Assembly (NCBI RefSeq): GCF_032818155.1
Contig: NZ_CP102590.1
Location: 496,001-560,000, forward strand
Source: Niallia taxi
GTDB lineage: Bacteria > Bacillota > Bacilli > Bacillales > Cytobacillaceae
Direction: 5' to 3'
Length of the DNA stretch: 64,000 bases
Below the pieces are notes generated by a model that saw only the letters and a list, made by a program, of their open reading frames with translations, did not search any database and had not been told where the DNA came from. The translations under genes were made by a program, and so were the position numbers. Positions 1 through 64,000 of this stretch are shown here, one piece after another; within the stretch, counting starts at the first letter, position 1, and the number at the start of each line of letters is the position of its first letter.

Positions 1-89
1 GTTATCTCCCAATCCTCATCTGTTTCATGTATCGGCAGGGCTGTACATGTCGAAAAAGCCTTTTTTGCATCAATTGAAATATTCCACAT
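1..89 (-). CDS. 5' end of an unidentified protein, cut by the window edge
   Basis: An open minus-strand frame runs off the left edge. The ATG at 89 is preceded by a GAGGT ribosome binding site at good spacing, so I prefer it to the in-frame ATG at 149, which has none. The visible start reads MWNISIDAKKAFSTCTALPI and then an acidic stretch. I do not recognise the family, and only about 29 residues are visible. Confidence 0.4.
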   Translation of the reverse strand, partial: MWNISIDAKKAFSTCTALPIHETDEDWEI

Positions 90-243
90 ATTATGACCTC
101 GTTTTTTATTAATGGGATTGCCGCAAAATACTATACATTCTACGGTCATATAAGGATAAAGTTTCTAGTATTCGGAAATTTTACATAAATTATTGTTTAT
201 CCACTTAAGTTAACTATAAAATAATTATGTAAACTTTCAATAT

Positions 244-278
244 CTATCACCCCAATAATCGTAACATTGGGGTGATAG
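244..278. terminator. Stable 13-bp hairpin, terminator-like
   Basis: The arms CTATCACCCCAAT (244-256) and ATTGGGGTGATAG (266-278) pair perfectly around a 9-nt loop. Neither side has a long T run, so it is either a weak terminator or a processing/protective structure between the edge gene and the small frame at 344-574. Confidence 0.4.
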
Positions 279-343
279 ATCACTTTGTCAGTCGTAATTC
301 TCGTTTACTTTCATTCTTAAACTTAGGCTTTTTTAAGACACTT

Positions 344-574
344 TTACTGTCCTGGCTGCTTTCTGCTGAAGCCCTTTATTTCATTCGTTTCCCATATCAA
401 ACGTGTTTCTTTCTCTCCGTCACTTAAGTAATAGACATTGTTGTTGATTATATTGCCGTTGCTTTGTTTAAAAGGGTTGCTGATAAGAAGCTTAGAGCTT
501 CCTGCTACCATTGTATTTTTTTCCATTTTATTTTGCTTTATTTTGTATTGGATGAGCAGCTGTCCACCATCCAA
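344..574 (-). CDS. Small hypothetical protein, doubtful
   Basis: This minus-strand frame of up to 76 codons opens with TTG at 574; in-frame ATGs follow at residues 17 and 22. No convincing ribosome binding site precedes any of them. A GGAGGAG motif about 30 nt upstream serves a different, short frame that overlaps the start, so a frameshift near 560 is possible. The product would be polar and asparagine-rich, without a signal peptide or recognisable motif. Real coding is uncertain. Confidence 0.25.
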   Translation of the reverse strand: MDGGQLLIQYKIKQNKMEKNTMVAGSSKLLISNPFKQSNGNIINNNVYYLSDGEKETRLIWETNEIKGFSRKQPGQ

Positions 575-676
575 AATTTAGTGACATTTTTATATGACAC
601 TCCTCCATGTTATACATTTCAGTTATTCTCCCGAATTTTTCATATTGCACCTAATTAAACTGAACTCACAAAAAAA

Positions 677-708
677 CGGCGCCATAAGCTGCTTAAGCTT
701 ATAACGCC
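677..708 (-). terminator. Terminator of the DUF917/DUF1177 operon
   Basis: GGCG..ATAAGC pairs with GCTTAT..CGCC and is followed on the minus strand by a run of seven Ts. It lies 7 nt past the stop of the last operon gene. Confidence 0.75.
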
Positions 709-714
709 TGTAAA

Positions 715-1659
715 TTAGTTTAGTTCCCCATTATCAATTATTCCGTTATCATCTATATAAACTGTTGGCTTCGTGACAACTCCATCAATATGTACACCTG
801 CAGCTATTGTTCCTCCGAATGTATTGTTACTGCCAAACGCTACATGGATGGTGCCATACACCTTTTCATCCTCAAGAACAACTCCTGTAATTCTGGCTTT
901 ATCATTTGTACCAATTCCAAATTCACATAGCAGTTTGCCATCTTCTTCCCCTAAAATGGCGAGGAGCTTTTCACTTTGTTCTCCCTCGGCCTTTATAATT
1001 CGACCATTTTCAATTGTCAGCAGGACAGGTGAGTCTAATCGGCCAATTCCTGCAATGGAGCCATCAATTAAAATTTGGCCAGCTGCACTTCCTTCTATTG
1101 GTGCAATATACGCTTCTCCTGATGGCAGATTACCTGATTCACCACTGTTTACATACATCCCAGTACTCGGAATCCCTTCGCGACCGTTTATGGAAAAGGA
1201 AAGGACATATCCGCCCTTTTCTATTTTGATACTATTCCCTTTTGACAATATGTCTGTATACTTTTCTGTTAGTGCTTTTACTTTTACATAATCTGCAGCG
1301 ATTGCACCCTCCAAAAACATGTCTTCTGTTATACCTGGCATTGTTGCAAGTCGTGCTCCTGCAGCTGCTGCATTTTTTCTTGCCTGTGTATGTGTCAAGG
1401 AATGCTGGGTCACACACACTACAACATCCGACCTGCTCATAGCTAGAGCAATCGGGGCTGGCGGTTCCTGTCCAGACTTGTCCCTTTCTTTCATCACAAC
1501 AAGCATAGCTTCTGCACCGAGTAATTTACCAGCTTCATATAAGGATTCAGCTAATTCCTTTTTTACATCATCAGCCACGACAAGGAAGCTTTCTCCCTTT
1601 CGTAAACCAAGACAGTTCACTAATACATTTTTACTGATTTCTACTAATCTTTCGCTCAT
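715..1659 (-). CDS. M29-type aminopeptidase-like metalloprotein
   Basis: A 314-residue protein resembling the thermophilic aminopeptidase T (M29) family, whose fold is shared with the 2,5-dihydroxypyridine dioxygenase NicX. Candidate metal ligands are Glu246 (EFGIGTN), Glu263, His272 (TIHVAFG), His290 and Asp292 (GVHID), spaced as in M29 enzymes. It is shorter than the usual ~400 residues and lacks the family's typical 'HWD' sequence. The ATG at 1659 follows an AGGAGG 7 nt upstream; an upstream extension would overlap the preceding gene. It is the last gene of a six-gene minus-strand operon, starting 13 nt after the AroM gene. Cytoplasmic; peptidase, cyclic-amide hydrolase or ring-opening roles all remain possible. 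Confidence 0.75.
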   Translation of the reverse strand: MSERLVEISKNVLVNCLGLRKGESFLVVADDVKKELAESLYEAGKLLGAEAMLVVMKERDKSGQEPPAPIALAMSRSDVVVCVTQHSLTHTQARKNAAAAGARLATMPGITEDMFLEGAIAADYVKVKALTEKYTDILSKGNSIKIEKGGYVLSFSINGREGIPSTGMYVNSGESGNLPSGEAYIAPIEGSAAGQILIDGSIAGIGRLDSPVLLTIENGRIIKAEGEQSEKLLAILGEEDGKLLCEFGIGTNDKARITGVVLEDEKVYGTIHVAFGSNNTFGGTIAAGVHIDGVVTKPTVYIDDNGIIDNGELN

Positions 1660-1672
1660 TGTAATCCTCCTA

Positions 1673-2344
1673 TTAAACAAGTTCTGCAACTAGCTTTGCC
1701 ATAATCGCATTAGACAATATAACTGGTAATCCAGTTGTATTTGCGACAATATCCCGTGCTTGCTCTGTATATCCCATACAATCGAGCAGGATAACGTCTA
1801 CATTGTCTTTTAATTCATTGGCAGCATGCACAAAGCTCTCTGTATCGCCTTCATATGGAGAAGCAACAGCAAAAGATGGATTCAATCCATATAGTGAGTA
1901 TTTCGGCTTTAAGTTCGTCTTTTGTTCTGGCAATGGAACAATTACGCCAAAACGTCTATGACCTACTAATGCTTTTGCTGTCGGCGGGATTATGTGATCT
2001 GGTTCAATTAAATAAGCGCTTTGTGTAGTGAGACCAGGAAACACTCCTGTGCAAAGCAACAGAATACTTTTAATCCCCTTGTTCTCTAAATAGTTAATTT
2101 TCTGCTGCAATATCGGCTTGATTTTCTCTCTTGACATGACAACAGATTCACCTGTTGTTAGTCTTGAGGTCAAAACATAATCATTTTCTTCCGGAAACAA
2201 GTTTTGCTCAATATATTCCTTTGTCATGCCATCCAGTACGCCAGCTTGAAGGAGTTCTGCTCGTCCATATAAATATTTTTCAAGAATTGGAGCAACATCC
2301 ACACGTGGAGCTTGTCCTATCGTTATCATCCCAAGTCGTTCCAT
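1673..2344 (-). CDS. AroM family protein
   Basis: About 223 residues matching the AroM family (Pfam AroM), named after the gene next to E. coli aroL and still without a defined reaction. The N-terminus MERLGMITIGQAPRVDV and the later LLLCTGVFPGL and DCMGYT motifs are typical; the two cysteine regions place it near the Asp/Glu racemase superfamily. Two adjacent ATGs follow GGAGGG; the second (2344) has the better spacing of 6 nt. It lies between the DUF1177 gene and the M29-like gene. With the racemase-like gene at the operon head, this operon carries two members of racemase-like families. Confidence 0.85.
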   Translation of the reverse strand: MERLGMITIGQAPRVDVAPILEKYLYGRAELLQAGVLDGMTKEYIEQNLFPEENDYVLTSRLTTGESVVMSREKIKPILQQKINYLENKGIKSILLLCTGVFPGLTTQSAYLIEPDHIIPPTAKALVGHRRFGVIVPLPEQKTNLKPKYSLYGLNPSFAVASPYEGDTESFVHAANELKDNVDVILLDCMGYTEQARDIVANTTGLPVILSNAIMAKLVAELV

Positions 2345-2368
2345 CATAACCCTCCATCTAAAGAAAAA

Positions 2369-2387
2369 GAAGAGGAATTTCCTCTTC
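2369..2387 (-). terminator. Small intra-operon hairpin
   Basis: GAAGAGGAA faces TTCCTCTTC just before a CTTTTTCTTT run on the minus strand, in the 51-nt gap between DUF1177 and AroM. The stem is short. It could lower expression of the two distal genes or protect the upstream mRNA. Confidence 0.3.
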
Positions 2388-2395
2388 CTCCTCCA

Positions 2396-3343
2396 TTATT
2401 GTTGTGACGCCTTTTCACCCATTGTTTGCAGCTTTTTCATAGAACCATAAAGCTCTGTTATTTGGCTGAATTCAGCATCACTATAAAACTGACACGTTCC
2501 ATTTGTTGCTTCCTTAGCTGTTTCCACAGCGAAGCGAACAGCATCTGCAATATCTGTTTCATGACTTGCTCCTGTTCCACAACCAGGAACAACCGATTGT
2601 GCTGTAATAGCTACCCCAACTACTGGTGCATCTGTCGCAACAGCTGGCTGAAGGATAGAGTTAATATGATAGAGTCCATTGCCGTATGGAGTTATATCCT
2701 GAACTGTAATCGGGAAGGTAACTGCAAATTGTCCTGTCGTCATTTCCATGATGCGCAGTAAGTCTTCGCTTACTCGCAGTATATATCCCTCTTTTACTGT
2801 TGGAGATATGGCAATGCCTTTATGGTTAATAACTCGGTTTCCTTTTGTCGTATCAATGGATAGAATGGCATCCATCTCAGAAGTTACTTCATGCTTATTC
2901 ATTGTTAAAATATCGACAGGTGAATCCATAAAATCAACTGGCTCATGCGGGCGAGTTGGCGCATCAGGACAAATATGTGTTGTAATAATAACATCTCCTT
3001 GAAGATGATCTCCCTTCACTTGCATGTCTGCCAGCTTTAAAGCAGAAGCGATTGCTGCAATTGCACCGTCTGCATCTGATACTAACCCAATTCGGCTTGG
3101 GCGTGCCCCAATGCCGCCAAGTCTTCCAATAATCCCAAACGTTGGAACAGTGCCACCGTTTGTTTTCCCATTTGTCCCAGGCACGAGGATTTTTATGAAG
3201 TCTGTGCTGCCTTTTTCGCCAGTAACAGTCGTAACCGTTACCTCGACATTTGAAAATTCAGAGAATAACCCCTTTACAATTTCTCCTGTTACATATGAAC
3301 TATCCAATGTTTCCAGTGCAAGCAATGTTTGTTTAAGTACCAT
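2396..3343 (-). CDS. DUF1177 family protein
   Basis: A 315-residue cytoplasmic protein that matches the uncharacterised DUF1177 family over its whole length. Visible family features are a Gly-rich segment (PGTNGKTNGG), the GIIGRLGGIGARP motif, a SDADGAIAA block, THICPDAPTRPHEPVDF, and a C-terminal VPGCGTGASHETD motif. His and Asp residues in these last two motifs could bind a metal; this is inference. The ATG at 3343 follows an AGGGG-type site. It sits 25 nt after the DUF917 gene within the operon. No reaction is established for the family. Confidence 0.85.
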   Translation of the reverse strand: MVLKQTLLALETLDSSYVTGEIVKGLFSEFSNVEVTVTTVTGEKGSTDFIKILVPGTNGKTNGGTVPTFGIIGRLGGIGARPSRIGLVSDADGAIAAIASALKLADMQVKGDHLQGDVIITTHICPDAPTRPHEPVDFMDSPVDILTMNKHEVTSEMDAILSIDTTKGNRVINHKGIAISPTVKEGYILRVSEDLLRIMEMTTGQFAVTFPITVQDITPYGNGLYHINSILQPAVATDAPVVGVAITAQSVVPGCGTGASHETDIADAVRFAVETAKEATNGTCQFYSDAEFSQITELYGSMKKLQTMGEKASQQ

Positions 3344-3368
3344 TTTTATTTTCCCCTTTCAAACTTTA

Positions 3369-4438
3369 TTAATAGATATATGGAATAATAGATTTATTAA
3401 TAATCCCCTCAATCGGCTTCATTAATTTTTCGTTGCTCATCGTTGTACTTAAAATTAATTTTTCCTTTGGAACGGAAATAACCGTTATGTTTTGGCCTTT
3501 TTCGATTGCTGCCGAAACAATTGGTTTTGCTGTTTTAGCATCCAAAGTCATAATTAAATCAGGGAATGTGCCAAAACGATCACCGTTTTTTTCAATTGTC
3601 ATATATTCATTCCAAAAGGTTAATTCATATGAGTTATTTATTGTTATTGTTCCAATATCAAAACCGCCAGTCGTTTCCAGCACAAAGTCTGTGACAGTAC
3701 CTTCAGCAACAACCTTGCCGCCAAGTTTGTTCACGACTGCTGCGATTGCTGCTTCCCCTTTGTTACTTAGCAGTGCTTCACCTACCGCTACCGCCTGCTG
3801 AATAGCTCCTGCAGCGCCATTTTGCTTGGCATATGCAACAGTTACCGGATTTCTCGCAACAGCCAAAAGTCCGCCAGCTTCAATGGAGGCTTTTCGAACG
3901 ACTGTAGATACCTTGTCAAGCGAGCCTGCGAGGCTTAATTCCATATAATCTGGACCCTTGCCGCCAACTGCAGCTTGGTAGGAAATATAGTCTGTTTGTT
4001 CTGATAAATTCATTGAGCCCATTGATCCAGTTGGATGTGCGCGACCGTTGCAGGGAATATCAACTACCGGGATTCCTGTAACAGCTGATTGAAACCAGCC
4101 GTTAACAGTCGTGCCTGCTCCATTTTCATTTGTGATGATGCCTTTTATGTTTTTCCAACCCTTTGAGTCAGGATTTCTAATGCTTTGGCATAATGGATTG
4201 GTTTTACATACTTATCCTTTGCTGCAGGTGCTCCAACAAGTGAGACTGTTACAAGTAAATCCTCATCTTTAAGACTATCTATCGTTATCAGCTCTGGCTG
4301 GCCAACCTCAAAGGCAAGCTTTCCAATTTGCAGACCGTCTTCAATCCAGCCACCACCGCCGCCGCCAAGAATAGCTCCACCGTATACGGCATATTCGACC
4401 GTTTTTTCATCAATGATTATTTTTGACAATGTACTCAC
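3369..4438 (-). pseudogene. DUF917 (S-methyl thiohydantoin desulfurase-like) gene with a frameshift
   Basis: Two frames encode the halves of one ~357-residue DUF917 protein. The N-terminal half (from ATG 4438) contains the Gly-rich GGAILGGGGGGW motif and stops at a TAA near 4144. The C-terminal half continues in another frame with NENGAGTTVNGW, GIPVVDIPCNGRAHP and later blocks. Adding one A to the AAAAA run at about 4148-4152 restores a continuous family sequence (QRVGKNIKGIITNENG). The family's N-terminal domain is associated with hydantoin-type substrates. It begins one base after the OPT transporter stop codon. It may be a real mutation or a homopolymer error in assembly; no canonical slippery heptamer is present. 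Confidence 0.8.
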
Positions 4439-4439
4439 C

Positions 4440-6062
4440 TCATTTTCCTAACTTAAATACTGAACTGAAGAAGCTGTAAATCGCGTCACCTGCGATAAAC
4501 CCTGCTGCAAGAATACTCATAGATGCATCCGCTTCTTGTCCTTTTGCTTTTCTCCAAATAACGCGGATAATAATCCCTGCTAATACAGCAAAGCCTGCAT
4601 ATGGTGTTGTGATAAGTAAGCCTGTCGCAAATAAAATTCCTAATTGTCTGCTGGGACCACCAATTAATTGCAGGATAGCTCCTGGAATTGCCCATATTAA
4701 TAATTGTTTAGCTACTTCCAGTGATGTGCCTGCTTGGATTGTAGAAACATATACAGCATCAACTGGCGGCACTAGATTTTGTGCGAAATAACCTTTATAA
4801 GTGAAAACAACTGTTAGAAGAGCAATCCCAAAGGCTATCATTGCCGTAATATATTGCTGCTCTCTGCCTTTCTTTTCATACTCTCTGTCCTTGCCATGCC
4901 CTCTTAAAATATGGCCTGCTTTAAAGTCATAACCCATATCAGCAAATGCTGGACCTGTCGCTGCACTGAATCCTGCAAGTAATGCAAGTGCAACTGGCGG
5001 GAAGCCGATCATCATTCCAATTAGTAAGGTAATAAAGGCAACAGCAAACGCTGGGAACCAACCAGAATGCATTGCTGCAATTCCTACGATTAATTCATGA
5101 ACAAATGCTGCAAAGGCTGCAAAAAATAAGAAGCCGATAAACATGCCTGGTGACATGTCTGTCACAATCCCTCCTGTGATTGCAATAATTAGAGCTACTA
5201 CAACATACGCTAAAAACCCTAAGCCTAACGCCCTTTTCGCTTCCTTTATTGGACGAGTATATTGTGAATCATCTGATAATTCTATCGATGCTGCTACTTC
5301 TGGATTACTAGATTTCTTTGATGGCTTGTCTTTCGAAAAGATCAGGATAGATACCTGTACTAATGCTACTAAGCCTGCACCAATCATAAGGCCATGTGGA
5401 ATATATAATGCATTGACATCAACACCAAAGAAGGGAACGGAATATTGGCGGAACAACAAACCGATACCGAACATTGTTAGTGCCCAAATATTACCGATAA
5501 ATGCTACACCGAAAGCCGACATTGGAATATGAAGGAATGCACCTATTATTCCAATTCCTGTACCTACACCTAGAAGCCCAGCTCTTTTTCCACCTTTATC
5601 ACCAGCAAGAATTGCTTCCGCAGTCGCTGCTCCAGGTGCCCATGTACCTTTTGCTGGGAAAAGCTTGGAATCGAATAGTTTATATAGCACAGCTGCATCA
5701 ACAAACATTGCTAAGGCCGCACCAATAAGCATTGGAATAATTAACTCTGTATTACCCATCAAAAACGGTATACCAATTGGGATTAGCAAGCTGTTGGCTG
5801 CACCAAAGGTTGCTGACGAGATGGAAGTTTGCACTAAATTTTGACGATGAATTGACTTATATTTTTTAAAGATTGTAATCGGAATTCTAGCAATAAGCAT
5901 GGCAATAAGTGCACCAATGATAGATGTGTTTGGAGTTACTCCAAGTGTTGTAATTATTTGCATACCAATGATGGCACCAAAAATAGCTGTAACAGATGTT
6001 AAAATAAGTGCAACTGGTTCAAAAATTCGTGGATGTTTTGGTTCATTATGATTGTTTTTCAC
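4440..6062 (-). CDS. OPT/YSL family oligopeptide transporter
   Basis: A 540-residue integral membrane protein with roughly 14-16 hydrophobic segments. It opens with PRIFEPVALILTSVTAIFGA and contains SAATFGAANSLL-like, GTWAPGAATAEAI and GPAFADMGYDFKAGHILRG blocks, characteristic of bacterial members of the oligopeptide transporter (OPT) superfamily. These carry small peptides or related amides into the cell by proton symport. The ATG at 6062 is preceded by TAGGAGG. It follows the racemase-like gene and precedes the DUF917 gene by one base, so uptake and catabolism are co-expressed. The substrate is unknown. Confidence 0.9.
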   Translation of the reverse strand: MKNNHNEPKHPRIFEPVALILTSVTAIFGAIIGMQIITTLGVTPNTSIIGALIAMLIARIPITIFKKYKSIHRQNLVQTSISSATFGAANSLLIPIGIPFLMGNTELIIPMLIGAALAMFVDAAVLYKLFDSKLFPAKGTWAPGAATAEAILAGDKGGKRAGLLGVGTGIGIIGAFLHIPMSAFGVAFIGNIWALTMFGIGLLFRQYSVPFFGVDVNALYIPHGLMIGAGLVALVQVSILIFSKDKPSKKSSNPEVAASIELSDDSQYTRPIKEAKRALGLGFLAYVVVALIIAITGGIVTDMSPGMFIGFLFFAAFAAFVHELIVGIAAMHSGWFPAFAVAFITLLIGMMIGFPPVALALLAGFSAATGPAFADMGYDFKAGHILRGHGKDREYEKKGREQQYITAMIAFGIALLTVVFTYKGYFAQNLVPPVDAVYVSTIQAGTSLEVAKQLLIWAIPGAILQLIGGPSRQLGILFATGLLITTPYAGFAVLAGIIIRVIWRKAKGQEADASMSILAAGFIAGDAIYSFFSSVFKLGK

Positions 6063-6123
6063 TTAAATCCTCCTAAGTTACCGAAAATGTTCTTTCTATT
6101 ACGTTGTTAAGGCACAATCTAAA

Positions 6124-6795
6124 TTACAAGAAGCCTGCTTGAGATGAAACAGATGGAACTGACTTTTTCAATAAATAAGAAGCAAACAAGCCTTCTGCTT
6201 CAACTGCATCAATCACTGGAATATTTAAGCTTTCTCTCAATTCTGCTGCAAGTCCGATTGTCGAAAAGCCTGTACATGCAAATACAATAGCTTCAGCACC
6301 GAGACTTATAAGATGCTCTGCTGCTTCAATTCCACTTTGTTTTCCTTGAGGTGTTAATAAATCCGTAGTATTTGTCACGCCATCAGGTCTTTTATAACCA
6401 ACAAGCAACGAACTCAGTAAATCTTCCACTACTGCAGGAGCATTATTAGTAATGCCCATTACCCCAACTGGTTTACCTATAGATAAAGCGGTAAGTGCAG
6501 CAGCACTTCCTGCTCCGATTACTGGAATTGATACTGCTTTTCGAAGCTCTTCAATAGCTGGGTCTGCTGCACAGCTAATTACCAGCACCTTTGAGCCTTC
6601 TCTTTCTAGCTCTTTGCCCAATTCCACAATTTTGGGGATTGCATGTGCTTCTGTTTCTTCATTAAATATTCCAAGGGGTTGATCTTGTATACATTTGCTT
6701 ACTGTAGGTATATTACTAGTACTTGTGATTACCTTTCCGTGTTGATTTAATATCTCTTTATTATCAGTCGTAAATACACGAATAACTCCTATCAT
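6124..6795 (-). CDS. Aspartate/glutamate/hydantoin racemase-like protein
   Basis: A 223-residue cofactor-independent racemase family protein. The two catalytic cysteines of the fold are visible: Cys75 in VISCAADP and Cys174 in VFACTGFSTIG. Overall similarity is to the Asp/Glu/hydantoin racemase group. Family members invert the alpha carbon of amino acids or hydantoins. I chose ATG 6795 because GAGGT lies 7 nt upstream; the GTG at 6804 overlaps that site. It is the first gene of the operon, 61 nt ahead of the OPT transporter, which suggests that a D- or racemic substrate is imported and converted. Confidence 0.85.
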   Translation of the reverse strand: MIGVIRVFTTDNKEILNQHGKVITSTSNIPTVSKCIQDQPLGIFNEETEAHAIPKIVELGKELEREGSKVLVISCAADPAIEELRKAVSIPVIGAGSAAALTALSIGKPVGVMGITNNAPAVVEDLLSSLLVGYKRPDGVTNTTDLLTPQGKQSGIEAAEHLISLGAEAIVFACTGFSTIGLAAELRESLNIPVIDAVEAEGLFASYLLKKSVPSVSSQAGFL

Positions 6796-6825
6796 GACAA
6801 TCACCTCTTCATCTTGTTCTATTAA

Positions 6826-6870
6826 TTGATTGAATATAAAGAATTATTATAATTTTAAGTATTTAATCAA
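6826..6870 (-). promoter_or_regulatory. Candidate operator ahead of the catabolic operon
   Basis: TTGATTGAATA (6826-6836) and TATTTAATCAA (6860-6870) form an inverted repeat with one mismatch across an AT-rich core in the promoter region of the racemase gene. It is a plausible binding site for the PucR regulator encoded upstream; that link is inference. Confidence 0.3.
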
Positions 6871-6904
6871 CCTTTTACAATGTTCCCAAAAACCAAAAAT
6901 AAAT

Positions 6905-6937
6905 AAAGCTCGTTGTGCTCTGAGCACAACGAGCTTT
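6905..6937 (-). terminator. Terminator of the PucR gene
   Basis: A near-perfect 16-bp inverted repeat (AAAGCTCGTTGTGCTC and its complement) begins two bases beyond the pucR stop codon and separates that gene from the downstream operon. T-rich sequence follows on both strands, so it could act in both directions. Confidence 0.85.
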
Positions 6938-6938
6938 T

Positions 6939-8459
6939 TCAATTTGGATTTTTAAACAAATAATAAAAAATGCATAAATAGTAAACAAATTTCTCTCGAA
7001 AGCTTGCTATTTTAATGTTTGCGACCTTTTCTATCTTATCCATCCGGTATTTAACAGAATTGCGATGGATATACAAAAGGTTTGCAGTTTCCACTAAACT
7101 TCCATCTGTTGTCAAATAATAGAATAAAGTTTTAACTAGATCTGTATTATTTTCCTTATCATATTGACAAAGCTTGCCAATCTTCATTTCTACTACTTCA
7201 TCCATATTTACATAATCAGAGGCATCAAGCAATAAATTAAATACTTCCATTTCTTCATATGTGAAGAGATGCTGTGTTAAATCTAAGCTGGAACCAAGTA
7301 GTATAGCTTTACGAGCTTGAATGAAGCTGTGCTGTACCTCCCATAGGGCTGCTTCTGTTCCAACACCAATCCTTATCTCTTTAAATTCAGTAAGAATCGG
7401 AGTAAATAATTCCTTCCACTTTTCCACAGTCCCATCTTTCGCTTGAAAAGAAAACAACAGCACTATTCTGTTTGCTTGCAAATGAATATGCATGCACGAC
7501 TTTTTAAAATACAAAGCAAAATGCCGCTTTATCTCAGTCTCCATTTTCTGAAATAAAGCATGATTATCTTCCATTTCTGTTTTATTTTCCAAAACCATAA
7601 TTCTCCACGAGATATCAGGGTTCAAGCCTAGTTGCCTTCCTTTGTTCATTACTTCTTGCTTGGTAAGCGGCAGTCCGGTTAACAGCTCCTCAATAAAACT
7701 GCCTCTGAGCTTTCTTTCTGTGTCAATCGCTGTTTTTCTTCGCATTAGTTCTAATGCAAATACTAATCTAGCCTGTTCAACACATACCATATCTAAGTCG
7801 TCAAGATTGTCTCTTTCAATATAAAGCTTCCCGACAATTTGTTTATCCACGGTAATTTCCCAGCACCTTATGTCAGCGAAAGCAGGGTTACTCTCTTCTT
7901 GCGGGGCAGACACAATCGTATTCCCTTTTCTGTCTAGCAGCCATATCGGCGATTTTAATAGTCCGGACACATTATCTGCTACAGTTTGTATCCCGCTGTT
8001 TTCTAGTACTAACGTTGTTAGTTTCTTGTATAATTCTTCTGACCTTCTCAGCAAGTAGGTTTGTTTATCAATTAACAGCTCCATAACAGCATTCGTAATA
8101 TCAATATATGGTATCTCTGTTGGAAGCTCAATGATTGGCAGGTTGGAATCATTGCTTATCTGCAGCATCTCCTCTGGCAAATCCTGCAAATATCTTTCTC
8201 GTTTTATCGCTAATGCAGCAGCATCCGCTTGAGCTAAATGCTGCACTAAGTTTGATAGCAGCTTAGTATCGTGACGTATAGCATAAGCAGTAGTCAGCAA
8301 GAGCTCTCCCTCTCTTAACCAACCCTTTATATCAGGCACTTCCATAATGTCGAGATAACGAACCATTCTGTTTAAGCCCTTTTCACCGCTTATTACCTTC
8401 GCATCCTTTAAGACCGGCAGACGAAGCAACTCATTGATTGTTATTCCTACTGAGTTCAT
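6939..8459 (-). CDS. PucR family transcriptional regulator
   Basis: About 506 residues with the PucR layout: an N-terminal purine-catabolism-type ligand domain (ITINELLRLPVLKDAKVISG, EVPDIKGWLREGELLLTTAY), a central GGDEF-like region, and a C-terminal helix-turn-helix (DGSLVETANLLYIHRNSVKYR) close to the end. Such proteins usually activate catabolic genes in response to the pathway substrate. ATG 8459 is preceded by AGGTGA at proper spacing; the GTG at 8468 overlaps that site. It lies upstream of, and codirectional with, the DUF917/DUF1177 operon but is separated by a strong terminator. It is the likely activator of that operon (inference). Confidence 0.9.
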   Translation of the reverse strand: MNSVGITINELLRLPVLKDAKVISGEKGLNRMVRYLDIMEVPDIKGWLREGELLLTTAYAIRHDTKLLSNLVQHLAQADAAALAIKRERYLQDLPEEMLQISNDSNLPIIELPTEIPYIDITNAVMELLIDKQTYLLRRSEELYKKLTTLVLENSGIQTVADNVSGLLKSPIWLLDRKGNTIVSAPQEESNPAFADIRCWEITVDKQIVGKLYIERDNLDDLDMVCVEQARLVFALELMRRKTAIDTERKLRGSFIEELLTGLPLTKQEVMNKGRQLGLNPDISWRIMVLENKTEMEDNHALFQKMETEIKRHFALYFKKSCMHIHLQANRIVLLFSFQAKDGTVEKWKELFTPILTEFKEIRIGVGTEAALWEVQHSFIQARKAILLGSSLDLTQHLFTYEEMEVFNLLLDASDYVNMDEVVEMKIGKLCQYDKENNTDLVKTLFYYLTTDGSLVETANLLYIHRNSVKYRMDKIEKVANIKIASFREKFVYYLCIFYYLFKNPN

Positions 8460-8580
8460 ATATGTCACCTATTCTATTTATTGAATTTTAGAAATATTAT
8501 AGCAGAAAACTATGTTTTATGTATAACCGGGTAAGTAATATATTCACTTCATTAATAGAGAGTATGGCTTGTAATTTGAG

Positions 8581-8798
8581 TCCGTTTCATTGCGCTGCAC
8601 CCACTCGCTTTCCGCGGGGAGGAAGATGAGCCTCCTCGGCTTCGCCTGCGGGGTCTCATCCTTTCCTCTATTTCCCGCAGGAGTCGAGTGGCCTCCGCTC
8701 CATTCCACTAATATTTCCTGAATATTGAATCAAAACAAAAAACAGCAAAATAAAAAAGAACTATCAATCAAAATGATTAGATAGTTCGGTTTCAACAT
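8581..8798 (-). repeat. Dispersed terminator-bearing repeat, copy A
   Basis: Read on the minus strand, it begins 8 nt after the mhqD stop with the hairpin AACCGAACTATC...GATAGTTC. It continues with TAGTGGAATGGAGCGGAGG and the GC-rich palindromic core (GAGGAGGCTC, CCCCGCGGAAAGCGAG), and ends with GCGCAATGAAACGGA. The same order of blocks occurs in copies at 32374, 39708 and 59171. This copy lacks the outer AAAGAGGCTGGGAC end. Confidence 0.8.
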
Positions 8799-8806
8799 TC
8801 TACTTC

Positions 8807-9412
8807 TTAAAATACTTTCTTATACCACTCCGACGCTGCTTCTACTTCTGTTGGGGTAAGGGAATGTCCGCGGTTTTCCCAGTGGATTTCAACATTCGCA
8901 TTTGCATTTTGCAATAATGATTCAAGCTCTCCAGATTCTAGCGGCGAGCAGATTGGATCATTTGTTCCTGCAGTTATGAATACAGATTTTCCTGCTAAGT
9001 CGGGCAGGTCTATTCCTCTTCTTGGAACCATCGGATGGTGAAGGATAGCGCCTTTTAATGCATCTTTGTTATGAAATAATAAGCTTGCGGCGATATTGGC
9101 TCCATTTGAGTAGCCAATCGCTACTATATTATGGCGGTCGAATTCATATTTTGCTGCTGCTTCATCTAAAAAGCTGTTCAGTTCACTTGTTCTAGCAACC
9201 AAATCCTCCTCATCAAAAATACCCTCTGCTAATCTGCGGAAAAATCTTGGCATACCGTTTTCCAATACATTGCCACGGACACTTAACACAGAAGCCTGAT
9301 CATCGATTATGCCTGCAAGCGGCAGCAAATCTAATTCAGTTCCACCAGTACCATGTAGCAGCAATAATGTGGGTCTTTGAGAATCTGTTCCTTTATTAAA
9401 TATATGTTTCAT
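8807..9412 (-). CDS. mhqD: MhqD-like carboxylesterase (alpha/beta hydrolase)
   Basis: A 201-residue alpha/beta hydrolase of the phospholipase/carboxylesterase type. The triad is visible: Ser102 in GYSNG, Asp152 in AGTNDPICSP and His183 in RGHSL; LLLHGTGG forms the oxyanion region. Its ATG overlaps the stop of the ring-cleaving dioxygenase gene by one base (TAATG), with GGAGGAG inside the end of that gene, so the two are translationally coupled. In B. subtilis MhqD belongs to the MhqR regulon for quinone and aldehyde stress, and the same operator type is present here. The exact ester substrate is not known. Confidence 0.85.
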   Translation of the reverse strand: MKHIFNKGTDSQRPTLLLLHGTGGTELDLLPLAGIIDDQASVLSVRGNVLENGMPRFFRRLAEGIFDEEDLVARTSELNSFLDEAAAKYEFDRHNIVAIGYSNGANIAASLLFHNKDALKGAILHHPMVPRRGIDLPDLAGKSVFITAGTNDPICSPLESGELESLLQNANANVEIHWENRGHSLTPTEVEAASEWYKKVF

Positions 9413-10356
9413 TATTTTTCTCCTCCAATTGAACGCACTTCTACTTTTGGTAATGCTTCTTCTAATTCTTCTCTTTTTGACTCCAACCAGTCTGGCAGCA
9501 TAAGCTTATTTCCAAGCTCTTCTAAAGGCTCATCAGCAGTAAAGCCTGGCGGGTTTGTTGCTATTTCAAACAGGATGCCGCCTTCCTCGTGAAAATACAA
9601 GGCCTTAAAGTAATTGCGGTCACGTATCTCTGTTGGATAATAGCCTTTCTCCTGCAGCAATGCGCGCCATTTATGCAATTCTTCCTCATCTTCAGCTCTC
9701 CATGCTATATGATGGACAGTGCCTGCACCCATCAAGCCGCGATTGGATGGGTTAAGCTGAATATCAATGATATTTCCTAGGTCCCCTCTAGATCTGAAGC
9801 GGATAATTTCATCTTGTTGACCGACAAATTCCAATCCTAATATTTCTTCGAGCACTTCCTTTGTTTTATGTGGCCGCGCAGAATACAATACAGCTCCACC
9901 AAAGCCTTTTATTGCATGTTCTGCTGTTATTCCTGCTGTGCTCCATGTGTTTATAGGACCTTCTTTTCTTTCCACAAGCTCTAATTGCAGTCCATCTGGA
10001 TCACTGAACTTGATTGTCTTCTCACCGAAACGCACGAATGATGTTAACTCTATTCCGTATTTTTTTAAACGACTTTCCCAAAATGTGGCTGAACCGATTG
10101 GAATAACATATTTAGTTATTCCGACTTGCCCTGTACCGACTCTTCCCTTCAGCTGCTTTTCCCACGGAAAAAAGGTAATGACAGTGCCAGGGTCTCCTGT
10201 TTCATTGCCGAAATATAAATGGTAAACCTCGGGGCGATCAAAATTAACCGTCTTTTTTATCAGCCTTAACCCAAGTACGCCTGCATAAAAATCAATATTG
10301 CGCTGTGCATCATTAACCATTGCTGTTATGTGGTGAATACCTAATGTTTTCGTCAT
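9412..10356 (-). CDS. mhqO: Ring-cleaving dioxygenase, MhqO/MhqA type (VOC family)
   Basis: A 314-residue two-domain vicinal-oxygen-chelate protein. The N-terminal module begins with LGIHHITAMVNDAQRNIDFY; the second has GTVHHIAWRAEDEEE near residue 220 and a ligand Glu in ILFEIATNPPG. These His and Glu residues match the metal ligands of extradiol-type hydroquinone dioxygenases. B. subtilis MhqA, MhqO and MhqE detoxify quinones and are repressed by MhqR. It is first in a two-gene operon with mhqD. Which Mhq paralogue it matches best cannot be settled by eye, so the symbol is provisional. Confidence 0.85.
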   Translation of the reverse strand: MTKTLGIHHITAMVNDAQRNIDFYAGVLGLRLIKKTVNFDRPEVYHLYFGNETGDPGTVITFFPWEKQLKGRVGTGQVGITKYVIPIGSATFWESRLKKYGIELTSFVRFGEKTIKFSDPDGLQLELVERKEGPINTWSTAGITAEHAIKGFGGAVLYSARPHKTKEVLEEILGLEFVGQQDEIIRFRSRGDLGNIIDIQLNPSNRGLMGAGTVHHIAWRAEDEEELHKWRALLQEKGYYPTEIRDRNYFKALYFHEEGGILFEIATNPPGFTADEPLEELGNKLMLPDWLESKREELEEALPKVEVRSIGGEK

Positions 10357-10403
10357 TTCCTTTACCTTCTTTCCGTGTTTTGACCAGACATAATTTTTAT
10401 AAT

Positions 10404-10430
10404 TATCTCGAATTCGAGATATTATCCCAA
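10404..10430 (-). promoter_or_regulatory. mhq promoter with perfect MhqR operator in the spacer
   Basis: TATCTCGAATTCGAGATA (10404-10421) is a perfect 18-bp palindrome matching the published B. subtilis MhqR operator consensus. On the minus strand it overlaps a promoter with -35 TTGGGA (10425-10430), 17-nt spacer and -10 GATAAT (10402-10407), so a bound repressor would block RNA polymerase. Confidence 0.8.
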
Positions 10431-10455
10431 AAAAATTTATTACTATTAATTAAAA

Positions 10456-10473
10456 TATCTTGAATACAAGATA
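10456..10473. promoter_or_regulatory. Second MhqR-type operator
   Basis: TATCTTGAATACAAGATA is a palindrome with a central mismatch. It shares the outer half-sites of the first operator and lies 52 bp upstream of it, close to five helical turns, on the same face of the DNA. Confidence 0.65.
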
Positions 10474-10551
10474 ATAATAATCGATAAACTTATGAATGTC
10501 AATAAGAAAAAAGAAAAAGGAAGATTTCTTATTGTTGTTACACCAATAAGA

Positions 10552-10770
10552 TCACTCCCTTAACGTTAATGGAATAATTTCAGCAATACTCATGAAGTAA
10601 CCGCTGCGAAATCCCCAAACATCATCATTGCCAATAAAATGATAATTCAGCTTCTTTAATAACTCTTCTGTCTCTGCTTTTGATTCTGATAGGCTGAGCT
10701 TATATTCTTCAATTAACCGCTCATTCTCTCCCCTTATTTCGTAATTAGTGAATAATATAGTATAAGACAC
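10552..10770 (-). CDS. Small hypothetical protein
   Basis: A 72-residue cytoplasmic protein starting at GTG 10770, which follows GGGGG at 8-nt spacing; longer versions have no such site. It has an acidic helical middle (NERLIEEYKLSLSESKAETE) and a C-terminal segment ending EIIPLTLRE. No family recognised. It is divergent from the response regulator gene and alone in its orientation. Confidence 0.5.
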   Translation of the reverse strand: MSYTILFTNYEIRGENERLIEEYKLSLSESKAETEELLKKLNYHFIGNDDVWGFRSGYFMSIAEIIPLTLRE

Positions 10771-10942
10771 GCAAATTTCCCCCTGTAATATAAACAATAA
10801 GTTATTTTCTTTTACTGTGATTCCAATATAGCCTTGCAAAGTAAACTCAATATAAACATTGTGTAGGAAATAATTGATTTTCAGTTTACATTTCAACGCT
10901 AAAATCTTTTATGTCATAATAGTTATATGGAGGAGCTCAATT

Positions 10943-11617
10943 ATGTTTAAAATATTAGTGGTTGAAGATGATGTGAATACAAGAAAGCTGATGTGTGCTG
11001 TATTAAAGCAGTACGGCTTCGATGCTTATGCTGCGGAGGATGGCATCTCTGCACTTCACTTTATGGAAAGTCAGCATGTTGATTTAGTGGTGCTTGATTT
11101 AATGATGCCAAATATGGACGGCTATGAATTAACAAGACAGCTCCGGTCCTCATGGGAGCATCTGCCTATTTTAATGGTTACAGCAAAGCAGGAACCAAAC
11201 GATAAAAAACAAGGGTTTCTTGCTGGTACAGATGATTATATGACAAAGCCAGTCGATGAAGAGGAAATGGTACTGCGTATTAAAGCATTGCTTCGCAGAG
11301 CCCAAATAGCAAGTGAGCATAAACTGACAGTTGGTAAATCTGTCTTAGATTATGATGCTTTGACTGTTTCAAACAGAGATACTGTGATTGCATTGCCTCC
11401 AAAGGAGTTTTATCTTTTGTTTAAGCTGCTTTCCTATCCGAACATGATTTTTACACGTATGCAGCTGATGGACGAAATTTGGGGACTCGAATCAGAAACA
11501 AATGACCGCACATTAAATGTTCATATTAATCGGTTGCGGGACAGGTTTAAAGATTGGTCTGACTTTGACATTGTGACTGTCAGAGGTCTTGGCTACAAGG
11601 CTGTGAAAAGAGCATGA
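10943..11617 (+). CDS. OmpR-family response regulator (HssR-like)
   Basis: A 224-residue regulator: receiver domain with Asp9-Asp10, phospho-acceptor Asp52 (VVLDLMMPNMDGY) and a conserved Lys in MTKPVD, followed by an OmpR/PhoB winged helix (PPKEFYLLFKLLSYPN, RTLNVHINRLRDRF, VRGLGYK). ATG 10943 has GGAGG upstream. The C-terminal half resembles heme-responsive HssR-type regulators, but no hrtAB-like heme exporter lies in the window, so the signal is unknown. Its stop overlaps the kinase start (ATGA), so the pair is coupled. Confidence 0.9.
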   Translation: MFKILVVEDDVNTRKLMCAVLKQYGFDAYAAEDGISALHFMESQHVDLVVLDLMMPNMDGYELTRQLRSSWEHLPILMVTAKQEPNDKKQGFLAGTDDYMTKPVDEEEMVLRIKALLRRAQIASEHKLTVGKSVLDYDALTVSNRDTVIALPPKEFYLLFKLLSYPNMIFTRMQLMDEIWGLESETNDRTLNVHINRLRDRFKDWSDFDIVTVRGLGYKAVKRA

Positions 11618-12651
11618 GGGAGTTCTTTAAAAAAAGGTTAAGCCTTGCTATAACATTAGTTATTTTTGTATTTTTTGTGTTTTTGGCAACATTTATTATT
11701 GCACTAGCTATTACTATCTTTTTAAACTATATAGGTTATGTAAAACATAGTGATATGACAAAAGCCCTTCCCTTCTTTGGTTTTGTCGGCTTTTGCATAT
11801 TGCTTGGTACTTCACTGACGGCTTTTCTCAGTAAAAAAGCATTAAATCCGATACGAACCGTTATTGATGCTACACATAAGGTGGCAGATGGCGATTTTTC
11901 AGTAAAGGTTAATATAAAGGGCATTGGCGAATTGGAGGAGCTTTCACAAAGCTTTAATAAGATGACTTATGAACTTTCTAGTATTGAGACATTAAGAAGT
12001 GATTTCGTCAATAATTTCTCTCATGAATTTAAAACACCAATCGTTTCAATCCGGGGATTTGCTAAGCTCTTAAAGGAAAATAATTTGACAGAGGAAGAAC
12101 GGCAAGAGTATCTACATATTATCATGACAGAATCAGAGCGTCTTGCTGCTCTATCTACAAATGTACTTGCATTATCAAAATATGAGCACTCAGAAATTAT
12201 TTCGGATAAGATGCCGTTTAGGTTAGATGAACAAATTAGAAAAACAATTGTTCTGATGGAGCCAAAGTGGTCAGCAAAAGATATCACTGTAAATGTGGAA
12301 TTGGACAATGTAACCTTCAGCGGCAATGAAGATTTAACACAACAAATATGGGTTAATTTAATTGATAATGCCATTAAATTTTCCCATAACGGCAGCGCAA
12401 TTCATATTAGTCTTAGTAATAAGACTGATAAAATTGAATTTGCCATTCAAGATGACGGCATCGGGATGGACAGCCAGACAAAAGCTCGTCTTTTTGATAA
12501 ATTTTATCAAGGAGATATCTCTCATGCAAAACAAGGAAACGGGTTAGGACTTTCCCTTGTCAAACGAATTGTCCAGCTATGCAGTGGGACCATTTATGTA
12601 GAAAGCGCAAAGGATGAAGGCAGTAAATTCACCATCATCCTTCCAAAATAA
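11614..12651 (+). CDS. Sensor histidine kinase, partner of the preceding regulator
   Basis: A 345-residue membrane kinase with two N-terminal transmembrane helices (about 10-40 and 52-73) and only a very short external loop, followed by a HAMP domain (NPIRTVIDATHKVADGDF), the H-box His137 (NNFSHEFKTP), an N-box (WVNLIDNAIKFS), and G-boxes DDGIGMD and GNGLGLSL. The near absence of an extracellular sensor domain suggests sensing within the membrane or from inside. It ends at a bidirectional terminator shared with fbpB. It phosphorylates the regulator encoded immediately upstream (inference from coupling). Confidence 0.9.
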   Translation: MREFFKKRLSLAITLVIFVFFVFLATFIIALAITIFLNYIGYVKHSDMTKALPFFGFVGFCILLGTSLTAFLSKKALNPIRTVIDATHKVADGDFSVKVNIKGIGELEELSQSFNKMTYELSSIETLRSDFVNNFSHEFKTPIVSIRGFAKLLKENNLTEEERQEYLHIIMTESERLAALSTNVLALSKYEHSEIISDKMPFRLDEQIRKTIVLMEPKWSAKDITVNVELDNVTFSGNEDLTQQIWVNLIDNAIKFSHNGSAIHISLSNKTDKIEFAIQDDGIGMDSQTKARLFDKFYQGDISHAKQGNGLGLSLVKRIVQLCSGTIYVESAKDEGSKFTIILPK

Positions 12652-12659
12652 GATGAACG

Positions 12660-12694
12660 AAAGCCGATAATTGAGAAATCAATTATCGGCTTTT
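12660..12694. terminator. Bidirectional terminator between the histidine kinase and fbpB
   Basis: AAAGCCGATAATTGA and TCAATTATCGGCTTT pair perfectly around a GAAA loop, with T-rich sequence on both sides. Confidence 0.9.
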
Positions 12695-12695
12695 A

Positions 12696-12818
12696 TCATT
12701 TTTGCGGCTGCAAATGTTTATCGTCAATCTTCTTATATATTTGTTCAACAGACTTTTGGTCATCTAAAATAATTTTCTTGTTCTCATTAACTAATTCTTT
12801 AAAGGTCTTTTTCCTCAC
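12696..12818 (-). CDS. fbpB: FbpB family small basic protein
   Basis: A 40-residue basic protein beginning (GTG) RKKTFKELVNENKKIILDD and ending DDKHLQPQK. The RKKTF.ELV.ENK.EIL pattern is that of the Fur-regulated basic protein B family. In B. subtilis FbpB assists the iron-sparing small RNA FsrA. AGGGGG lies 8 nt before GTG 12818. The start overlaps the stop of the upstream small gene by GTGA, so the two are coupled. The shared promoter region carries a Fur box. It is followed by the terminator at 12660-12694. Confidence 0.75.
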   Translation of the reverse strand: MRKKTFKELVNENKKIILDDQKSVEQIYKKIDDKHLQPQK

Positions 12819-12976
12819 AGCCTTTTCCCCCTAATATGTAAGTAATACTCACTTTCTAATTCACTAAGACTTAGCTCATATAACTGGACATTTTCTTTTT
12901 TATATATACCGATGCTTAACAGCTGATCTATTATAAACGCTCTTCTTACTTCTACTGCATTACTCCATATAGACAA
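12815..12976 (-). CDS. fbpA: FbpA family small protein
   Basis: A 53-residue protein from TTG 12976 (56 from ATG 12985). GAGGAG abuts the ATG but lies 9 nt before the TTG, so I prefer the TTG. The C-terminal part IGIYKKENVQLYELSLSELE has the LYELTL.ELE signature of the Fur-regulated basic protein A family, and the product ends RGKRL. It overlaps fbpB by four bases. The FbpA family is tied to the iron-sparing response of B. subtilis. Expression is probably repressed by Fur-Fe. Confidence 0.7.
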   Translation of the reverse strand: MSIWSNAVEVRRAFIIDQLLSIGIYKKENVQLYELSLSELESEYYLHIRGKRL

Positions 12977-12995
12977 AGGAATCATCTCCTCTAAT

Positions 12996-13010
12996 TGATA
13001 ATAATTTTCA
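12996..13010 (-). promoter_or_regulatory. Fur box of fbpAB
   Basis: TGATAATAATTTTCA is a 7-1-7 Fur site with a single departure from perfect symmetry, about 20 bp upstream of the fbpA start. Adjacent bases (ATTCTCATTA) extend the usual Fur pattern. Confidence 0.75.
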
Positions 13011-13397
13011 TTCTCATTAATATCTTACTGGATAGAATGGAAAAATTCAACTTTTTCACGATGGATTTGGCAAATACCATTAATTTTACTTTTCACAAAT
13101 ACAGCTGTAGAGCAGCAGATAAAGAACTCTATTTATTTTCGAAACCAATAAAAGATTCAGGAATCGCATAAAACTACTTCATGTAAAGGTTGGAGTGCTT
13201 CTATTTATTATCATGTGGAACTAGCCTCCTGAGAAAAAAAGTCGTTTATCCCCCCTTTTCCCCGCTATTTTTACTTTTATTAATTACTATAATGCTAATT
13301 TGTTAAACTTCTCACAAATTTAATTTATAATATACCTATAATAACTAATAATAAAAGAACGAAGAGATTTATAATTTGTCTTGAAGGAGATTTATGA
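13011..13397. other. Gene-free stretch
   Basis: AT-rich DNA between the Fur box and the HxlR gene. It holds a 44-codon plus-strand frame at 13037-13171 without a ribosome binding site, and probably the promoter of the HxlR gene, for which no convincing hexamers were found. Confidence 0.4.
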
Positions 13398-13715
13398 ATG
13401 AACGATCAGCATCAATTAGGTCCTAAAGTTGAAAGAAGCTTTGAGCTTATAGGGAAAAGATGGACGGGCTTAATTATTTATGTTTTGTTAAGCGGACCAA
13501 AGCGCTTTAGTGAGATACACAAAATCATTCCTGATTTAAGCAAACGAATGCTTACTGAACGAATGAAAGAGTTAGAAGATCACGGGATCGTAATCCGGCA
13601 TATAGTCAAAGAAAGACCCGTTCGCGCCGAATACTTATTGACGGAAAAAGGAATGGAATTAGGAAAAATACTTGGTCCGCTAAGCCAATGGGGTGAAAGC
13701 TGGATGAGTGACTAG
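13398..13715 (+). CDS. HxlR family regulator, YodB-like but without cysteine
   Basis: A 105-residue winged-helix protein: PKVERSFELIGKRWTGLIIY, GPKRFSEI, LSKRMLTERMKELEDHGIV and TEKGMELG are HxlR landmarks, close to B. subtilis YodB and CatR. Those redox sensors use a Cys at residue 6-7 (..CPK..) to detect quinones and diamide. Here that position reads GPK and no cysteine exists anywhere in the protein. ATG 13398 follows AAGGAG at 8 nt. It lies 58 nt upstream of an azoreductase gene, the class of target YodB controls, so it probably regulates that gene, but by a different signal. Confidence 0.85.
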   Translation: MNDQHQLGPKVERSFELIGKRWTGLIIYVLLSGPKRFSEIHKIIPDLSKRMLTERMKELEDHGIVIRHIVKERPVRAEYLLTEKGMELGKILGPLSQWGESWMSD

Positions 13716-13725
13716 TTTAATTTTC

Positions 13726-13741
13726 TACTACACGTTAAGTA
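13726..13741 (+). promoter_or_regulatory. Possible HxlR-regulator operator before azoR
   Basis: TACTACACGTTAAGTA has TACT and AGTA half-sites 8 nt apart, like the TACT-N7-AGTA box known for YodB but with one extra base. It lies 33 bp before the azoreductase start. Confidence 0.35.
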
Positions 13742-13773
13742 ACCGTACCTAAAAGACGACAAAGGAGCTAATA

Positions 13774-14409
13774 ATGGCTAATATACTATATATCACAGCA
13801 AACCCCTATGATGAAACAACATCATATAGTATGGCAGTGGGACGAGAATTTATTGAGGCATATAAAAAACTAAATCCCGAGGATAATATTGTTCATCTTG
13901 ACTTGTATGAGGCAGAAATACCTTATTTAGATAGAGATGTATTTAACGGCTGGGAAAAGCTTAAAGCAGGCACCCCTTTCGAGAAGCTGTCGCATTCTGA
14001 AAGATTAAAAACAGGACGGCTTGCAGAATTAGGAGGACAGTTCTTATTGGCAGACAAATATGTATTTGTAAATCCTATGTGGAACTTCTCGATTCCTGCT
14101 GTCATGAAGACATATATTGATGCCGTGACTGTCTCTGGAAAAACATTCAAATACACAAAGGAAGGTTCCGTTGGGCTATTAAAAGGGAAAAAAGCCTTCC
14201 ATATTCAATCAAGCGGTGATATTTATTCATATGGTCCTGAAGCTAAAAATGAAATGAGCAATCGATATTTAGAGGTTATGATGAATTTCTTCGAGGTGTC
14301 TTCATTTGAAAGTATTATTATTGAAGGCCAACAAAGATTTCCAGAAAAAGCGGAGGATATTAAAGCAAAGGCACTTTTCCAAGCACATGAGGCCGCTGCT
14401 AAATTTTAA
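13774..14409 (+). CDS. azoR: FMN-dependent NADH:quinone oxidoreductase / azoreductase
   Basis: A 211-residue flavodoxin-fold AzoR family protein: ITANPYDETTSYSMAVG near the N-terminus (FMN phosphate loop), FVNPMWNFSIPAVMKTYIDA (FMN-binding signature) and SSGDIYS later. It reduces quinones and azo compounds by two electrons using NAD(P)H, in the cytoplasm. AAGGAG lies at correct distance from ATG 13774. It follows the YodB-like regulator in the same direction and fits with the nearby mhq genes for quinone defence. A terminator follows at 14422-14448. Confidence 0.9.
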   Translation: MANILYITANPYDETTSYSMAVGREFIEAYKKLNPEDNIVHLDLYEAEIPYLDRDVFNGWEKLKAGTPFEKLSHSERLKTGRLAELGGQFLLADKYVFVNPMWNFSIPAVMKTYIDAVTVSGKTFKYTKEGSVGLLKGKKAFHIQSSGDIYSYGPEAKNEMSNRYLEVMMNFFEVSSFESIIIEGQQRFPEKAEDIKAKALFQAHEAAAKF

Positions 14410-14421
14410 TAAGCATAATAA

Positions 14422-14448
14422 AAGGCCAGACATCAAATATCTGGCCTT
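14422..14448. terminator. Terminator between convergent azoR and aroQ
   Basis: AAGGCCAGA pairs with TCTGGCCTT across a 9-nt loop, followed by CCTTTATTTTTT on the plus strand. Confidence 0.85.
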
Positions 14449-14458
14449 CCTTTATTTT

Positions 14459-14902
14459 TTATTTTTGACTTGCTGCGACTGCTGCGCGAATGCCAAGCAA
14501 GTAGCTTTCCTCACCGAATCCAGAAATTTGACCTGTTGCAATGTCTGCAAACACGGATGTATGACGGAATTCTTCTCGTGAATGAATGTTAGACATATGA
14601 ATTTCCACTACAGGTACAGTCAAAATAGCTAATGCATCTCTAATCGCATAGCTGTAATGTGTCCATGCTCCTGCGTTTAAGACTACACCATCTATGCCAT
14701 TTAGGAATGCTTCGTGAATCTTTTCGACCATTTCCCCTTCATGGTTTGTTTGATATGCTTCCACTTCGATCTGCAGTTCGTTTGCTAAAGCTTGAATATT
14801 GCTGTTAATTTCTTCTAAAGTAATTGTGCCATATTGCTTCGGATCACGTTTACCGAACATATTATGATTGACGCCATGTAACATAAGGAATTTTTTGCTC
14901 AT
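14459..14902 (-). CDS. aroQ: Type II 3-dehydroquinate dehydratase
   Basis: A 147-residue type II dehydroquinase. Expected catalytic residues are present: Arg19 and Tyr24 in KRDPKQYGT, Asn76 and His82 in NAGAWTH, His102 in EIHMSN and Arg113 in REEFRHTSV. The opening LMLHGVNHNMFGKRD differs from the common LNGPNLN form and suggests a divergent or catabolic subgroup. ATG 14902 follows GGGAGAGAG. It is the last gene of an operon with a shikimate/quinate dehydrogenase and two MFS carriers, so the dehydration of dehydroquinate to dehydroshikimate probably serves quinate use rather than synthesis. Confidence 0.9.
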   Translation of the reverse strand: MSKKFLMLHGVNHNMFGKRDPKQYGTITLEEINSNIQALANELQIEVEAYQTNHEGEMVEKIHEAFLNGIDGVVLNAGAWTHYSYAIRDALAILTVPVVEIHMSNIHSREEFRHTSVFADIATGQISGFGEESYLLGIRAAVAASQK

Positions 14903-14927
14903 TGCTTCTCTCTCCCATCTTAATATT

Positions 14928-15827
14928 TTATTGATTGTCGCCGAATAATATTTCCTTAACTTGCTCAACAGGCATATCAACACCTGTAAACAGCTTAAAT
15001 CCTAAAGCTCCTTGCCATAACATCATTCCTAAACCGTTAATAGCTGTTGCACCAGCCTCTTCTGCCTGTGCCAACAATTTAGATTTTTGCGGGTTGTAAA
15101 CAACATCTGTTACGACTAAGTCCTTACGAAGCACATCCAACGCATCGTCAATAATACTTAAATGATCGAGCGGCTTCATGCCAAGGCTTGTACCATTAGC
15201 AAGTATTGCACTTTCTGCTACTTCACGACGGAATGCTTCTTTATCTTCTAGTGGAAACAGATTAGCTTTTACACCGAATTGCTTCATTTCCTTATTAATA
15301 TAATCTACGTTTTCCTCAGCTTGAACGAAGAACGCATCATTACGAGCGAAAATGCTGATTTCTTTTATACCTGATTGCACTAACTGGATTGCGATTGGTG
15401 TCGCAGCACCGCCAGATCCAACGAGTGTTACTTTTTTGCCTTCAAGTGTTACTCCATGTTCCAATAAATTCTTCACATATCCTTGTCCATCTGTATTGTA
15501 GCCTATTAATTTGCCGTCACGGTTCACTACTGTATTGCTGGCACGAGCATATTTTGCAGAATCATCTAGTTCATCCAAGTACTCTAACACCTTCATTTTA
15601 TTAGGCATAGAAACATTGAAGCCTGCCGCTCCTGCTGCTTTTAAGCCTTTAACTGTTGCTTCTAACTCATCATTGCCAACTTCGAATGCAAGATAAGCAT
15701 AGTTTAGATCTGTTAAAGTGTATGCAAGATTATGCATGCGTGGTGACAAACTATGACCGATTGGTGTTGCAAGCAATCCTACTAATTTTGTTTTTCCATC
15801 GATATTTTTTTCATGTACGTTAGACAT
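14928..15827 (-). CDS. aroE: Shikimate/quinate dehydrogenase (YdiB-like)
   Basis: A 299-residue AroE family enzyme. Substrate-site residues Ser26 and Ser28 (HSLSPR), Lys77 (MPNKMK) and Asp113 (NTDGQG) are present, and the dinucleotide-binding loop is GSGGAAT near 137. It ends with GLGMMLWQGALGFKLFTG. Length and context match YdiB-like quinate/shikimate dehydrogenases, which in E. coli also lie with ydiM/ydiN transporters and a dehydroquinase. It starts 48 nt after the MFS gene and ends 25 nt before aroQ. Direction of flux (utilisation) is inferred from the operon. Confidence 0.9.
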   Translation of the reverse strand: MSNVHEKNIDGKTKLVGLLATPIGHSLSPRMHNLAYTLTDLNYAYLAFEVGNDELEATVKGLKAAGAAGFNVSMPNKMKVLEYLDELDDSAKYARASNTVVNRDGKLIGYNTDGQGYVKNLLEHGVTLEGKKVTLVGSGGAATPIAIQLVQSGIKEISIFARNDAFFVQAEENVDYINKEMKQFGVKANLFPLEDKEAFRREVAESAILANGTSLGMKPLDHLSIIDDALDVLRKDLVVTDVVYNPQKSKLLAQAEEAGATAINGLGMMLWQGALGFKLFTGVDMPVEQVKEILFGDNQ

Positions 15828-15875
15828 ATAAGCAATCTCCCTTATTTCATAAATTTGTATTTTTATAATTAACTA

Positions 15876-17054
15876 TTAAGCAAATATTTTTTTAAATCTG
15901 CTTAATACATATACAGCAAGAAGAACACTGATTACGGCGATAACCATATCAAATACTAAAGTCATTGATATGCCAGCAGAACCTACTAAACTACTTGTAA
16001 TTATTGGAACAAGTATAAAGGATGCACTTGAAGCAATATTTACATATGAGGATGCAGTTGCTTTGTTTTTTGGGAACAGCTTCATCATAATACTTAATGC
16101 TAATTGCAGAATTCCTGATGTAAACAGACCCATTAAGAATGTACAAACCAGAACAATTCCATAAGAATTCACCATGAACAGAACAAGCATGGAGATAAAT
16201 GCGCCGATTGGATAAACAATCGCCACCATAATTGGTGAGATGAATTTGTCTAATACAACAGCTAGTAACAATACAGATACAAGTGCACCAATACTGAAGT
16301 AAGAAAGCAATTGCACCGCTTGACTTGAATCAAGACCAATAAATTGTTTACCTAGCTGCGGCAGCCATGTTTGCCATACTACGAATAGTGCTGTTGATGT
16401 AAATCCTAGTAAAATAACGGCAATCCCTTCCCCTGCAAACTTTGGCTGAGCCTTAAACACAGTTTCAGCGACACCGTCTGCTTTTGTTACATTTTTATGG
16501 TTTGGGAAAGGCATAAATATTAAGTAAATGCCAGTTAGTAAATATAAAACGCCAAGTCCAAAGAATGTCCAGCCCCAGAAAATATGATTAGCTACTAGGA
16601 TTGCCATAATAAATGGCAGCAATGTTGCACCGATTGATACCGATGCTTTCACTAATACAGAAGCAGAGCTTGCTTTTTTCGGGAATGACTCGGTTAAGGC
16701 TGGATATGTTCCAGAGTCAAGCAGCGAATTGGCAATACCAGCTGATATCGCAAAGATAAATGCTACGACATAATTAGTTGTCGTTGGGACACCAATTAAA
16801 AAGACAAGATAAAGGAAGTTAGCTGTTATAATAACTGGCTTTCTCCCTAATTTGTCGGAAAGACGCCCGACAAAAAACAAAGCAATCAATTTCCCAATTC
16901 CGATCGCTGATACGAGCAGACTTATTTGTCCAACAGTAACTGCGTATCGTTCTGAAAGATTATCCATATTGGAGGCGATGATAATATTGATCATGCCGAG
17001 CATGAAGTAATTCATATACATTCCAAATGATGACTTAATATAAGGATTTTTCAT
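15876..17054 (-). CDS. MFS transporter, YdiM/YdiN type (quinate/shikimate)
   Basis: A 392-residue major-facilitator protein with twelve predicted membrane segments; the loop motif GRLSDKLGRKPV follows TM2. It is a close paralogue of the next upstream gene (shared N-terminal SFGMYMNYFMLGMINIIIAS pattern, LLDSGTYPALTESF block). Similar proteins neighbour aroE/ydiB genes in other bacteria. Likely imports quinate, shikimate or a related cyclohexane carboxylate. It sits third in order from the aroQ end, in one operon controlled by the LacI-type operators upstream. Confidence 0.85.
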   Translation of the reverse strand: MKNPYIKSSFGMYMNYFMLGMINIIIASNMDNLSERYAVTVGQISLLVSAIGIGKLIALFFVGRLSDKLGRKPVIITANFLYLVFLIGVPTTTNYVVAFIFAISAGIANSLLDSGTYPALTESFPKKASSASVLVKASVSIGATLLPFIMAILVANHIFWGWTFFGLGVLYLLTGIYLIFMPFPNHKNVTKADGVAETVFKAQPKFAGEGIAVILLGFTSTALFVVWQTWLPQLGKQFIGLDSSQAVQLLSYFSIGALVSVLLLAVVLDKFISPIMVAIVYPIGAFISMLVLFMVNSYGIVLVCTFLMGLFTSGILQLALSIMMKLFPKNKATASSYVNIASSASFILVPIITSSLVGSAGISMTLVFDMVIAVISVLLAVYVLSRFKKIFA

Positions 17055-17096
17055 TTTTACACTCCTAAATACAAAAGCTTATTTTCTGATAAGTAA

Positions 17097-18299
17097 TTAT
17101 TTCTTTAAAATTAAATCGCTTCGCTTATTCCTTTGAGTTACTGATATAAACAAAGCAAGAATCGTGCTTATAAAGGCAATAACCAGGTCTAGCATAAATA
17201 CGGAGGAAACGCCGATATACTTGATAAACAGTCCTGTAATGAAAGGGATTACAATAAAAGCGATACTGGCAGCCGCACTTACATACGAAACACTTACTCC
17301 CTTTTTATGAGGAAACAGTTCTATCATGACAGTAACGGTTAATTGAAATATCCCTGACATAAATAACCCAAGACAAAAGGAAATAATAGGAAGCAACGTC
17401 GGATTATCATTAATGATTAACAGCAATAATGCAAGGAACGCAAAAGCTGGCAGGATCACTATGGCCGTTATTGGTTTTATCGTTCTTTTTAATAAGACTG
17501 CCAGCAATAAAATCGAGATAAGCCCGCCTGTACTGTAAAAGCTAAGCAATCCAATTGATTTCAGCTTGTCTAAATGAAGAACCTCTTGTCCATATGTTGG
17601 CAGCCAAGTTTGTACGACCGTAAATAAGGAGACAGAGCTAAAGCCTAATAATATAAGGGCAGCACCTTCTCTCCAAAGCTTCGGTCCAGTCGAAGCTGCA
17701 GTCTCTGAAATGATGACGTCTTGTGATGCCTTTTCTTCCTTAAACTTTGGAAAGCTGACCTTCATTAAAAACAACCCATTGAATAGAAACAGCAATGCTG
17801 GAACAAAAAATACTAGTCCATAAAATAGTTTTTCTACAACAAAAAAATTAATCATCATTGGAAGCAAGGATGCACCAAAGGATATAAAGGCCTTTAAAAG
17901 TACTGTTGCTGTTCCAGAAGCTTCATCAAATGCTTCATTAAGTGCAGGGTATGTCCCTGAATCGAGTAAGGAATTACAGATACCTGCAATAAATGCCAAT
18001 CCCATTGCAATTTGGTAATGTGATGTCAGCGGAATTCCGATTAAGAAAACCATATACAGTATGGTTGCTGCCACAACTAATGGTTTTCTGCCGTAACGAT
18101 CAGAAAATCGTCCTGCAATATTAATTGATAGTAAGTGCCCTACCCCTACGACAGAAATCAATAAGCTAATATCGGTTTTTTCTACATTCAGTTGCTCAGA
18201 TAAAAAACTCATATTTGAAGCTAAGATAATATTAATCATTCCTAGCAAGAAATAACTCATATATAAACCTAGCGCCATGTTTAAATATTTATGTTTCAT
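17097..18299 (-). CDS. MFS transporter, paralogue of the adjacent carrier
   Basis: A 400-residue twelve-segment MFS protein with GRFSDRYGRKPLV after TM2 and a LLDSGTYPALNEAF block. Tandem duplication with the downstream carrier is evident along the whole length, yet the two have diverged enough to suggest different substrates (for example quinate versus shikimate). It is the first gene of the operon; the promoter region upstream carries three copies of a LacI-type operator. Confidence 0.85.
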   Translation of the reverse strand: MKHKYLNMALGLYMSYFLLGMINIILASNMSFLSEQLNVEKTDISLLISVVGVGHLLSINIAGRFSDRYGRKPLVVAATILYMVFLIGIPLTSHYQIAMGLAFIAGICNSLLDSGTYPALNEAFDEASGTATVLLKAFISFGASLLPMMINFFVVEKLFYGLVFFVPALLFLFNGLFLMKVSFPKFKEEKASQDVIISETAASTGPKLWREGAALILLGFSSVSLFTVVQTWLPTYGQEVLHLDKLKSIGLLSFYSTGGLISILLLAVLLKRTIKPITAIVILPAFAFLALLLLIINDNPTLLPIISFCLGLFMSGIFQLTVTVMIELFPHKKGVSVSYVSAAASIAFIVIPFITGLFIKYIGVSSVFMLDLVIAFISTILALFISVTQRNKRSDLILKK

Positions 18300-18416
18300 G
18301 GAATGCTCCTAATTTTCAAGGCTTAAACGCTAACACCATTACTATTTGTTTTCAACTTGTTTTTATGCACAAACCAAGGTTTTACAAGCTGACTTATTTT
18401 TAGATTTTTATCCAAT

Positions 18417-18436
18417 TTAGTACATCGTTCTACTAA
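18417..18436 (-). promoter_or_regulatory. LacI-type operator 1
   Basis: TTAGTACATCGTTCTACTAA: 6-bp inverted arms around a centre with CpG, the layout typical of LacI/GalR operators. It lies about 118 bp upstream of the first MFS gene. Confidence 0.75.
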
Positions 18437-18494
18437 AAAATCATAGGATATACAACCTTCTCTCATAATAATATAACTAATCAACACCTTTCCT

Positions 18495-18514
18495 TCAGTA
18501 TATCGTTCTACTAA
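18495..18514 (-). promoter_or_regulatory. LacI-type operator 2
   Basis: TCAGTATATCGTTCTACTAA, one mismatch in the arms relative to operator 1, same centre. Confidence 0.7.
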
Positions 18515-18556
18515 ATTCTAAAAAAATATATCTCCCCATCTATTAAGTTAAACTTT

Positions 18557-18576
18557 TTAGTACATCGTTCTACTAA
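18557..18576 (-). promoter_or_regulatory. LacI-type operator 3
   Basis: TTAGTACATCGTTCTACTAA, identical to operator 1. A TATAAT hexamer on the minus strand lies just upstream (18583-18588), so binding here would cover a transcription start. Confidence 0.75.
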
Positions 18577-18630
18577 AAATATTTAATTATAGATAATGAA
18601 GAATCTATCCAAAATAAATTAGTTATTTTT

Positions 18631-18646
18631 AGTAACCTCGGTTACT
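18631..18646. promoter_or_regulatory. Additional palindrome in the aro promoter region
   Basis: AGTAACCTCGGTTACT is a 7-bp inverted repeat with a two-base centre. It resembles the three operators only loosely and its CpG is off centre, so it may bind something else. Confidence 0.35.
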
Positions 18647-18821
18647 TTACGTACCTATAATAATCCTAAATTTACTTAGAGTCAAGAATTAAATTTCATA
18701 TTAACAAGATGATAAACTGACAAAATGGGGAAAACATGCATTAGACGGGGAGATAGAAGATAACAAAGCATAAAAAAAATCTTTATATGAAGATTTTCGC
18801 TTTATTATCTCCAGCTTTAAA

Positions 18822-19835
18822 TTATGTTGAGGTTTCTCTTATTACTAGCTCTGGATTTAAGATGATTCTTTGTTGGATGGAGTCATCTTGGTCCAATTTA
18901 TTATACAAAATCGTCGCTGCCTTAATACCTATCGTTCTTGGGAAAGACGAGACCGTTGTTAATGGCGGATGATATATTTCTGCTTCAGGAATATTGTCAA
19001 AGCCTACAATATCTATGTCTTGTCCAGGTATTATTCCCTGCATGCTTAAACCTTGCAGAACACCAAATGCCACAAGATCACTGAAACAAAAAATAGCTGT
19101 TGGAGGATTGGGGTTTTTAAGCACCTCCAAAACTGTTTGAACACCACCTTCACTTGTTGGCAAGCCATCAATAACAAGTGATTTATCCACCGATACTTCA
19201 GCATTATCATGGGCTTCTTGAAATCCCTTCATACGGTCCTTCCATGTAGAGGACATCTTTATGCCGCCAAGAAAGGCAATTCTTGTATGTCCTTTTTTTA
19301 ACAAATGACTTACAGCAAGGTAAGTACCTTTTATGTAATCAATTCCTACATAATCACAATTCACATGCTCCACTTCTCTGTTTGCGAGCACGACAGGCAG
19401 TTCAAGGTGATTCAATTGACTTATTGTACTTTTATTGGTTTTTGAAGCAGCATTTATAATCAATCCGTCAACTCTATGCTCGACCATCGTTGAAATTAAT
19501 CGCTCCTGTTTCGAGACAGAATCGAAAGTTGTTCCCAATAATACGGTATAATCCATTTTCTCAAGTGTTTGTTGAACACCTATTAAAAACTCCGAGATAA
19601 ATTTATTGGAGATATCCGTCACAATGACTCCAATAATTTTTGAGCTTTGTGACCTTAATTTAGCCGCAACTCGGTCGTATACATATCCCAGCTCTTCAAT
19701 GGAATTTAATACCTTTTTCTTCGTTGCATCTGAAATCCGGGGATGATTGCGAATAACTAAAGAAGCCGTCGAAGTCGAAACACCGGCATGCTTAGCAACA
19801 TCTTGAAGCGTAATCCTCCGTTTTTTTTGTTTCAA
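18822..19835 (-). CDS. LacI family transcriptional regulator
   Basis: About 337 residues: N-terminal helix-turn-helix (ITLQDVAKHAGVSTSTASLV) and hinge (AAKLRSQSSKIIGVIV), then a periplasmic-binding-like effector domain ending in VGFDNIPEAEIYHPPLTTV. TTG 19835 follows GGTGA; the alternative ATG 19847 lacks a binding site. It lies directly upstream of the quinate/shikimate operon, whose promoter region holds three CpG-centred palindromes of the kind LacI proteins bind, so it is the probable repressor, released by a pathway metabolite (inference). Confidence 0.9.
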   Translation of the reverse strand: MKQKKRRITLQDVAKHAGVSTSTASLVIRNHPRISDATKKKVLNSIEELGYVYDRVAAKLRSQSSKIIGVIVTDISNKFISEFLIGVQQTLEKMDYTVLLGTTFDSVSKQERLISTMVEHRVDGLIINAASKTNKSTISQLNHLELPVVLANREVEHVNCDYVGIDYIKGTYLAVSHLLKKGHTRIAFLGGIKMSSTWKDRMKGFQEAHDNAEVSVDKSLVIDGLPTSEGGVQTVLEVLKNPNPPTAIFCFSDLVAFGVLQGLSMQGIIPGQDIDIVGFDNIPEAEIYHPPLTTVSSFPRTIGIKAATILYNKLDQDDSIQQRIILNPELVIRETST

Positions 19836-19972
19836 AAAAATCACCATCTTATTCTTTTTAAGTTATCTACTATTATAATCGATTATCCAACATTTGCGTC
19901 ATTTGTTGTATCAATTTGACTATTTTAAACTTCAATCAGCATTTTTACATCATTTTCCACCTCGACAAAAAA

Positions 19973-19999
19973 ACAAGCCGAAATCTAATTCCGGCTTGT
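19973..19999 (-). terminator. Terminator of the padR/YhgE operon
   Basis: ACAAGCCG and CGGCTTGT form the stem; a TTTTTTTG run follows on the minus strand. It begins 5 nt after the padR stop. Confidence 0.85.
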
Positions 20000-20003
20000 C
20001 TCC

Positions 20004-20546
20004 TTATATTTCCTCATTTTTCAATCTGTTGATTAGCTCTTCCATCCAACGTATTGTATGGTCAGTTCTTGTTGAATAATACCCGCTTATAAAATTAATC
20101 AGCTTTTCCTTATCTGGGTAAAACTCCACTTTATCAAATGTCTTCACTTGCTCCCACCGTGCAGTAAAGCTTTCCAGCTTTTTTTCAAGTATATCTATGA
20201 TTTTGTTGCGGTCAACATAATCCAAGTTAGATAAACCTACGAGCATATCTGTGATAGCATCAGCATTCTCAAACAGCTTATATATTTTCTTCGGCAATTC
20301 TTGCCTTCCTTTTTCAGTAATGCCAAATACTTGTTTATCTGGTCTGTGTTCTTCTTTTATTATTTCAACAATTTCGATCAAACCTTGCTTTACTAGTGAA
20401 TCAAAGTGATAGTAAAGCTTGCTTTCTGTTAAACCAACAAGCTGATCAAGTGGAATTGGCTCTGAAAGCTGTTTTTTAATTTTATAAGGATAATTATTTT
20501 CCTCCATCAGCCTGCTTAAGATGAAGATTTGAATTTGAGTGGACAT
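20004..20546 (-). CDS. PadR family transcriptional regulator
   Basis: A 180-residue regulator with an N-terminal winged helix (FILSRLMEENNYPYKIKKQL, ESKLYYHFDSLVKQGLIE) and a C-terminal helical PadR/Vir-type domain for dimerisation. The gene is second in an operon, 45 nt behind a YhgE-like membrane protein. PadR proteins often repress neighbouring exporters, and repeated AAAGTACT elements lie over the operon promoter, so autoregulation is likely (inference). Confidence 0.85.
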   Translation of the reverse strand: MSTQIQIFILSRLMEENNYPYKIKKQLSEPIPLDQLVGLTESKLYYHFDSLVKQGLIEIVEIIKEEHRPDKQVFGITEKGRQELPKKIYKLFENADAITDMLVGLSNLDYVDRNKIIDILEKKLESFTARWEQVKTFDKVEFYPDKEKLINFISGYYSTRTDHTIRWMEELINRLKNEEI

Positions 20547-20591
20547 AACGATTGTACTCCTTCACAGAGAATTATCCTTATTCTAGCAAAA

Positions 20592-21776
20592 TTAAGCAGT
20601 AATTTCAGCACCATTCTTAACATTTACCTCTGCTTCTTGGTCTTCCACTGGCACATGCTTGTGAACAAATGTAACGATGACGATATTAATCAACATCGCA
20701 GCAGCACCAATTGCGACCATTGACCAAATATATGGACTTGGGCTGATGCCTCCATACATGTTTGCAAAGTAAGCTTGAACAGAGTAATACATTGGTGAAA
20801 TATGACTCATCCATTCATATGGCAAGTACATCATATCTCTTGGAATTGTTGCACCATTCGCTAATGTTTGGAATAAAAGAATTGGCAGGTTCAATATCAT
20901 GCCGCCTTCTCCCACTAAGAAAAGCAAAATTGCTGTAAAGTTAAAGCTAACTAGGTAGTTCAGAATTTGCTGGCCAAGAATTCCAAAGAATAATTCACCG
21001 CTTGGCTGGTTCACTAAATAAGTAATACCTAAAGCAATCAAAGATGATGTTACGGCAATCAATAATGCTGTTGATTGTACATAAAGAAATAGTTTTGTTT
21101 TGCTTGCTTTACCGCGGCTAGCTTTAAATGCAGCTACTAGTTGCATTGCACCAATCATCGCACCAACATAACCTGCCATTGTTAAAAACATCGGCAGCAT
21201 ATTATTATTCATGCCATCTGGAATTTCATTAATGGATACGACATTTCCTGTGTAGGCTGTCTCAATTTTTTTCGCTAATTCTGCAGCTTGATCTTCGGGC
21301 ACATTAAAGTTCATTAACACACCTTGTGCTGTTTGCTGGGAGAACTGTGTACTCAGTTGATTGTTTATTTGTGTGACAACTGAATTCATTGTTGAGGAAA
21401 CAGTAGTTGCACCTGCTTCATTAATGGTGAAATCAATACTTGATGAAACCTCTCCTTTTTGCATATCTGCAGAGAATGTTTCTGGAATATGAACAACTAA
21501 CGCTAAATCGTTTTTATCTAAATCTTTTAACGCTTGGCTGTTGGACAGGTCTGTTTGGATATTTTTAAAAGGCAAGTTCTCCTCTAACTGACTCGCAATC
21601 TGTGCACCATATTCCCCTTTATCATCGTTGACAAAGGCAATTGGAAATTTATCTACATTTCCTGGAATTGCAGAGTAACCTGGCAAGAAGATGCCGAGCA
21701 TAGCAATAGCATAAAAAATCCCCATAAAGATGGCAGCAATTGCACCTCTTGTTTTTAAGAACTGTTTAAACTTCAT
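20592..21776 (-). CDS. YhgE/Pip-like ABC-2 type membrane protein
   Basis: A 394-residue protein: one N-terminal membrane helix (about 13-33), a large extracellular region beginning FPIAFVNDDKGEYGAQIA, and five or six C-terminal helices (about 195-375) with an ABC-2 permease pattern. The topology and the VNDDKG motif are those of the YhgE/Pip family, which includes ESX/ABC-2-type exporters and phage receptors. It is first in a two-gene operon with a PadR regulator, an arrangement typical of drug or lipid stress exporters. No ATPase gene is adjacent. Confidence 0.8.
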   Translation of the reverse strand: MKFKQFLKTRGAIAAIFMGIFYAIAMLGIFLPGYSAIPGNVDKFPIAFVNDDKGEYGAQIASQLEENLPFKNIQTDLSNSQALKDLDKNDLALVVHIPETFSADMQKGEVSSSIDFTINEAGATTVSSTMNSVVTQINNQLSTQFSQQTAQGVLMNFNVPEDQAAELAKKIETAYTGNVVSINEIPDGMNNNMLPMFLTMAGYVGAMIGAMQLVAAFKASRGKASKTKLFLYVQSTALLIAVTSSLIALGITYLVNQPSGELFFGILGQQILNYLVSFNFTAILLFLVGEGGMILNLPILLFQTLANGATIPRDMMYLPYEWMSHISPMYYSVQAYFANMYGGISPSPYIWSMVAIGAAAMLINIVIVTFVHKHVPVEDQEAEVNVKNGAEITA

Positions 21777-21797
21777 GTTTTTTACATCCCCTTAATA

Positions 21798-21872
21798 AAA
21801 TTAAAGTACTCAAATTAAAGTACTTTTTATAAAGTATTTCACTATTTTATTTTATAATTTATGTCCTGTCAA
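21798..21872 (-). promoter_or_regulatory. Promoter and repeated operator of the YhgE/padR operon
   Basis: On the minus strand TTGACA (21867-21872), a 17-nt spacer and TAAAAT (21844-21849) form a strong promoter. Just downstream, AAATTAAAGTACT occurs twice in tandem (21798-21810, 21812-21824) and a third related AAAGTAT follows, covering the start region: likely PadR operators. Confidence 0.65.
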
Positions 21873-21903
21873 CTAATAAATTCTCTTCAGTCCATCAATA
21901 AAA

Positions 21904-21930
21904 AGAGGCTAAAAGTTTCTTTTAGCCTCT
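21904..21930 (-). terminator. Terminator of the YndJ-like operon
   Basis: AGAGGCTAAAAG pairs with CTTTTAGCCTCT, followed on the minus strand by TTTTTATTG. Confidence 0.85.
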
Positions 21931-21938
21931 GGAATAGT

Positions 21939-23519
21939 TCAAATATGAAGTTTACGTTTAGGTATGTTTTTTTCTATTATATGATAGTTAATCCGCAGAA
22001 AAGGAAGGCCAAATAGCTTCATTTTATGTATAGCGGTAAGTTCTCCAGCTTGTTTTTCCTCAATCAAAAAGTCTTCAGATAATGGCAGCTTAAATAGCAG
22101 TTTCCCTGTTGCCAGGTATATACCCTGATCCCCATCTCCTCGACTAGACAGCACAAGAGATTTATTTCTCTTTTCAAGATGCAGGATTCCGATCATTGTA
22201 GAAAAAGGAAGCGGTAAGGCGATATTCATATATGTTGTGCCATTATTTTCATGACTAGAATAAATGGCCGTGAAAACGGTACTTCCATTCACATCTCGCA
22301 CCCAAGCTCGAGGGCTTTTTCGGCCATCAAGCACTGGATTGACCCCAAGAATTTGCCCGTGCATTTCCACCCGTTTCTTTGAAGCTGGCAGATTCAATTG
22401 ATTAAGCCAAATACCGACGGGTTTATATATAATAAGCAGTGGTTTAAACCAAGCTGCCCAATATGTTGTTGCAAATAAACGATATTTATTCGTTTGCTCA
22501 TAGAAATTTATGATTGTTTTAGGTAATTCATTAATGTCAACAAATTCACTAAGATCATCAACTAGCCCTGATTTATAGCTATTATCTGTAGTTAATCTCC
22601 CTCTTATCCTACTGACGGGAAAGCTCCAGACAGCCTGCTTCGATTCAGGCAGATAAAGTGACCATCCAAGTACACCTATTAGCCCGAAGAATATACAGTT
22701 ACCTAACCCATGAAATAACAGCATAAAGTCTAATGTTACATACCATTTTCCGTAGGCACGTCCAATTGAATAGACGAGAGAGAACAGGATTGTGATACCA
22801 AGGGCACTAAATGATAAACGAATAAACAGCCCTTGCAGGAAATAGGCAAATTTTGTCTTAAGTGCAAGATATATTAAGCTATAAATCGCAAAGATATAAA
22901 AAATAACTGCAATAAATTCGAGAAGTGGCCAAAATGTTATGCCTATCGCAACAAGCATTGGTGCAGCTAAAATGATTGGCACAATGATATTGTAAAGAGC
23001 TGACTTATGAATACGACCAAAGAAACCAATTGATATTGGCAATAAGAAGGCAGAATAATGAAAGTGTATCGCTGTCAGCCAATTAAGCATTGGACTGAAA
23101 CCTGTATTTATCCCATTAATATGAATAAAAAACCAAATTCCTCCCATAAATAAATACATCATACCGATATCAATAGATATCTCCGCCCAGTTGACAAAGC
23201 CACGCCTAAAAAATCGGCCAAGGCCCCATAATGCCACATACAGTGTAAACAATAGATAAATTATAGATAATAATATTTGTCCTGTATGAATAGTGATAAC
23301 ATGCAATAAAAATACAGACACTTGACCTGCGCCAATAATAAACACCTGTTTCTTGTTTATTTCCATTACTAAATGGAGTGTCATTGGAACAAGAATCAGT
23401 TGTGCAGCCGTTAATAACATGAAATGAAGCTCTGTTGTATAAAACCAGCTTGCCAGAAATAATACCAGTCCACATATCATCGTAAAGTTATCTATTCTCT
23501 TGCTTGAACCTGCCTTCAT
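21939..23519 (-). CDS. yndJ: YndJ-like integral membrane protein
   Basis: A 526-residue protein whose first ~280 residues form about eight to ten membrane helices, followed by a soluble C-terminal half with KLPLSEDFLIEE and ending in KRKLHI. It resembles the B. subtilis YndJ family, of unknown function. It overlaps the upstream DUF4166 gene by 32 nt and is the last gene of a three-gene operon. The soluble tail contains a repeated beta-rich look similar to the DUF4166 neighbour, so they may act on a common ligand (inference). Confidence 0.75.
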   Translation of the reverse strand: MKAGSSKRIDNFTMICGLVLFLASWFYTTELHFMLLTAAQLILVPMTLHLVMEINKKQVFIIGAGQVSVFLLHVITIHTGQILLSIIYLLFTLYVALWGLGRFFRRGFVNWAEISIDIGMMYLFMGGIWFFIHINGINTGFSPMLNWLTAIHFHYSAFLLPISIGFFGRIHKSALYNIIVPIILAAPMLVAIGITFWPLLEFIAVIFYIFAIYSLIYLALKTKFAYFLQGLFIRLSFSALGITILFSLVYSIGRAYGKWYVTLDFMLLFHGLGNCIFFGLIGVLGWSLYLPESKQAVWSFPVSRIRGRLTTDNSYKSGLVDDLSEFVDINELPKTIINFYEQTNKYRLFATTYWAAWFKPLLIIYKPVGIWLNQLNLPASKKRVEMHGQILGVNPVLDGRKSPRAWVRDVNGSTVFTAIYSSHENNGTTYMNIALPLPFSTMIGILHLEKRNKSLVLSSRGDGDQGIYLATGKLLFKLPLSEDFLIEEKQAGELTAIHKMKLFGLPFLRINYHIIEKNIPKRKLHI

Positions 23520-24099
23520 AAGCCATCAACCTTCCTAACATCGGGTTTCTGATATCCACGTGAATAGTGTATAGTCCATTTACGTCATCATAGCCCTCCT
23601 TAACCGTTACTTTACCTTCTAATAAACGCGGGATAGGAACCTCCCATTTTCCAAGGAGGATGCGCTGTGCTCCAGATTGGATATGCAATTCTCCACTCGA
23701 TGCAACCAGAAAGGTTAAATCAGAATAAAACAAATTCGGTTCTCCTAAATAATCTTTGACAATCCTGCGTTCTGGATCGATTGTCATAAAAGCATTAAAA
23801 TGTCTTGTAACTTTGTGAAAATGGAAACTGCGTTCCCAATATATTTCTTGTTCACCATTCGCAAGCTGCTTAGATGTATTTCTTATTGTAAAAGGAATAT
23901 TGCTGCCTTCTTCAGGAAACAGAAACTTCCAGTGAACAGCTAATTTCAAAAAGGGCTTTAACCATCTTTTTCCGTTGTTAATATGAAGCATTATTCCCTT
24001 TCCGTGAAATGGCCGATCCATTGTGATTGAATAGCGTTCCTGCAGCTTTGGATGAAGCTTATTGAAGTCATCACCAAGTATTTCTTTATATATCATCAT
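23488..24099 (-). CDS. DUF4166 domain protein
   Basis: A 203-residue protein without membrane segments, covering one DUF4166 domain (YKEILGDDFNKLHPKLQERY at the start, FHGKGIM, WERSFHF, HVDIRNPMLGRLMAYEG at the end). Two ATGs in tandem follow AGGTGAG. Family function is unknown; members are often fused or adjacent to membrane proteins and saccharopine-dehydrogenase-like proteins. Its gene starts one base after the DoxX-like gene's stop and overlaps the yndJ-like gene, so all three are made together. Confidence 0.8.
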   Translation of the reverse strand: MMIYKEILGDDFNKLHPKLQERYSITMDRPFHGKGIMLHINNGKRWLKPFLKLAVHWKFLFPEEGSNIPFTIRNTSKQLANGEQEIYWERSFHFHKVTRHFNAFMTIDPERRIVKDYLGEPNLFYSDLTFLVASSGELHIQSGAQRILLGKWEVPIPRLLEGKVTVKEGYDDVNGLYTIHVDIRNPMLGRLMAYEGRFKQENR

Positions 24100-24100
24100 C

Positions 24101-25015
24101 TCACCTGATCCTTTTCTTTCTTATAGAGTTAGTCGCAGTTGGGACATCTTTTGCAAGTACAAATCCTACTACAGAAAGAATCCACAGACTCATATTAAAT
24201 GGGACAGGACTAAAAGGATGTGTCCAAATGGACGGCTCTGCAATCACTGCTGACAATGTTAATACAGGAAAAACAATTAACTGCAATATATATAGCTGCC
24301 TCTTGTTACGGTATAAAAGCCAAACGACGCCAAATACAATTTCAGCAATGCCAATAATGGCTACTGCTGCCTCAGCTTTAGTCCCAGTTAAAGATGTTAA
24401 GCTCGATAGCATGGATATTTCTAAAGGATGATGTGCCAGTATTTTAGGGACAAACCCTTGATATACCCAAACAAAGCAAAACAGCAAAGAAATAAGTATA
24501 TTACAGCAATAGCGTAAATACTGCCATCCTGGCAATTCACCTTTCTCAAGCCATCTTTTTAATACATCAAAGCTTAATGCTGTTCCCCAGCCGATGAGCG
24601 GACGAAAGAAAATATCAATAAACTGACCAAACACCCCTTTATTATGTAAATCATAGTCATATTGCGTGAGAAATATTGTTCCTTCTTCAGCCGGGATATA
24701 TTGCCAATAACCCCTTCCTTCCTTAATTGGTGAAATTACTTGCTCTGTCCCAAAATGAAGTGAAGAGGTTTTGGTCCCATCCTGCTTATTATGTGTACCA
24801 ACACTTTTTCCCCAGCCTGTTACCTTTAAGCCAAAGCAAAGTTTTCTTTCATATCGAAAGGACTGTGGCTCTGCTTCTGTCTTTTTCGGTAAGTAGGAAA
24901 TAGAAGAAAATCTTATATCCCATTGCTCATGCAGCTCTGGTGTTTGCGTCCTTTCCCACACCTCTTCTATATTTGCTTTAATGAGGGTTTCTACATAAAT
25001 TGGCTTGTTTTTCAT
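24101..25015 (-). CDS. SRPBCC-DoxX-like fusion membrane protein
   Basis: A 304-residue protein with two parts. Residues 1-150 look like an SRPBCC/START-type hydrophobic-ligand domain (YVETLIKANIEEVWERTQTP, EQWDIRFSS). Residues 165-300 contain four membrane helices of DoxX-like type. ATG 25015 follows GAGGT; an upstream extension lacks a binding site. First gene of the operon with DUF4166 and YndJ-like proteins. A ligand-binding domain tied to a DoxX-like membrane unit suggests handling of a lipid or quinone-like molecule, but no function is established. Confidence 0.75.
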   Translation of the reverse strand: MKNKPIYVETLIKANIEEVWERTQTPELHEQWDIRFSSISYLPKKTEAEPQSFRYERKLCFGLKVTGWGKSVGTHNKQDGTKTSSLHFGTEQVISPIKEGRGYWQYIPAEEGTIFLTQYDYDLHNKGVFGQFIDIFFRPLIGWGTALSFDVLKRWLEKGELPGWQYLRYCCNILISLLFCFVWVYQGFVPKILAHHPLEISMLSSLTSLTGTKAEAAVAIIGIAEIVFGVVWLLYRNKRQLYILQLIVFPVLTLSAVIAEPSIWTHPFSPVPFNMSLWILSVVGFVLAKDVPTATNSIRKKRIR

Positions 25016-25157
25016 TAATCGACCTCTATATCTTGTGATAGTTTTCACAAGTAGTGAAATAACACTTCTTCAACAAACTTATTCATACTAGCATTATATC
25101 CGCTTTCCATCTGATATCTAGTAAATCTTGCTTTTTTTTCCTTTTTTCAGTTAAAAA

Positions 25158-25176
25158 AGCTGTCCTCCTGACAGCT
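25158..25176 (-). terminator. Terminator of the SUFU-domain gene
   Basis: AGCTGTC and GACAGCT stem with a 5-nt loop, followed by TTTTTTAAC on the minus strand. Confidence 0.8.
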
Positions 25177-25190
25177 GAAAACGGCATAAA

Positions 25191-25850
25191 TTAGAGATAA
25201 GAGTAGCTCCTCTTCATATCTGTTACCAAATAAGGATTGTCTTGCTTCATTTTTCCCACAAGCTCATTCGCTTTTGTATGATCTTCTTTTATTAACTCCA
25301 ATTCCCTTTCCGTAATTCCTACTAACTGAAGAAAATCGACCCTGCCGTGAACTGTGTCAACACCAGCCGCTTCCGTATCATTAACAACCAATAATGCCGT
25401 GATTTGCGATTCTGCCCCGATATGTATGGAAGTGCCATTTCCTGCAATATATTGGAGTGGTTCTAAAAATCGCTTTTGTGTAAAGGTATAGCTAGCCAAA
25501 TTAGACAACATGTCAAGCGCCCACATACAGTCATCATAAGATTCTTCCTTTAATTTAATGGTCATCTCATAGCCCCATTTGCTCCACTCGCCACCAAAGG
25601 CTTCTTCTTCAGAGTAAAGCTCAGTCATTCCATATGTCAGAATATGCTTATACCCATTTGCTGACTGATAAATACTATAGCCATCTAAATATTGGTCGCC
25701 TCCGAATATCGCTCTTGCATGGAGGTCTGTTGCGAAATGAGCCGGCTCTTGCTCTGCATAAAGTCCCGCAAAAACATCATCAATGGCATCCCAGCCTGGT
25801 GCCCAATCCTCTTGTTCTGCTGCCTGCTTTTTATACTCCTGTTTATTCAC
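25191..25850 (-). CDS. Suppressor-of-fused (SUFU) domain protein
   Basis: A 219-residue cytoplasmic protein. PGWDAIDDVFAGLYAEQEP followed by HF, GGDQYLDGYSIYQS and HILTYGMTELY are the landmarks of the bacterial SUFU domain. GTG 25850 follows GGAGG at 8 nt. Bacterial SUFU proteins are frequently found as immunity proteins to polymorphic toxins, but no toxin gene is adjacent here and the gene is flanked by its own terminator, so a housekeeping or orphan immunity role cannot be told apart. Confidence 0.85.
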   Translation of the reverse strand: MNKQEYKKQAAEQEDWAPGWDAIDDVFAGLYAEQEPAHFATDLHARAIFGGDQYLDGYSIYQSANGYKHILTYGMTELYSEEEAFGGEWSKWGYEMTIKLKEESYDDCMWALDMLSNLASYTFTQKRFLEPLQYIAGNGTSIHIGAESQITALLVVNDTEAAGVDTVHGRVDFLQLVGITERELELIKEDHTKANELVGKMKQDNPYLVTDMKRSYSYL

Positions 25851-26306
25851 ATTCGTTTCCTCCAAACAATCTATTATTCTATGCTTTCCTAATTGCTACT
25901 TACTTTATCCACGTTATCTATGGATTCCCAACCTGTTAACATGAAAAATTCACACCATCGAAATATACATTAACTCAGCTTATTTACCGATACAGAATAT
26001 CCAAGTATCTACCTATTCACATTTTGTCTATACTGTATGTATCATTTTATCATTACCAACCAAATTATGGATAAGAAAATAATTATAAAAAATTTATTTT
26101 TTCATATTTTCACAGATTTTATTATTTTTCAAGTTCGTTTTGTTGGTGAATATCCTGCAAATCCTTTGGGAAAGCTGACAATATCACTTGTCTACAGCAC
26201 TTTCAATAAGTTATGCTTTACTTAAGACAAGCTTTATTCATGCTTGCACTTATTGACTTTAATCAGTCATTTTTTATAAAGTGCGTCATACTATATAAAA
26301 AGCAAA
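25851..26306. other. Gene-free stretch
   Basis: AT-rich DNA between the SUFU gene and the terminator at 26307. It presumably holds the SUFU promoter. A hydrophobic plus-strand frame at 26037-26225 has no ribosome binding site. No repeats were seen. Confidence 0.4.
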
Positions 26307-26330
26307 GCACATTCGTTGGCGCGAATGTGC
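26307..26330 (-). terminator. Terminator of the small membrane protein gene
   Basis: GCACATTCG and CGAATGTGC form a 9-bp stem, followed by TTTGCTTTTT on the minus strand. Confidence 0.85.
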
Positions 26331-26347
26331 GTTAAAGAAATAATCTA

Positions 26348-26671
26348 CTATTTGCTTTTTTTATTTTGTTTATTTCGGTATTCGTCTAACCATCGAAATA
26401 AGCGTTCCTTATCTGCGGCTTCGGCTTTTTTCTTCCGTTCTGCATTGGCGTGCAGAAGATAAAGGATAAGCCCAACAACAGCCCAGATTGCAACCCACTT
26501 ATAAGCCCAGTCGTCCATCAAGAATTGAACCATCTCCAAAATTGGCGTTTTGGAGAATGATACAGTCCCACTGGCAAAACCGTCGCGGATCCGTTTGAAA
26601 TTTTCGAACAAGGCGGTTAATACAAAACCACCATAGAGAAAATTTGAAATGAACAGAAGTACTTTCTTCAT
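26348..26671 (-). CDS. Small two-helix membrane protein
   Basis: A 107-residue protein starting MKKVLLFISNFLYGG with GGAGGTGAG upstream of ATG 26671. Two membrane segments (about 4-24 and 58-78) flank a short loop rich in charged residues; the tail is highly basic (AERKKKAEAADKERLFRWLD). No family recognised. It stands alone between two terminators or intergenic regions. Confidence 0.65.
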   Translation of the reverse strand: MKKVLLFISNFLYGGFVLTALFENFKRIRDGFASGTVSFSKTPILEMVQFLMDDWAYKWVAIWAVVGLILYLLHANAERKKKAEAADKERLFRWLDEYRNKQNKKSK

Positions 26672-27022
26672 TTTTACTCTCACCTCCGTGATAACGAAGA
26701 ATGTCCTTATAATCTTCCGATAGACGACTCGGGCAAAGCTTATTTTTTTTCGGCAGCACATCCCCCCTTTCAATACCACAAAAAGGAAAAAATAAATAAT
26801 AACCTTATCAGAATTAAATATATTAAGTAATTGGCGAAAATATTCCTATTCTATTTAAACATTATTAGGCTTTTTAGGAGTGCTGCAAATATTATTGGGA
26901 TTTGTTATTTGGAGGGGTTATTAGCTTTGGTTATAGTATTGCCAGCACTATTCCCTGCCTATTCACTACTGCTTGTCCCTATTATAAATTGAGGCTTTCT
27001 TCGCGCCTCTTCCTACCTACAT
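26672..27022. other. Gene-free stretch with a weak hairpin
   Basis: AT-rich DNA. GAGGC...GCCTC at about 26991-27009, just past the LysR stop, may terminate that gene. A short hydrophobic plus-strand reading of about 44 codons ending near 26992 has no good start and is probably chance or a decayed remnant. Confidence 0.35.
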
Positions 27023-27931
27023 CTATTCTCCTGCATTATTGTGTTTACTGCTTTCCATACATAAACGAATAAATTCCTTAACTACTGGTGGAAGATTTTC
27101 GCCCTTCCTTGTACAAATGGCAATAATATTCTTCACTGGCGCTATATCAACAAAAACCCTTGCAAGCTGTCCTGTTTTCACATACTCCTTAACAACTAAC
27201 GAGGACACGAAGTTGACGCCATAACCTGTCATAACAGAACGGACGGCCTCATTTAAACCGGTAAACTGCAAAGCAATCTTTGGTGGTTTCACCTGATGTG
27301 TGTGACATAAGGAGAGCAGCCTTTCTCTTGTGGAACTGCCTGCTTCTCTCATGATAAAAGGCTCTTTCATAACATCCTCAAGTGATACGGTACTGTTCGC
27401 AAGCCTATGCTGAGGGGAAACGACAAACCATATCTCATCCTGAAAAAGCTGTCTCCACTCTATTTCCTCCATCTGCTCTTCCAGTCCGCCTGCATACATG
27501 GCCATATCGGCTTTATAATGAATCAATTCACGAAAGGCATCCGTTGAATTTCTCGTTGTAATGCTTATCTCAACATCCTCATTGGCTGCTTTAAAGGCTG
27601 CTGCCCATTGCGGGATAAGAAAGTTCGCAGGAAGAAAGGTAGCAGTAATATGAAGCCGCCCCTTTTTCGCTGTTTTATAATCTTGTACAAACTGTTCTAG
27701 TTGTGCTTCATGAGCAAAAAACAACTCCGCTTTTTGCGCCAATGCTTCTCCAAACGGTGTTAAAGTAAACCTTTTGCCATTCTTTTTAAACAAGGCGATT
27801 CCCAGTTCTTTTTCAAATTGCTTTATTTGGCTCGATACAGCAGGCTGACTTATCAGCAGAATTTCCGCAGCTTTAGTAAAGCTCCCCAAACTTGCTACAT
27901 GATGAAACAATCGAAGTCCATGAAGGTTCAT
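27023..27931 (-). CDS. LysR family regulator
   Basis: A 302-residue LysR protein with the N-terminal helix-turn-helix (MNLHGLRLFHHVASLGSFTKAAE, LISQPAVSSQIKQFE) and an effector-binding domain of CysL/CbbR-like appearance. It is transcribed away from an O-methyltransferase gene 108 bp distant, with a long AT-rich inverted repeat between them, so it probably controls that gene and itself. Inducer unknown. Confidence 0.9.
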   Translation of the reverse strand: MNLHGLRLFHHVASLGSFTKAAEILLISQPAVSSQIKQFEKELGIALFKKNGKRFTLTPFGEALAQKAELFFAHEAQLEQFVQDYKTAKKGRLHITATFLPANFLIPQWAAAFKAANEDVEISITTRNSTDAFRELIHYKADMAMYAGGLEEQMEEIEWRQLFQDEIWFVVSPQHRLANSTVSLEDVMKEPFIMREAGSSTRERLLSLCHTHQVKPPKIALQFTGLNEAVRSVMTGYGVNFVSSLVVKEYVKTGQLARVFVDIAPVKNIIAICTRKGENLPPVVKEFIRLCMESSKHNNAGE

Positions 27932-27954
27932 TCAACTCCTCCTTATAACTTTAA

Positions 27955-27994
27955 TTTATATAAATATAAAAAACATATATTTTATTTATATAAA
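27955..27994. promoter_or_regulatory. Inverted repeat in the divergent LysR/methyltransferase promoter
   Basis: TTTATATAAATA...AAAA (27955-27970) faces TTTTATTTATATAAA (27980-27994). Placement midway between divergent starts fits a LysR operator, although AT richness lowers specificity. Confidence 0.45.
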
Positions 27995-28039
27995 ATTATA
28001 ACTTACAATGAATATATAATCCAAAAGGAGTTGGTTATC

Positions 28040-28708
28040 ATGAAAAACGATAAAACTTGGAATTCAGTTGACCACTATTTTACGGCACAGCTTCAGCCAG
28101 AAAGCAAAGATTTGCAATATGTAAGAGACAATAATCAAAAGAATGGCTTACCCGATATTGATGTTACTCCAACACAAGGAAAATTCCTCGCAATGCTTGC
28201 ACAGCTAAAAGGAGCAAAAAACATATTAGAGATAGGCACACTTGGCGGCTACAGCACCATATGGCTCGCTCGCACCCTCCCCGAGGACGGAAAAATAGTC
28301 ACATTAGAGGTAGACCCCATTCATGCAAAAACAGCTCAAGCAAATATAAACTCAGCTAAACTAGGGGATAAAGTTACAATAATAGAAGGACCTGCATTAA
28401 CCACCTTGCCTACATTACAGGAACAAGGATTCTCCAATTTTGACTTTATCTTCATTGATGCAGATAAGCCAAATAATCCCCATTATATTAAATGGGCACT
28501 TCAATTGGCCGCAAAAGGTGCGGTGATTGTTTCTGATAATGTTGTCCGGGATGGCGAAGTCATAAATAAGAACACCTGTGATGAAAAAGTGCTCGGAATC
28601 AGGAAATTCATTGACATCCTTACAAAAGATGAACGGGCCGATTCAGTCGGTATCCAAACAGTTGGCGAAAAGGGATATGACGGATTTGTGCTAACAATTG
28701 TTCAATAA
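28040..28708 (+). CDS. Class I SAM-dependent O-methyltransferase
   Basis: A 222-residue enzyme of the catechol/caffeoyl-CoA O-methyltransferase group: SAM-binding motif NILEIGTLGGYSTIWLA, acidic VTLEVDP, and metal-binding FIDADKPNN followed by SDNVVRDG. ATG 28040 has AAGGAG upstream. It methylates a small hydroxylated compound in a Mg-dependent way; the substrate is unknown. Divergent from the LysR gene, its likely regulator. It could belong with the quinone-defence genes as a catechol-methylating enzyme, but that is speculation. Confidence 0.85.
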   Translation: MKNDKTWNSVDHYFTAQLQPESKDLQYVRDNNQKNGLPDIDVTPTQGKFLAMLAQLKGAKNILEIGTLGGYSTIWLARTLPEDGKIVTLEVDPIHAKTAQANINSAKLGDKVTIIEGPALTTLPTLQEQGFSNFDFIFIDADKPNNPHYIKWALQLAAKGAVIVSDNVVRDGEVINKNTCDEKVLGIRKFIDILTKDERADSVGIQTVGEKGYDGFVLTIVQ

Positions 28709-28712
28709 AAAA

Positions 28713-28748
28713 AGAAAGGGAGGAGCAAAAACTTGCTCTTCCCTTTCT
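28713..28748 (+). terminator. Terminator of the methyltransferase gene
   Basis: AGAAAGGGAGGAGCAA pairs with TTGCTCTTCCCTTTCT with one or two small mismatches. Confidence 0.75.
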
Positions 28749-28749
28749 C

Positions 28750-28872
28750 TCATGATTGAATTGTTTCCTCTTTAGAGCGAGGCTTTCGTTCTTCCTTATA
28801 TCCTCCCTTTGGATGGTCGCCATTGGAGAAAATAATAAATAGAACCGAAAGGAAAACAAACAGGTTTTTCAA
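28750..28872 (-). CDS. Possible 40-residue secreted or membrane peptide
   Basis: A frame from TTG 28872 encodes a hydrophobic helix (KNLFVFLSVLFIIFS) followed by a polar basic tail (NGDHPKGGYKEERKPRS). The ribosome binding site is weak (AGAAAGAAG). The signal-like start followed by a charged tail is protein-like, but no homologue comes to mind. Confidence 0.3.
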   Translation of the reverse strand: MKNLFVFLSVLFIIFSNGDHPKGGYKEERKPRSKEETIQS

Positions 28873-29188
28873 TGTAAAAACTTCTTTCTAGATTTATAGA
28901 TTAATAACGTGTAAACATATTTAATTATATATTGTATGATTTAGAAAGACAATTGTCCTTTATTCCCCTTTTCCTTAGTACGGCTGGAAAAACAATTGAT
29001 TATGTCTCCTGACAAGCTCTAAACTAAACAATAATAAATACTTTCAATAGTCCTATTTTTTCCTATACTTAAATCAGAGGTTTCTGTCTAGGAAAATATT
29101 ATTCTAACACTAAACAATTATTCACTCCAAATAACCTCCATGTTAAGGGGCAATTGGCGTAAGAAGCGCTCAAAATCCATAAAGAAAA
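28873..29188. other. Gene-free stretch
   Basis: AT-rich DNA without recognisable genes, repeats or strong hairpins. Confidence 0.4.
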
Positions 29189-29209
29189 GCATGAGAAATA
29201 TCCTCATGC
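29189..29209 (-). terminator. Terminator overlapping a stop codon
   Basis: GCATGAG and CTCATGC form the stem, which includes the TGA of the DUF4309-type gene; CTTTTCTTT follows on the minus strand. Confidence 0.7.
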
Positions 29210-30388
29210 ATTCAAGCTTGCGATTAATTTTACTGATTTATACGTTTCTGCCGGGTCGTCTGTATTCTTATAGAAGTATAATTTGTAATTTCCTAAATCG
29301 TAATATAGAAGATAGCTTCCATCTTGTTCACTATATTCTTTAGCAATTGGTTCTCCTAATGATTGGATTACTTCCTTTTCTGATAGGTTAATTGGTAAGT
29401 AATAGGATGAAATTGGTGTTTTTGGATCTTGAACGTACTCATGGGGTGTTCCAAATCCGATGTGGTAGTTTTTATACATTAGCTGATATCCACCTTCTAC
29501 CGCTACTACCCAATCAGGTTGGCCATGGCTTTCCATCATCGCGCCAACTGTTGACTTAAGAGGTACATCTATACCTTGAACAATTCCTTTTTTGGCATTC
29601 ACTAAAAAGTCTGGAACCTTGACTTTCTGATTGTTTATTTGAGCTGAAGCTGCATCAAATTCTCCAGTGTTCTTCGTTGGAGATGGTTCTGTTTCTTTAA
29701 CCTCTTCAGAATCAGATGATTCTGTTGGTTTTGGTGTGGTGATTGCTTCTTGAGACTCATTATTTTCCTGTGTTTCTTGATTGCCTTGCGATGTTTCTTC
29801 TTCCTCTGCCTCTTTATCTTCCTGGTTTGTTGCGCTATTGAACTCAGTTTCTGTTAAATACGTAACTTCAATCGTATAGTCCGTATTATTTCCAGCGCTT
29901 GAATCATTAGCTTCGTGAATCAGGATTTCTGCAAATCCGTCTGCCAAACGGTAATAATAGCTGTTTTGACTATCTGCTTGTTCTGCATTACCTTTAACGA
30001 GAGTAAACACAGGTGGAAGTAATTTTTCAGCTAAGCTATGAATTTTTTCTTTATCTCCGGCTACGTTGAATTTAAGGGAGGTAATTGCATTAGCTTGATC
30101 ATAGTATAGAGCTATCTCATTTTTCACTTTTCCTGAGAGCTGGAAGGCCTTTTGTCCATCACCTTCAGACGTTGGCTCTCCATATAGAGATTGTGCTTCT
30201 TGGATGTTATCTCCAAGCTGAGGATATTTTAAATTTAAAAGTATCGAAAGTACATCCTCTTCTACAATTTCCTCTTTAACTGCTTCTGATGAATCATTGA
30301 TCTTAAACACTTCTAGCTTCCATAATACCAATAGCGCCAGTATTACGATTAATACTGTTGTGATAATGATGACCAGCTTCTTTTTCAA
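29204..30388 (-). CDS. Membrane-anchored YjgB/DUF4309-like protein
   Basis: A 394-residue exported protein: an N-terminal membrane anchor (about 4-23), a first globular region (45-170) with YPQLGDNIQEAQSLYGEP, an acidic Gln/Glu/Ser/Pro linker (about 185-245, with NQETQENNESQE), and a C-terminal globular region with GIDVPLKSTVGAMMESHGQP and YYLPINLSEKEVIQSLGEP. Both globular parts look like the DUF4309 fold seen in B. subtilis YjgB, so this may be a two-domain version. It acts on the outer face of the membrane. Function unknown. Confidence 0.65.
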   Translation of the reverse strand: MKKKLVIIITTVLIVILALLVLWKLEVFKINDSSEAVKEEIVEEDVLSILLNLKYPQLGDNIQEAQSLYGEPTSEGDGQKAFQLSGKVKNEIALYYDQANAITSLKFNVAGDKEKIHSLAEKLLPPVFTLVKGNAEQADSQNSYYYRLADGFAEILIHEANDSSAGNNTDYTIEVTYLTETEFNSATNQEDKEAEEEETSQGNQETQENNESQEAITTPKPTESSDSEEVKETEPSPTKNTGEFDAASAQINNQKVKVPDFLVNAKKGIVQGIDVPLKSTVGAMMESHGQPDWVVAVEGGYQLMYKNYHIGFGTPHEYVQDPKTPISSYYLPINLSEKEVIQSLGEPIAKEYSEQDGSYLLYYDLGNYKLYFYKNTDDPAETYKSVKLIASLNA

Positions 30389-30638
30389 CGCTTCCTCCCT
30401 GCCTTCTGTGTATTATAACTTTCAATGTCACTTTAACACATTCACGGTGTTTTTTGTCATTTATATTACGAATGTTACAATCTTTACAAATTATTGTAAC
30501 AAAATTTACATTAAAAATGGTGAACCCTATTCATATATTCAAAATCAGCCTTTGTATGAAAAAGATTACTTCCTATTTGCAAATAAAAAAAGCATGCGAA
30601 GAAGCCTTGATTACTCCTTAACTTCATATATTTTAGGT

Positions 30639-31520
30639 TTACTTTGACTCTAACAAGTTTTTGATAAATTCGATAAATCTTTGCGAAGCTGGAGCGATTT
30701 CTTTTAGTGATAATGCCGCAATACCAATAATTCGATGCTGCTCTGGCTCAAGACGAAGTGCTGTCACTTTGTATGGCATGCTTTGCAGGACTAGTTCAGG
30801 CATAATGCTGACACCTAATTCATTTTCCACCATCGCTAAAATCGCTTGGTCATCAGCCATTTCAAAACTGTTTTGGAGTGTAACACCAGTATCTTTTAAT
30901 ATGCGTTTTATGTCGTGGTTATAACCCGATTTTAGAGTAATAAAGGCTTCATTTTCTAATTGATCAATACGTACCTTATCAAGATTACTCAGAGGGTGTT
31001 TTTGTGGAAGGATACATAATATCCGATCTTTTTTTAATGGAATTGTTTCGAATTTTTCTGTTGTTGGTAAAGTTGTAAAACCAAAATCTATAACACCGTT
31101 CACAATCCACTCTTCCACATCCTGGTAGCCCCCTTGAAAAATTTTTATCTCAATGAAAGGATGTTCTTGTTTAAAGTTTTTCAGCAATCTTGGCAGCCAT
31201 TGAATACAAACACTTGTAAAAGCCCCAATACGTACTGTTCCTACTTCGAGTCCCTTGATTGACGCTGCTTCTTGCTTCAGTTTTTCGTCCCAATGCAGGA
31301 CAGTTCGAACAGACTTTAACATTCTTTGCCCATTACTTGTTAAAGTAATTCCAGACCGACTTCTTATTAATAGTGGAAATCCAAATTCCGCCTCAAGGTT
31401 TGCGATTGAATAACTAACCGCAGACTGCGTTATATTTAATGCTTCTGCCGCTTTTGTTAAGCTTCCCAATTCTACAACTGTGTTAAAAACTTCATATCTT
31501 GCCAGGCTCATCCCTATCAT
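30639..31520 (-). CDS. LysR family regulator
   Basis: A 293-residue LysR protein: helix-turn-helix at the N-terminus (SLARYEVFNTVVELGSLTKA, ITQSAVSYSIANLE) and a full effector domain (VRIGAFTSVCIQWLPRLLK, ENELGVSIMPELVL). A second in-frame ATG (31511) has comparable support as start. It is divergent from a DUF554 membrane protein gene 115 bp away, probably its target. Confidence 0.9.
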   Translation of the reverse strand: MIGMSLARYEVFNTVVELGSLTKAAEALNITQSAVSYSIANLEAEFGFPLLIRSRSGITLTSNGQRMLKSVRTVLHWDEKLKQEAASIKGLEVGTVRIGAFTSVCIQWLPRLLKNFKQEHPFIEIKIFQGGYQDVEEWIVNGVIDFGFTTLPTTEKFETIPLKKDRILCILPQKHPLSNLDKVRIDQLENEAFITLKSGYNHDIKRILKDTGVTLQNSFEMADDQAILAMVENELGVSIMPELVLQSMPYKVTALRLEPEQHRIIGIAALSLKEIAPASQRFIEFIKNLLESK

Positions 31521-31635
31521 TCCTATCTATCGATTTCATTCATGCTTACTATCTAAAACTTTGATTTTATTTATATATAATTTACCCCTATAATACAAGA
31601 AAACACAACAATATGGAAAGAGTCGGTGAACTACA

Positions 31636-32337
31636 GTGATTTTAATGGGGGCTTTAGCAAATGCAATCGGTGTAAGCGTTGGTACATTATTAGGGAGTCT
31701 ACTTCGTCGTATTCCAGAAAGCATGAAGGACACTGTTATGAAAATAATGGGCTTAGCCATTGTCGTTTTGGGAATGCAAATGGGACTTAAAACGGAAAAT
31801 TTTCTTATCGTGATTTTAAGTCTTGCTATAGGAGCAGTTATTGGTGAGTTACTTTCCTTAGAAGATAAAATTACCAAGCTAGGGGATTGGTTAGAGAAAC
31901 ATGTCGGCTCAAATAAACAAGGAAGCATATCACAAGGATTTATAACTGGTACATTGATTTTCGTAGTTGGGGCAATGGGCATAATTGGTGCCTTAGATAG
32001 TGGTATTCGAGGAAATAATGATGTGCTATACACGAAAGCCGTTATTGACGGATTCATTGCAATTATCTTAACGACCACATTGGGTATCGGCGTGTTATTC
32101 TCTGCAATTCCCGTCATTTTATATGAAGGGTTAATAGCGATTTTCGCTACCCAAATTGTTCGATTGGTTCCAGATGCTTTAATGGATCAGTTTGTTATAG
32201 AGATGTCAGCAACTGGCGGTATTATGATTATTGCTATTGGGTTAAATTTAGTTGGAATTACAAAAATTAAAATAGCTAACCTTCTACCTGCGTTAGTAGT
32301 TGCTATTGTTGTCGTTTCGATAATGCATTTATTTTAA
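31636..32337 (+). CDS. DUF554 family membrane protein (YdfK-like)
   Basis: A 233-residue protein with about seven hydrophobic segments. ALANAIGVSVGTLLGSLLRR at the start and GAMGIIGALDSGIRGNNDVL in the middle are characteristic of DUF554. GTG 31636 follows GGTG at 7 nt. The family's role is unknown, although members are spread through Firmicutes and are often next to regulators. Divergent from a LysR gene. A dispersed terminator-bearing repeat begins 37 bp after its stop. Confidence 0.85.
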   Translation: MILMGALANAIGVSVGTLLGSLLRRIPESMKDTVMKIMGLAIVVLGMQMGLKTENFLIVILSLAIGAVIGELLSLEDKITKLGDWLEKHVGSNKQGSISQGFITGTLIFVVGAMGIIGALDSGIRGNNDVLYTKAVIDGFIAIILTTTLGIGVLFSAIPVILYEGLIAIFATQIVRLVPDALMDQFVIEMSATGGIMIIAIGLNLVGITKIKIANLLPALVVAIVVVSIMHLF

Positions 32338-32373
32338 GTTTTATTTATTAGTACGATTATAACTTAATATCAT

Positions 32374-32520
32374 AAAGAGGCTGGGACATAAGTAAGTGAA
32401 TCTGTATAAAAACCGAACTGCTTAATCAATGATTAAATAGTTCGGCTTTTTTGTGTTTTTTTAGTTTTAATACACTGATTAGAAAACTTAGAGGAATGGA
32501 GTTAACGTCTCCATAGGAAA
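32374..32520 (+). repeat. Dispersed terminator-bearing repeat, copy B (truncated)
   Basis: It starts AAAGAGGCTGGGACATAAG, then carries the hairpin CCGAACTGCTTAATCA/TGATTAAATAGTTCGG with a TTTTTT run, and TAGAGGAATGGAG, where homology to the other copies ends. The GC-rich core and right end are missing. It lies directly behind the DUF554 gene, same orientation. Confidence 0.75.
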
Positions 32521-32653
32521 GTAGTTAAACTTCCCCCAAGTGGCTAGAATACTTTTAGTTGGCAGCATTTTATCACCTGCATTTAGTAGAATGTTTTAAT
32601 AATAGCAACTATTTCTGCAATAAGGGACTGAAATCCTCCTTTAACTAGTTCTT

Positions 32654-33337
32654 TTACTCCATTTGTTTTTCATTTACATAGTCAATAAATGCCCTTGCTT
32701 CTTCAAATGGACCTTGCAAATCCGTTGGTATTTCCTTTGTTTCTATATAATGGTCCGGATTTATCTGACTCTTTGAAATGATTTCTTCATAAATCATAAG
32801 AGATTTAATATAATGCTTGTATTCCTCTTCAGTTAACAACTCCTTACTAGATTCCAGACCATTTAATTGATCATAGTATGGCTGTATTTCTAAATAAACT
32901 TTTGCAAGCTCTGTTTGTTTTTCTTGTGAGAGTGCAGCATAGTTAATCCCTCCATATTTGTCACCAAATTCAAGCTTAGCATCAGTCATTATTTTTACAA
33001 GTCCGATAAACTCTTTATATTCTGCTGGTTCAATCTGGCCTTGTGCTTGGGCAATTTTTGCATCCAACCTGAGGTAGCCTTCCATTGTTGCACTTGTAAT
33101 ATGCTTTTTCAAATTATCAAAAGAGCCGTATAGTCCATCAGCTATGAGAGATTTCGTGGCAAATGCCCCTGTCGGTATTAGCAATGAAGCAGCTAAAACA
33201 CCTGTGATAATTCTTTTTTTCGTTTTTGACTTTCCGAGATGGATACTAGTCATAACATTCATTCTTAGTCCTGGCGGAGGAGTAATTTCTTTTCCAATCT
33301 CTTGTAAGGACTCCCTAAGTTTAGTCTCAATATTCAT
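32654..33337 (-). CDS. DUF3600 protein, putative ECF sigma-factor antagonist
   Basis: A 227-residue protein: a cytoplasmic N-terminus (KLRESLQEIGKEITPPPGL), one membrane helix (about 43-60, TGVLAASLLIPTGAFA) and a helical outer domain. This is the layout of DUF3600 proteins annotated in Bacillus cereus-group genomes as negative effectors of ECF sigma factors. Its ATG lies inside the last codons of the sigma gene (11-nt overlap), so synthesis is coupled. With the sigma gene frameshifted, its partner may be absent. Confidence 0.75.
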   Translation of the reverse strand: MNIETKLRESLQEIGKEITPPPGLRMNVMTSIHLGKSKTKKRIITGVLAASLLIPTGAFATKSLIADGLYGSFDNLKKHITSATMEGYLRLDAKIAQAQGQIEPAEYKEFIGLVKIMTDAKLEFGDKYGGINYAALSQEKQTELAKVYLEIQPYYDQLNGLESSKELLTEEEYKHYIKSLMIYEEIISKSQINPDHYIETKEIPTDLQGPFEEARAFIDYVNEKQME

Positions 33338-33907
33338 AAACCTTCCTCACTTCTTCAAGAATTTTTTTATTTTTTCCTTTTGTACGTAATTTTGTTAAAG
33401 CTGCATTTATTCTTGACTTAACTGTTCCAATAGGAACCTCCAAAATCGCTGAAATCTCATCTTGGGTATAATCGTTTAAATAACGAAGAATAACTACCTG
33501 TTTCAGTTTATATGGTAATTCATCCACTAATTTGACTAGCTGTTTATTGTTATTTTTTCAATAACTTCGGTTGAGAAATCTAATTCTTTTTCCTCTTTAA
33601 ATTCCTCAACCTTCTTAACAGTTCTAATGATCATCCACTTTTTTCTTCGATAAGCTTTAATTTGTTTTAACACAATTCCCATTAACCAAGGCTTAAACTT
33701 CCGTTCAACATCGAATTTTTTTATAGACTTAAACACCTGTATGTAAATGTCTTGTACCAAATCATCTACATCTGTTTTTTCCTCCACTAAAAAGTGAACT
33801 GTTTTAAATACATCTTGGATTGTTTTTTCGTAAAGTTCCCCGCATGCCTCTTTGTCTCCAACTCCAATAAGGTTAATTAATTTAATAAATTCATTATCAA
33901 CACTCAA
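33327..33907 (-). pseudogene. ECF sigma factor gene with a frameshift
   Basis: TTG 33907, 6 nt after AAAGGAGG, opens a frame with sigma region 2 (LVQDIYIQVFKSIKKFD, KPWLMGIVLKQIKAYRRKKW) that stops near 33536. The next frame supplies region 4 (QLVKLVDELPYKLKQVVILR, YTQDEISAILEVPIGTVKSR). One extra A in the six-A run at about 33554-33559 joins them into a ~193-residue ECF sigma factor (EKNNNKQLVKLVDEL). The DUF3600 gene overlaps its end. Either the gene is inactivated, or expression relies on slippage, or the assembly lost one base. Confidence 0.8.
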
Positions 33908-34082
33908 CCTTATTCACCTCCTTTATGTCTTACACTATATATTGGTAGCAATTTCAAATTTCGTTCGATTTTTTTATAATAAAAAAGAGCCTATTATGCA
34001 TTGGCTCAAGAAAGTACTTATTAATAGGGCTTGTTTAAGCTATCCTTAAGTAGAGTGCTTGTTAATGGCTCTCGATAAAAAA

Positions 34083-34298
34083 TTAATATCCAAAAAATCT
34101 TGGAACCTGAACACCAAGATCAAATAGTGTACTCATTACAAAAAAGAAAAGAATGATAACCACACAAATGTTTACAATAATATTTCCAAATGTACTACCC
34201 GCTTCTGCAACATCCTCTTGCTGCTGTCTTTTTATTTCTCTATATATCCCTTGTACCTTTTGTTGTTTTTTCGTTTTTGTATGATTTTTTTCGTTCAT
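34083..34298 (-). CDS. Small single-helix membrane protein
   Basis: A 71-residue protein from ATG 34298 after GGAGG. A basic, Gln-rich N-terminus (KTKKQQKVQGIYREIKRQQQ) precedes one membrane helix (about 44-62) and a short tail PRFFGY. No family recognised. Confidence 0.55.
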   Translation of the reverse strand: MNEKNHTKTKKQQKVQGIYREIKRQQQEDVAEAGSTFGNIIVNICVVIILFFFVMSTLFDLGVQVPRFFGY

Positions 34299-34551
34299 CT
34301 CGTCCTCCATTATATGAAAGGATAATATAATTACCAGTTTACTACAAATCTTCATATGGATAAATATGTATTTCCTAATCAGGAAATTGGAAGAATTATA
34401 AATTGTATATCAAACAAAAAAAAACTCCCCATAGGCAGTTTTATGTTTTACTATATTTAAATTATATTTGAAGATTAAAATATCTCCCTAAAAATCTACT
34501 AAAATACGAAGGTTTTCTGCAAAATGCAAACATTGCTTATGTATATAGCTA

Positions 34552-34758
34552 TCATTTTTCTTTATAAAGCTTCCACAATTCATTCTGTTTTTTGCTTATA
34601 TTTTCATTATCTAACTTTATTTTCTTCAGTCTTCTTTTGAGCATAAGGTTTGTTGGTTCTTGCTGCAGCCTTTTTATGATTTTTATACTACGTTTTCTAT
34701 TATTAGATAATTCATTATTTAATGTTTGTATATCAAGGAGGATAAGCCTTTTATTCAT
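34552..34758 (-). CDS. Small basic hypothetical protein
   Basis: A 68-residue, highly basic, helical protein from ATG 34758 (AGAGGGAG upstream): LDIQTLNNELSNNRKRSIKI and LKRRLKKIKLDNENISKKQN suggest a coiled coil. No family recognised. The codirectional neighbours are also short unknown genes. Confidence 0.5.
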   Translation of the reverse strand: MNKRLILLDIQTLNNELSNNRKRSIKIIKRLQQEPTNLMLKRRLKKIKLDNENISKKQNELWKLYKEK

Positions 34759-34925
34759 ACGAACTCCCTCTCTTTTAATAGATTGACCTTTTAATTTACC
34801 CCAAATAATAGTCTTCAAACAAGTAACCAGTTAGTTCTTTAATACTTTTCTAGAATATCTTTAAGGATTAAAAATAAAAACAGTATCGCCTTTGTAATGA
34901 AAGGCTAATTGATTTAAATATTACT

Positions 34926-35417
34926 TCATAATTCCGTAAATTTATATTGTGCTCCTTCTACTCTATTTATATATATCACATTTTCATCCAAACCATTACA
35001 AACAGCCAAATAGCCTTCTTCAAGGTGTAAACCGACTCCAGTCAATTGTTCGAAGCATTCAATAATTTCTACCTTATCTATGCGTTTGTTAATAAATTCA
35101 GCAAGTTGCATTAACTTATTTTGTTCCCATCTAAGCAAGAAATCGGTACCATAGTAATCAATTTCCTCCGCTAAATCTATTTGATCAAATGTTATAGCGT
35201 ATTCGCCACTCTTATATGCACACAATTCCAACTGGCAATCTTCAAACCTAATTATTACGGGTAAATCATTAAACCACTCATCACTATATTCTTCCCATGC
35301 AACCAAGATATCCTTTATCATTTTACCTTTAAGACCATGTAGTCTAATTTTCTGGTCCTTTATTATTTGAGATAGTTCTGTGTAAAGTTTAGGATTGTAG
35401 CTTTTTATCCCTAGCAT
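34926..35417 (-). CDS. Hypothetical cytoplasmic protein
   Basis: A 163-residue acidic soluble protein starting at ATG 35417 after GAGGTG. It has an N-terminal helical part (YNPKLYTELSQIIKDQKIRL) and a central beta-rich part with aromatic and acidic residues (IDYYGTDFLLRWEQNKLMQL). The composition recalls small immunity-type proteins, but nothing specific is recognisable and no toxin gene is next to it. Confidence 0.6.
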   Translation of the reverse strand: MLGIKSYNPKLYTELSQIIKDQKIRLHGLKGKMIKDILVAWEEYSDEWFNDLPVIIRFEDCQLELCAYKSGEYAITFDQIDLAEEIDYYGTDFLLRWEQNKLMQLAEFINKRIDKVEIIECFEQLTGVGLHLEEGYLAVCNGLDENVIYINRVEGAQYKFTEL

Positions 35418-35585
35418 GAAATCACCTCTGAAGTAAGTTGCTGCATTACTATAATTTTAACATTAATTATTTAGCAGAAATGACTGGTTTGTTAAACTTT
35501 ATATACTTTTAACCAAAATACACCCATTTTCATATCAAGCCCTTAACGAACAGACGCTTATTTTATCCTTTTAGAAATCAAAAGA

Positions 35586-35608
35586 GCTTTTCTTCTGTCG
35601 AGAAAAGC
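35586..35608 (-). terminator. Hairpin between the hypothetical gene and the chemoreceptor gene
   Basis: GCTTTTCT and AGAAAAGC form an 8-bp stem, followed by TCTTTTGATT on the minus strand. Together with the hairpin at 35684 it accounts for most structure in the 410-bp gap. Confidence 0.5.
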
Positions 35609-35683
35609 ACCATTTAATAGGTTATTAGTTAGCTAGTTAAAACAAGCAACCTCCAAATTATTTCTGACTAATCATTAGAAAAA

Positions 35684-35710
35684 GGCGTCAATCCATAATG
35701 GATTAACACC
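35684..35710 (-). terminator. Terminator of the chemoreceptor gene
   Basis: On the minus strand GGTGTTAATCC pairs with GGATTGACGCC, followed by TTTTTC. Two G-T pairs, otherwise continuous. Confidence 0.65.
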
Positions 35711-35827
35711 TCTGTTACATCAATTACAAATTACATAATTAACACTAACATGCAATATTTTGAAATAAAGATATTAATTAGTGTATACCATTTTTTAAAA
35801 TGTGGTTACAAGGTAACTTCCCCTTAA

Positions 35828-36658
35828 TTAAATTAACTCTTTCATATAAGCAAAAACCTCTTTGCTTTGTTTTTCTAATTTTTGCATTTCCTCTAAGAAA
35901 TCTACCATTACAGTGGATTGTTCTTCAGATGATGCACTTACTTCCTCGATACTGATTTTCAAACTTTCAATGCTATTTTTTATTTCAACTAAAGATCCGC
36001 CGATTGTTCCAACTGCTTGTTTAGTATTCTCTGAAAGTTTTCTTATTTCTGTTGCAACCACTCCGAAGCCTTTTCCAGCCTCTCCAGATCGTGCTGCTTC
36101 AATTGCCGCGTTTAATCCTAATAAATTAGTTTGCGTTGAGATTCCTTCAATGATTTTCACTAAATTTCCGATTTGCTGTGTATTATCATTTGCTTTAATG
36201 GCCTGGGAAGTAATTTCATTACTTGTCGCAGATAATTCTTCTGATTGTGCAGCGACAATTTGGATTTTTTCATGAAGTGTGCTGATTATTGCATTTAATG
36301 AACTTAATTCCCGATCCAGTTTTTCTTCCACTTCTAATGTCTTGCTTATAGAGAATAAACCTACAACTTCTTTTGTTTCTTTATCTTTAATTGGTGTTAC
36401 AGTGGAGAAAAAGGGAATACCAAGACTTTCTTTCGGGACATATTCTTCTACTTTTTTCGCTTCCTTCAACGCACGAATTAAAAGTTCATTTCCTGGTACA
36501 AAAGCAGGATCGCCAACTTTTATATTTAGAGGAAGACTTGTTGATGGTGAGAAATAAATGATATTTTGTAAATCTGTAATCATAATCGCAGTAGTTTTGC
36601 CTGTTGTTTCTTTAATTATAGGTCCTAAATCAACTAAAGTTTGTAATGAATTATGCAA
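35828..36658 (-). CDS. Soluble methyl-accepting chemotaxis-type receptor (YfmS-like)
   Basis: A 276-residue protein without membrane helices. Residues 1-115 form a PAS/Cache-like sensor region ([40 protein letters not shown]). Residues 125-275 form a short chemoreceptor signalling hairpin whose tip reads [20 protein letters not shown] followed by [10 protein letters not shown]. This layout matches cytoplasmic receptors such as B. subtilis YfmS. TTG 36658 follows AAAGGGG. It likely feeds an intracellular signal to CheA. Confidence 0.85.
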
Positions 36659-36838
36659 TGATTTTTGCCCCTTTCTTTATATCTTTCATATATATCGGTT
36701 AAAACACTTAACTATTAAGGACAGGAATACTAGCTATAGCGCTTACTTTAAAAGTTTTTTTAAAAAGTCCCTAAAAGCTGTGGAATGAATTAATTATCGG
36801 AACACTTTATAGCAGTAAACAGCTATGCAGACAAAAAA

Positions 36839-36856
36839 GGATTGCCATAGCAATCC
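36839..36856 (-). terminator. Terminator of the panE-like/adc-like operon
   Basis: GGATTGC and GCAATCC stem with CATA loop; TTTTTTG follows on the minus strand. Confidence 0.8.
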
Positions 36857-36866
36857 CTTCATCTGG

Positions 36867-37904
36867 TTACATCTTGTGTTTATTTATTAGCTCTTCAAAG
36901 TTTTTTATATTGGTTTTAAAATCAGGTACAGTTTGAGAATCTTCCGCAGACTTAACCAGTTTAACAACCATGTCATTAAATGGCGTTGAAATACTTGTAC
37001 CTTCTGCCATTTCGGGAACAACTCCATTGATGAAATCAATTTCAGTTTTGCGTTTTTTTTCAAGATCCTGTAGCATACTTGCCTTTAAAAGTCTTGAAGG
37101 CTCCATTACTGTCCTAAAGGTTTGAACTCGTGCAGGAACTTCTTGTTCATTTGTTACTTCTAATGAAGCGATATCGAAACCATTCATTTTTGCGAATGTA
37201 ACCCCAATAGCGTGACCAACCTTAATCGTTTCATCTGCAATATGAACGGCGCTAGTGATGCCATATTCATTATCGAGAATGTCACCATATTCGCCATTCA
37301 ATGCTGCGGATAACCCACTGAACGCATTATTGATAAGTAGTTTGGACCATTTCGTTCCAACTAAGTTGTCAGATATATGTGTTCCGCCCACAAGGTCTAA
37401 CACAGCTTTAATTTGCTTGATTCTATCTGTTGTTTCACCATTTAATTCACCGATTTGAAAGGCATACTTTTTAAATTGAGTATATTCGGTTGTTAAGCTG
37501 GATACTCCAGGCTCAATAAACGTTGCGCCAAACTCAACAGAACCTGCAATTACACGCTCTTTACCGACAATGGATGCAACATTATTCTCCGGAATACCGT
37601 TCTGTAAGGAACAAACTACACTATCCTCATCTAAAAACGGCAGTAGCTCACTAAGAACAGAGTTGTTAAATAATTGTTTCGTCAGCAGTAAAACTAAATC
37701 ATATTTGCCAGATTTATTATCTGGGGTAATAGCTTTCACCTTTGCTTGAAACTCATGTGTACCAATCACTTTAGCACCTGTTTGATTTAATGCATCTACA
37801 TGTGCCTCGAATGTATCAATTAATTCAACCTCCATTCCACCTGCACTAAGATATGCACCCACGATAGTTCCTAAAGAACCTGCTCCTAAAACAGCAATTC
37901 TCAT
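36867..37904 (-). CDS. Ketopantoate reductase family dehydrogenase (PanE/ApbA)
   Basis: A 345-residue NADP-dependent 2-dehydropantoate 2-reductase family protein: Rossmann motif IAVLGAGSLGTIVGAYLSAGG, the catalytic-Lys region near KWSKLLINNAFSGLSA, and the C-terminal ApbA domain with a helix containing FINGVV. It lies 14 nt behind an acetoacetate decarboxylase-like gene in an operon opposite a LysR regulator, which suggests a catabolic keto acid as substrate rather than pantothenate synthesis. It is longer than classical PanE (~300). Confidence 0.85.
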   Translation of the reverse strand: MRIAVLGAGSLGTIVGAYLSAGGMEVELIDTFEAHVDALNQTGAKVIGTHEFQAKVKAITPDNKSGKYDLVLLLTKQLFNNSVLSELLPFLDEDSVVCSLQNGIPENNVASIVGKERVIAGSVEFGATFIEPGVSSLTTEYTQFKKYAFQIGELNGETTDRIKQIKAVLDLVGGTHISDNLVGTKWSKLLINNAFSGLSAALNGEYGDILDNEYGITSAVHIADETIKVGHAIGVTFAKMNGFDIASLEVTNEQEVPARVQTFRTVMEPSRLLKASMLQDLEKKRKTEIDFINGVVPEMAEGTSISTPFNDMVVKLVKSAEDSQTVPDFKTNIKNFEELINKHKM

Positions 37905-37918
37905 AATAAAAATCCCCC

Positions 37919-38665
37919 TTATTTTTCCTCTAGATAGTTATATACAGGCTGTGCAGCATTTAAGGTTAAATCCGTAACAAAATGGGATGCTGAAACGACT
38001 TCTAACACAGGTAAATCTGCCAGAGGTGCCAATGCATGTTCGAATAATTGTAGGCGAGCTGGACCTGTCCATGCTTCTTTCACTTTTATATCTGTTATTT
38101 GTGTTCGTATTAAATCACAAATCCTCAATTCTCCCGTATAATCGGTTGCGATTTTCACCATAAAATTAGGACGGCAAATTTCACTTTTAGCCTTATCCTT
38201 GTCCATTTCGGCATGCTTATACCCCATTGTTGCGGTTGCTACTCGAAGGGATCCGTAATCCAATGTTCCAACTAGCGTATCAGAATCTGTATATAACTTA
38301 GGTGCCCCTAATTTCTTCGGATAAGCAGTTAGTTCACGTCCACTTGCAATTGCTGGAAAGTTGTCTACATACATAGAATGCACATAATCCCCTTCCTCTC
38401 CATTAAAGTTGACAGGAATCACTTGTCCAGCCTCCGTATAAGCACCAAGTCCAGAAACATCGGGCATCCACATAACTTCGAATTTGACTAATGGTTCCGT
38501 AATTTGAAGAGGTTCTGGCACTGCCGCACGTAAGGCTTTTTCATCTGTGCGATAAATAATATTTAGATATTCGCGATTCACAAACTTATACGGCGGCATA
38601 GGATAAGCTGGTGCAGTTAACGGTGTATTGAGATTTTGTGCTATGTTGTTTACATCTATTTTCAT
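37919..38665 (-). CDS. Acetoacetate decarboxylase family enzyme
   Basis: A 248-residue protein with the acetoacetate decarboxylase fold landmarks: FVNREYLNIIYRTD, a VHSMYVDN block and GRELTAYPKKLGAPKL. Lys117-Lys118 in that motif correspond to the Schiff-base lysine and its neighbour in the clostridial enzyme. It would decarboxylate a beta-keto acid or act as an aldolase/dehydratase on a keto acid, as some family members do. First gene of an operon with a ketopantoate reductase-like enzyme; divergent from LysR. Confidence 0.9.
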   Translation of the reverse strand: MKIDVNNIAQNLNTPLTAPAYPMPPYKFVNREYLNIIYRTDEKALRAAVPEPLQITEPLVKFEVMWMPDVSGLGAYTEAGQVIPVNFNGEEGDYVHSMYVDNFPAIASGRELTAYPKKLGAPKLYTDSDTLVGTLDYGSLRVATATMGYKHAEMDKDKAKSEICRPNFMVKIATDYTGELRICDLIRTQITDIKVKEAWTGPARLQLFEHALAPLADLPVLEVVSASHFVTDLTLNAAQPVYNYLEEK

Positions 38666-38712
38666 TAAAATGACACCTCTCCTAAGTTTTATCTATTACT
38701 TTTTCTAAACTA

Positions 38713-38729
38713 TGTAATTATCTTACATC
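38713..38729. promoter_or_regulatory. Palindrome in the divergent adc/LysR promoter
   Basis: ATGTAATTATCTTACAT: perfect 6-bp arms with a 5-nt centre, midway between the decarboxylase and LysR starts. Probable LysR binding site. Confidence 0.5.
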
Positions 38730-38803
38730 TGCATTTACATTTAATCTAATACATATTAAGATATATATATATTTATCGAAATAAATAAAGGAGTTTCAAA
38801 TCA

Positions 38804-39691
38804 ATGGAATTACTACAACTCAAATACTTTCAGACAGTTGCTTATACAGAGCATATTTCAAATGCGGCTAACCAGTTAAATATTGCCCAGCCCTCTTTAA
38901 GCTTGACTATTAAACGACTTGAGGATGAATTAGGAACTGCGCTTTTTAATAGGAATGGGAGAAATATTCAATTGAACTCCTCCGGAAGAATTTTTTTGAA
39001 GCACGTTGATAGAATTTTTATAGAGCTTGAAAATGCACAAAAGGAAATTCAAGCAGAAGAGGATAAAATGTCTCATACGATAAAAATCGCTATCTCCAAC
39101 CCAAGATTTCTTGCAGGACTAATCAGCGACTATATTAATACCTCTCCTGAATCAACGATTCACCAAGGAATAAAAGCCAAAAGTGACATTATTTCAAGCA
39201 TAAAAAAGGGGGACGTTGATTTAGGGATATCTGGTCATCTGATCGAAGACGACGAATTAGAGAGTTGTTTATTAGTAGAAGAAGATATTGTGCTTGTTTT
39301 GCCGCATACCGATAAGTATAGGGGTATAACGGAACTATCATTAAGTGAGGTTGCAAATGAGCCTTTTATCGCTTTGGCAGATAATGAGGAATACAGCGAA
39401 TTCACTACAAATCTTTGTAAAAAACATGGATTTGTTCCGAATAACATTTTTGAGGTAGATTCCTACTTACTTTTAGAAATAATTAAAGTAAATCAAGGGG
39501 TTGCACTACTTCCCATTTCAGTCTGTAGGCAATTAAAGTTAAATTATGTGAAAATCGCAGACATTTCCCCCTCCTATTCAGTCAGTCTGTCATGGATGAG
39601 AAATAAATTGCTGTCCTCATCAGAAAAAAGCTTTAAAGACTTTATTATTGCTTATTATCAAGAGAATATTAAAATGTTTAAGGTGGATTAA
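38804..39691 (+). CDS. LysR family regulator
   Basis: A 295-residue LysR protein: HTH in MELLQLKYFQTVAYTEHISN and LNIAQPSLSLTIKRLEDELG, effector domain with SDIISSIKKGDVDLGISGHL. AAAGGAG lies upstream of the ATG. Divergent from the acetoacetate decarboxylase-like/PanE-like operon with a palindrome between them, so it likely activates that operon in response to its substrate. A full copy of the dispersed repeat begins 17 bp after its stop. Confidence 0.9.
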   Translation: MELLQLKYFQTVAYTEHISNAANQLNIAQPSLSLTIKRLEDELGTALFNRNGRNIQLNSSGRIFLKHVDRIFIELENAQKEIQAEEDKMSHTIKIAISNPRFLAGLISDYINTSPESTIHQGIKAKSDIISSIKKGDVDLGISGHLIEDDELESCLLVEEDIVLVLPHTDKYRGITELSLSEVANEPFIALADNEEYSEFTTNLCKKHGFVPNNIFEVDSYLLLEIIKVNQGVALLPISVCRQLKLNYVKIADISPSYSVSLSWMRNKLLSSSEKSFKDFIIAYYQENIKMFKVD

Positions 39692-39707
39692 ATATAAATA
39701 GATGTAC

Positions 39708-40062
39708 AAAAAGAGGCTGGGACAAAAGTATGTGAATCTACGTAAAAACGGAACTATTTAATCAAAAAAACGATTAAATAGTTCCGTTTTTTAGTTTTAA
39801 TACAATGATTAGAAATCTTAGTGGAATGGAGCCGGAGGACACTCGACTACTAAGGGAAATAGAGGACGCTTTAGACCCCGACAGGCGAAGACGAGGAGGC
39901 TCAGCTTTCTCCCCGCAGAAAGCGAGAGGACGAGCGCGCAATGAAACGAACTAATATTAAACCCATATTCTATTTAGTCGTGCTTCATTTTTCAAATTTA
40001 GATGTAATTTTTATTATTCGTGTATAGAAAGTTTATCTTTTGTTTAGTCCCAGCCTCTTTTT
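39708..40062 (+). repeat. Dispersed terminator-bearing repeat, copy C (full length)
   Basis: A 355-bp element with inverted ends: AAAAAGAGGCTGGGAC at the left and GTCCCAGCCTCTTTTT (after CTTTTGTTTA) at the right. Inside are the hairpin CGGAACTATTTAATC/GATTAAATAGTTCCG with a T run, the TAGTGGAATGGAGC block, the GC-rich core and GCGCAATGAAACGAAC. No coding capacity. MITE-like in layout. It follows the LysR gene in the same orientation. Confidence 0.85.
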
Positions 40063-40086
40063 GCTTACAATTGGTTAATGAAGAAA

Positions 40087-40950
40087 TTATTTAAAGCTCA
40101 CATTATCCTTTGATATTTGCACACTTATAAAGTCACCTAATGCATGGACTACAGCTATTGTGACAACAATTGAATCCTCAGTTACATAAACAAATACCTC
40201 AGGAAAGTTCATTTTATCTGCTTCTAAAAATTTCTTAAGTAGGTCTTGATTATCTAAGCCTGCGATATACTTTTGGATTTCCTGTTTATATTCAGAGGAT
40301 TGATCTGTAACAATTTCCCCCTGTTTAAACGCTTTAACAAACGCATCATCAAGATTGACTAAATCATTTAACCTTATTTTTTCACCTGTTTCCATATTTA
40401 CAAGTGTTGAATAAGATAAGTTTATCGGATAGCTGTTGATTGGACTCGTAAGTAACCCTTCATATGTTATACTAACAAACTCATCATTTACAAATGGAAT
40501 GTGGTACTTGATTTCTCCTGTATAGCCTTCATAATAATCTTTTTCAAAATAATAACTCGCATCCTTTGTTATTACACTGTTCATTTTATTTGCCTTACCC
40601 GAATCTTCATGAGCTAATTGCGGATAACTTACATTAATATTGCCTTTTGTATATTGTTTTGAAGTGAAGCTGTTTTCCTTATAAAGTACTTTTGATTCAT
40701 CATTTGGTGCTGTTTCCTGATTTTCTACTGCACCGTTATTATCGTTCGTTTCTTGTTCTTTATTTTCTACTGTATCATTTTCAGCTTTTGTTTCTTGATT
40801 CTCCACAGCATCATTATCAGTATTCGTTTCTTGGTTCTCTACTGCATCATTTTCGGAGTTCAAATCTGAAGCCACATTACGTTCCCCGTTACTGCACGCC
40901 AATAACCACAATAGAGATACAATACCAACAATTATTATTTTTAAATACAT
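40087..40950 (-). CDS. Lipoprotein with repeated acidic linker and RsiV-like domain
   Basis: A 287-residue lipoprotein: signal peptide with lipobox LLWLLAC (Cys19), then a low-complexity linker of four imperfect repeats of the type ENDAVENQET (about 28-85), then a globular domain with YKENSFTSKQYTKGNINVSY and a C-terminal part resembling the DUF4163/DUF3298 pair found in anti-sigma factor RsiV and related surface proteins. ATG 40950 follows AGGTGATG. It would be anchored on the outer leaflet; ligand unknown. Confidence 0.7.
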   Translation of the reverse strand: MYLKIIIVGIVSLLWLLACSNGERNVASDLNSENDAVENQETNTDNDAVENQETKAENDTVENKEQETNDNNGAVENQETAPNDESKVLYKENSFTSKQYTKGNINVSYPQLAHEDSGKANKMNSVITKDASYYFEKDYYEGYTGEIKYHIPFVNDEFVSITYEGLLTSPINSYPINLSYSTLVNMETGEKIRLNDLVNLDDAFVKAFKQGEIVTDQSSEYKQEIQKYIAGLDNQDLLKKFLEADKMNFPEVFVYVTEDSIVVTIAVVHALGDFISVQISKDNVSFK

Positions 40951-41021
40951 TACATCACCTATATTGGTAAATTCGTTCACTTTAACAAATACGAAGAACC
41001 TAAATTACGATTAAATTTCTG

Positions 41022-41241
41022 TCACAAACGCGAATTCTCTTTTTTTAAACTAAATGAAAAGATAAGGCTAACAATCACATAATAAATACCTAAAATAGAA
41101 AAGCAATCTGTAGCAATTATTAATAATTCTATATGCAAAAATACGTATCGCCAACTAAATGAACTAAGCATAAATGTTATCGGAAGTACAAGAAATAGAA
41201 TAATAAAGATGAAGCTTCTTTTATTATTTATTGTATCTCAT
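41022..41241 (-). pseudogene. Possible frameshifted small two-helix membrane protein
   Basis: ATG 41241 follows AAAAGGAG but meets a stop after five codons (MRYNK). Removing one base there joins it to a ~67-codon frame with two hydrophobic helices (FIFIILFLVLPITFML and a second around IYYVIVSLIFSFS) and a basic end. The good ribosome binding site and hydrophobic pattern suggest a small gene broken near its start. Confidence 0.35.
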
Positions 41242-41299
41242 CTCCTTTTTATCCATATTATAACAAAAATAAATGGTTTATTCTTTCCTTATAAGCATA

Positions 41300-41332
41300 A
41301 ATTCCACTGCGTAAAAAGCAGCGGAATTATTT
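41300..41332 (-). terminator. Terminator of the HEAT-repeat gene
   Basis: AATTCC.CTGC pairs with GCAG.GGAATT (one mismatch), with T-rich sequence on both sides. Confidence 0.55.
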
Positions 41333-41404
41333 TTAGATTTTTTCACTCTATATTCAAACATAAATATTTATGATTTACTTCTGTCAACATTAGAATTAAA
41401 TTAT

Positions 41405-42337
41405 TTAATTACCTCCCTTCTTAAAACCTTCCTTTTCCCTCTCTGAAAGAAAATCCCACTTTTTTAATTTAATCCAATTTAATAATTTTTGAACGTTATC
41501 ATTATCATTTTTGTACTGATTTAGGAATTCAAAAGCTGGCACTAGCTCATCACTATCTATCTTTCGCTTTTTACTTAAAACTGTTTTTACTCGTTTATAA
41601 ACAGCATCTATAGCCGTTTTATCACCATGATTTTTAATTGCTAACAGAGCATAGCTTTTTACATGAGGGGAACGGTCGCCTAAAGCCTCTATATATAGTG
41701 GAAGGTATGCTGCCCCTCCTAAACTATCGAGTGCAGAGACAGCAGAACGTCTTACTTCTCCTTTTGTATTCGTGAATAATGGGAGGATATATGGAATGGA
41801 TTTTGCAGACCCAATTTTACTAAGAGAACCAAGTGCATAATAAAGATCATATTCATCTTGCGATTTTGTAATCACTTCTATAAGAGCGTCTTCTACGTCT
41901 GAACTTTTACATCTTCCAAGTGCTGAAATCGCCGAATGTCTTACCACCCATCTGTCATCTTCTAAACACTTAATAATGGAAGAAGCGTCTGGTATAACCG
42001 CTTGTTCTTCAATACTCATGAGTATGCTTTCTAACGTATGTTTATTTGTTTCCTTATCAATCTGTTTTAAAAGAATATCTACTACACGTTTATCACCTGT
42101 ATTTGCTCCAATTTTTCCTAAAGCAAAATAAATATTACTTTTGAGCGATTCTTTTTTGCTTGTTTTCAACATGTCAATGAGATAAGAGATATAGGTTGTG
42201 TCTGTCAATTCCCTAACCTTTTCATAGGCATTCCAAGAAGGAGCTCCCTCATTTGTGTAGGTTCCATCCTCTTCATTATAAATAGTGTCCTCTCCATCCA
42301 TTTCATTGATTAAATCCTGTAATTCTTTCTTATTCAT
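41405..42337 (-). CDS. HEAT-repeat protein
   Basis: A 310-residue soluble helical protein. Residues 60-240 contain five or six HEAT/PBS-lyase-type repeats, for example DDRWVVRHSAISALGRCKSS and TKGEVRRSAVSALDSLGGAA, then SPHVKSYALLAIKNHGD. The acidic N-terminus and the basic C-terminal part (about 250-310) are not repeats. Such proteins are scaffolds for protein contacts. No partner is evident nearby. A perfect 18-bp palindrome lies 30 bp upstream of the start. Confidence 0.8.
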   Translation of the reverse strand: MNKKELQDLINEMDGEDTIYNEEDGTYTNEGAPSWNAYEKVRELTDTTYISYLIDMLKTSKKESLKSNIYFALGKIGANTGDKRVVDILLKQIDKETNKHTLESILMSIEEQAVIPDASSIIKCLEDDRWVVRHSAISALGRCKSSDVEDALIEVITKSQDEYDLYYALGSLSKIGSAKSIPYILPLFTNTKGEVRRSAVSALDSLGGAAYLPLYIEALGDRSPHVKSYALLAIKNHGDKTAIDAVYKRVKTVLSKKRKIDSDELVPAFEFLNQYKNDNDNVQKLLNWIKLKKWDFLSEREKEGFKKGGN

Positions 42338-42366
42338 GATAGAAACCTCTACTCATTATTATTTAA

Positions 42367-42384
42367 ACTTATTATATAATAAGT
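42367..42384. promoter_or_regulatory. Palindrome upstream of the HEAT-repeat gene
   Basis: ACTTATTATATAATAAGT is perfectly symmetric and sits 30 bp before the start codon, in position for an operator. The rest of the 380-bp gap to the GntR gene holds no convincing gene. Confidence 0.35.
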
Positions 42385-42764
42385 GTGTATCAAGCTGACT
42401 GCAATTATATTTCTAAAAAAAGCTTAAGCCTCACACCTTAGGATTTATGCCACTTTACTTTTCGTATATTAAAGAGGAATATCTTCATTACATTTGTCAT
42501 TTCATGTACTCCTTCTAATAAAAAAACTGTCAGTTCCAAATATAGATAATTTACTGCAGGTATTTTCCACTTTTATATCTCTTTCCTCCAGATGTAATTT
42601 TCATATTCCTTTTATAATGGTTTGTGTTTTCCTGCTAATTTAATGAAAACTCCCACTGATTAAAGACAATTTCAGGGAAGTTTATATATAATAAAGTAAT
42701 AAACATGTTGAACTCACTACTTACGACCCAGATAACCTATTATTTGAAAAGGAACGGTATAAAT

Positions 42765-43397
42765 ATGGATAGATTAAAAGAAGATTCGTCAATATCGTTA
42801 AAAGATCAAGTGAAGAAAATTATTCGTGACGAAATTATTATTAATAAATTAAAACCAGGTGAACGGATCGTAGAAACAGAGGTTGCCAAAAGACTTGGGA
42901 TTAGCCAAGTTCCTGTTCGGGAGGCCCTAAGAGGCTTAGAGGAAGAAGGACTTATTCGTACAGTTAAGTATAAAGGTGCCTTTGTAACAGAGATAAATAA
43001 GACTGAAATGTATCACATTTTTTCGTTGCGAGCATCCATTGAGACAGATGCAATTGAAATAGTCACGCCAAATCTGACAAATCAAAAGCTTGGAGTGCTG
43101 TATGATATTGTCGAGCAAATGAAGAATGAAAAGCCGGATTATTTGCTTCAGGCTAAATTGGATATGGAATTTCACCGCACCATTATTGCTTGGGCAGAAA
43201 TAGCAACATTCGATAGAATATGGTCCATGCTGAATAGTCATATTCAGCGTTATATTACCATTCTCAATCCAGAAATCAGAATACTGCCTCAAGAAGTGCA
43301 TACATACCATTTAGAGCTAGTAGAAGTATTAAAGCAAAAGGATATTCAAAAATCCAAGGAAGTATTTAGGCAGCATATTATGAAAATGGTTCTGTAA
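42765..43397 (+). CDS. GntR family regulator (FadR/FCD type)
   Basis: A 210-residue regulator: winged helix (SLKDQVKKIIRDEIIINKLK, ETEVAKRLGISQVPVREALR) and an all-helical FCD domain (residues ~90-205) with the metal-ligand pattern D..FH...I and a later H in RQHIMKM. ATG 42765 is preceded by AAAGGAACGG; upstream ATGs lack a site. It precedes, in the same direction, a KduD-like dehydrogenase and a GntP permease, whose promoter carries a long perfect inverted repeat: the probable target operon. Confidence 0.85.
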   Translation: MDRLKEDSSISLKDQVKKIIRDEIIINKLKPGERIVETEVAKRLGISQVPVREALRGLEEEGLIRTVKYKGAFVTEINKTEMYHIFSLRASIETDAIEIVTPNLTNQKLGVLYDIVEQMKNEKPDYLLQAKLDMEFHRTIIAWAEIATFDRIWSMLNSHIQRYITILNPEIRILPQEVHTYHLELVEVLKQKDIQKSKEVFRQHIMKMVL

Positions 43398-43437
43398 GTC
43401 TTTTGTGCTCAATAGTATAAAGGTAGAGTGTTGATCA

Positions 43438-43524
43438 TTATATATATAACTTAAAATTATATATAATATGCATCGACACGCCCTTAAAGATTATATATAA
43501 TGTTACTAGTTATATATAATCTTT
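43438..43524 (+). promoter_or_regulatory. Operator cluster before the kduD-like gene
   Basis: TTATATATAA-type elements occur four times. The last two form a perfect 15-bp inverted repeat, AAAGATTATATATAA (43486-43500) and TTATATATAATCTTT (43510-43524), separated by 9 nt. Likely GntR sites. Confidence 0.55.
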
Positions 43525-43630
43525 ACATAAAGAGGTGTTGATCTCCAATGAAAAATGTTGTTTAACAACAAAATGATAACGGTTTCTTTTTATCAATGAT
43601 TAACAGATTTATGAAGGAGGAAATGCTACG

Positions 43631-44380
43631 ATGTTTCGATTAGATGGAAAAGTCGCTGCAATAACAGGTGCGACAAGAGGCATAGGAAAACAAATGGCAC
43701 TAGCTTTAGCGGAAGCTGGAGCAACACTTGCGTTGCTCCAAAGGAATACGGAGGATGACAGCGTTCAAAAGGAAATTGAAGCAATTGGCAAAAAGGCGGT
43801 TATCGTGCCCTGCGATTTAGAAAATCAAGCTCAAGTAAAGCGGGCCATACCAACAGTTGTAGAGCTGCTAGGCAGCATTGATATTCTTGTTAATAATGCA
43901 GGCATTCAACGTCGTTCCCCTTCAATATCGTTTACTGAAGATGACTGGGATGATGTCATCAATGTGAATCTGAAAACTGTTTGGCTGCTATGTCAGGAAG
44001 CAGGTAAATATATGGTTCCGCAAAGACAAGGAAAAATCATTAATATGGCATCCCTTCTATCCTTTCAAGGAGGATTAACTGTTCCTGCCTATGCTGCTGC
44101 TAAAGGCGGAGTGGCTCAGCTGACTAAAGCATTAGCTAATGAGTGGGCAAAGGAAAATGTTAATGTTAATGCGATTGTACCTGGCTATATTGCTACAGAT
44201 ATGAATGAAGCGTTAGTTGCAGATGAATCACGCAATAAACAAATTCTTGAACGCATACCTGCTGGCCGCTGGGGAACTGCAGAAGATTTCAGCGGAACAA
44301 TTGTATTTTTGGCATCAGAGGCTTCCAATTATATACATGGGCATTTATTGGCAGTAGATGGAGGCTGGTTGGGCCGTTGA
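43631..44380 (+). CDS. kduD: SDR dehydrogenase, KduD-like (2-deoxy-D-gluconate 3-dehydrogenase)
   Basis: A 249-residue classical short-chain dehydrogenase: TGATRGIG cofactor loop, NNAG, Ser141/144, Tyr154 and Lys158 (YAAAK). The C-terminal half, with NVNAIVPGYIATDMNEAL, PAGRWGTAEDFSG and HGHLLAVDGGW, is that of KduD, which interconverts 5-keto and 2-keto-3-deoxygluconate in uronate breakdown. AGGAGG lies upstream. It precedes a GntP-type permease and follows a GntR regulator; no KDG kinase or aldolase is in the window, so the assignment to uronate or deoxysugar metabolism is by similarity. Confidence 0.8.
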   Translation: MFRLDGKVAAITGATRGIGKQMALALAEAGATLALLQRNTEDDSVQKEIEAIGKKAVIVPCDLENQAQVKRAIPTVVELLGSIDILVNNAGIQRRSPSISFTEDDWDDVINVNLKTVWLLCQEAGKYMVPQRQGKIINMASLLSFQGGLTVPAYAAAKGGVAQLTKALANEWAKENVNVNAIVPGYIATDMNEALVADESRNKQILERIPAGRWGTAEDFSGTIVFLASEASNYIHGHLLAVDGGWLGR

Positions 44381-44597
44381 ATTATGGGTAGCTTTCTACA
44401 ATTAGGTCTTTCTCATTTATGAGAAATTAGCAACAAATTGCAGGAAAAGATAATGATTTATCTAAATATGCCCATTAAAAAAGGGTCCTATAGTAATAAT
44501 CAAATGATGCCTTGCTTGTCTTCTAAGCAGGGTAAAATCACGCATTTATGTAAGCGTTTTATCATGATTGACTATACCATTTCCTGGAGGTAATACT

Positions 44598-45932
44598 ATG
44601 CCTATTTTAATTGTTGCTTTTGGTGTCCTTATTTTATTATTCCTTATTATGAAAATGAAGCTAAACACTTTTGTATCCCTGGTGATTGTCTCGTTTTTAG
44701 TTGCTGTTGGGCTTGGAATGGAATTAACGGAAATTGTAAAGACAATAGAAGCTGGTATTGGCAGCCAATTGGGGCATTTAGCTTTGGTTTTTGGACTTGG
44801 CGCAATGCTTGGAAGATTAGTATCTGATGTAGGTGGTGGACATAGAATTGCCATTACCCTTATTAATAAATTCGGCAAGAAGCGAATACAGCTGGCTGTT
44901 GTTGTTGCTTCCTTTATTATCGGGATTGCTTTATTTTTTGAAGTTGGACTCGTACTATTAATTCCAATTATTTATGCAATAGCGAAGGAAGTAAAATTGC
45001 CTTTTCTATATTTAGGAATCCCAATGGCAGCGGCATTAAACGTAACACACGGCTTCTTGCCTCCACATCCAGCACCAACTGCGATTACAGCTGCTTATGG
45101 TGCAGACATTGGTCAAGTATTATTATTAGGTACACTTATTGCAATTCCGACAACGATTGTCGCAGGGCCGCTATTTAATAAGTTCGCAATGAAGGTATTG
45201 CCAAATGCTTATAATAAGAGCGGCAACTTAGCTGCATTAGGTCCTCAAAAAGAATTTGCATTAGAGGACACACCTGGTTTTGGCATCAGTGTATTAACAT
45301 CACTATTTCCTGTTATATTTATGGGGCTTGCAACGATATTCTCCTTGCTAATGCCTGGGGAATCTACAGTGAAGGAAGTTGTTGAATTAATTGGTGCACC
45401 TGGTACAGCCATGCTGTTATCGCTTTTAATCGCCATTTATACGATGGGATATGCAAGAAAGATTCCAATGAAAGAGATTGGCAGTACACTTTCTGAATCT
45501 ATTGCACAGATTGCCATGATGCTGTTAATCATCGGAGGCGGCGGTGCCTTTAAACAAGTCCTTGTAGACGGCGGTGTCGGTGATTATGTGGCAACATTAT
45601 TCAGCGAAACAAATATGTCCCCTATTTTAGTTGCCTGGATGATTGCTGCAATTTTACGTCTTTGCTTAGGATCTGCAACAGTGGCTGCACTGACAACAGC
45701 AGGGCTCGTCACCCCTTTACTGACGTTAAGCACGGTAAACCCAGCGCTTGTCGTTTTAGCAACAGGAGCAGGCAGTGTCATATTCTGTCATGTTAATGAT
45801 GCAGGATTTTGGATGGTAAAAGAGTATTTTGGTTTAAGCATGAAGGAAACATTTCAGACATGGAGTGTGCTGACAACCGTGATTTCTGTCACAGGGCTTT
45901 TGTGTGTGTTGCTGTTGGGTGTGATTATTTAA
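44598..45932 (+). CDS. GntP family gluconate-type permease
   Basis: A 444-residue transporter with about twelve membrane segments. Family landmarks: LVFGLGAMLGRLVSDVGGGH, the GFLPPHPAP motif near residue 155, RLCLGSATVAALTTAG and ATGAGSVIFCHVNDAGFWMV. It would import gluconate or a related sugar acid with protons. ATG 44598 follows GGAGG. Cotranscription with the KduD-like gene (217 bp gap) under the GntR regulator is likely but the gap could hold a promoter. Confidence 0.9.
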   Translation: MPILIVAFGVLILLFLIMKMKLNTFVSLVIVSFLVAVGLGMELTEIVKTIEAGIGSQLGHLALVFGLGAMLGRLVSDVGGGHRIAITLINKFGKKRIQLAVVVASFIIGIALFFEVGLVLLIPIIYAIAKEVKLPFLYLGIPMAAALNVTHGFLPPHPAPTAITAAYGADIGQVLLLGTLIAIPTTIVAGPLFNKFAMKVLPNAYNKSGNLAALGPQKEFALEDTPGFGISVLTSLFPVIFMGLATIFSLLMPGESTVKEVVELIGAPGTAMLLSLLIAIYTMGYARKIPMKEIGSTLSESIAQIAMMLLIIGGGGAFKQVLVDGGVGDYVATLFSETNMSPILVAWMIAAILRLCLGSATVAALTTAGLVTPLLTLSTVNPALVVLATGAGSVIFCHVNDAGFWMVKEYFGLSMKETFQTWSVLTTVISVTGLLCVLLLGVII

Positions 45933-46016
45933 AGTATGCAAGCGGTTTTTTGCGAGAAAGTTATGAAGCTATTAAATACATAAAATCTTTATGTAAACGT
46001 CCCATTATTCCATCTT

Positions 46017-46042
46017 AAGACAGGTAATCCTGTCTTTTTTTT
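46017..46042 (+). terminator. Terminator of the permease gene
   Basis: AAGACAGG and CCTGTCTT around TAAT, followed by a run of eight Ts. Confidence 0.9.
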
Positions 46043-46224
46043 CATTGAATTATATGCAAGCTCGTCCCCTGCATAAATGCTGCAGATGAATCAACTGCAT
46101 CACCGGCATTCACAATCAATTGCACAACTATGTTGAAATTAATAGTTTCCATCTCTTCAATCATTGTCTGACCCTTGAGATTATAATCCCAAGTAAACCA
46201 GTCCTTTTTCGCTGTCTCGATCAC
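46042..46224 (-). CDS. Doubtful small protein
   Basis: A 60-codon frame from GTG 46224 ending at the permease terminator. It reads METINFNIVVQLIVNAGDAV in its second half. No ribosome binding site stands before the start. Could be the tail of a decayed gene, with nothing recognisable upstream. Confidence 0.25.
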   Translation of the reverse strand: MIETAKKDWFTWDYNLKGQTMIEEMETINFNIVVQLIVNAGDAVDSSAAFMQGTSLHIIQ

Positions 46225-46419
46225 TACAAAAATTGTTCTAACCTTTAAGCGAGCACCAGAAAACCTCCATTTTGTTAAACACAGATAAAAGGTATTTCCC
46301 TCTCACTTCCTCTTATCCAAAGAATTGCAAATGGACATGCGGACTCCTAAACAAGCACTATACTTTTGATATGGTTATGCAACTATTTTTCTGGAGACAC
46401 TTCTTTGCAATGGGCCATT

Positions 46420-46647
46420 TTAATCTATTACCAGAAATGCTCTGCCTTCCTCTAAGAACGCTTCCAGCTCCTCAAACTCCAAATAGGTAAATCCATGTGT
46501 TCGTGACACACAGGTAATTACATCATTTTCTTCATCCACACTAAATATAGTGTATCTACATCCATCTAAGATGATGGCCAATCCTAGCGGAAGATTTGCA
46601 TGATTATCATTACTATAAAACCCACTTGTTTTCTCGAAAACTTTCAT
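46420..46647 (-). CDS. Small hypothetical protein
   Basis: A 75-residue acidic protein from ATG 46647, with AGAGGTGATAGT upstream. Beta-rich with a cysteine pair (DGCRYTIFS, ITCVSRTHGF) and an acidic end (EFEELEAFLEEGRAFLV). It lies 24 nt after yozG, so it may belong to that operon. No family recognised. Confidence 0.6.
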   Translation of the reverse strand: MKVFEKTSGFYSNDNHANLPLGLAIILDGCRYTIFSVDEENDVITCVSRTHGFTYLEFEELEAFLEEGRAFLVID

Positions 46648-46671
46648 ACTATCACCTCTTTATAAAATAAG

Positions 46672-46884
46672 TTAATTATCATCTTGACGGTACTCTAAAA
46701 TGTCGCCAGGCTGGCAATTTAATGCCTTGCAAATCGCATCCAATGTAGCTAACCGCACCGCTTTAGCTTTCCCGTTTTTTAGAATGGAGAGGTTTGCCAT
46801 AGTGATACCGACCTGCTCCGAAAGCTCTGTCACACTCATTTTTCGTTTTGCTAGCATCACATCTATATTAATTACAATTGCCAT
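46672..46884 (-). CDS. yozG: Xre-family helix-turn-helix regulator, YozG-like
   Basis: A 70-residue Cro/CI-type regulator: INIDVMLAKRKMSVTELSEQ then VGITMANLSILKNGKAKAVR and ICKALNCQPGDILEY, the common small YozG form. ATG 46884 follows GAGGTGG. It starts 10 nt after the stop of a YoaS-like membrane protein, an arrangement also found in B. subtilis (yoaS-yozG). Likely represses its own operon through the inverted repeat upstream of yoaS. Confidence 0.85.
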   Translation of the reverse strand: MAIVINIDVMLAKRKMSVTELSEQVGITMANLSILKNGKAKAVRLATLDAICKALNCQPGDILEYRQDDN

Positions 46885-46894
46885 ATTTTCCACC

Positions 46895-47371
46895 TCATAT
46901 CGTATGCTCATTTTCGTCTTTTAGTTCAATTGCGTCCTTCAGAAGCTTTTGAAGGACAGCAGCAAACACCGCAATAACGATGGAAGCAAAAACAGGAACC
47001 ATGCCAATAAGAACTAATCCTGGAGCATCGTCTAGCTGTGCTACAAAAAAAACAAATGGAAGCATAAATACATATAAGCAGCTAATGACCATTGCACTTA
47101 GTTTTATCCACTTTAACGCATTCACTGAGTCTTCTGAGAATGCGTTGTTCTTATCAATATAGTTTAAAAGTCGGTAAGCCTGATACAACGCATAGAAATA
47201 AGGGGCAGCTGATGCATACATGATCGTAACAATGGGATATAAAACTTCCGCATAATCTGGATTTGCAGCATGTGTGGGTAACCAAGTTAAACCAAAAATC
47301 CCTAAAGCTAAAATCGGAATTCCTAACAGAAAAACAGCTAATTTTAAAAAGGACGTAGACCCTCGTTTCAT
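46895..47371 (-). CDS. yoaS: DUF2975 membrane protein, YoaS-like
   Basis: A 158-residue protein with four membrane segments (about 9-28, 45-62, 92-112, 122-142) and the DUF2975 pattern, including LLNYIDKNNAFSEDSVNALK between TM2 and TM3. DUF2975 proteins are regularly paired with YozG-type regulators and may sense membrane state for them. Function not established. Confidence 0.85.
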   Translation of the reverse strand: MKRGSTSFLKLAVFLLGIPILALGIFGLTWLPTHAANPDYAEVLYPIVTIMYASAAPYFYALYQAYRLLNYIDKNNAFSEDSVNALKWIKLSAMVISCLYVFMLPFVFFVAQLDDAPGLVLIGMVPVFASIVIAVFAAVLQKLLKDAIELKDENEHTI

Positions 47372-47401
47372 TTAAAACACCTCACCAAATGAATTTAACA
47401 C

Positions 47402-47428
47402 ATAATTTATTGTTTTACAATAAATTAT
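47402..47428. promoter_or_regulatory. Operator-like inverted repeat upstream of yoaS-yozG
   Basis: ATAATTTATTG and CAATAAATTAT are perfect 11-bp arms around TTTTA, 31 bp before the yoaS start. Likely YozG site. Confidence 0.5.
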
Positions 47429-47704
47429 TATTGATTTTTACTAATTAGTTATTGAAAGACATTTTGTAATGAGCCTATTAATCTTTAAAAAATCTAGACT
47501 AAATTTCAATAAAAAAAGGCCTAAACCCCATATGTTCCAAGAGTTTAGACATTTTACTAAGACATTTATTAATAAGATAAAGTACAGTATCTTATTACCT
47601 GAATTCTTCACTTATTGTATAAGATATAAAACAGCAGTTTTTTGCTATATTTAGCAATACCGCTTTTTATCAATTCGTATTTTATTTTCCTATCAAAACA
47701 ACGA
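47429..47704. other. Gene-free stretch
   Basis: AT-rich DNA with a loose CTAAAC/GTTTAG pairing near 47520-47550 but no convincing gene. Confidence 0.35.
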
Positions 47705-47935
47705 TCACATAGGAATATAACCTTTAGTCAGATATACAAAAAACACAACGGGAATGAAACTAAATATCATACATAAATTACATAAGGCTAACCATCTTGT
47801 GTTAGAGAGTATTCCTAAAATCATTCCAACAGGGTTAATAATTAAAGTAAGCATCCCATACGGTGCCTGTATTTTAAAAGCCAAATAAGGCATCCAGACG
47901 ACTATGCCACAAGGAATAATGTCATAGATAGCCAA
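47705..47935 (-). CDS. Small two-helix membrane protein, possibly incomplete
   Basis: A 76-residue hydrophobic protein from TTG 47935, preceded only by a weak AGAGAACGA. Two or three membrane segments (YGMLTLIINPVGMILGIL; LCMIFSFIPVVFFVYL). The absence of a good start suggests a truncated relic of a larger membrane protein. No family recognised. Confidence 0.35.
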   Translation of the reverse strand: MAIYDIIPCGIVVWMPYLAFKIQAPYGMLTLIINPVGMILGILSNTRWLALCNLCMIFSFIPVVFFVYLTKGYIPM

Positions 47936-48440
47936 AAGTATCGTTCTCTTTTACAAGTGACATGATTAAGTAATTTCACTCTTTTCAGTCCCTTTTTACA
48001 CTTATTATAACATGGTTTTAAAAATTTATTGGCTAACCCTTCTTAATAAGCATTCACTTATCTCTAAATAGACAGTTCACACAGTTATCTAATTATAAGC
48101 GCTATTTGTCTTAGAAAATGAAGATGTTAATGTTCTTAGCACCTTTTATACAGGGCAACATCTCAACATATTTACTACTGTTTATCTTTATCCGTTACTA
48201 AAAGTAAATTTTTTAATCAATAAGCTTTTTTGATAAATAACATATGTAAATTGTCTTTTTCAATAATCTACTTATTCGCATACAAAGAAAAGCACTCCCC
48301 TTTAAAAAGGAATGCACTCCCCCGCTTTATCTCTTACGTTTTTTATTAGCTTTCACAACATTTCTAGAGGCACTTTCTATAGTCTCTTGCATCTTAATTG
48401 TAAATCCTCATGTTACAACTTATAACACCAAATGAGCTAT
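47936..48440. other. Gene-free stretch
   Basis: About 500 bp of AT-rich DNA. A 21-codon basic frame near 48310-48390 (minus strand) lacks a good start. No repeats recognised. Confidence 0.35.
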
Positions 48441-48464
48441 TTTTTTCTGCCTAAGCAGAAAAAA
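48441..48464 (-). terminator. Terminator of the YjcZ-type gene
   Basis: TTTTTTCTGC and GCAGAAAAAA around CTAA, 3 bp past the stop codon. Confidence 0.75.
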
Positions 48465-48467
48465 TAT

Positions 48468-48671
48468 TTAACAGAGACATGCTCCAACAATGATTAATAG
48501 AATAAATAACACGACAATTAAGACAAAATTATTATTTTGATATGTCGGACATGCATAACTGTAAGCTGGTGCTGTATAGGTAGGGAATGATTGAACAAAA
48601 GCAGGAGACGTAGTGGGCTGAGGCGGTACATTCGCACCGACTGTTGGAGGCGCGTTCACATTTGCATACAT
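48468..48671 (-). CDS. YjcZ-type small sporulation protein
   Basis: A 67-residue protein from ATG 48671 (AGGATG upstream). A Pro/Thr/Ala-rich N-terminus leads to the C-terminal hydrophobic segment NNFVLIVVLFILLIIVG, the signature of YjcZ/SscA-like spore peptides, ending in ACLC. Typical YjcZ peptides are 25-50 residues and Gly-rich; this one has a longer proline-rich head. Probably embedded in a forespore or mother-cell membrane. Confidence 0.75.
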   Translation of the reverse strand: MYANVNAPPTVGANVPPQPTTSPAFVQSFPTYTAPAYSYACPTYQNNNFVLIVVLFILLIIVGACLC

Positions 48672-48817
48672 ATTTAAACATCCTTTCTTTTTAAGTAAGC
48701 TTCTCACTACATAATACTCTCAGATATGAAAATGGAGCCCGTCTACTGAAAAATGGGTGTTTTACCTGGTAATTAAAAATGTCATTTATCGAATAAGGTA
48801 CTTATGCTATTTTTGTC

Positions 48818-49669
48818 TTAGAAGAACTGAAATCCCAATGAAATTAAATAATTATTGTAATTTAGTAATGAAATGGAACTGAGGTTATGGTGTACGAAAG
48901 GCTGTTTTATTTTGAAGTCAATGCTAGTCGGTTGTCTGTTTGTCAATGCTGATAAACGAGAAAAAGAAGGTCTTGTCAACAAACTTGTTAGGGCTGCGGA
49001 ACGATTACTCCCTTGCCTTCTCTGTTTATTGAGAACCTGAACTATTTTTTCATTAGTTTTAATAGAAAATCCGTGTCCGAAAAAGCTTGAGTCATCGAGA
49101 AGTATGGCATTTACCCCTCTAAACCAAGGTGTTTGTGGGTTAAAGTCGGGATTATCGAAGTAAACAATGTCACCAGGTAAAAAACCACTTGAATGAAATG
49201 TAACGAGACCGAGGTCAGTATCAGTATGCCAGCTGTAAAGATAAAGTCCTTGAAAATAAGCATTGAATATATGATGACCAAGGGTCTGTAACGTAGCATA
49301 GTAATAGATAATCACAGAAGCTGTAGCACATTCAAACGCATACAGCGAACTGTTCTTAAAAATGTCCATAATTGCATCAGAAGGCCTAACATCCGGTCTC
49401 AGTAGAAAACCACCAGCCTTCGTTAATTTCCAGTAATTTGGGTTACATCGAGCTTGCTCGAAAATAGTAAATTCAGGCCTGGCTTCATTCATTGCTCTTG
49501 CGCTGTTAATAATATTTTTCCGTACTTTTATTTCAAATAGTAATTCTCTTGAAGAATTATAAGAATATACAATATTATCTTCTTGCATAAATTGCATTAT
49601 GTTTTTCTCAACTTGATCTAATTCCAAATTTTCTTGGAATTCAAAGGATTTACCCATTACTTGTATCAC
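48818..49669 (-). CDS. tgl: Spore-coat protein-glutamine gamma-glutamyltransferase
   Basis: A 283-residue homologue of B. subtilis Tgl, which crosslinks spore-coat proteins through glutamine-lysine bonds. The catalytic region AFECATASVIIYY holds the nucleophile Cys114; DPQ.P.WRG.N.ILL and FFGHGF follow as in Tgl. GTG 49669 follows GGAGG at 7 nt; an upstream TTG extension contains that site and is unlikely. The C-terminus carries ~40 extra residues (from about 240: ALTSLLTRPSFSRL onward) compared with the ~245-residue B. subtilis enzyme. Expected to be made late in the mother cell; it lies beside other spore-type genes. Confidence 0.9.
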   Translation of the reverse strand: MIQVMGKSFEFQENLELDQVEKNIMQFMQEDNIVYSYNSSRELLFEIKVRKNIINSARAMNEARPEFTIFEQARCNPNYWKLTKAGGFLLRPDVRPSDAIMDIFKNSSLYAFECATASVIIYYYATLQTLGHHIFNAYFQGLYLYSWHTDTDLGLVTFHSSGFLPGDIVYFDNPDFNPQTPWFRGVNAILLDDSSFFGHGFSIKTNEKIVQVLNKQRRQGSNRSAALTSLLTRPSFSRLSALTNRQPTSIDFKIKQPFVHHNLSSISLLNYNNYLISLGFQFF

Positions 49670-49800
49670 TCTTGTTCCTCCATTCTCTGCTTTTTCCAAC
49701 TGTATTAAACATAACTTATTCCCATCTTCTTTTTAAAATAGAGCAAATCCTGTTAGCAGGAAGCTATCCTTGCATAATAAATAGTTTCTACCTAAGTAAA

Positions 49801-49830
49801 AGGGCGATGCTCTAATTAAAGCATCACCCT
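49801..49830 (-). terminator. Terminator of the Pro/Gly-rich protein gene
   Basis: AGGGCGATGCT pairs with AGCATCACCCT (one mismatch); CTTTTACTT follows on the minus strand. Confidence 0.8.
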
Positions 49831-49836
49831 GTATAT

Positions 49837-50223
49837 TTAGTAGCATGTAAATGAAATAATTCTTCTTGTGTCAATACCAAAAATCACCCAACCCCTACCA
49901 GTCCATCTGAAACCAGCCACAGATCTTGGGCCTACGAATACTGGATAAAACCAAAATCCTGTACCATTACTTAGCCAAATAAAAGTATTACGAAACAGGC
50001 ATAATCTTATTGCTCCAGGATCCACAGCGAATGGTGAAGCAGCTGCTTGTTGAGGAATAAATGGTGGAGGAGGAGCTGTTGGAGCTTGTGAAGGTTGTAA
50101 TGGTGGTAGACCTGATGGTCCTCCAAAACCAGGTCCTCCAAAACCAGGTTGACCTGATGGGCCTGGAGATTGTGGAAATAGAAAATTCAGAAATTGTCGA
50201 TCATAATTTATATTTTGATACAT
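49837..50223 (-). CDS. Pro/Gly-rich probable spore-surface protein
   Basis: About 128 residues. The N-terminal half is low complexity (FGGPGFGGPSGLPPLQPSQA, then APTAPPPPF). The C-terminal ~60 residues are compact and aromatic: RLCLFRNTFIWLSNGTGFWF, then VAGFRWTGRGWVIFGIDTRR, ending SFTCY. Start ATG 50223 lies 11 nt after AAGGTGG; GTG 50238 is the alternative. I recall similar domains in Bacillus spore-associated genes but cannot name the family. The position next to tgl suggests a coat protein and possible crosslinking substrate (inference). Confidence 0.6.
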   Translation of the reverse strand: MYQNINYDRQFLNFLFPQSPGPSGQPGFGGPGFGGPSGLPPLQPSQAPTAPPPPFIPQQAAASPFAVDPGAIRLCLFRNTFIWLSNGTGFWFYPVFVGPRSVAGFRWTGRGWVIFGIDTRRIISFTCY

Positions 50224-50544
50224 TTGAAATATCGCCACCTTATTTTAAATAAATCCTAAAGGTATTGTATGTTTTACTTTTTTTTGTGAAGCTTATTCGC
50301 CTAAAACTTAGGCTGTTAAATTTCATTGTTGATATTACTTAAAAGATAAAAACACAAAAATACTTTGGTTTTTCGTGTTTCTTGTTCAACTCCCCCCTGT
50401 TAGTGTAAGTACATTCCTTCACAAATTTGTCTTTCGCTATTTCTTTTATTACAGGAATGCTTCCATGATTGTTACATAGGTAAAATCTCAATTTTTATTT
50501 TTTTATACTATATTTATTCTGTTAAATATTGTATAATCCCCTTT

Positions 50545-50855
50545 AATAAATGCAATGAAAAGAAGAGTAAGTGTGCAAAAGCATAACAGAGAACTCCAGT
50601 TGCTGGAAATGGAGGATGTAATTGTACCCTGAACCAAGTCTTAGAGCAGCATATAGGATATTTCTTTCTGATATTGATTATATGTCGGTTTTCTTCCGTT
50701 AAAGAGAAAGAGTATAAACATTCCACTAATTTGGCTTGTAGTACTCGAAAAGGTTTCTGTGGTAACACAGAAATAAACTGGGGTGGCACCACGATCTTCT
50801 TAAATATAAGAAGTCTCGTCCTCAAGGAGTATTCCTTGGAGGTGAGATTTTTTTG
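50545..50855 (+). ncRNA. T-box leader riboswitch upstream of an MFS transporter
   Basis: Landmarks in order: AGTA (50566-50569) and GAAC (50631-50634), the two sides of a stem I loop E; AGAGA and a CCAGTTGCTGG apical hairpin between them; the T-box GGGGTGGCACCACG (50780-50793); and an intrinsic terminator CTCGTCCTCAAGGA/TCCTTGGAGGTGAG with T run (50815-50853). The T-box tRNA-binding tetranucleotide reads UGGC, which would pair with a tRNA ending GCCA. The triplet after GAAC is CAA (50635-50637), a possible glutamine specifier; this reading is tentative. Readthrough would depend on uncharged tRNA. Confidence 0.85.
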
Positions 50856-50886
50856 TTTTTAAAACTTATATTGAGGAGTTATTAGA

Positions 50887-52101
50887 ATGAAATGGAAAAA
50901 TCCCCTTTTACTTTTATGTGGAATTGGAATTTCAAATATAGGTGCATGGGTTTACTTAATTGCATTAAATTTAATTATATTAGATATGACGAGGTCACCG
51001 TTATCCATTTCCTTACTATATATGCTACTGCCTATCGCCACCTTGTTTACAAATCTCTGGTCGGGAAGTTTTATTGATCGATTTAATAAAAGAAACCTCA
51101 TGATTTTTCTTGACTTATTTAGAGCAATATTTATCTTTACATTGCCTTTTTTTGAGTCTCTTTTTCTAATTTACATAGTAGTTTTTATCATTAATATAGC
51201 TAACACTATATTAATGATAAAAACTACTATGGTTTACATGACAAAGTTAATTCCAAAAACAAATAGGCAAAGATTTAATGCCTTAAGAAACTTCATTAAT
51301 TCATGTGGATTTATACTCGGACCTTCCATAGCAGGATTTCTTTTTATTATTGGTACTCCAAATCTAGCTATTCTGCTGAATTCTTTTGCGTTAATCTTAT
51401 CAGCGATAGTCATACTGCTACTTCCAAATGTAGAAATAAAGAAGGGAGATATACTTTTACAAAAGATCAATATTGCATTAATCTTAAACGATTGGAAAAG
51501 CGTATTTCAATTTAGTAAAACTAATGTCTATGTGACTCTCATTTATGTTCTATTTAGTTTAGTTACAGTGTTTATGACTGCCTTAGATTCTTTAGAAGCA
51601 GCTTTTGCTACAGAAGTACTATCATTATCTGATAGTACCTATGGATTTCTAGTCAGTATTGCAGGAGTTGGAATCATTGCTGGTTCACTTGTTAATACTT
51701 TATTCGCAAACAAATTAAAACTAAATGTTCTAATTGGACTTGGTGCATTCTTCACACCTATTGGCTACATAATCTTTGCCTTTTCAACTGATTTTATATG
51801 GGCATCTATCGGATTCTTCACTTTAACTTTTTTCTTGTCATTCGCAAACATAGGGTTCTTAACTTTCTATCAAAACAATGTCCCTGTAGAGATTATGGGA
51901 AGGTTCTCCAGTATTTTAGGAATTCTGGAAGCTGGTTTAATTATATTATTGACAATGACATTCGGTTTATCTGCTGAGCAGTTTGACATTCGTCCCATTT
52001 ATATCCTTGGATCGGTAGCTTTCTTAGTATTAGGGTTAATAATCATTATTTTTGTAAGTACTAAGTCTAAAAGAAATTATCATGAACAGGTGCTGGAATA
52101 A
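50887..52101 (+). CDS. MFS transporter under T-box control
   Basis: A 404-residue twelve-segment MFS protein of the MFS_3/macrolide-efflux-like group (GIGISNIGAWVYLIALNLII at the start, DRFNKRNLMIFLDLFRA after TM2). GAGGAG lies 10 nt upstream of the ATG. A T-box leader directly upstream means the gene is induced by uncharged tRNA, which points to an amino acid or peptide carrier rather than a drug exporter, despite the family. No aminoacyl-tRNA synthetase or biosynthesis gene is in the transcription unit. Confidence 0.85.
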   Translation: MKWKNPLLLLCGIGISNIGAWVYLIALNLIILDMTRSPLSISLLYMLLPIATLFTNLWSGSFIDRFNKRNLMIFLDLFRAIFIFTLPFFESLFLIYIVVFIINIANTILMIKTTMVYMTKLIPKTNRQRFNALRNFINSCGFILGPSIAGFLFIIGTPNLAILLNSFALILSAIVILLLPNVEIKKGDILLQKINIALILNDWKSVFQFSKTNVYVTLIYVLFSLVTVFMTALDSLEAAFATEVLSLSDSTYGFLVSIAGVGIIAGSLVNTLFANKLKLNVLIGLGAFFTPIGYIIFAFSTDFIWASIGFFTLTFFLSFANIGFLTFYQNNVPVEIMGRFSSILGILEAGLIILLTMTFGLSAEQFDIRPIYILGSVAFLVLGLIIIIFVSTKSKRNYHEQVLE

Positions 52102-52111
52102 AAACCAAGTA

Positions 52112-52138
52112 AGTCCCTTTCTAAAGTAGAAAGGGACT
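52112..52138 (+). terminator. Terminator of the T-box regulated transporter
   Basis: AGTCCCTTTCT and AGAAAGGGACT around AAAGT, followed by ATTTTT. Confidence 0.9.
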
Positions 52139-52190
52139 ATTTTTAAGTTATCACTCAAATCTGTTCTTCCAATATCCTGTCACGTTTTTA

Positions 52191-52760
52191 CTATTTAGTA
52201 ATTAAATATTTATTGTTACCCGGCTGTTTCTTGGTTTCATTCCAGGCTTTAATCGCTTTTTCACGACTTACACCTTGGTTCTTGGGATCAGCAAAAAAAT
52301 CACGAATGAATTGATTATATTCAAATTGAGGTGCTATGATTTTCTTATAGGAAGGATCTTTCAATCGTTCTTCTTCCTCATTCCAGGCTTTTACAACATC
52401 ACGATATGTTTTTCCTACATTGTTTTTAATAAAGTTTTGTATAAAGGTGGAAAAGTGAAATTTTGGGACAACTGACTTAAAAAATTTTCTTACATTTTGA
52501 CTACAACGATGGTTTTCGGTGATGACTGTATCCAAGCTTAAGTTTTCTTGAGGTGGAAGCTTCTTATTCGTATTTGATTTTCTTTGAGGTTTTTTTATTT
52601 CCCCTGTCCGAAGAAATATTTCAATCCTATTGGTAATCTCTATTTTAGAACCTAAAGCACTGATACCGTTTTCTCTACAAAAAGACTGTAATTCTTCCTT
52701 TAACCAATAGAAATCTTTAAAACTTTCTACACTTATATCTTTCGTTAAATCAGGTCGCAT
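52191..52760 (-). CDS. SAP/DUF6434 domain protein
   Basis: A 189-residue basic cytoplasmic protein. Residues 10-50 look like a SAP-type helix pair (LKEELQSFCRENGISALGSK, ITNRIEIFL), which binds nucleic acids in other proteins. The rest carries two similar segments, KTYRDVVKAWNEEEERLKDP and SREKAIKAWNETKKQPG, of the DUF6434 type. GGGGGG-rich binding site before ATG 52760. Function unknown. Confidence 0.75.
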   Translation of the reverse strand: MRPDLTKDISVESFKDFYWLKEELQSFCRENGISALGSKIEITNRIEIFLRTGEIKKPQRKSNTNKKLPPQENLSLDTVITENHRCSQNVRKFFKSVVPKFHFSTFIQNFIKNNVGKTYRDVVKAWNEEEERLKDPSYKKIIAPQFEYNQFIRDFFADPKNQGVSREKAIKAWNETKKQPGNNKYLITK

Positions 52761-52924
52761 AAGATTACCCCCCTCACTTTCATTCTACATTATAGAACAA
52801 TTGTTCTTTTTTAAATAATACCATATTTTAACTAATGATATGTAAAAAAGCCACATTAAAATGCGGCTTAATCTTAAGTATAAATTCATCAAGAGGGCTT
52901 TTTTCAATCAAATCGCATTTTCAC

Positions 52925-52940
52925 TTATTACAGGAATGCT
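52925..52940. repeat. 16-bp sequence also present at 50446 and 63372
   Basis: TTATTACAGGAATGCT occurs identically at 50446-50461, 52925-52940 and 63372-63387, each outside genes. Read on the minus strand it could encode SIPVI. Origin unknown. Confidence 0.5.
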
Positions 52941-53009
52941 GCCCCGTTTCTTCCTTTCATAAGCTATTTTCCATTTGTCGTTTGTTTCAGCGAACTTTCT
53001 CTCGTTATA

Positions 53010-53396
53010 TATAAATGCAGAGTTTACCTTGGACTTTCTTCCTGCTCGACTTCCGTTTTACACGAAATTTCCCTTGTTTACTTTTGCTGCAAAAATGGGT
53101 AAATCCAAGAAAATCAAAGCTTGCTGGTTTGCTATTTCCTATTCTTTTTGCGTTATGTTCCGCAAACCTCCCATGTTGCTTTCTGCACGCAGGTAAGGCA
53201 TCAGCCCTCTCAGTTTACAAACGTTTATGGAGCTCAATCCCTTCAACCATATGGCTTGTGGCACGCTACCTAACTGTCTAAGCTTAAAGACTAAAGTTAC
53301 CTTTAATCCTCCAAGACTCGCTACGAACGAATGGCTAGTTCTTACTCGGCGGGAATCCCACCCGCTATATGATACGACCTATGCTCGGCCGCACAC
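53010..53396 (-). mobile_element. Internally deleted group II intron remnant
   Basis: On the minus strand, GTGTGCGGCC at 53396 resembles a group II intron 5' end and is followed by a domain I-like sequence (AGCGGGTGGGATTCCCGCC). It then runs directly into the C-terminal end of a maturase reading FDFLGFTHFCSKSKQGKFRV. Nearly all of the reverse transcriptase is missing and no domain V was found. It is unrelated in detail to the intact intron at 55305-58010. Confidence 0.6.
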
Positions 53397-53498
53397 CTGC
53401 CACGTTTATAACATAAGAAATTCTTCTCTTTATTTAATCCAAGAATGCTTTTTTTGATGAATAAATGTGAAATGATAGATTATTCTGTCCTTATAAAT

Positions 53499-53521
53499 AA
53501 ACCCTCTTAATTAGAGGGTTT
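53499..53521 (-). terminator. Terminator spanning the SDR stop codon
   Basis: AAACCCTCT and AGAGGGTTT; the stop codon of the SDR gene lies at the loop. T-rich sequence follows on the minus strand. Confidence 0.75.
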
Positions 53522-54251
53522 GACCATTATCTATAGTAAATACTTGCCCCGTTATAGACTCTTGAGTTAGTTGAAAAATTATAGCTTCTGCTATATCATC
53601 TGGTGTGGAAATCCTTTGAAGTGGCAATTTACCTGCAAGTTGATACATTTTCTTTTCATTACCAGCCCACCACCTTGTTTCTACAGCTCCAGGAGAAATA
53701 CTATTAACTCTTATTGAAGGTGCCAATGCGATAGCCAATGACCTTGTCATTGTGTGTATAGCAGATTTTGTTGCTGCATATGGGATGGATGAACCTATAC
53801 CAGTAATTCCTGCTACACTTCCTATATTTACTATTACTCCAGATTGTTGTTTTTTCATATAAGGAACAACAGCCTTTATGCAATAGAACATTCCCTTCAC
53901 ATTTACACTGAAAAGAGAATCCCATATTTCATCTGTTACAGTATCTAAGTCATCCATAGCTATTTGAGCTGTAATACTAGCGTTGTTTATTAAGCCATCG
54001 ACAGATCCAAAAGTTTGAACAGTTTGATATACTAATTCCTTTACTTCCTTTTCTTTTGCTACATTTGCTTTATAAGCAATAGCTATCCCTCCATTTTGTT
54101 TTATCTCATTGACAGCTTTAAGAGCTTCATTTTCAGATTGGTTGTAATTTATCACCACTTTTACACCTTCAGCTGCTAGTTTTACAGCTGTAGCTCTTCC
54201 TACTCCAGTGCCACCACCAGTAATGATTACTACTTTATTTATTAATTTCAT
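53511..54251 (-). CDS. SDR family oxidoreductase (FabG-like)
   Basis: A 246-residue classical short-chain dehydrogenase: TGGGTGVGRA cofactor loop, NNAS, catalytic Ser145, Tyr158 and Lys162 (YAATK), and SPGAVETRWW. NADP(H)-dependent reduction of a small carbonyl is expected; substrate unknown. AAGGAAGG upstream of the ATG. Divergent from a LysR regulator. Confidence 0.85.
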   Translation of the reverse strand: MKLINKVVIITGGGTGVGRATAVKLAAEGVKVVINYNQSENEALKAVNEIKQNGGIAIAYKANVAKEKEVKELVYQTVQTFGSVDGLINNASITAQIAMDDLDTVTDEIWDSLFSVNVKGMFYCIKAVVPYMKKQQSGVIVNIGSVAGITGIGSSIPYAATKSAIHTMTRSLAIALAPSIRVNSISPGAVETRWWAGNEKKMYQLAGKLPLQRISTPDDIAEAIIFQLTQESITGQVFTIDNGQTL

Positions 54252-54342
54252 TTCACGACCTTCCTTCCTTATTTTTAATTTATTTGTACTATTACATTAT
54301 GCTTTATTTTAAAATGAAGAGTATAATACAGAATAATGAATT

Positions 54343-54365
54343 AGGTATCATTTAAAATGATACCT
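54343..54365. promoter_or_regulatory. Perfect palindrome before the LysR gene
   Basis: AGGTATCATTT, one base, AAATGATACCT: perfect 11-bp arms, located 18 bp before the LysR start and downstream of a TATAAT at 54322-54327. Probable autoregulatory site. Confidence 0.6.
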
Positions 54366-54383
54366 ACGAGAAGGGTGAAACTA

Positions 54384-55238
54384 TTGGAAAGTCATGAATT
54401 AAAGATTTTCAAACACGTTGCAGGACTGCAATCAATATCTAAAGCTGCTGAAAAGTTAGGATATGTACAACCAAATGTTAGTCAACGGATAAAGAATTTA
54501 GAAAATGAACTAGGTGTTCGGTTATTTATGCGAAATAATCGGGGAGTAACATTGACTGAAGAAGGGAAAAAATTATTAGATTATACAAATGAAATATTAC
54601 AATTAATAGACGAAGCTAAGACAGCTGTTAATCCTAATAAATGGAGAGAACCATTAAAGATAGGGGCCTCTCAAACAATTTCTGCAGTTAAAATTCCTCA
54701 CTTACTTTCTTCTTTTTTAAAAGAATATAATAATATAGATGTGAAGGTAAGAACAAATAATAATTTGACGTTAGAAGAAATGCTTTTCTATGGTGAAGTT
54801 GATGGTATATTTGTAAATAGTAGCAAAAATATAACTAATTGCGATATTATTTATAGTTACTTTGAGAAAATTGTACTAATAACTCCTAAACTTAATCCTT
54901 TTGACATTAATTCTAGTTATACGTTAATAGTTAATAGTGATGTAAATTGCATATATAGAAAACAATTATTGGAGTTGTCCAAAGAAAGCAACTTTCATAG
55001 TTCCAATATCATTGAGTTTGATTCACTAGAATCCATTATTCAAGCAGTTCATGATGGACTAGGTATTAGCATAATACCTGCAGACATTGCAGAAAATCGA
55101 AAAGGTACAAAGGAAATCATATTCACAGAATTACCTAAGAGAATACAAGTAGACTTTTTAATCAAGAATAAAAAACAGCAAACACCGGGTCTAAAAAAAT
55201 TCATTCGCTTTTTGCAAATAAACAACAATAAAAGTTAA
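54384..55238 (+). CDS. LysR family regulator
   Basis: A 284-residue LysR protein: HTH in ESHELKIFKHVAGLQSISKA and LGYVQPNVSQRIKNLENELG, then a full effector domain. TTG 54384 follows AAGGGTG at 6 nt; the upstream ATG 54357 lies inside the palindrome and lacks a site. Divergent from the SDR gene, its likely target. Codon use is more AT-rich than in the core part of the window. Confidence 0.85.
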   Translation: MESHELKIFKHVAGLQSISKAAEKLGYVQPNVSQRIKNLENELGVRLFMRNNRGVTLTEEGKKLLDYTNEILQLIDEAKTAVNPNKWREPLKIGASQTISAVKIPHLLSSFLKEYNNIDVKVRTNNNLTLEEMLFYGEVDGIFVNSSKNITNCDIIYSYFEKIVLITPKLNPFDINSSYTLIVNSDVNCIYRKQLLELSKESNFHSSNIIEFDSLESIIQAVHDGLGISIIPADIAENRKGTKEIIFTELPKRIQVDFLIKNKKQQTPGLKKFIRFLQINNNKS

Positions 55239-55250
55239 CAGTGGTTATAT

Positions 55251-55276
55251 TAGGCAGTCATACTATATACTGCCTA
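55251..55276 (+). terminator. Terminator of the LysR gene
   Basis: TAGGCAGT and ACTGCCTA around a 10-nt loop, followed by TCTTTGTG. Confidence 0.65.
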
Positions 55277-55348
55277 TCTTTGTGAGTGAATTCACTTAAT
55301 ACAGATAGGTAAGGGTTTGAGGTTATCGCTCCCTTTTCCCCCTGTTCA

Positions 55349-55380
55349 CACCGTACGTGCGACTTTCACCGCATACGGCG
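55349..55380 (-). ncRNA. Group II intron domain V
   Basis: The catalytic hairpin, highly conserved among group II introns: GCCGTATGCGG, a GAAA tetraloop-like turn, and GTCGCACGTACGG. Confidence 0.85.
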
Positions 55381-55443
55381 TTCCAACTAAACCAATTTAT
55401 TGTTTTCTATGTATTTAAGCAGTTAGAGTGCTGGATTCCAATG

Positions 55444-57255
55444 TTAGATAATTTCATTTTGACATTTTAATCGTAGTTTATTTACTTTTTCTTTCTGCTT
55501 TCTATCTAGATTTAAAGATTGTAAAAGATTTTTTATTTTAACTTTGTCTCTTAGATGTATCAACTGATGTATTGCTTTATGAACAACAATCAAGTTTGAA
55601 TAACTGTCATCTCTGGACAGTGAAAAAGGAGTTATATGATGGCAGTGCCATTCATTAATTCCTAACTTTTCATCTAATATGGCACATTTTCCATATTGTG
55701 CGATAAACTTACTGATTCTGTTGTCATTGTACTCAATTGTTCTGTTTGGAATGTAGTTTTTCATGATATAAGAGAGCGTTGTTTTATCAATAGCTTTCAG
55801 GCTATTGTGTATTTTATCTCTACCTTCGGTAGTAAAGTTACAAATCGTTTGCGAGAAACACAGTGGAGTTCTCCAACGCTGGGCATGTATGGGGACAAAT
55901 ACCATCTGTTGTATCTTAAATAGTCTCACATTATAACCCTTGTACCTCTTCTGTAAGGTTTTTGTCATATCATGAATACTTGCCTCTGTTCTAATGTTCT
56001 TTAATTGATTATATATCGATTTACGAAGATGAGCGTTTAACTGATTAAGATTAATAGTAATGTTTGTTGCGAAAGCGTAATAGTTTTGGATACCCATAAC
56101 GACAGTATTGAAATTCCAAACAGTTTCAGCACAAGGTTTTCTTTTGACTACTTTTATAGCCTTTTTAATCTGTCGGGAGGTATTTTCTTTAGCCTTTTTG
56201 GACATATCAGACCTCGCTACATAACCAAACCTTGTTTTTCCTTTCCTTACAGCCTTTATTAAGAATCCAAGGAACTCGGAAGAGTTTTTCTTTAGATTTA
56301 TTACTTTCGATTTCTCCTCGCTAGTTTCCAACTGCAGTCTTTTTCTCAAGAAATCTCTCAATGCGTAATTCATTCTTATTGCTTGTGACCTAGTTCTGCA
56401 CAGTACCTTAAAATCGTCCGCATAACGGATGATAAAACATTCTTTTAACGACGTTTTCTTTAGCTGCTGATATTTATTACCAGAGGTGGAATAGGTATAT
56501 CTGCTTTCAAACGTTTCCCATTGGTCACTAACCCACCAATCTAATTCATTTAACACAATGTTAGATAATAAAGGTGACAGTATACCTCCTTGCGGAGTAC
56601 CTTTAATAGGTACTCCTTCCCCTTCAATCTCTGCTTTAAGTAGCCTAGATATAATGGAAAGAAGTGATTTATCCCTAATACCTATAGACCACATTTGCTT
56701 CAAAAGCTTGCTATGATTAACGTTATCAAAGAATCCTTTAATATCCACATCAACACAATGATATAGGCCCGATTGGTTAATGAGAAACTCAAGTCTGGCT
56801 TTGGCATGATGCGTGCTGCGATTCGGTCTAAATCCATAACTATGTTTATGGAATTTTGCTTCGCAAATTGGCTCTAAAATTTGAAGTATGCACTGTTGAA
56901 AAATTCTATCCCATATGGTTGGAATACCCAAAGGTCTAGTTTTCCCATTTCCTTTTGGAATAAATACGCGCCTTACTGTTTGTGGTTCATACCTTTTAAA
57001 CATAGATTGAACCTTTGCTATTACATCTTCTACTGTTAAATGCAAAATATCATTAATTGTTAACTTGTCAGTTCCACCAGTTTTACTACCAGTGTTCCTT
57101 TTAATGTTCCGGTAGGCAAGTCGTATATTATCTTGAGAACTCATTAATTCTGTTAATTCATAGAAGCTATGACCACTGACACTTTGAGAATATAGTCTGT
57201 CAAAACAATCTTGCATACTATAATACTCGCTGTGCCTCAATTTCTTCCGTTTCAA
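55444..57255 (-). CDS. ltrA: Group II intron reverse transcriptase/maturase with HNH endonuclease
   Basis: A 603-residue multifunctional protein. RT blocks: RRVFIPKGNGKTRPLGIPTI, HSYGFRPNRSTHHA, GTPQGGILSPLLSNIVLNEL, and the catalytic YADDF near residue 277. A maturase domain X follows (about 360-480). The C-terminus carries an HNH nuclease (CAILDEKLGINEWHCHHITP, SNLIVVHKAIHQLIH). All key residues are present, so it should be active in splicing and retrohoming. TTG 57255 has AAAGGAG upstream at 11 nt. Confidence 0.95.
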   Translation of the reverse strand: MKRKKLRHSEYYSMQDCFDRLYSQSVSGHSFYELTELMSSQDNIRLAYRNIKRNTGSKTGGTDKLTINDILHLTVEDVIAKVQSMFKRYEPQTVRRVFIPKGNGKTRPLGIPTIWDRIFQQCILQILEPICEAKFHKHSYGFRPNRSTHHAKARLEFLINQSGLYHCVDVDIKGFFDNVNHSKLLKQMWSIGIRDKSLLSIISRLLKAEIEGEGVPIKGTPQGGILSPLLSNIVLNELDWWVSDQWETFESRYTYSTSGNKYQQLKKTSLKECFIIRYADDFKVLCRTRSQAIRMNYALRDFLRKRLQLETSEEKSKVINLKKNSSEFLGFLIKAVRKGKTRFGYVARSDMSKKAKENTSRQIKKAIKVVKRKPCAETVWNFNTVVMGIQNYYAFATNITINLNQLNAHLRKSIYNQLKNIRTEASIHDMTKTLQKRYKGYNVRLFKIQQMVFVPIHAQRWRTPLCFSQTICNFTTEGRDKIHNSLKAIDKTTLSYIMKNYIPNRTIEYNDNRISKFIAQYGKCAILDEKLGINEWHCHHITPFSLSRDDSYSNLIVVHKAIHQLIHLRDKVKIKNLLQSLNLDRKQKEKVNKLRLKCQNEII

Positions 57256-58037
57256 TAAGTTGGTGACTCCTTTCGGAGTTAAACCTCTTTTAGTCTTACG
57301 AGAACCTTATTAATCGATAAAGAACTGCCTTACTTGGTTCAATAAATCTTTATTAGTCTAGTGGCTATCCCTCCATGTGGATTAGACATTTCATAGGTAC
57401 TGTGCCACCACTTTCACTGATATAAAGACAAGTTATGCAGTAACTAGTATCATTATTGCTTTCCTTGTCATCGTTTCATTAGAAGTAAGTCCTCCACGTT
57501 ATCAGTTTACAACGTTGAGTTATATCTATTATAGAATGAACTTAGGTGCTTCCTTTAAGCCTGTTAACGTTCATACGCCTGTAACGTATCATGGGTTTTT
57601 ATATTAGTTATTCTTACTCACCCACAGCTAACCTCACAATTTGGTGATATACACATTTCTATGTATCGCAGTTATAGACCCGTACATTCAGAAATTTGTC
57701 AGCTTAACCTTTACTTTTAGGTTTTTTCGCATTCTCACCATATTCATTCAACTCAAGCACCATGAATTACACCACTCCATCGAGTAGGCTTTCGTCAGCC
57801 GAACTGATACGGTAATTTCTCATGCCTTTTCATCGAGCTTATAACACTTTCATCCTTACTAAATCAGTGCTATTCGACTAAGAGAGAACCCTTCCGAGCG
57901 TTACCTCATCATTTGATTCTTTGATATAACCCTTCAGTTCCGAAAGGAACTGCCTAATCTTTACCGGAGTAATGTATCCATCCTCCATTTAAACTAGGAA
58001 CATTTCGCACAACTATCCTGCCCTGTTTCTCCCATAA

Positions 58038-58211
58038 GAGTTTTTTCATTTTTTACATGCTACCCATTTCCTTGTTATGTCGGCATTAGGGTTAAAGGAA
58101 GAGGTTGGTTTATTGCAATGGTTAGGTGGATTCACCATCTTATTTGGCATTGCAATATGTAATTTCCGCTTTAAAAGAGCTAAAGTATCTAGCAATTTAA
58201 AAATTTATTAA
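58038..58211 (+). pseudogene. C-terminal fragment of a DMT/EamA-type transporter
   Basis: A frame without a start, ending at TAA 58211, reads MSALGLKEEVGLLQWLGGFT then ILFGIAICNFRFKRA. This resembles the last two membrane helices of EamA/DMT carriers. The rest of the gene is not found on the other side of the intron, so more than a simple intron insertion must have happened. Confidence 0.5.
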
Positions 58212-58268
58212 ACTGTTAATTTGTATGTTATGATAACTGCTACTAAAAGAAATAAAAAGGATGATTTT

Positions 58269-59144
58269 ATGCTTAATTATACTGGATATGACAAGATTTA
58301 TCGGGATATAGTAATGGACATTATTAACAATGGAACTGATCAAGACCCTACTTTGGTTCGTGCTAGATACTCTGATGGAAGTCCTGCACCAACAAAGTTT
58401 ATCCAAGGAATCAATTTTAAAATCAGACCTGAAGATGGGATACCTATTTTGCGCTCCAAAAGAGTTTTCCAAAAAACTCCTTTGGTAGAATTAGAGTGGA
58501 TTTGGCAAGAGTTGTCAAACGATGTGACATGGCTTCAAGATCACAAATGCAAGGTCTGGAACGAATGGGCAAACACAGAAAATACTATTGGGAAGGCTTA
58601 TGGATTTCAACTTGCGAAGAAATGTCGTCAGGTGTCTTGGCAAACTGAAAAGTTAAATCAAGTAGAGTATGTTCTTTATCAACTCGAAAAAAATCCTAGT
58701 TCTCGTAGAATAATGACAAGTCTTTGGGACGTTGATGACTTAGATGAGATGACCCTAGAACCTTGTGTATGGGCTACTAATTGGAAAGTAAACAATAATG
58801 TACTCGATTTACATGTTAAGCAAAGATCTGCCGATATGGCTTTAGGTCACCCATTTAATGTCTACCAATATTCCGTCCTTCATAGATTAATAGCTGATCA
58901 ATGTGGTTATGAATTAGGCACAATGCATTGGTGTATTGATGATGCCCATATATACGATAGACATATCGATATTTTAATAGAACAATTGTCTCAACCTATT
59001 CCTGAATGTTCACCTACGCTTATTCTTCCAGATAAATTCGATGAAAATGGTCGAAAATCCTCATTCTTTGATCGTAGATTATCTGATGTCCAATTGCTTG
59101 ATTACCAACATAACGGTATATTTAAATATCAAATAGCTGAATAA
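58269..59144 (+). CDS. thyA: Thymidylate synthase
   Basis: A 291-residue ThyA-type enzyme converting dUMP to dTMP with methylene-tetrahydrofolate. The nucleophile Cys166 is in LEPCVWATNW; RSADMALGHPFN and DAHIYDRHID bind nucleotide. Length and opening (LNYTGYDKIYRDIVMDIINN) match the ThyA/phage-type form of Bacillus rather than the ThyB form. ATG 58269 follows AAAGGATG. It lies between an intron and a dispersed repeat and converges with a DfrG-like dihydrofolate reductase gene, so folate functions cluster here. Confidence 0.95.
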   Translation: MLNYTGYDKIYRDIVMDIINNGTDQDPTLVRARYSDGSPAPTKFIQGINFKIRPEDGIPILRSKRVFQKTPLVELEWIWQELSNDVTWLQDHKCKVWNEWANTENTIGKAYGFQLAKKCRQVSWQTEKLNQVEYVLYQLEKNPSSRRIMTSLWDVDDLDEMTLEPCVWATNWKVNNNVLDLHVKQRSADMALGHPFNVYQYSVLHRLIADQCGYELGTMHWCIDDAHIYDRHIDILIEQLSQPIPECSPTLILPDKFDENGRKSSFFDRRLSDVQLLDYQHNGIFKYQIAE

Positions 59145-59170
59145 TATAGAAAAATTTATAATAAATGTAC

Positions 59171-59510
59171 AAAAAGAGGCTATGACATAAGTATGTGGAT
59201 TTGCGTAAAAACCGAACTTCTTAATCAATTAAAGATTAAATAGTTCGGTTTTTACGTTTTAATACAATAATTAGAATTCTTAGTGAAATGGAGCGGAGGA
59301 CACTCGACTACTAGGGAAATAGAGGACGCTTTAGACCCCGGAGGAGGCTCAGCTTCCTCCCCGCGGAAAGCGAGAGGACGAACGCGCAATGAAACGAACT
59401 AATTTTATATCCATATTCTATTTAGTTACGTGCTTCATTTTTTTAATTTAGATGTAATTTTATTATTCGTGTTTAGAAAGGTTATCTTTTGTTTTGTTCC
59501 AGCCTCTTTT
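59171..59510 (+). repeat. Dispersed terminator-bearing repeat, copy D
   Basis: A 340-bp near-complete copy: left end AAAAAGAGGCTATGACATAA, hairpin CCGAACTTCTTAATC/GATTAAATAGTTCGG with a T run, TAGTGAAATGGAGCGGAGG, core with CCCCGCGGAAAGCGAG, and right end CCAGCCTCTTTT. It starts 26 bp behind thyA, same orientation. Confidence 0.85.
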
Positions 59511-59719
59511 GGGTGCCAGGCTACGCCTTACTTTCAACAAGGAAAAGCCTAACTTCCTTGTCTGGTATGAGAACAGGTTTGACCTTCTCACTAGCGCTGC
59601 AAATTAATTAAGGACACACCTTTTTTACTTTAACAATTTTTTTACGTTCTTAATTTTTCAAGTAACATCCTATGCATAAAAAACACCCAATTTTATTGTA
59701 TACTACAGAAATTGTGTTC
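59511..59719. other. Gene-free stretch
   Basis: DNA between repeat D and the dihydrofolate reductase stop. CAAGGAAAAGCC..CTTCCTTG near 59540-59560 is the only pairing noticed. Confidence 0.3.
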
Positions 59720-60217
59720 TTAGCTGTTTATACTTTTTCTTTCATAAACATGGAAATAGTAGATATAAGGATTTTTATCGTTCATAACTCCTTTTTCAAC
59801 AGATACTTCTCTCCACTCATTGAAATTAACTTCAGGAAAAAATGTATCTCCTTCAAAATGATGATGTATTTTTGTAATGTGCATTTTATTAACATAAGGC
59901 AAGAATATATTATAAATCTGTTCTCCTCCGAAAATGAATATTTCCTCCTCATTCACACACAAATCAAAAACTTCCTCGACTGAATGAGCAATTTCACAGC
60001 CATCAAAATTAAAATTCTTATCTCTTGTTAGAATAATATTCCTTCTATTAGGTAAAGCCCTTCCGATTGATTCGAGGTTCTTTCTTCCTAATACAATTGT
60101 ATGTCCCTTAGTAGTATCTCTAACATACTCCCAATCCTTAGGAATTCTCCAGGGGATATCGTTATTTTTTCCTATTACTCTATCCTTAGCCATTGCAACA
60201 ATTAGGGAAATTCTCAT
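59720..60217 (-). CDS. Dihydrofolate reductase, DfrG/DfrD/DfrK-like
   Basis: A 165-residue enzyme reducing dihydrofolate with NADPH. RISLIVAMAKDRVIGKNNDI, PWRIPKDWEYVRDTTKGHTI, LGRKNLESIGRALPNRRNII and FIFGGEQIYN are close to the trimethoprim-insensitive plasmid/transposon enzymes DfrG, DfrD and DfrK of staphylococci and enterococci, more than to the chromosomal DfrA of B. subtilis. ATG 60217 follows GGCGGTG; GTG 60226 is the alternative. Convergent with thyA. Whether it is insensitive cannot be shown from sequence alone. Confidence 0.85.
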   Translation of the reverse strand: MRISLIVAMAKDRVIGKNNDIPWRIPKDWEYVRDTTKGHTIVLGRKNLESIGRALPNRRNIILTRDKNFNFDGCEIAHSVEEVFDLCVNEEEIFIFGGEQIYNIFLPYVNKMHITKIHHHFEGDTFFPEVNFNEWREVSVEKGVMNDKNPYIYYFHVYERKSINS

Positions 60218-60546
60218 TTTTATCACCGCCTTTTTACTATTTTACCATATAAAATTTATCTTACTATTGAAGCTCTTTGTTAAGTTTAATTACCCAATAG
60301 TTTATAAAGCAGAGAGGATCTCCTTCTCCATTAAATAAAGAAAGCTCCCCCATTGTTAGCTGTAATTCATAATAGAATATTTAATTTTTCTCGTTTTTCC
60401 ATTTCCATTTTTTCCTAACGCTAATTCACCCCCTCTTCACACGCATATAATTAGCTTCTGAATGATTTTGCACCAAATATGAGTAGCTATATTAATTGTT
60501 TTTTTTCATTCAATAAAACGGTGTTTATTGTTGTTAAAACAGCATA

Positions 60547-60575
60547 TTGACAGATTGTTTTTAGGGTATTAAACT
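60547..60575 (+). promoter_or_regulatory. Promoter of the antiporter gene
   Basis: TTGACA (60547-60552), 17-nt spacer, TAAACT (60570-60575), 30 bp before the start codon. Confidence 0.6.
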
Positions 60576-60604
60576 GTAAATCAACCTAAAAAAGGGGGTT
60601 AAGA

Positions 60605-61771
60605 ATGGAATTCATTTTATATCTGTTATTAATATTAATTGCTACAAAAATTGCAGGTGATCTTTCCGTAAGATTAGGACAACCATCTGTACTGGGAAAA
60701 CTAATAATCGGGATTATATTAGGTCCTGCAGTCCTTGGGTGGATAGAAAATAATGATTTTATTCATTATTTCTCTGAAATCGGAGTTTTATTACTCATGT
60801 TCTTAGCCGGTTTGGAGACAGATCTAGATCAACTTAAGAAAAATTGGAAAGCTGCTTTTGCAGTTGCTATAATCGGCATCATCCTTCCTTTTATCGGAGG
60901 ATTTGGTATTGGAGAACTCTTTGGATTAAATACAACATATTCCCTATTTATAGGAATACTACTATGTGCAACATCTGTAAGTATTACTGTCCAAGTGTTA
61001 AAGGATATGAATAAACTCAATTCCCCTGAGGGGAGCACTATATTAGGTGCTGCAGTTGTAGACGACGTTCTGGTTGTCGTGCTCTTAGCTGTCATGACTA
61101 GTTTTCTTGGGAATGGAGATGAAGTATCCCTTGGACTTCTAATAGGTAAAAAAGTTATCTTCTTTATTGGTGTATTACTTGCAGGAGCTTTCCTAGTTCC
61201 CCAAATGTTAAAAATACTCTCTAAATTAAAAGTTACAGAACCTGTGGTATCCATTGCCCTTGTCGTTTGTTTCGCTTTTGTATATTTTGCAGATATTCTT
61301 GGAATGGCAGGAATTATTGGAGCATTCGCAGCTGGCATAGCCATTTCTCAAACAAACTTTAAGCACACCGTCGAGAGTAAGGTGGAGCCTATAGCATATG
61401 CTGTATTTGTCCCCGTCTTCTTTGTAAGTATCGGTTTAAATGTTTCATTTAGTGGTATAGGAAGCCAGATTGGGTTCATTGTAGCCCTAGTAATTGTTGC
61501 TATCCTTACAAAACTTGTAGGTGGGGCTATTGGAGCAAAGTTAACTGGATTTAAAAATCGTTCTTCTCTTATTATCGGAGCTGGGATGGTTTCTCGAGGA
61601 GAAGTAGCACTAATCATTGCGGCTACTGGTTTGCAAGAATCCCTTTTGTTACCTGAATACTTCACTGCTATAGTAGTCGTTATAATTGCAACAACCTTGT
61701 TTGCTCCTCCATTATTAAAATATTTAATACAAGGGGAAAGTAAATCTTTAAATAGAGAAGAAACTATTTAA
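60605..61771 (+). CDS. CPA2 family cation:proton antiporter (GerN/NapA-like)
   Basis: A 388-residue protein with about twelve membrane segments. GQPSVLGKLIIGIILGPAVL, LLLMFLAGLETDLDQL and the buried aspartate pair in AAVVDDVLVVVLLAV define the CPA2 exchanger fold; no C-terminal RCK domain is attached. Length and sequence are closest to GerN-type Na+/H+-K+ exchangers. AAAGGGGG lies upstream. It would exchange Na+ or K+ for protons across the cell membrane. Followed closely by a small unknown gene. Confidence 0.9.
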   Translation: MEFILYLLLILIATKIAGDLSVRLGQPSVLGKLIIGIILGPAVLGWIENNDFIHYFSEIGVLLLMFLAGLETDLDQLKKNWKAAFAVAIIGIILPFIGGFGIGELFGLNTTYSLFIGILLCATSVSITVQVLKDMNKLNSPEGSTILGAAVVDDVLVVVLLAVMTSFLGNGDEVSLGLLIGKKVIFFIGVLLAGAFLVPQMLKILSKLKVTEPVVSIALVVCFAFVYFADILGMAGIIGAFAAGIAISQTNFKHTVESKVEPIAYAVFVPVFFVSIGLNVSFSGIGSQIGFIVALVIVAILTKLVGGAIGAKLTGFKNRSSLIIGAGMVSRGEVALIIAATGLQESLLLPEYFTAIVVVIIATTLFAPPLLKYLIQGESKSLNREETI

Positions 61772-61797
61772 CTTTAAAATTTAAGGTGGTCATTTAC

Positions 61798-62076
61798 TTG
61801 GCAAATAAAATTTATCTCTTTTCGTACGACACTGAAAATGCGGTTACTAAAGCAAGTGTTGAAGCCATTATGGATGATTTATATGACGTATTAAACATCT
61901 TTAACAAGAATGTATACCTTATTAAAACAGAAGATGATTTAAGTATATTAGATAAATATATCCAAACTTATCTAAAGAATGATGATAGATATATATTAGT
62001 CGATATAACGGAGCAACCACTAAATTTCAATAATTTAAATGCTACTGATCCTAACTATTGGTTCTATAATATTTAA
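61798..62076 (+). CDS. Small hypothetical protein downstream of the antiporter
   Basis: A 92-residue soluble acidic protein starting at TTG 61798, 8 nt after AAGGTGG; GTG 61786 is the alternative. It opens ANKIYLFSYDTENAVTKASV and ends PNYWFYNI. Only 26 nt separate it from the antiporter stop, so the two are probably cotranscribed. No family recognised. Confidence 0.55.
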   Translation: MANKIYLFSYDTENAVTKASVEAIMDDLYDVLNIFNKNVYLIKTEDDLSILDKYIQTYLKNDDRYILVDITEQPLNFNNLNATDPNYWFYNI

Positions 62077-62101
62077 TCTAGATTAATTAGTTTAGTTAGG
62101 A

Positions 62102-62740
62102 TTACACAAACTGTCTAATATAAAACAATCTCAACAATAATGGCAGGAAAGGCGCGTCGAAATGAATAGGTGAAATATCGGTACCTGTTCGTGTTGCGTT
62201 TATAAGGGCGCTGAACAATTGACCGATGTATAGTTCTTCTCCAATTCTTAGTCGACCTCTTCTAATTCGTCTAGCGTTTTCATTCTTTTTTTATGTACTT
62301 CATCATCTCGTCATCAAATTTTAGAGCGGGAAAACGGTTCTAGCGGTACTAAGTCATCTATTTCACGAAAGATATTTTCTAACGCTCTTCTCTGTTCTGT
62401 AACCATTTCATCTGCTTGTCGTTCTTTTTGAGCGAGATCTTCCTCCAAAAAGGACTGTATACTTTTGTGTTACCACCAAGTTCTTTATCTTCTAATTTTC
62501 CGGCACCCCCTTCGTGAAAGGCAATTTGACGATCAACGAATCGTTCCCAGGCACTCACTACATCAAGTTGTCCTTCGAAAAAACTTTTTATGGCGGAGGC
62601 TCCTTAGCCTTCGAAATCATCTAAGTCTGTTATATCTTGCATTGTCTGCGGATCTCAGTGAATTGTTGTCTTATTCCCTTGTAGTGTTCTGCTCTTTGTT
62701 CCATAGCCTCTCCTAAACTGGAAACATCTAAGTTTTTCAC
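62102..62740 (-). pseudogene. Decayed LXG-domain (type VII secreted) toxin gene
   Basis: GTG 62740, after GAGGAG, opens KNLDVSSLGEAMEQRAEHYK and GIRQQFTEIRRQ, the start of an LXG domain. A frameshift then leads to MQDITDLDDFEG, a TAA inside the usual GKGA motif, ASAIKSFFEGQLDVVSAWER, FVDRQIAFHEGGAGKLEDKE, a second frameshift before FLEEDLAQKERQADEMVTEQ, then LVPLEPFSRSKFDDEM, another stop and shift, and a last piece QLFSALINATRTGTDISP. At least three frame changes and two stops. Only the N-terminal secretion domain is left; no toxin domain, immunity gene or LXG partner genes remain. Confidence 0.8.
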
Positions 62741-62980
62741 CTTATCTCCTCGCTTTGTTAAGGATTATGGGAGAAACCTTGTGATAATATTATGCATAAT
62801 TACCCATAGTTCTATTGTAAAAAAGTAAGAAAATGGATTATATAGGTAAATGGATGTGAATTTTTAAAGGGACAAATACAATTATATTTGGCTTTGTTAA
62901 AAGTTAAGGTTGATAATGAAGAATAAAGAACTTATTATTAACATTTTTATCCATTTCGTGTTGAATAAAAATGTTAATCT
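62741..62980. other. Gene-free stretch upstream of the LXG remnant
   Basis: AT-rich; no small WXG- or DUF5082-type partner gene of LXG toxins is recognisable here. Confidence 0.4.
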
Positions 62981-63226
62981 ATGGATGTGAAGAGAATGAT
63001 AAAAGAATATTTTAGGGATGGATTTTTAATTTTAGTAATGTTTCTAACAATGTTTTGGTCACTTTATAGTATTGATGGGATTATAGATTTTACCGATCCA
63101 TTAATCTTATTGCCAATGTTATTAATAAGTAGTTTTCACCTAATTTCTCCACTTTTTTTAAGTACGGAAAGAATCAATTCTATAGACAATTGGTTTGATT
63201 CTTTATTAGGTTTTAATTCAAAATAA
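62981..63226 (+). CDS. Small two-helix membrane protein
   Basis: Up to 81 residues with two membrane segments (about 14-34 and 40-60): DGFLILVMFLTMFWSLYSID and LILLPMLLISSFHLISPLFL. No clear ribosome binding site; ATG 62996 (preceded by GTGAAGAG) is an alternative start. No family recognised. A terminator follows. Confidence 0.45.
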   Translation: MDVKRMIKEYFRDGFLILVMFLTMFWSLYSIDGIIDFTDPLILLPMLLISSFHLISPLFLSTERINSIDNWFDSLLGFNSK

Positions 63227-63251
63227 TGAATAAACTATAAGAGTGATGTGA

Positions 63252-63279
63252 AAATAGCTACCATTAGTAGCTATTTTTA
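63252..63279 (+). terminator. Terminator of the small membrane protein gene
   Basis: AAATAGCTAC and GTAGCTATTT around a 5-nt loop, ending in a T run. Confidence 0.8.
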
Positions 63280-63408
63280 TGTTAATTAGCTATATAAAAA
63301 GTTGGCATCAGGATACCACAAATGATTGACTTTTAATAGAAATCAACCATTAACTTTAACATAGCCTTCATTTATTACAGGAATGCTGACCTGATTTGCG
63401 ACATAAGA

Positions 63409-63435
63409 GAAAAGCTTCCCTCTAATTAAGGAAAG
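63409..63435 (-). terminator. Probable terminator of the PPOX-family gene
   Basis: GCTTTCC pairs with GGGAAGC on the minus strand with one weak pair, followed by TTTTCTC. Confidence 0.5.
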
Positions 63436-63455
63436 CCCTGGTTAGTACAATAGAA

Positions 63456-64000
63456 TTATTTAAAATTATTAAAGTTAGCTAAACTTTCTCCAATCGGTGT
63501 AACTATCCCATCCATACTTATAGAATTTTTCTTTTTACGATATTCCTCTAAGTCTTGTTCACTTTTATTGTTAGTCCATTTTTGAAGAGTATCTCGTTCA
63601 CCGTCGTATGAGTAGAACGGTACACTAAATCCACATGATGTTTTTACTGTTTCAATCCTTGCATGAATAATCTGTCGAGCACCAGGAAGTATGTCAAAAT
63701 GTTTCGCCATATCAGTCCATTCAGGTGTGCCAGGTAATATCACATTACCGCTACCATATAGCCTTAAAATCATAGGAGGTCCTTCAAAAGCTAAGAACAT
63801 AAAAGTAATTCTTCCGTTATCCTTTAAATGTGCACTTGTTTCATTTCCACTACCAGTTAAATCTAAATAAGCTACCTCATTCGAGGAAAAGATTCTTAAT
63901 ACATCATGACCTTTTGGTGAGATGTTAACATGACCATCTGCTGTTAGAGGTGCTGAGCCAACAAAAAAAACCCGTTGTTTTCTTATAAATTCTTCGTGTT
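63456..64000 (-). CDS. Pyridoxamine 5'-phosphate oxidase family protein, 5' end beyond the window
   Basis: An uninterrupted minus-strand frame enters from the right edge. Visible: FIRKQRVFFVGSAPLTADGH, VNISPKGHDVLRIFSSNEVA, YLDLTGSGNETSAHLKDNGR, FMFLAFEGPPMILRLYGSG, and a later ARQIIHARIETVKTSCGFSV. This is the split-barrel flavin-binding fold of PPOX-type proteins, close to general-stress or cyclo-dehydropeptide-like subfamilies annotated as PPOX family. About 180 residues are visible; probably only ~10 are missing. Cofactor (FMN or F420) and substrate unknown. Confidence 0.85.
   Translation of the reverse strand, partial: HEEFIRKQRVFFVGSAPLTADGHVNISPKGHDVLRIFSSNEVAYLDLTGSGNETSAHLKDNGRITFMFLAFEGPPMILRLYGSGNVILPGTPEWTDMAKHFDILPGARQIIHARIETVKTSCGFSVPFYSYDGERDTLQKWTNNKSEQDLEEYRKKKNSISMDGIVTPIGESLANFNNFK

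Follow-up and report, generated by a model that had tools for sequence, protein, structure and literature searches.

A PucR-associated operon of Niallia taxi, possibly for the use of cyclic dipeptides, and the predicted zinc-peptidase fold of its DUF1177 protein

We favor, with modest confidence, the reading that a PucR-associated operon of Niallia taxi lets the cell feed on cyclic dipeptides (2,5-diketopiperazines), or on closely similar cyclic peptide amides. The operon lies near the start of the 64,000-nucleotide stretch analyzed here (the window), and we infer its substrate from the observed gene content, gene order and conservation, together with predicted folds and conserved residues. 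Cyclic dipeptides occur widely, withstand attack by ordinary peptidases, and can function as signals and as antibiotics. More tentatively, we propose that DUF1177 is a rebuilt zinc-peptidase-fold opener of the diketopiperazine ring, at the core of a cross-domain system for cyclic-dipeptide nutrition (import, epimerization, ring opening, dipeptide cleavage and optional oxidation by a cyclodipeptide oxidase) that is found in Bacillota, Pseudomonadota and haloarchaea and is sometimes plasmid-borne. The literature searched, a weak guide since it covered few subscription papers, yielded no bacterial route for eating cyclic dipeptides and, on hydrolases of cyclic dipeptides, only a paper about caprolactam; DUF1177 is mentioned by name in one unrelated paper, and PF06675 in none. 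New here are the predicted fold of DUF1177 with its altered active site, the combination of a NicX-like fold with a full M29 metal site, and the cysteine pairs of AroM and the racemase. If correct, our reading would give functions to DUF1177, AroM, the M29-like family and DUF917.

All seven families named in an earlier note on this DNA were found with Pfam on the minus strand of positions 715–8468 (Table 1). That note had described six packed minus-strand genes with a PucR regulator. The families, the strand and the gaps of 1–61 bp from the racemase gene to the M29-like gene (the DUF917 break aside) agree with this description, but DUF917, counted there as an intact gene, is split into two frames, and a terminator-like hairpin (6937–6905) sets PucR apart from the six-gene unit. 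A consensus scan of positions 400–9000 found 13 terminator-like sites, as compared with a shuffle mean of 6.5 (sd 3.1). By contrast, promoter-like sites were no more numerous than in shuffles (19 as compared with a mean of 24.5), and hence the one that directly precedes the racemase gene is only suggestive. The transporter matched the OPT family above threshold (PF03169, 100.7 bits; cut-off 25.8), and an Rfam scan of window positions 1–12000 gave no match.

Table 1. Features of the locus in window coordinates.
Feature	Position	Strand	Evidence
PucR-family regulator (PucR N-domain, GGDEF-like, HTH_30)	6939–8468	-	PF07905 E 2.8e-37, PF13556 E 2.5e-14
Terminator-like hairpin between PucR and operon, 15 pairs, T-rich tail	6905–6937	-	consensus scan
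Promoter-like site, weak, just upstream of racemase gene	6852–6880	-	9/12 consensus
Asp/Glu/hydantoin racemase-family protein	6124–6804	-	PF01177 E 1e-25
OPT-family transporter	4440–6062	-	PF03169 E 1.1e-28
DUF917 / S-Me-THD-like gene, frameshifted	3369–4438	-	PF20906 C-terminal domain E 3e-29
DUF1177 protein, 315 aa	2396–3343	-	PF06675 E 1.3e-138
AroM-family protein	1673–2347	-	PF07302 E 2.4e-72
M29-like protein, 314 aa with probable start at 1659	715–1689 (ORF)	-	PF02073 E 1e-8
Terminator-like hairpin closing operon, 13 pairs, T-rich tail	678–708	-	consensus scan

We counted same-strand neighbors within 8 kb of the 80 nearest DUF1177 loci, and of a second set of 35 loci taken by a phylum draw. 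AroM was present at 77 of the 80 nearest loci, the M29-like gene at 54, OPT at 52, the racemase at 46, PucR at 45 and DUF917 at 44; the corresponding numbers in the phylum draw were 21 for AroM, 14 for M29-like, 12 for OPT, 19 for the racemase and 16 for DUF917. The opposite strand held almost none of the neighborhood genes, with AroM found there at 0/80 loci, and the clustering exceeds chance. Conservation of the neighborhood, which the earlier note had proposed as a check, is therefore observed, and the gene set recurs, codirectionally, in both Bacillota and Pseudomonadota and on a plasmid of a haloarchaeon, in keeping with that note's view of the operon as a unit for import plus catabolism. 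Across 347 sampled genomes, DUF1177 and AroM were each found in 35, with 27 genomes shared as compared with 3.5 expected (Fisher P 4e-26, a value that is overstated because genomes share ancestry). Within 8 kb of the phylum-draw loci, several of which lie on short or contig-cut stretches, no importer was recognized in 15/35 cases and no AroM in 14/35. Some phylum-draw loci stand amid housekeeping genes, and five scanned loci without most of the usual neighbors (L190, L192, L195, L197 and L214) had housekeeping genes or branched-chain-type ABC ATPases beside them and gave no clue to a pathway.

A peptide-type importer, either OPT or a dipeptide ABC transporter, was present at 74 of the 80 nearest loci; importers of the NCS1 (nucleobase/hydantoin) type were found on the same strand at five and on the other strand at two. 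The peptidase slot varies among these loci, being filled by an M29-like protein (54), an S51 peptidase (10) or an M20 peptidase (9). S51 and M29-like genes never occurred together, and the one S51 protein tested, from L038, scores as dipeptidase PepE. The S51 loci seen were from Pseudomonadota; the swap thus tracks lineage and does not represent many independent events.

A cyclodipeptide oxidase (CDO) pair, consisting of a nitroreductase-like protein and DUF6092 (PF19585), lies in the operon at 11 of the 80 nearest loci and at two of the 35 phylum-draw loci; the pair was checked with Pfam in one of these, L012. Of 13 genomes from this genus, three have DUF6092, located some 3.2 kb downstream from the DUF1177 gene. 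In the genome studied here, PF19585 had no match, and the CDOA–CDOB pair was not detected. Eight DUF6092 loci without a DUF1177 neighbor had DUF917 in six cases, DppB or NCS1 importers in seven, and an M29-like match above 300 bits or an M20 peptidase in seven. At the level of whole genomes, co-occurrence of DUF6092 with DUF1177 was weak (3/9, P 0.05), and in one of the three shared genomes (G341) the two are on different contigs. We favor cyclic dipeptides, rather than free hydantoins or purines, because the importers are mostly of the peptide type and because the accessory enzyme at those 11 of 80 loci is a CDO pair. The small cyclic or amidic substrate suggested in the earlier note thus fits insofar as it is a cyclic amide or cyclic dipeptide, whereas the hydantoins included in that suggestion, and the purine derivatives that the note named for growth tests, are disfavored.

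The structure model of DUF1177 (pLDDT 88.9, pTM 0.91) matched zinc exopeptidases in searches with Foldseek and VIA-align 2, and we predict that the protein has a zinc-peptidase (clan MH) fold with an altered active site. We take His-x-Asp and Glu-Glu to be the metal and catalytic motifs of clan MH zinc exopeptidases. Neither was recovered when the motifs were mapped by eye, by the order of structural elements and without coordinates; the expected places are occupied by R74-L75-G76 and C125-P126-D127. In an alignment of 71 rows (120 proteins found, reduced to 75 representatives; L007 and L027 were left out, as were L118 and L120 prior to folding; the window's own protein is included), position 126 is Pro in 71/71 and position 127 is variable, and the Glu-Glu motif is apparently missing. 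D90, D92 and D164 are kept in 71/71 rows and H261 in 68/71, and these residues could be the remaining metal ligands. Hydrolysis by DUF1177 is not assured, because the Glu-Glu motif is seemingly missing and because the fold also occurs in non-enzymes such as the transferrin receptor. Profile-profile comparison with 19 M42 and 12 M28 proteins gave nothing, the alignment being of low diversity (Neff 2), and a sequence search against solved structures gave no credible match.

The two racemase-superfamily proteins each have an invariant cysteine pair. In the racemase-family protein, C78 and C177 are invariant in 24/24 aligned sequences (23 of 43 representatives from 51 proteins found, plus the window's own), and the match to PF01177 is above threshold (90.9 bits; cut-off 31). 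Its closest structure is PDB 2eq5, a hypothetical hydantoin racemase (E 3e-85), and its profile also picks up the structure of an allantoin racemase (E 6e-8). In AroM, C99 and C190 are invariant in 25/25 aligned sequences (24 of 71 representatives from 101 found, plus the window's own). The AroM profile matches PDB 2eq5 at E 0.0017 only; the conserved pair suggests that AroM belongs to the Asp/Glu racemase superfamily.

The M29-like protein has a predicted NicX-like fold. Nonetheless, the residues presumed to be the metal ligands of M29 peptidases (Glu, Glu, His, His, Asp) all appear to be present: E182, E246, H272, H290 and D292 are invariant in 34/34 aligned sequences (33 of 37 representatives from 61 found, plus the window's own) and line up with PepS and AmpT. 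The fold raised the possibility of a ring-cleaving dioxygenase. The iron ligands of the NicX 2,5-dihydroxypyridine 5,6-dioxygenase are His265, Ser302, His318 and Asp320 (PMC7910607); H290 and D292 match two of these, whereas His265 and Ser302 align with Glu246 and Ala274. With two of four iron ligands missing, we reject a NicX-like dioxygenase.

We propose the following scheme of reactions. The OPT transporter would import the ring, and the racemase-family protein and AroM, each through its cysteine pair, would invert stereocenters, making mixed D/L rings usable. A metal-dependent hydrolase would then open the ring; DUF1177 is the most likely candidate, and DUF917 may be an alternative or second ring hydrolase. 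The M29-like metallohydrolase would cleave the resulting linear dipeptide, and some relatives have a flavin-dependent CDO as an addition to the operon. PucR would regulate the operon. Since DUF917 is disrupted and a CDO gene was not detected in this genome, the copy described here would be a reduced version. Both points weigh against our reading, as do the phylum-draw loci without an importer or AroM, the hydantoin-type sets described below, the weak genome-level pairing of DUF6092 with DUF1177, the doubts about hydrolysis by DUF1177, and the dependence of the peptidase swap on lineage.

The evidence also bears on other substrates. Catabolism of a hydantoin, thiohydantoin or cyclic imide, which we consider unlikely, would have DUF917 open or desulfurize a five-membered ring, the racemase and AroM invert the hydantoin stereocenter, and DUF1177 or the M29-like protein remove a carbamoyl group. 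It would fit the racemase's closest structure and the five of 80 loci at which DUF1177 accompanies a hydantoin-type set (NCS1, HyuA and a carbon-nitrogen hydrolase). NCBI models relatives of DUF917 as thiohydantoin desulfurases (NF058529), but the intact N. taxi copy scored 301 bits, below the cut-off of 440; moreover, no hydantoinase or HyuA was matched by Pfam among the seven proteins of 715–8468, importers are predominantly of the peptide type, and many loci have no DUF917 nearby. Somewhat less probable still is the use of ordinary linear peptides, or of D-amino-acid-containing dipeptides (for example cell-wall-derived or isoaspartyl), imported by OPT and Dpp, cleaved by the peptidases and converted from D to L by the racemases. 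The importers, the complete M29 metal site, and the S51 and M20 genes, including the PepE-like protein of L038, are all consistent with this alternative. It leaves unexplained, however, the presence of two racemase-superfamily proteins in one operon, and of CDO and DUF917, both of which are tied to the toolkit even without DUF1177. Purine or allantoin catabolism, suggested by the names PucR and racemase, is very improbable, and we reject it as the main reading. The PucR N-domain and the allantoin racemase match are in its favor, but PucR-type regulators govern many pathways, the importers are of the peptide type, and no allantoinase or ureide gene was found among the operon proteins and ten other window proteins scanned.

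Compatible with any of these readings, and with our preferred one, is a doubtful but not negligible possibility: that the operon is decaying, perhaps non-functional in this strain, or that the break in DUF917 stems from misassembly of a short A-run. DUF917 is in two pieces: 97 aa at 4145–4438, ending in a stop, and a remainder in a different frame, comprising a 217-aa ORF at 3369–4022 plus upstream residues. Relative to the N. taxi locus L009, there are five indels across 650–8500, of which only one falls within a gene; this is a single base missing at position 4154, within the A-run. In L009 and in seven loci of the same genus (L002–L008) the gene reads through as a single ORF of about 350–360 aa, and the intact N. 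taxi copy has both Pfam domains. Decay is consistent with the absence of a second PF06032 locus from this genome, and with the many loci (36/80, some cut by contig ends) that have no DUF917 within 8 kb and keep other members. Against it, the remaining operon genes are open, with no coding indel relative to L009.

Several known systems resemble parts of this operon. The zinc exopeptidases of clan MH (M28, M42, M20 and M17) have in common with DUF1177 the predicted fold; no sequence relationship was detected, and they differ in the Glu-Glu motif. The M29 aminopeptidases AmpT, AmpS and PepS are longer than the M29-like protein (about 410 aa as compared with about 315 aa), match it weakly in sequence (Pfam E 1e-8), and are less close to its fold than is NicX. 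ATP-dependent caprolactamase/hydantoinase (HyuA/HyuB) has no copy in the window operon, although HyuA is a neighbor of DUF1177 at 8/80 loci; some genes of this type have been speculated to encode cyclic dipeptide hydrolases (PMC6061476). NozR, the diketopiperazine stereoisomerase of nocardioazine biosynthesis, is described as an Asp/Glu racemase homologue that inverts cyclic dipeptides by means of a catalytic cysteine pair (PMC10156859), a possible parallel to the pairs in the operon proteins; it is biosynthetic and from an actinomycete.

The closest parallel is with CDO clusters that lack a cyclodipeptide synthase (CDPS). A survey of CDOs (PMC11055893, Nat Commun 2024) reports that racemase, DUF917, AroM, OPT, dipeptide ABC and EamA genes are enriched around non-CDPS CDOs. 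The earlier note knew of no described route with such a gene set, a statement not upheld by this list, which places most of these families around non-biosynthetic CDOs. DUF1177 does not occur in the text of that paper; its section on these clusters does not name M29, and proposes purine metabolism or natural-product synthesis rather than cyclic dipeptides as food. In addition, no CDO was found in the operon copy described here. The hydantoin racemase, DUF917, AroM, OPT, dipeptide ABC, EamA and unspecified peptidases of those clusters are nonetheless as we observe around DUF1177. If our reading is correct, use of cyclic dipeptides as nutrients would help explain why most CDO operons (88% in that survey) lack a synthase.

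Six consecutive minus-strand genes of the window, with gaps of 1–61 bp, encode a racemase-family protein, an OPT transporter, DUF917, DUF1177, AroM and an M29-like protein, and a PucR-type regulator gene lies upstream of the set. The DUF1177 protein is 97–99% identical to proteins named Niallia taxi, and 97% identical to that of the N. taxi locus L009, which places the source organism in N. taxi or close to it. Because one hairpin separates PucR from the operon and another follows the last gene, the six genes without PucR are the likely transcription unit, judged by these hairpins. Promoter-like sites were not commoner than in shuffled sequences in a consensus scan (19 vs 24.5). A 97% identical DUF1177 protein on a 1.32-Mb contig is labelled "(plasmid) [Niallia taxi]" (P0014), and the database listing for the window's own protein gives a 1.44-Mb contig (P0001); these labels hint at a megaplasmid as the operon's location. 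Elsewhere in the window (see table of features), a reverse transcriptase with an HNH domain is probably a group II intron protein, and a shikimate dehydrogenase-like gene beside an MFS transporter is a possible quinate/shikimate uptake unit.

Coordinates of the features
Feature	Sequence	Position	Strand	Remark
Window	G000	C2:496001-560000		within three-contig genome, 5.29 Mb
Hairpin, 15 pairs, T-rich tail	window	6937-6905		between PucR and operon
Hairpin, 13 pairs	window	708-678		after operon's last gene
Shikimate dehydrogenase-like gene, MFS transporter	window	14928-18299	minus	second open frame with similar start
Ketopantoate reductase-like gene, acetoacetate decarboxylase-family gene	window	36867-38665	minus	adjacent genes
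Reverse transcriptase, HNH endonuclease domain	window	55444-57255	minus	
Compact operon, Klebsiella pneumoniae	L119	3559-8966		conjugative plasmid
Second nitroreductase gene	L012	11612-12532		between M29-like gene and CDO pair
Second nitroreductase gene	L013	11683-12540		between M29-like gene and CDO pair
Overlap of nitroreductase-like and small-gene frames	L012	13050-13072		

Gene neighbours were counted in two sets of DUF1177 loci, using HMMs built from set 1, a 40-bit cut and a distance of up to 8 kb on the same strand. At least 571 genome-contig stretches gave a match; the best 80 make up set 1, which is biased to close relatives. Set 2 holds 35 loci, several of them short or cut by contig ends; they come from 348 genomes drawn from the window's phylum, 36 of which were positive, the window's genome included. 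The conserved co-occurrence that the earlier note proposed to look for was recovered, with AroM, OPT, PucR and DUF917 recurring on the DUF1177 strand.

Genes near DUF1177, same strand
Gene	Set 1	Set 2
AroM	77/80	21/35
M29-like	54/80	14/35
OPT	52/80	12/35
Racemase	46/80	19/35
PucR	45/80	16/35
DUF917	44/80	16/35
Dipeptide ABC permease DppB	23/80	8/35
DUF6092	11/80	2/35
S51 peptidase	10/80	0/35
M20	9/80	5/35
HyuA	8/80	0/35
NCS1	5/80	0/35

On the opposite strand, within the same distance, AroM, M29-like, OPT and DUF917 were each found in 0/80 and 0/35 loci, racemase and PucR each in 0/80 and 1/35, and NCS1 in 2/80. The consecutive order DUF917-DUF1177-AroM occurred in 39/80 and 12/35 loci, all six genes together in 27/80 and 11/35, and the six plus PucR in 25/80 and 8/35. 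With the window's genome set aside, the draw holds 347 genomes; DUF1177 occurred in 35 of them, AroM in 35 (a few weakly) and both in 27, against 3.5 expected, an excess inflated by shared ancestry. No recognised importer lay within 8 kb in 15 of the 35 set-2 loci, some of which sit among unrelated housekeeping genes.

The gene set extends to other lineages. On a Klebsiella pneumoniae conjugative plasmid, a compact version flanked by transposases comprises an IclR regulator, OPT, DUF1177, AroM, PepE and racemase. A plasmid of the haloarchaeon Salinigranum carries an ABC transporter, DUF917, DUF1177, AroM and an aminopeptidase matching the M29-like profile, with an Asp/Glu racemase further on. 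Among 14 control genomes, only Haloferax volcanii and Sulfolobus acidocaldarius matched DUF1177, and both also matched DUF917. Five loci (L048, L059, L067, L070 and L072) combine DUF1177 with NCS1 permease, HyuA, DUF917 and a carbon-nitrogen hydrolase, and look like a hydantoin-type variant.

The window's DUF917 gene is split between two frames: one gives 97 aa up to a stop at 4145, the other the rest of the protein. Identity to L009 is 95.4% across 8.6 kb, and the single intragenic indel of five between 650 and 8500 is one base missing from an A-run at 4154; DUF917 is one open frame in L009 and in seven same-genus loci (L002–L008). The missing base may be a genuine deletion or a mistake of the assembly. 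A search of the whole genome found no second PF06032 (DUF917) locus. DUF917 was absent within 8 kb in 36 of the 80 DUF1177 loci, some cut by contig ends, and the remaining gene set is therefore able to exist without it.

Two further genes, one nitroreductase-like and one small, accompany the set in 11/80 and 2/35 loci. In L012, the single locus checked, the small protein matches PF19585 (DUF6092; E 3e-27), the family given for CDOB of cyclodipeptide oxidase (CDO) in the available part of PMC11055893. The two L012 frames overlap; known CDO pairs overlap by 20–30 nt, according to the available part of PMC11760959. The N. circulans locus L013 reads PucR, racemase, OPT, DUF917, DUF1177, AroM, M29-like, a further nitroreductase and the CDO pair. 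The additional nitroreductase of L012 is NfsA-like, below the NCBIfam cut-off. Across 13 genomes of the window's genus, DUF1177 occurs in eight and DUF6092 in three, each time ~3.2 kb from DUF1177; in the phylum draw, DUF6092 occurs in 9/348 genomes, three of which also carry DUF1177 (in G341, on another contig). Ten DUF6092 places comprise two in L191 and L217 and eight without nearby DUF1177. At a looser 30-bit cut, the eight retain DUF917 (6/8), DppB or NCS1 (7/8), and M29-like above 300 bits or M20 (7/8; M29-like matches of 63–80 bits left out). Because these loci keep DUF917, an importer and a peptidase, CDO, DUF917, M29-like or M20 and the importer make up one toolkit, in which DUF1177 and AroM are included in many lineages.

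We lean towards a conserved operon for the import and dismantling of cyclic peptide amides, with cyclic dipeptides as the likeliest substrates. The bolder reading, in which DUF1177 is the ring-opening enzyme, we consider doubtful. The earlier note's view that no described route has this gene set is not supported as worded. For DUF1177 and the M29-like protein, the literature searched yielded neither their place in this gene company nor their predicted folds and residues, nor did it yield the exchange of importers and peptidases; the company itself, however, is largely in print already, the available part of PMC11055893 reporting racemase, DUF917, AroM, OPT, dipeptide ABC and EamA genes enriched around CDOs and leaving their role open.

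Two cysteines are kept in 24/24 aligned racemases and two in 25/25 aligned AroM proteins. NozR, of the same superfamily, inverts cyclo-Trp-Trp and requires Cys-75 and Cys-179 (available part of PMC10156859). Given these cysteine pairs and the NozR precedent, epimerisation of cyclic dipeptides by the racemase or AroM would be chemically reasonable.
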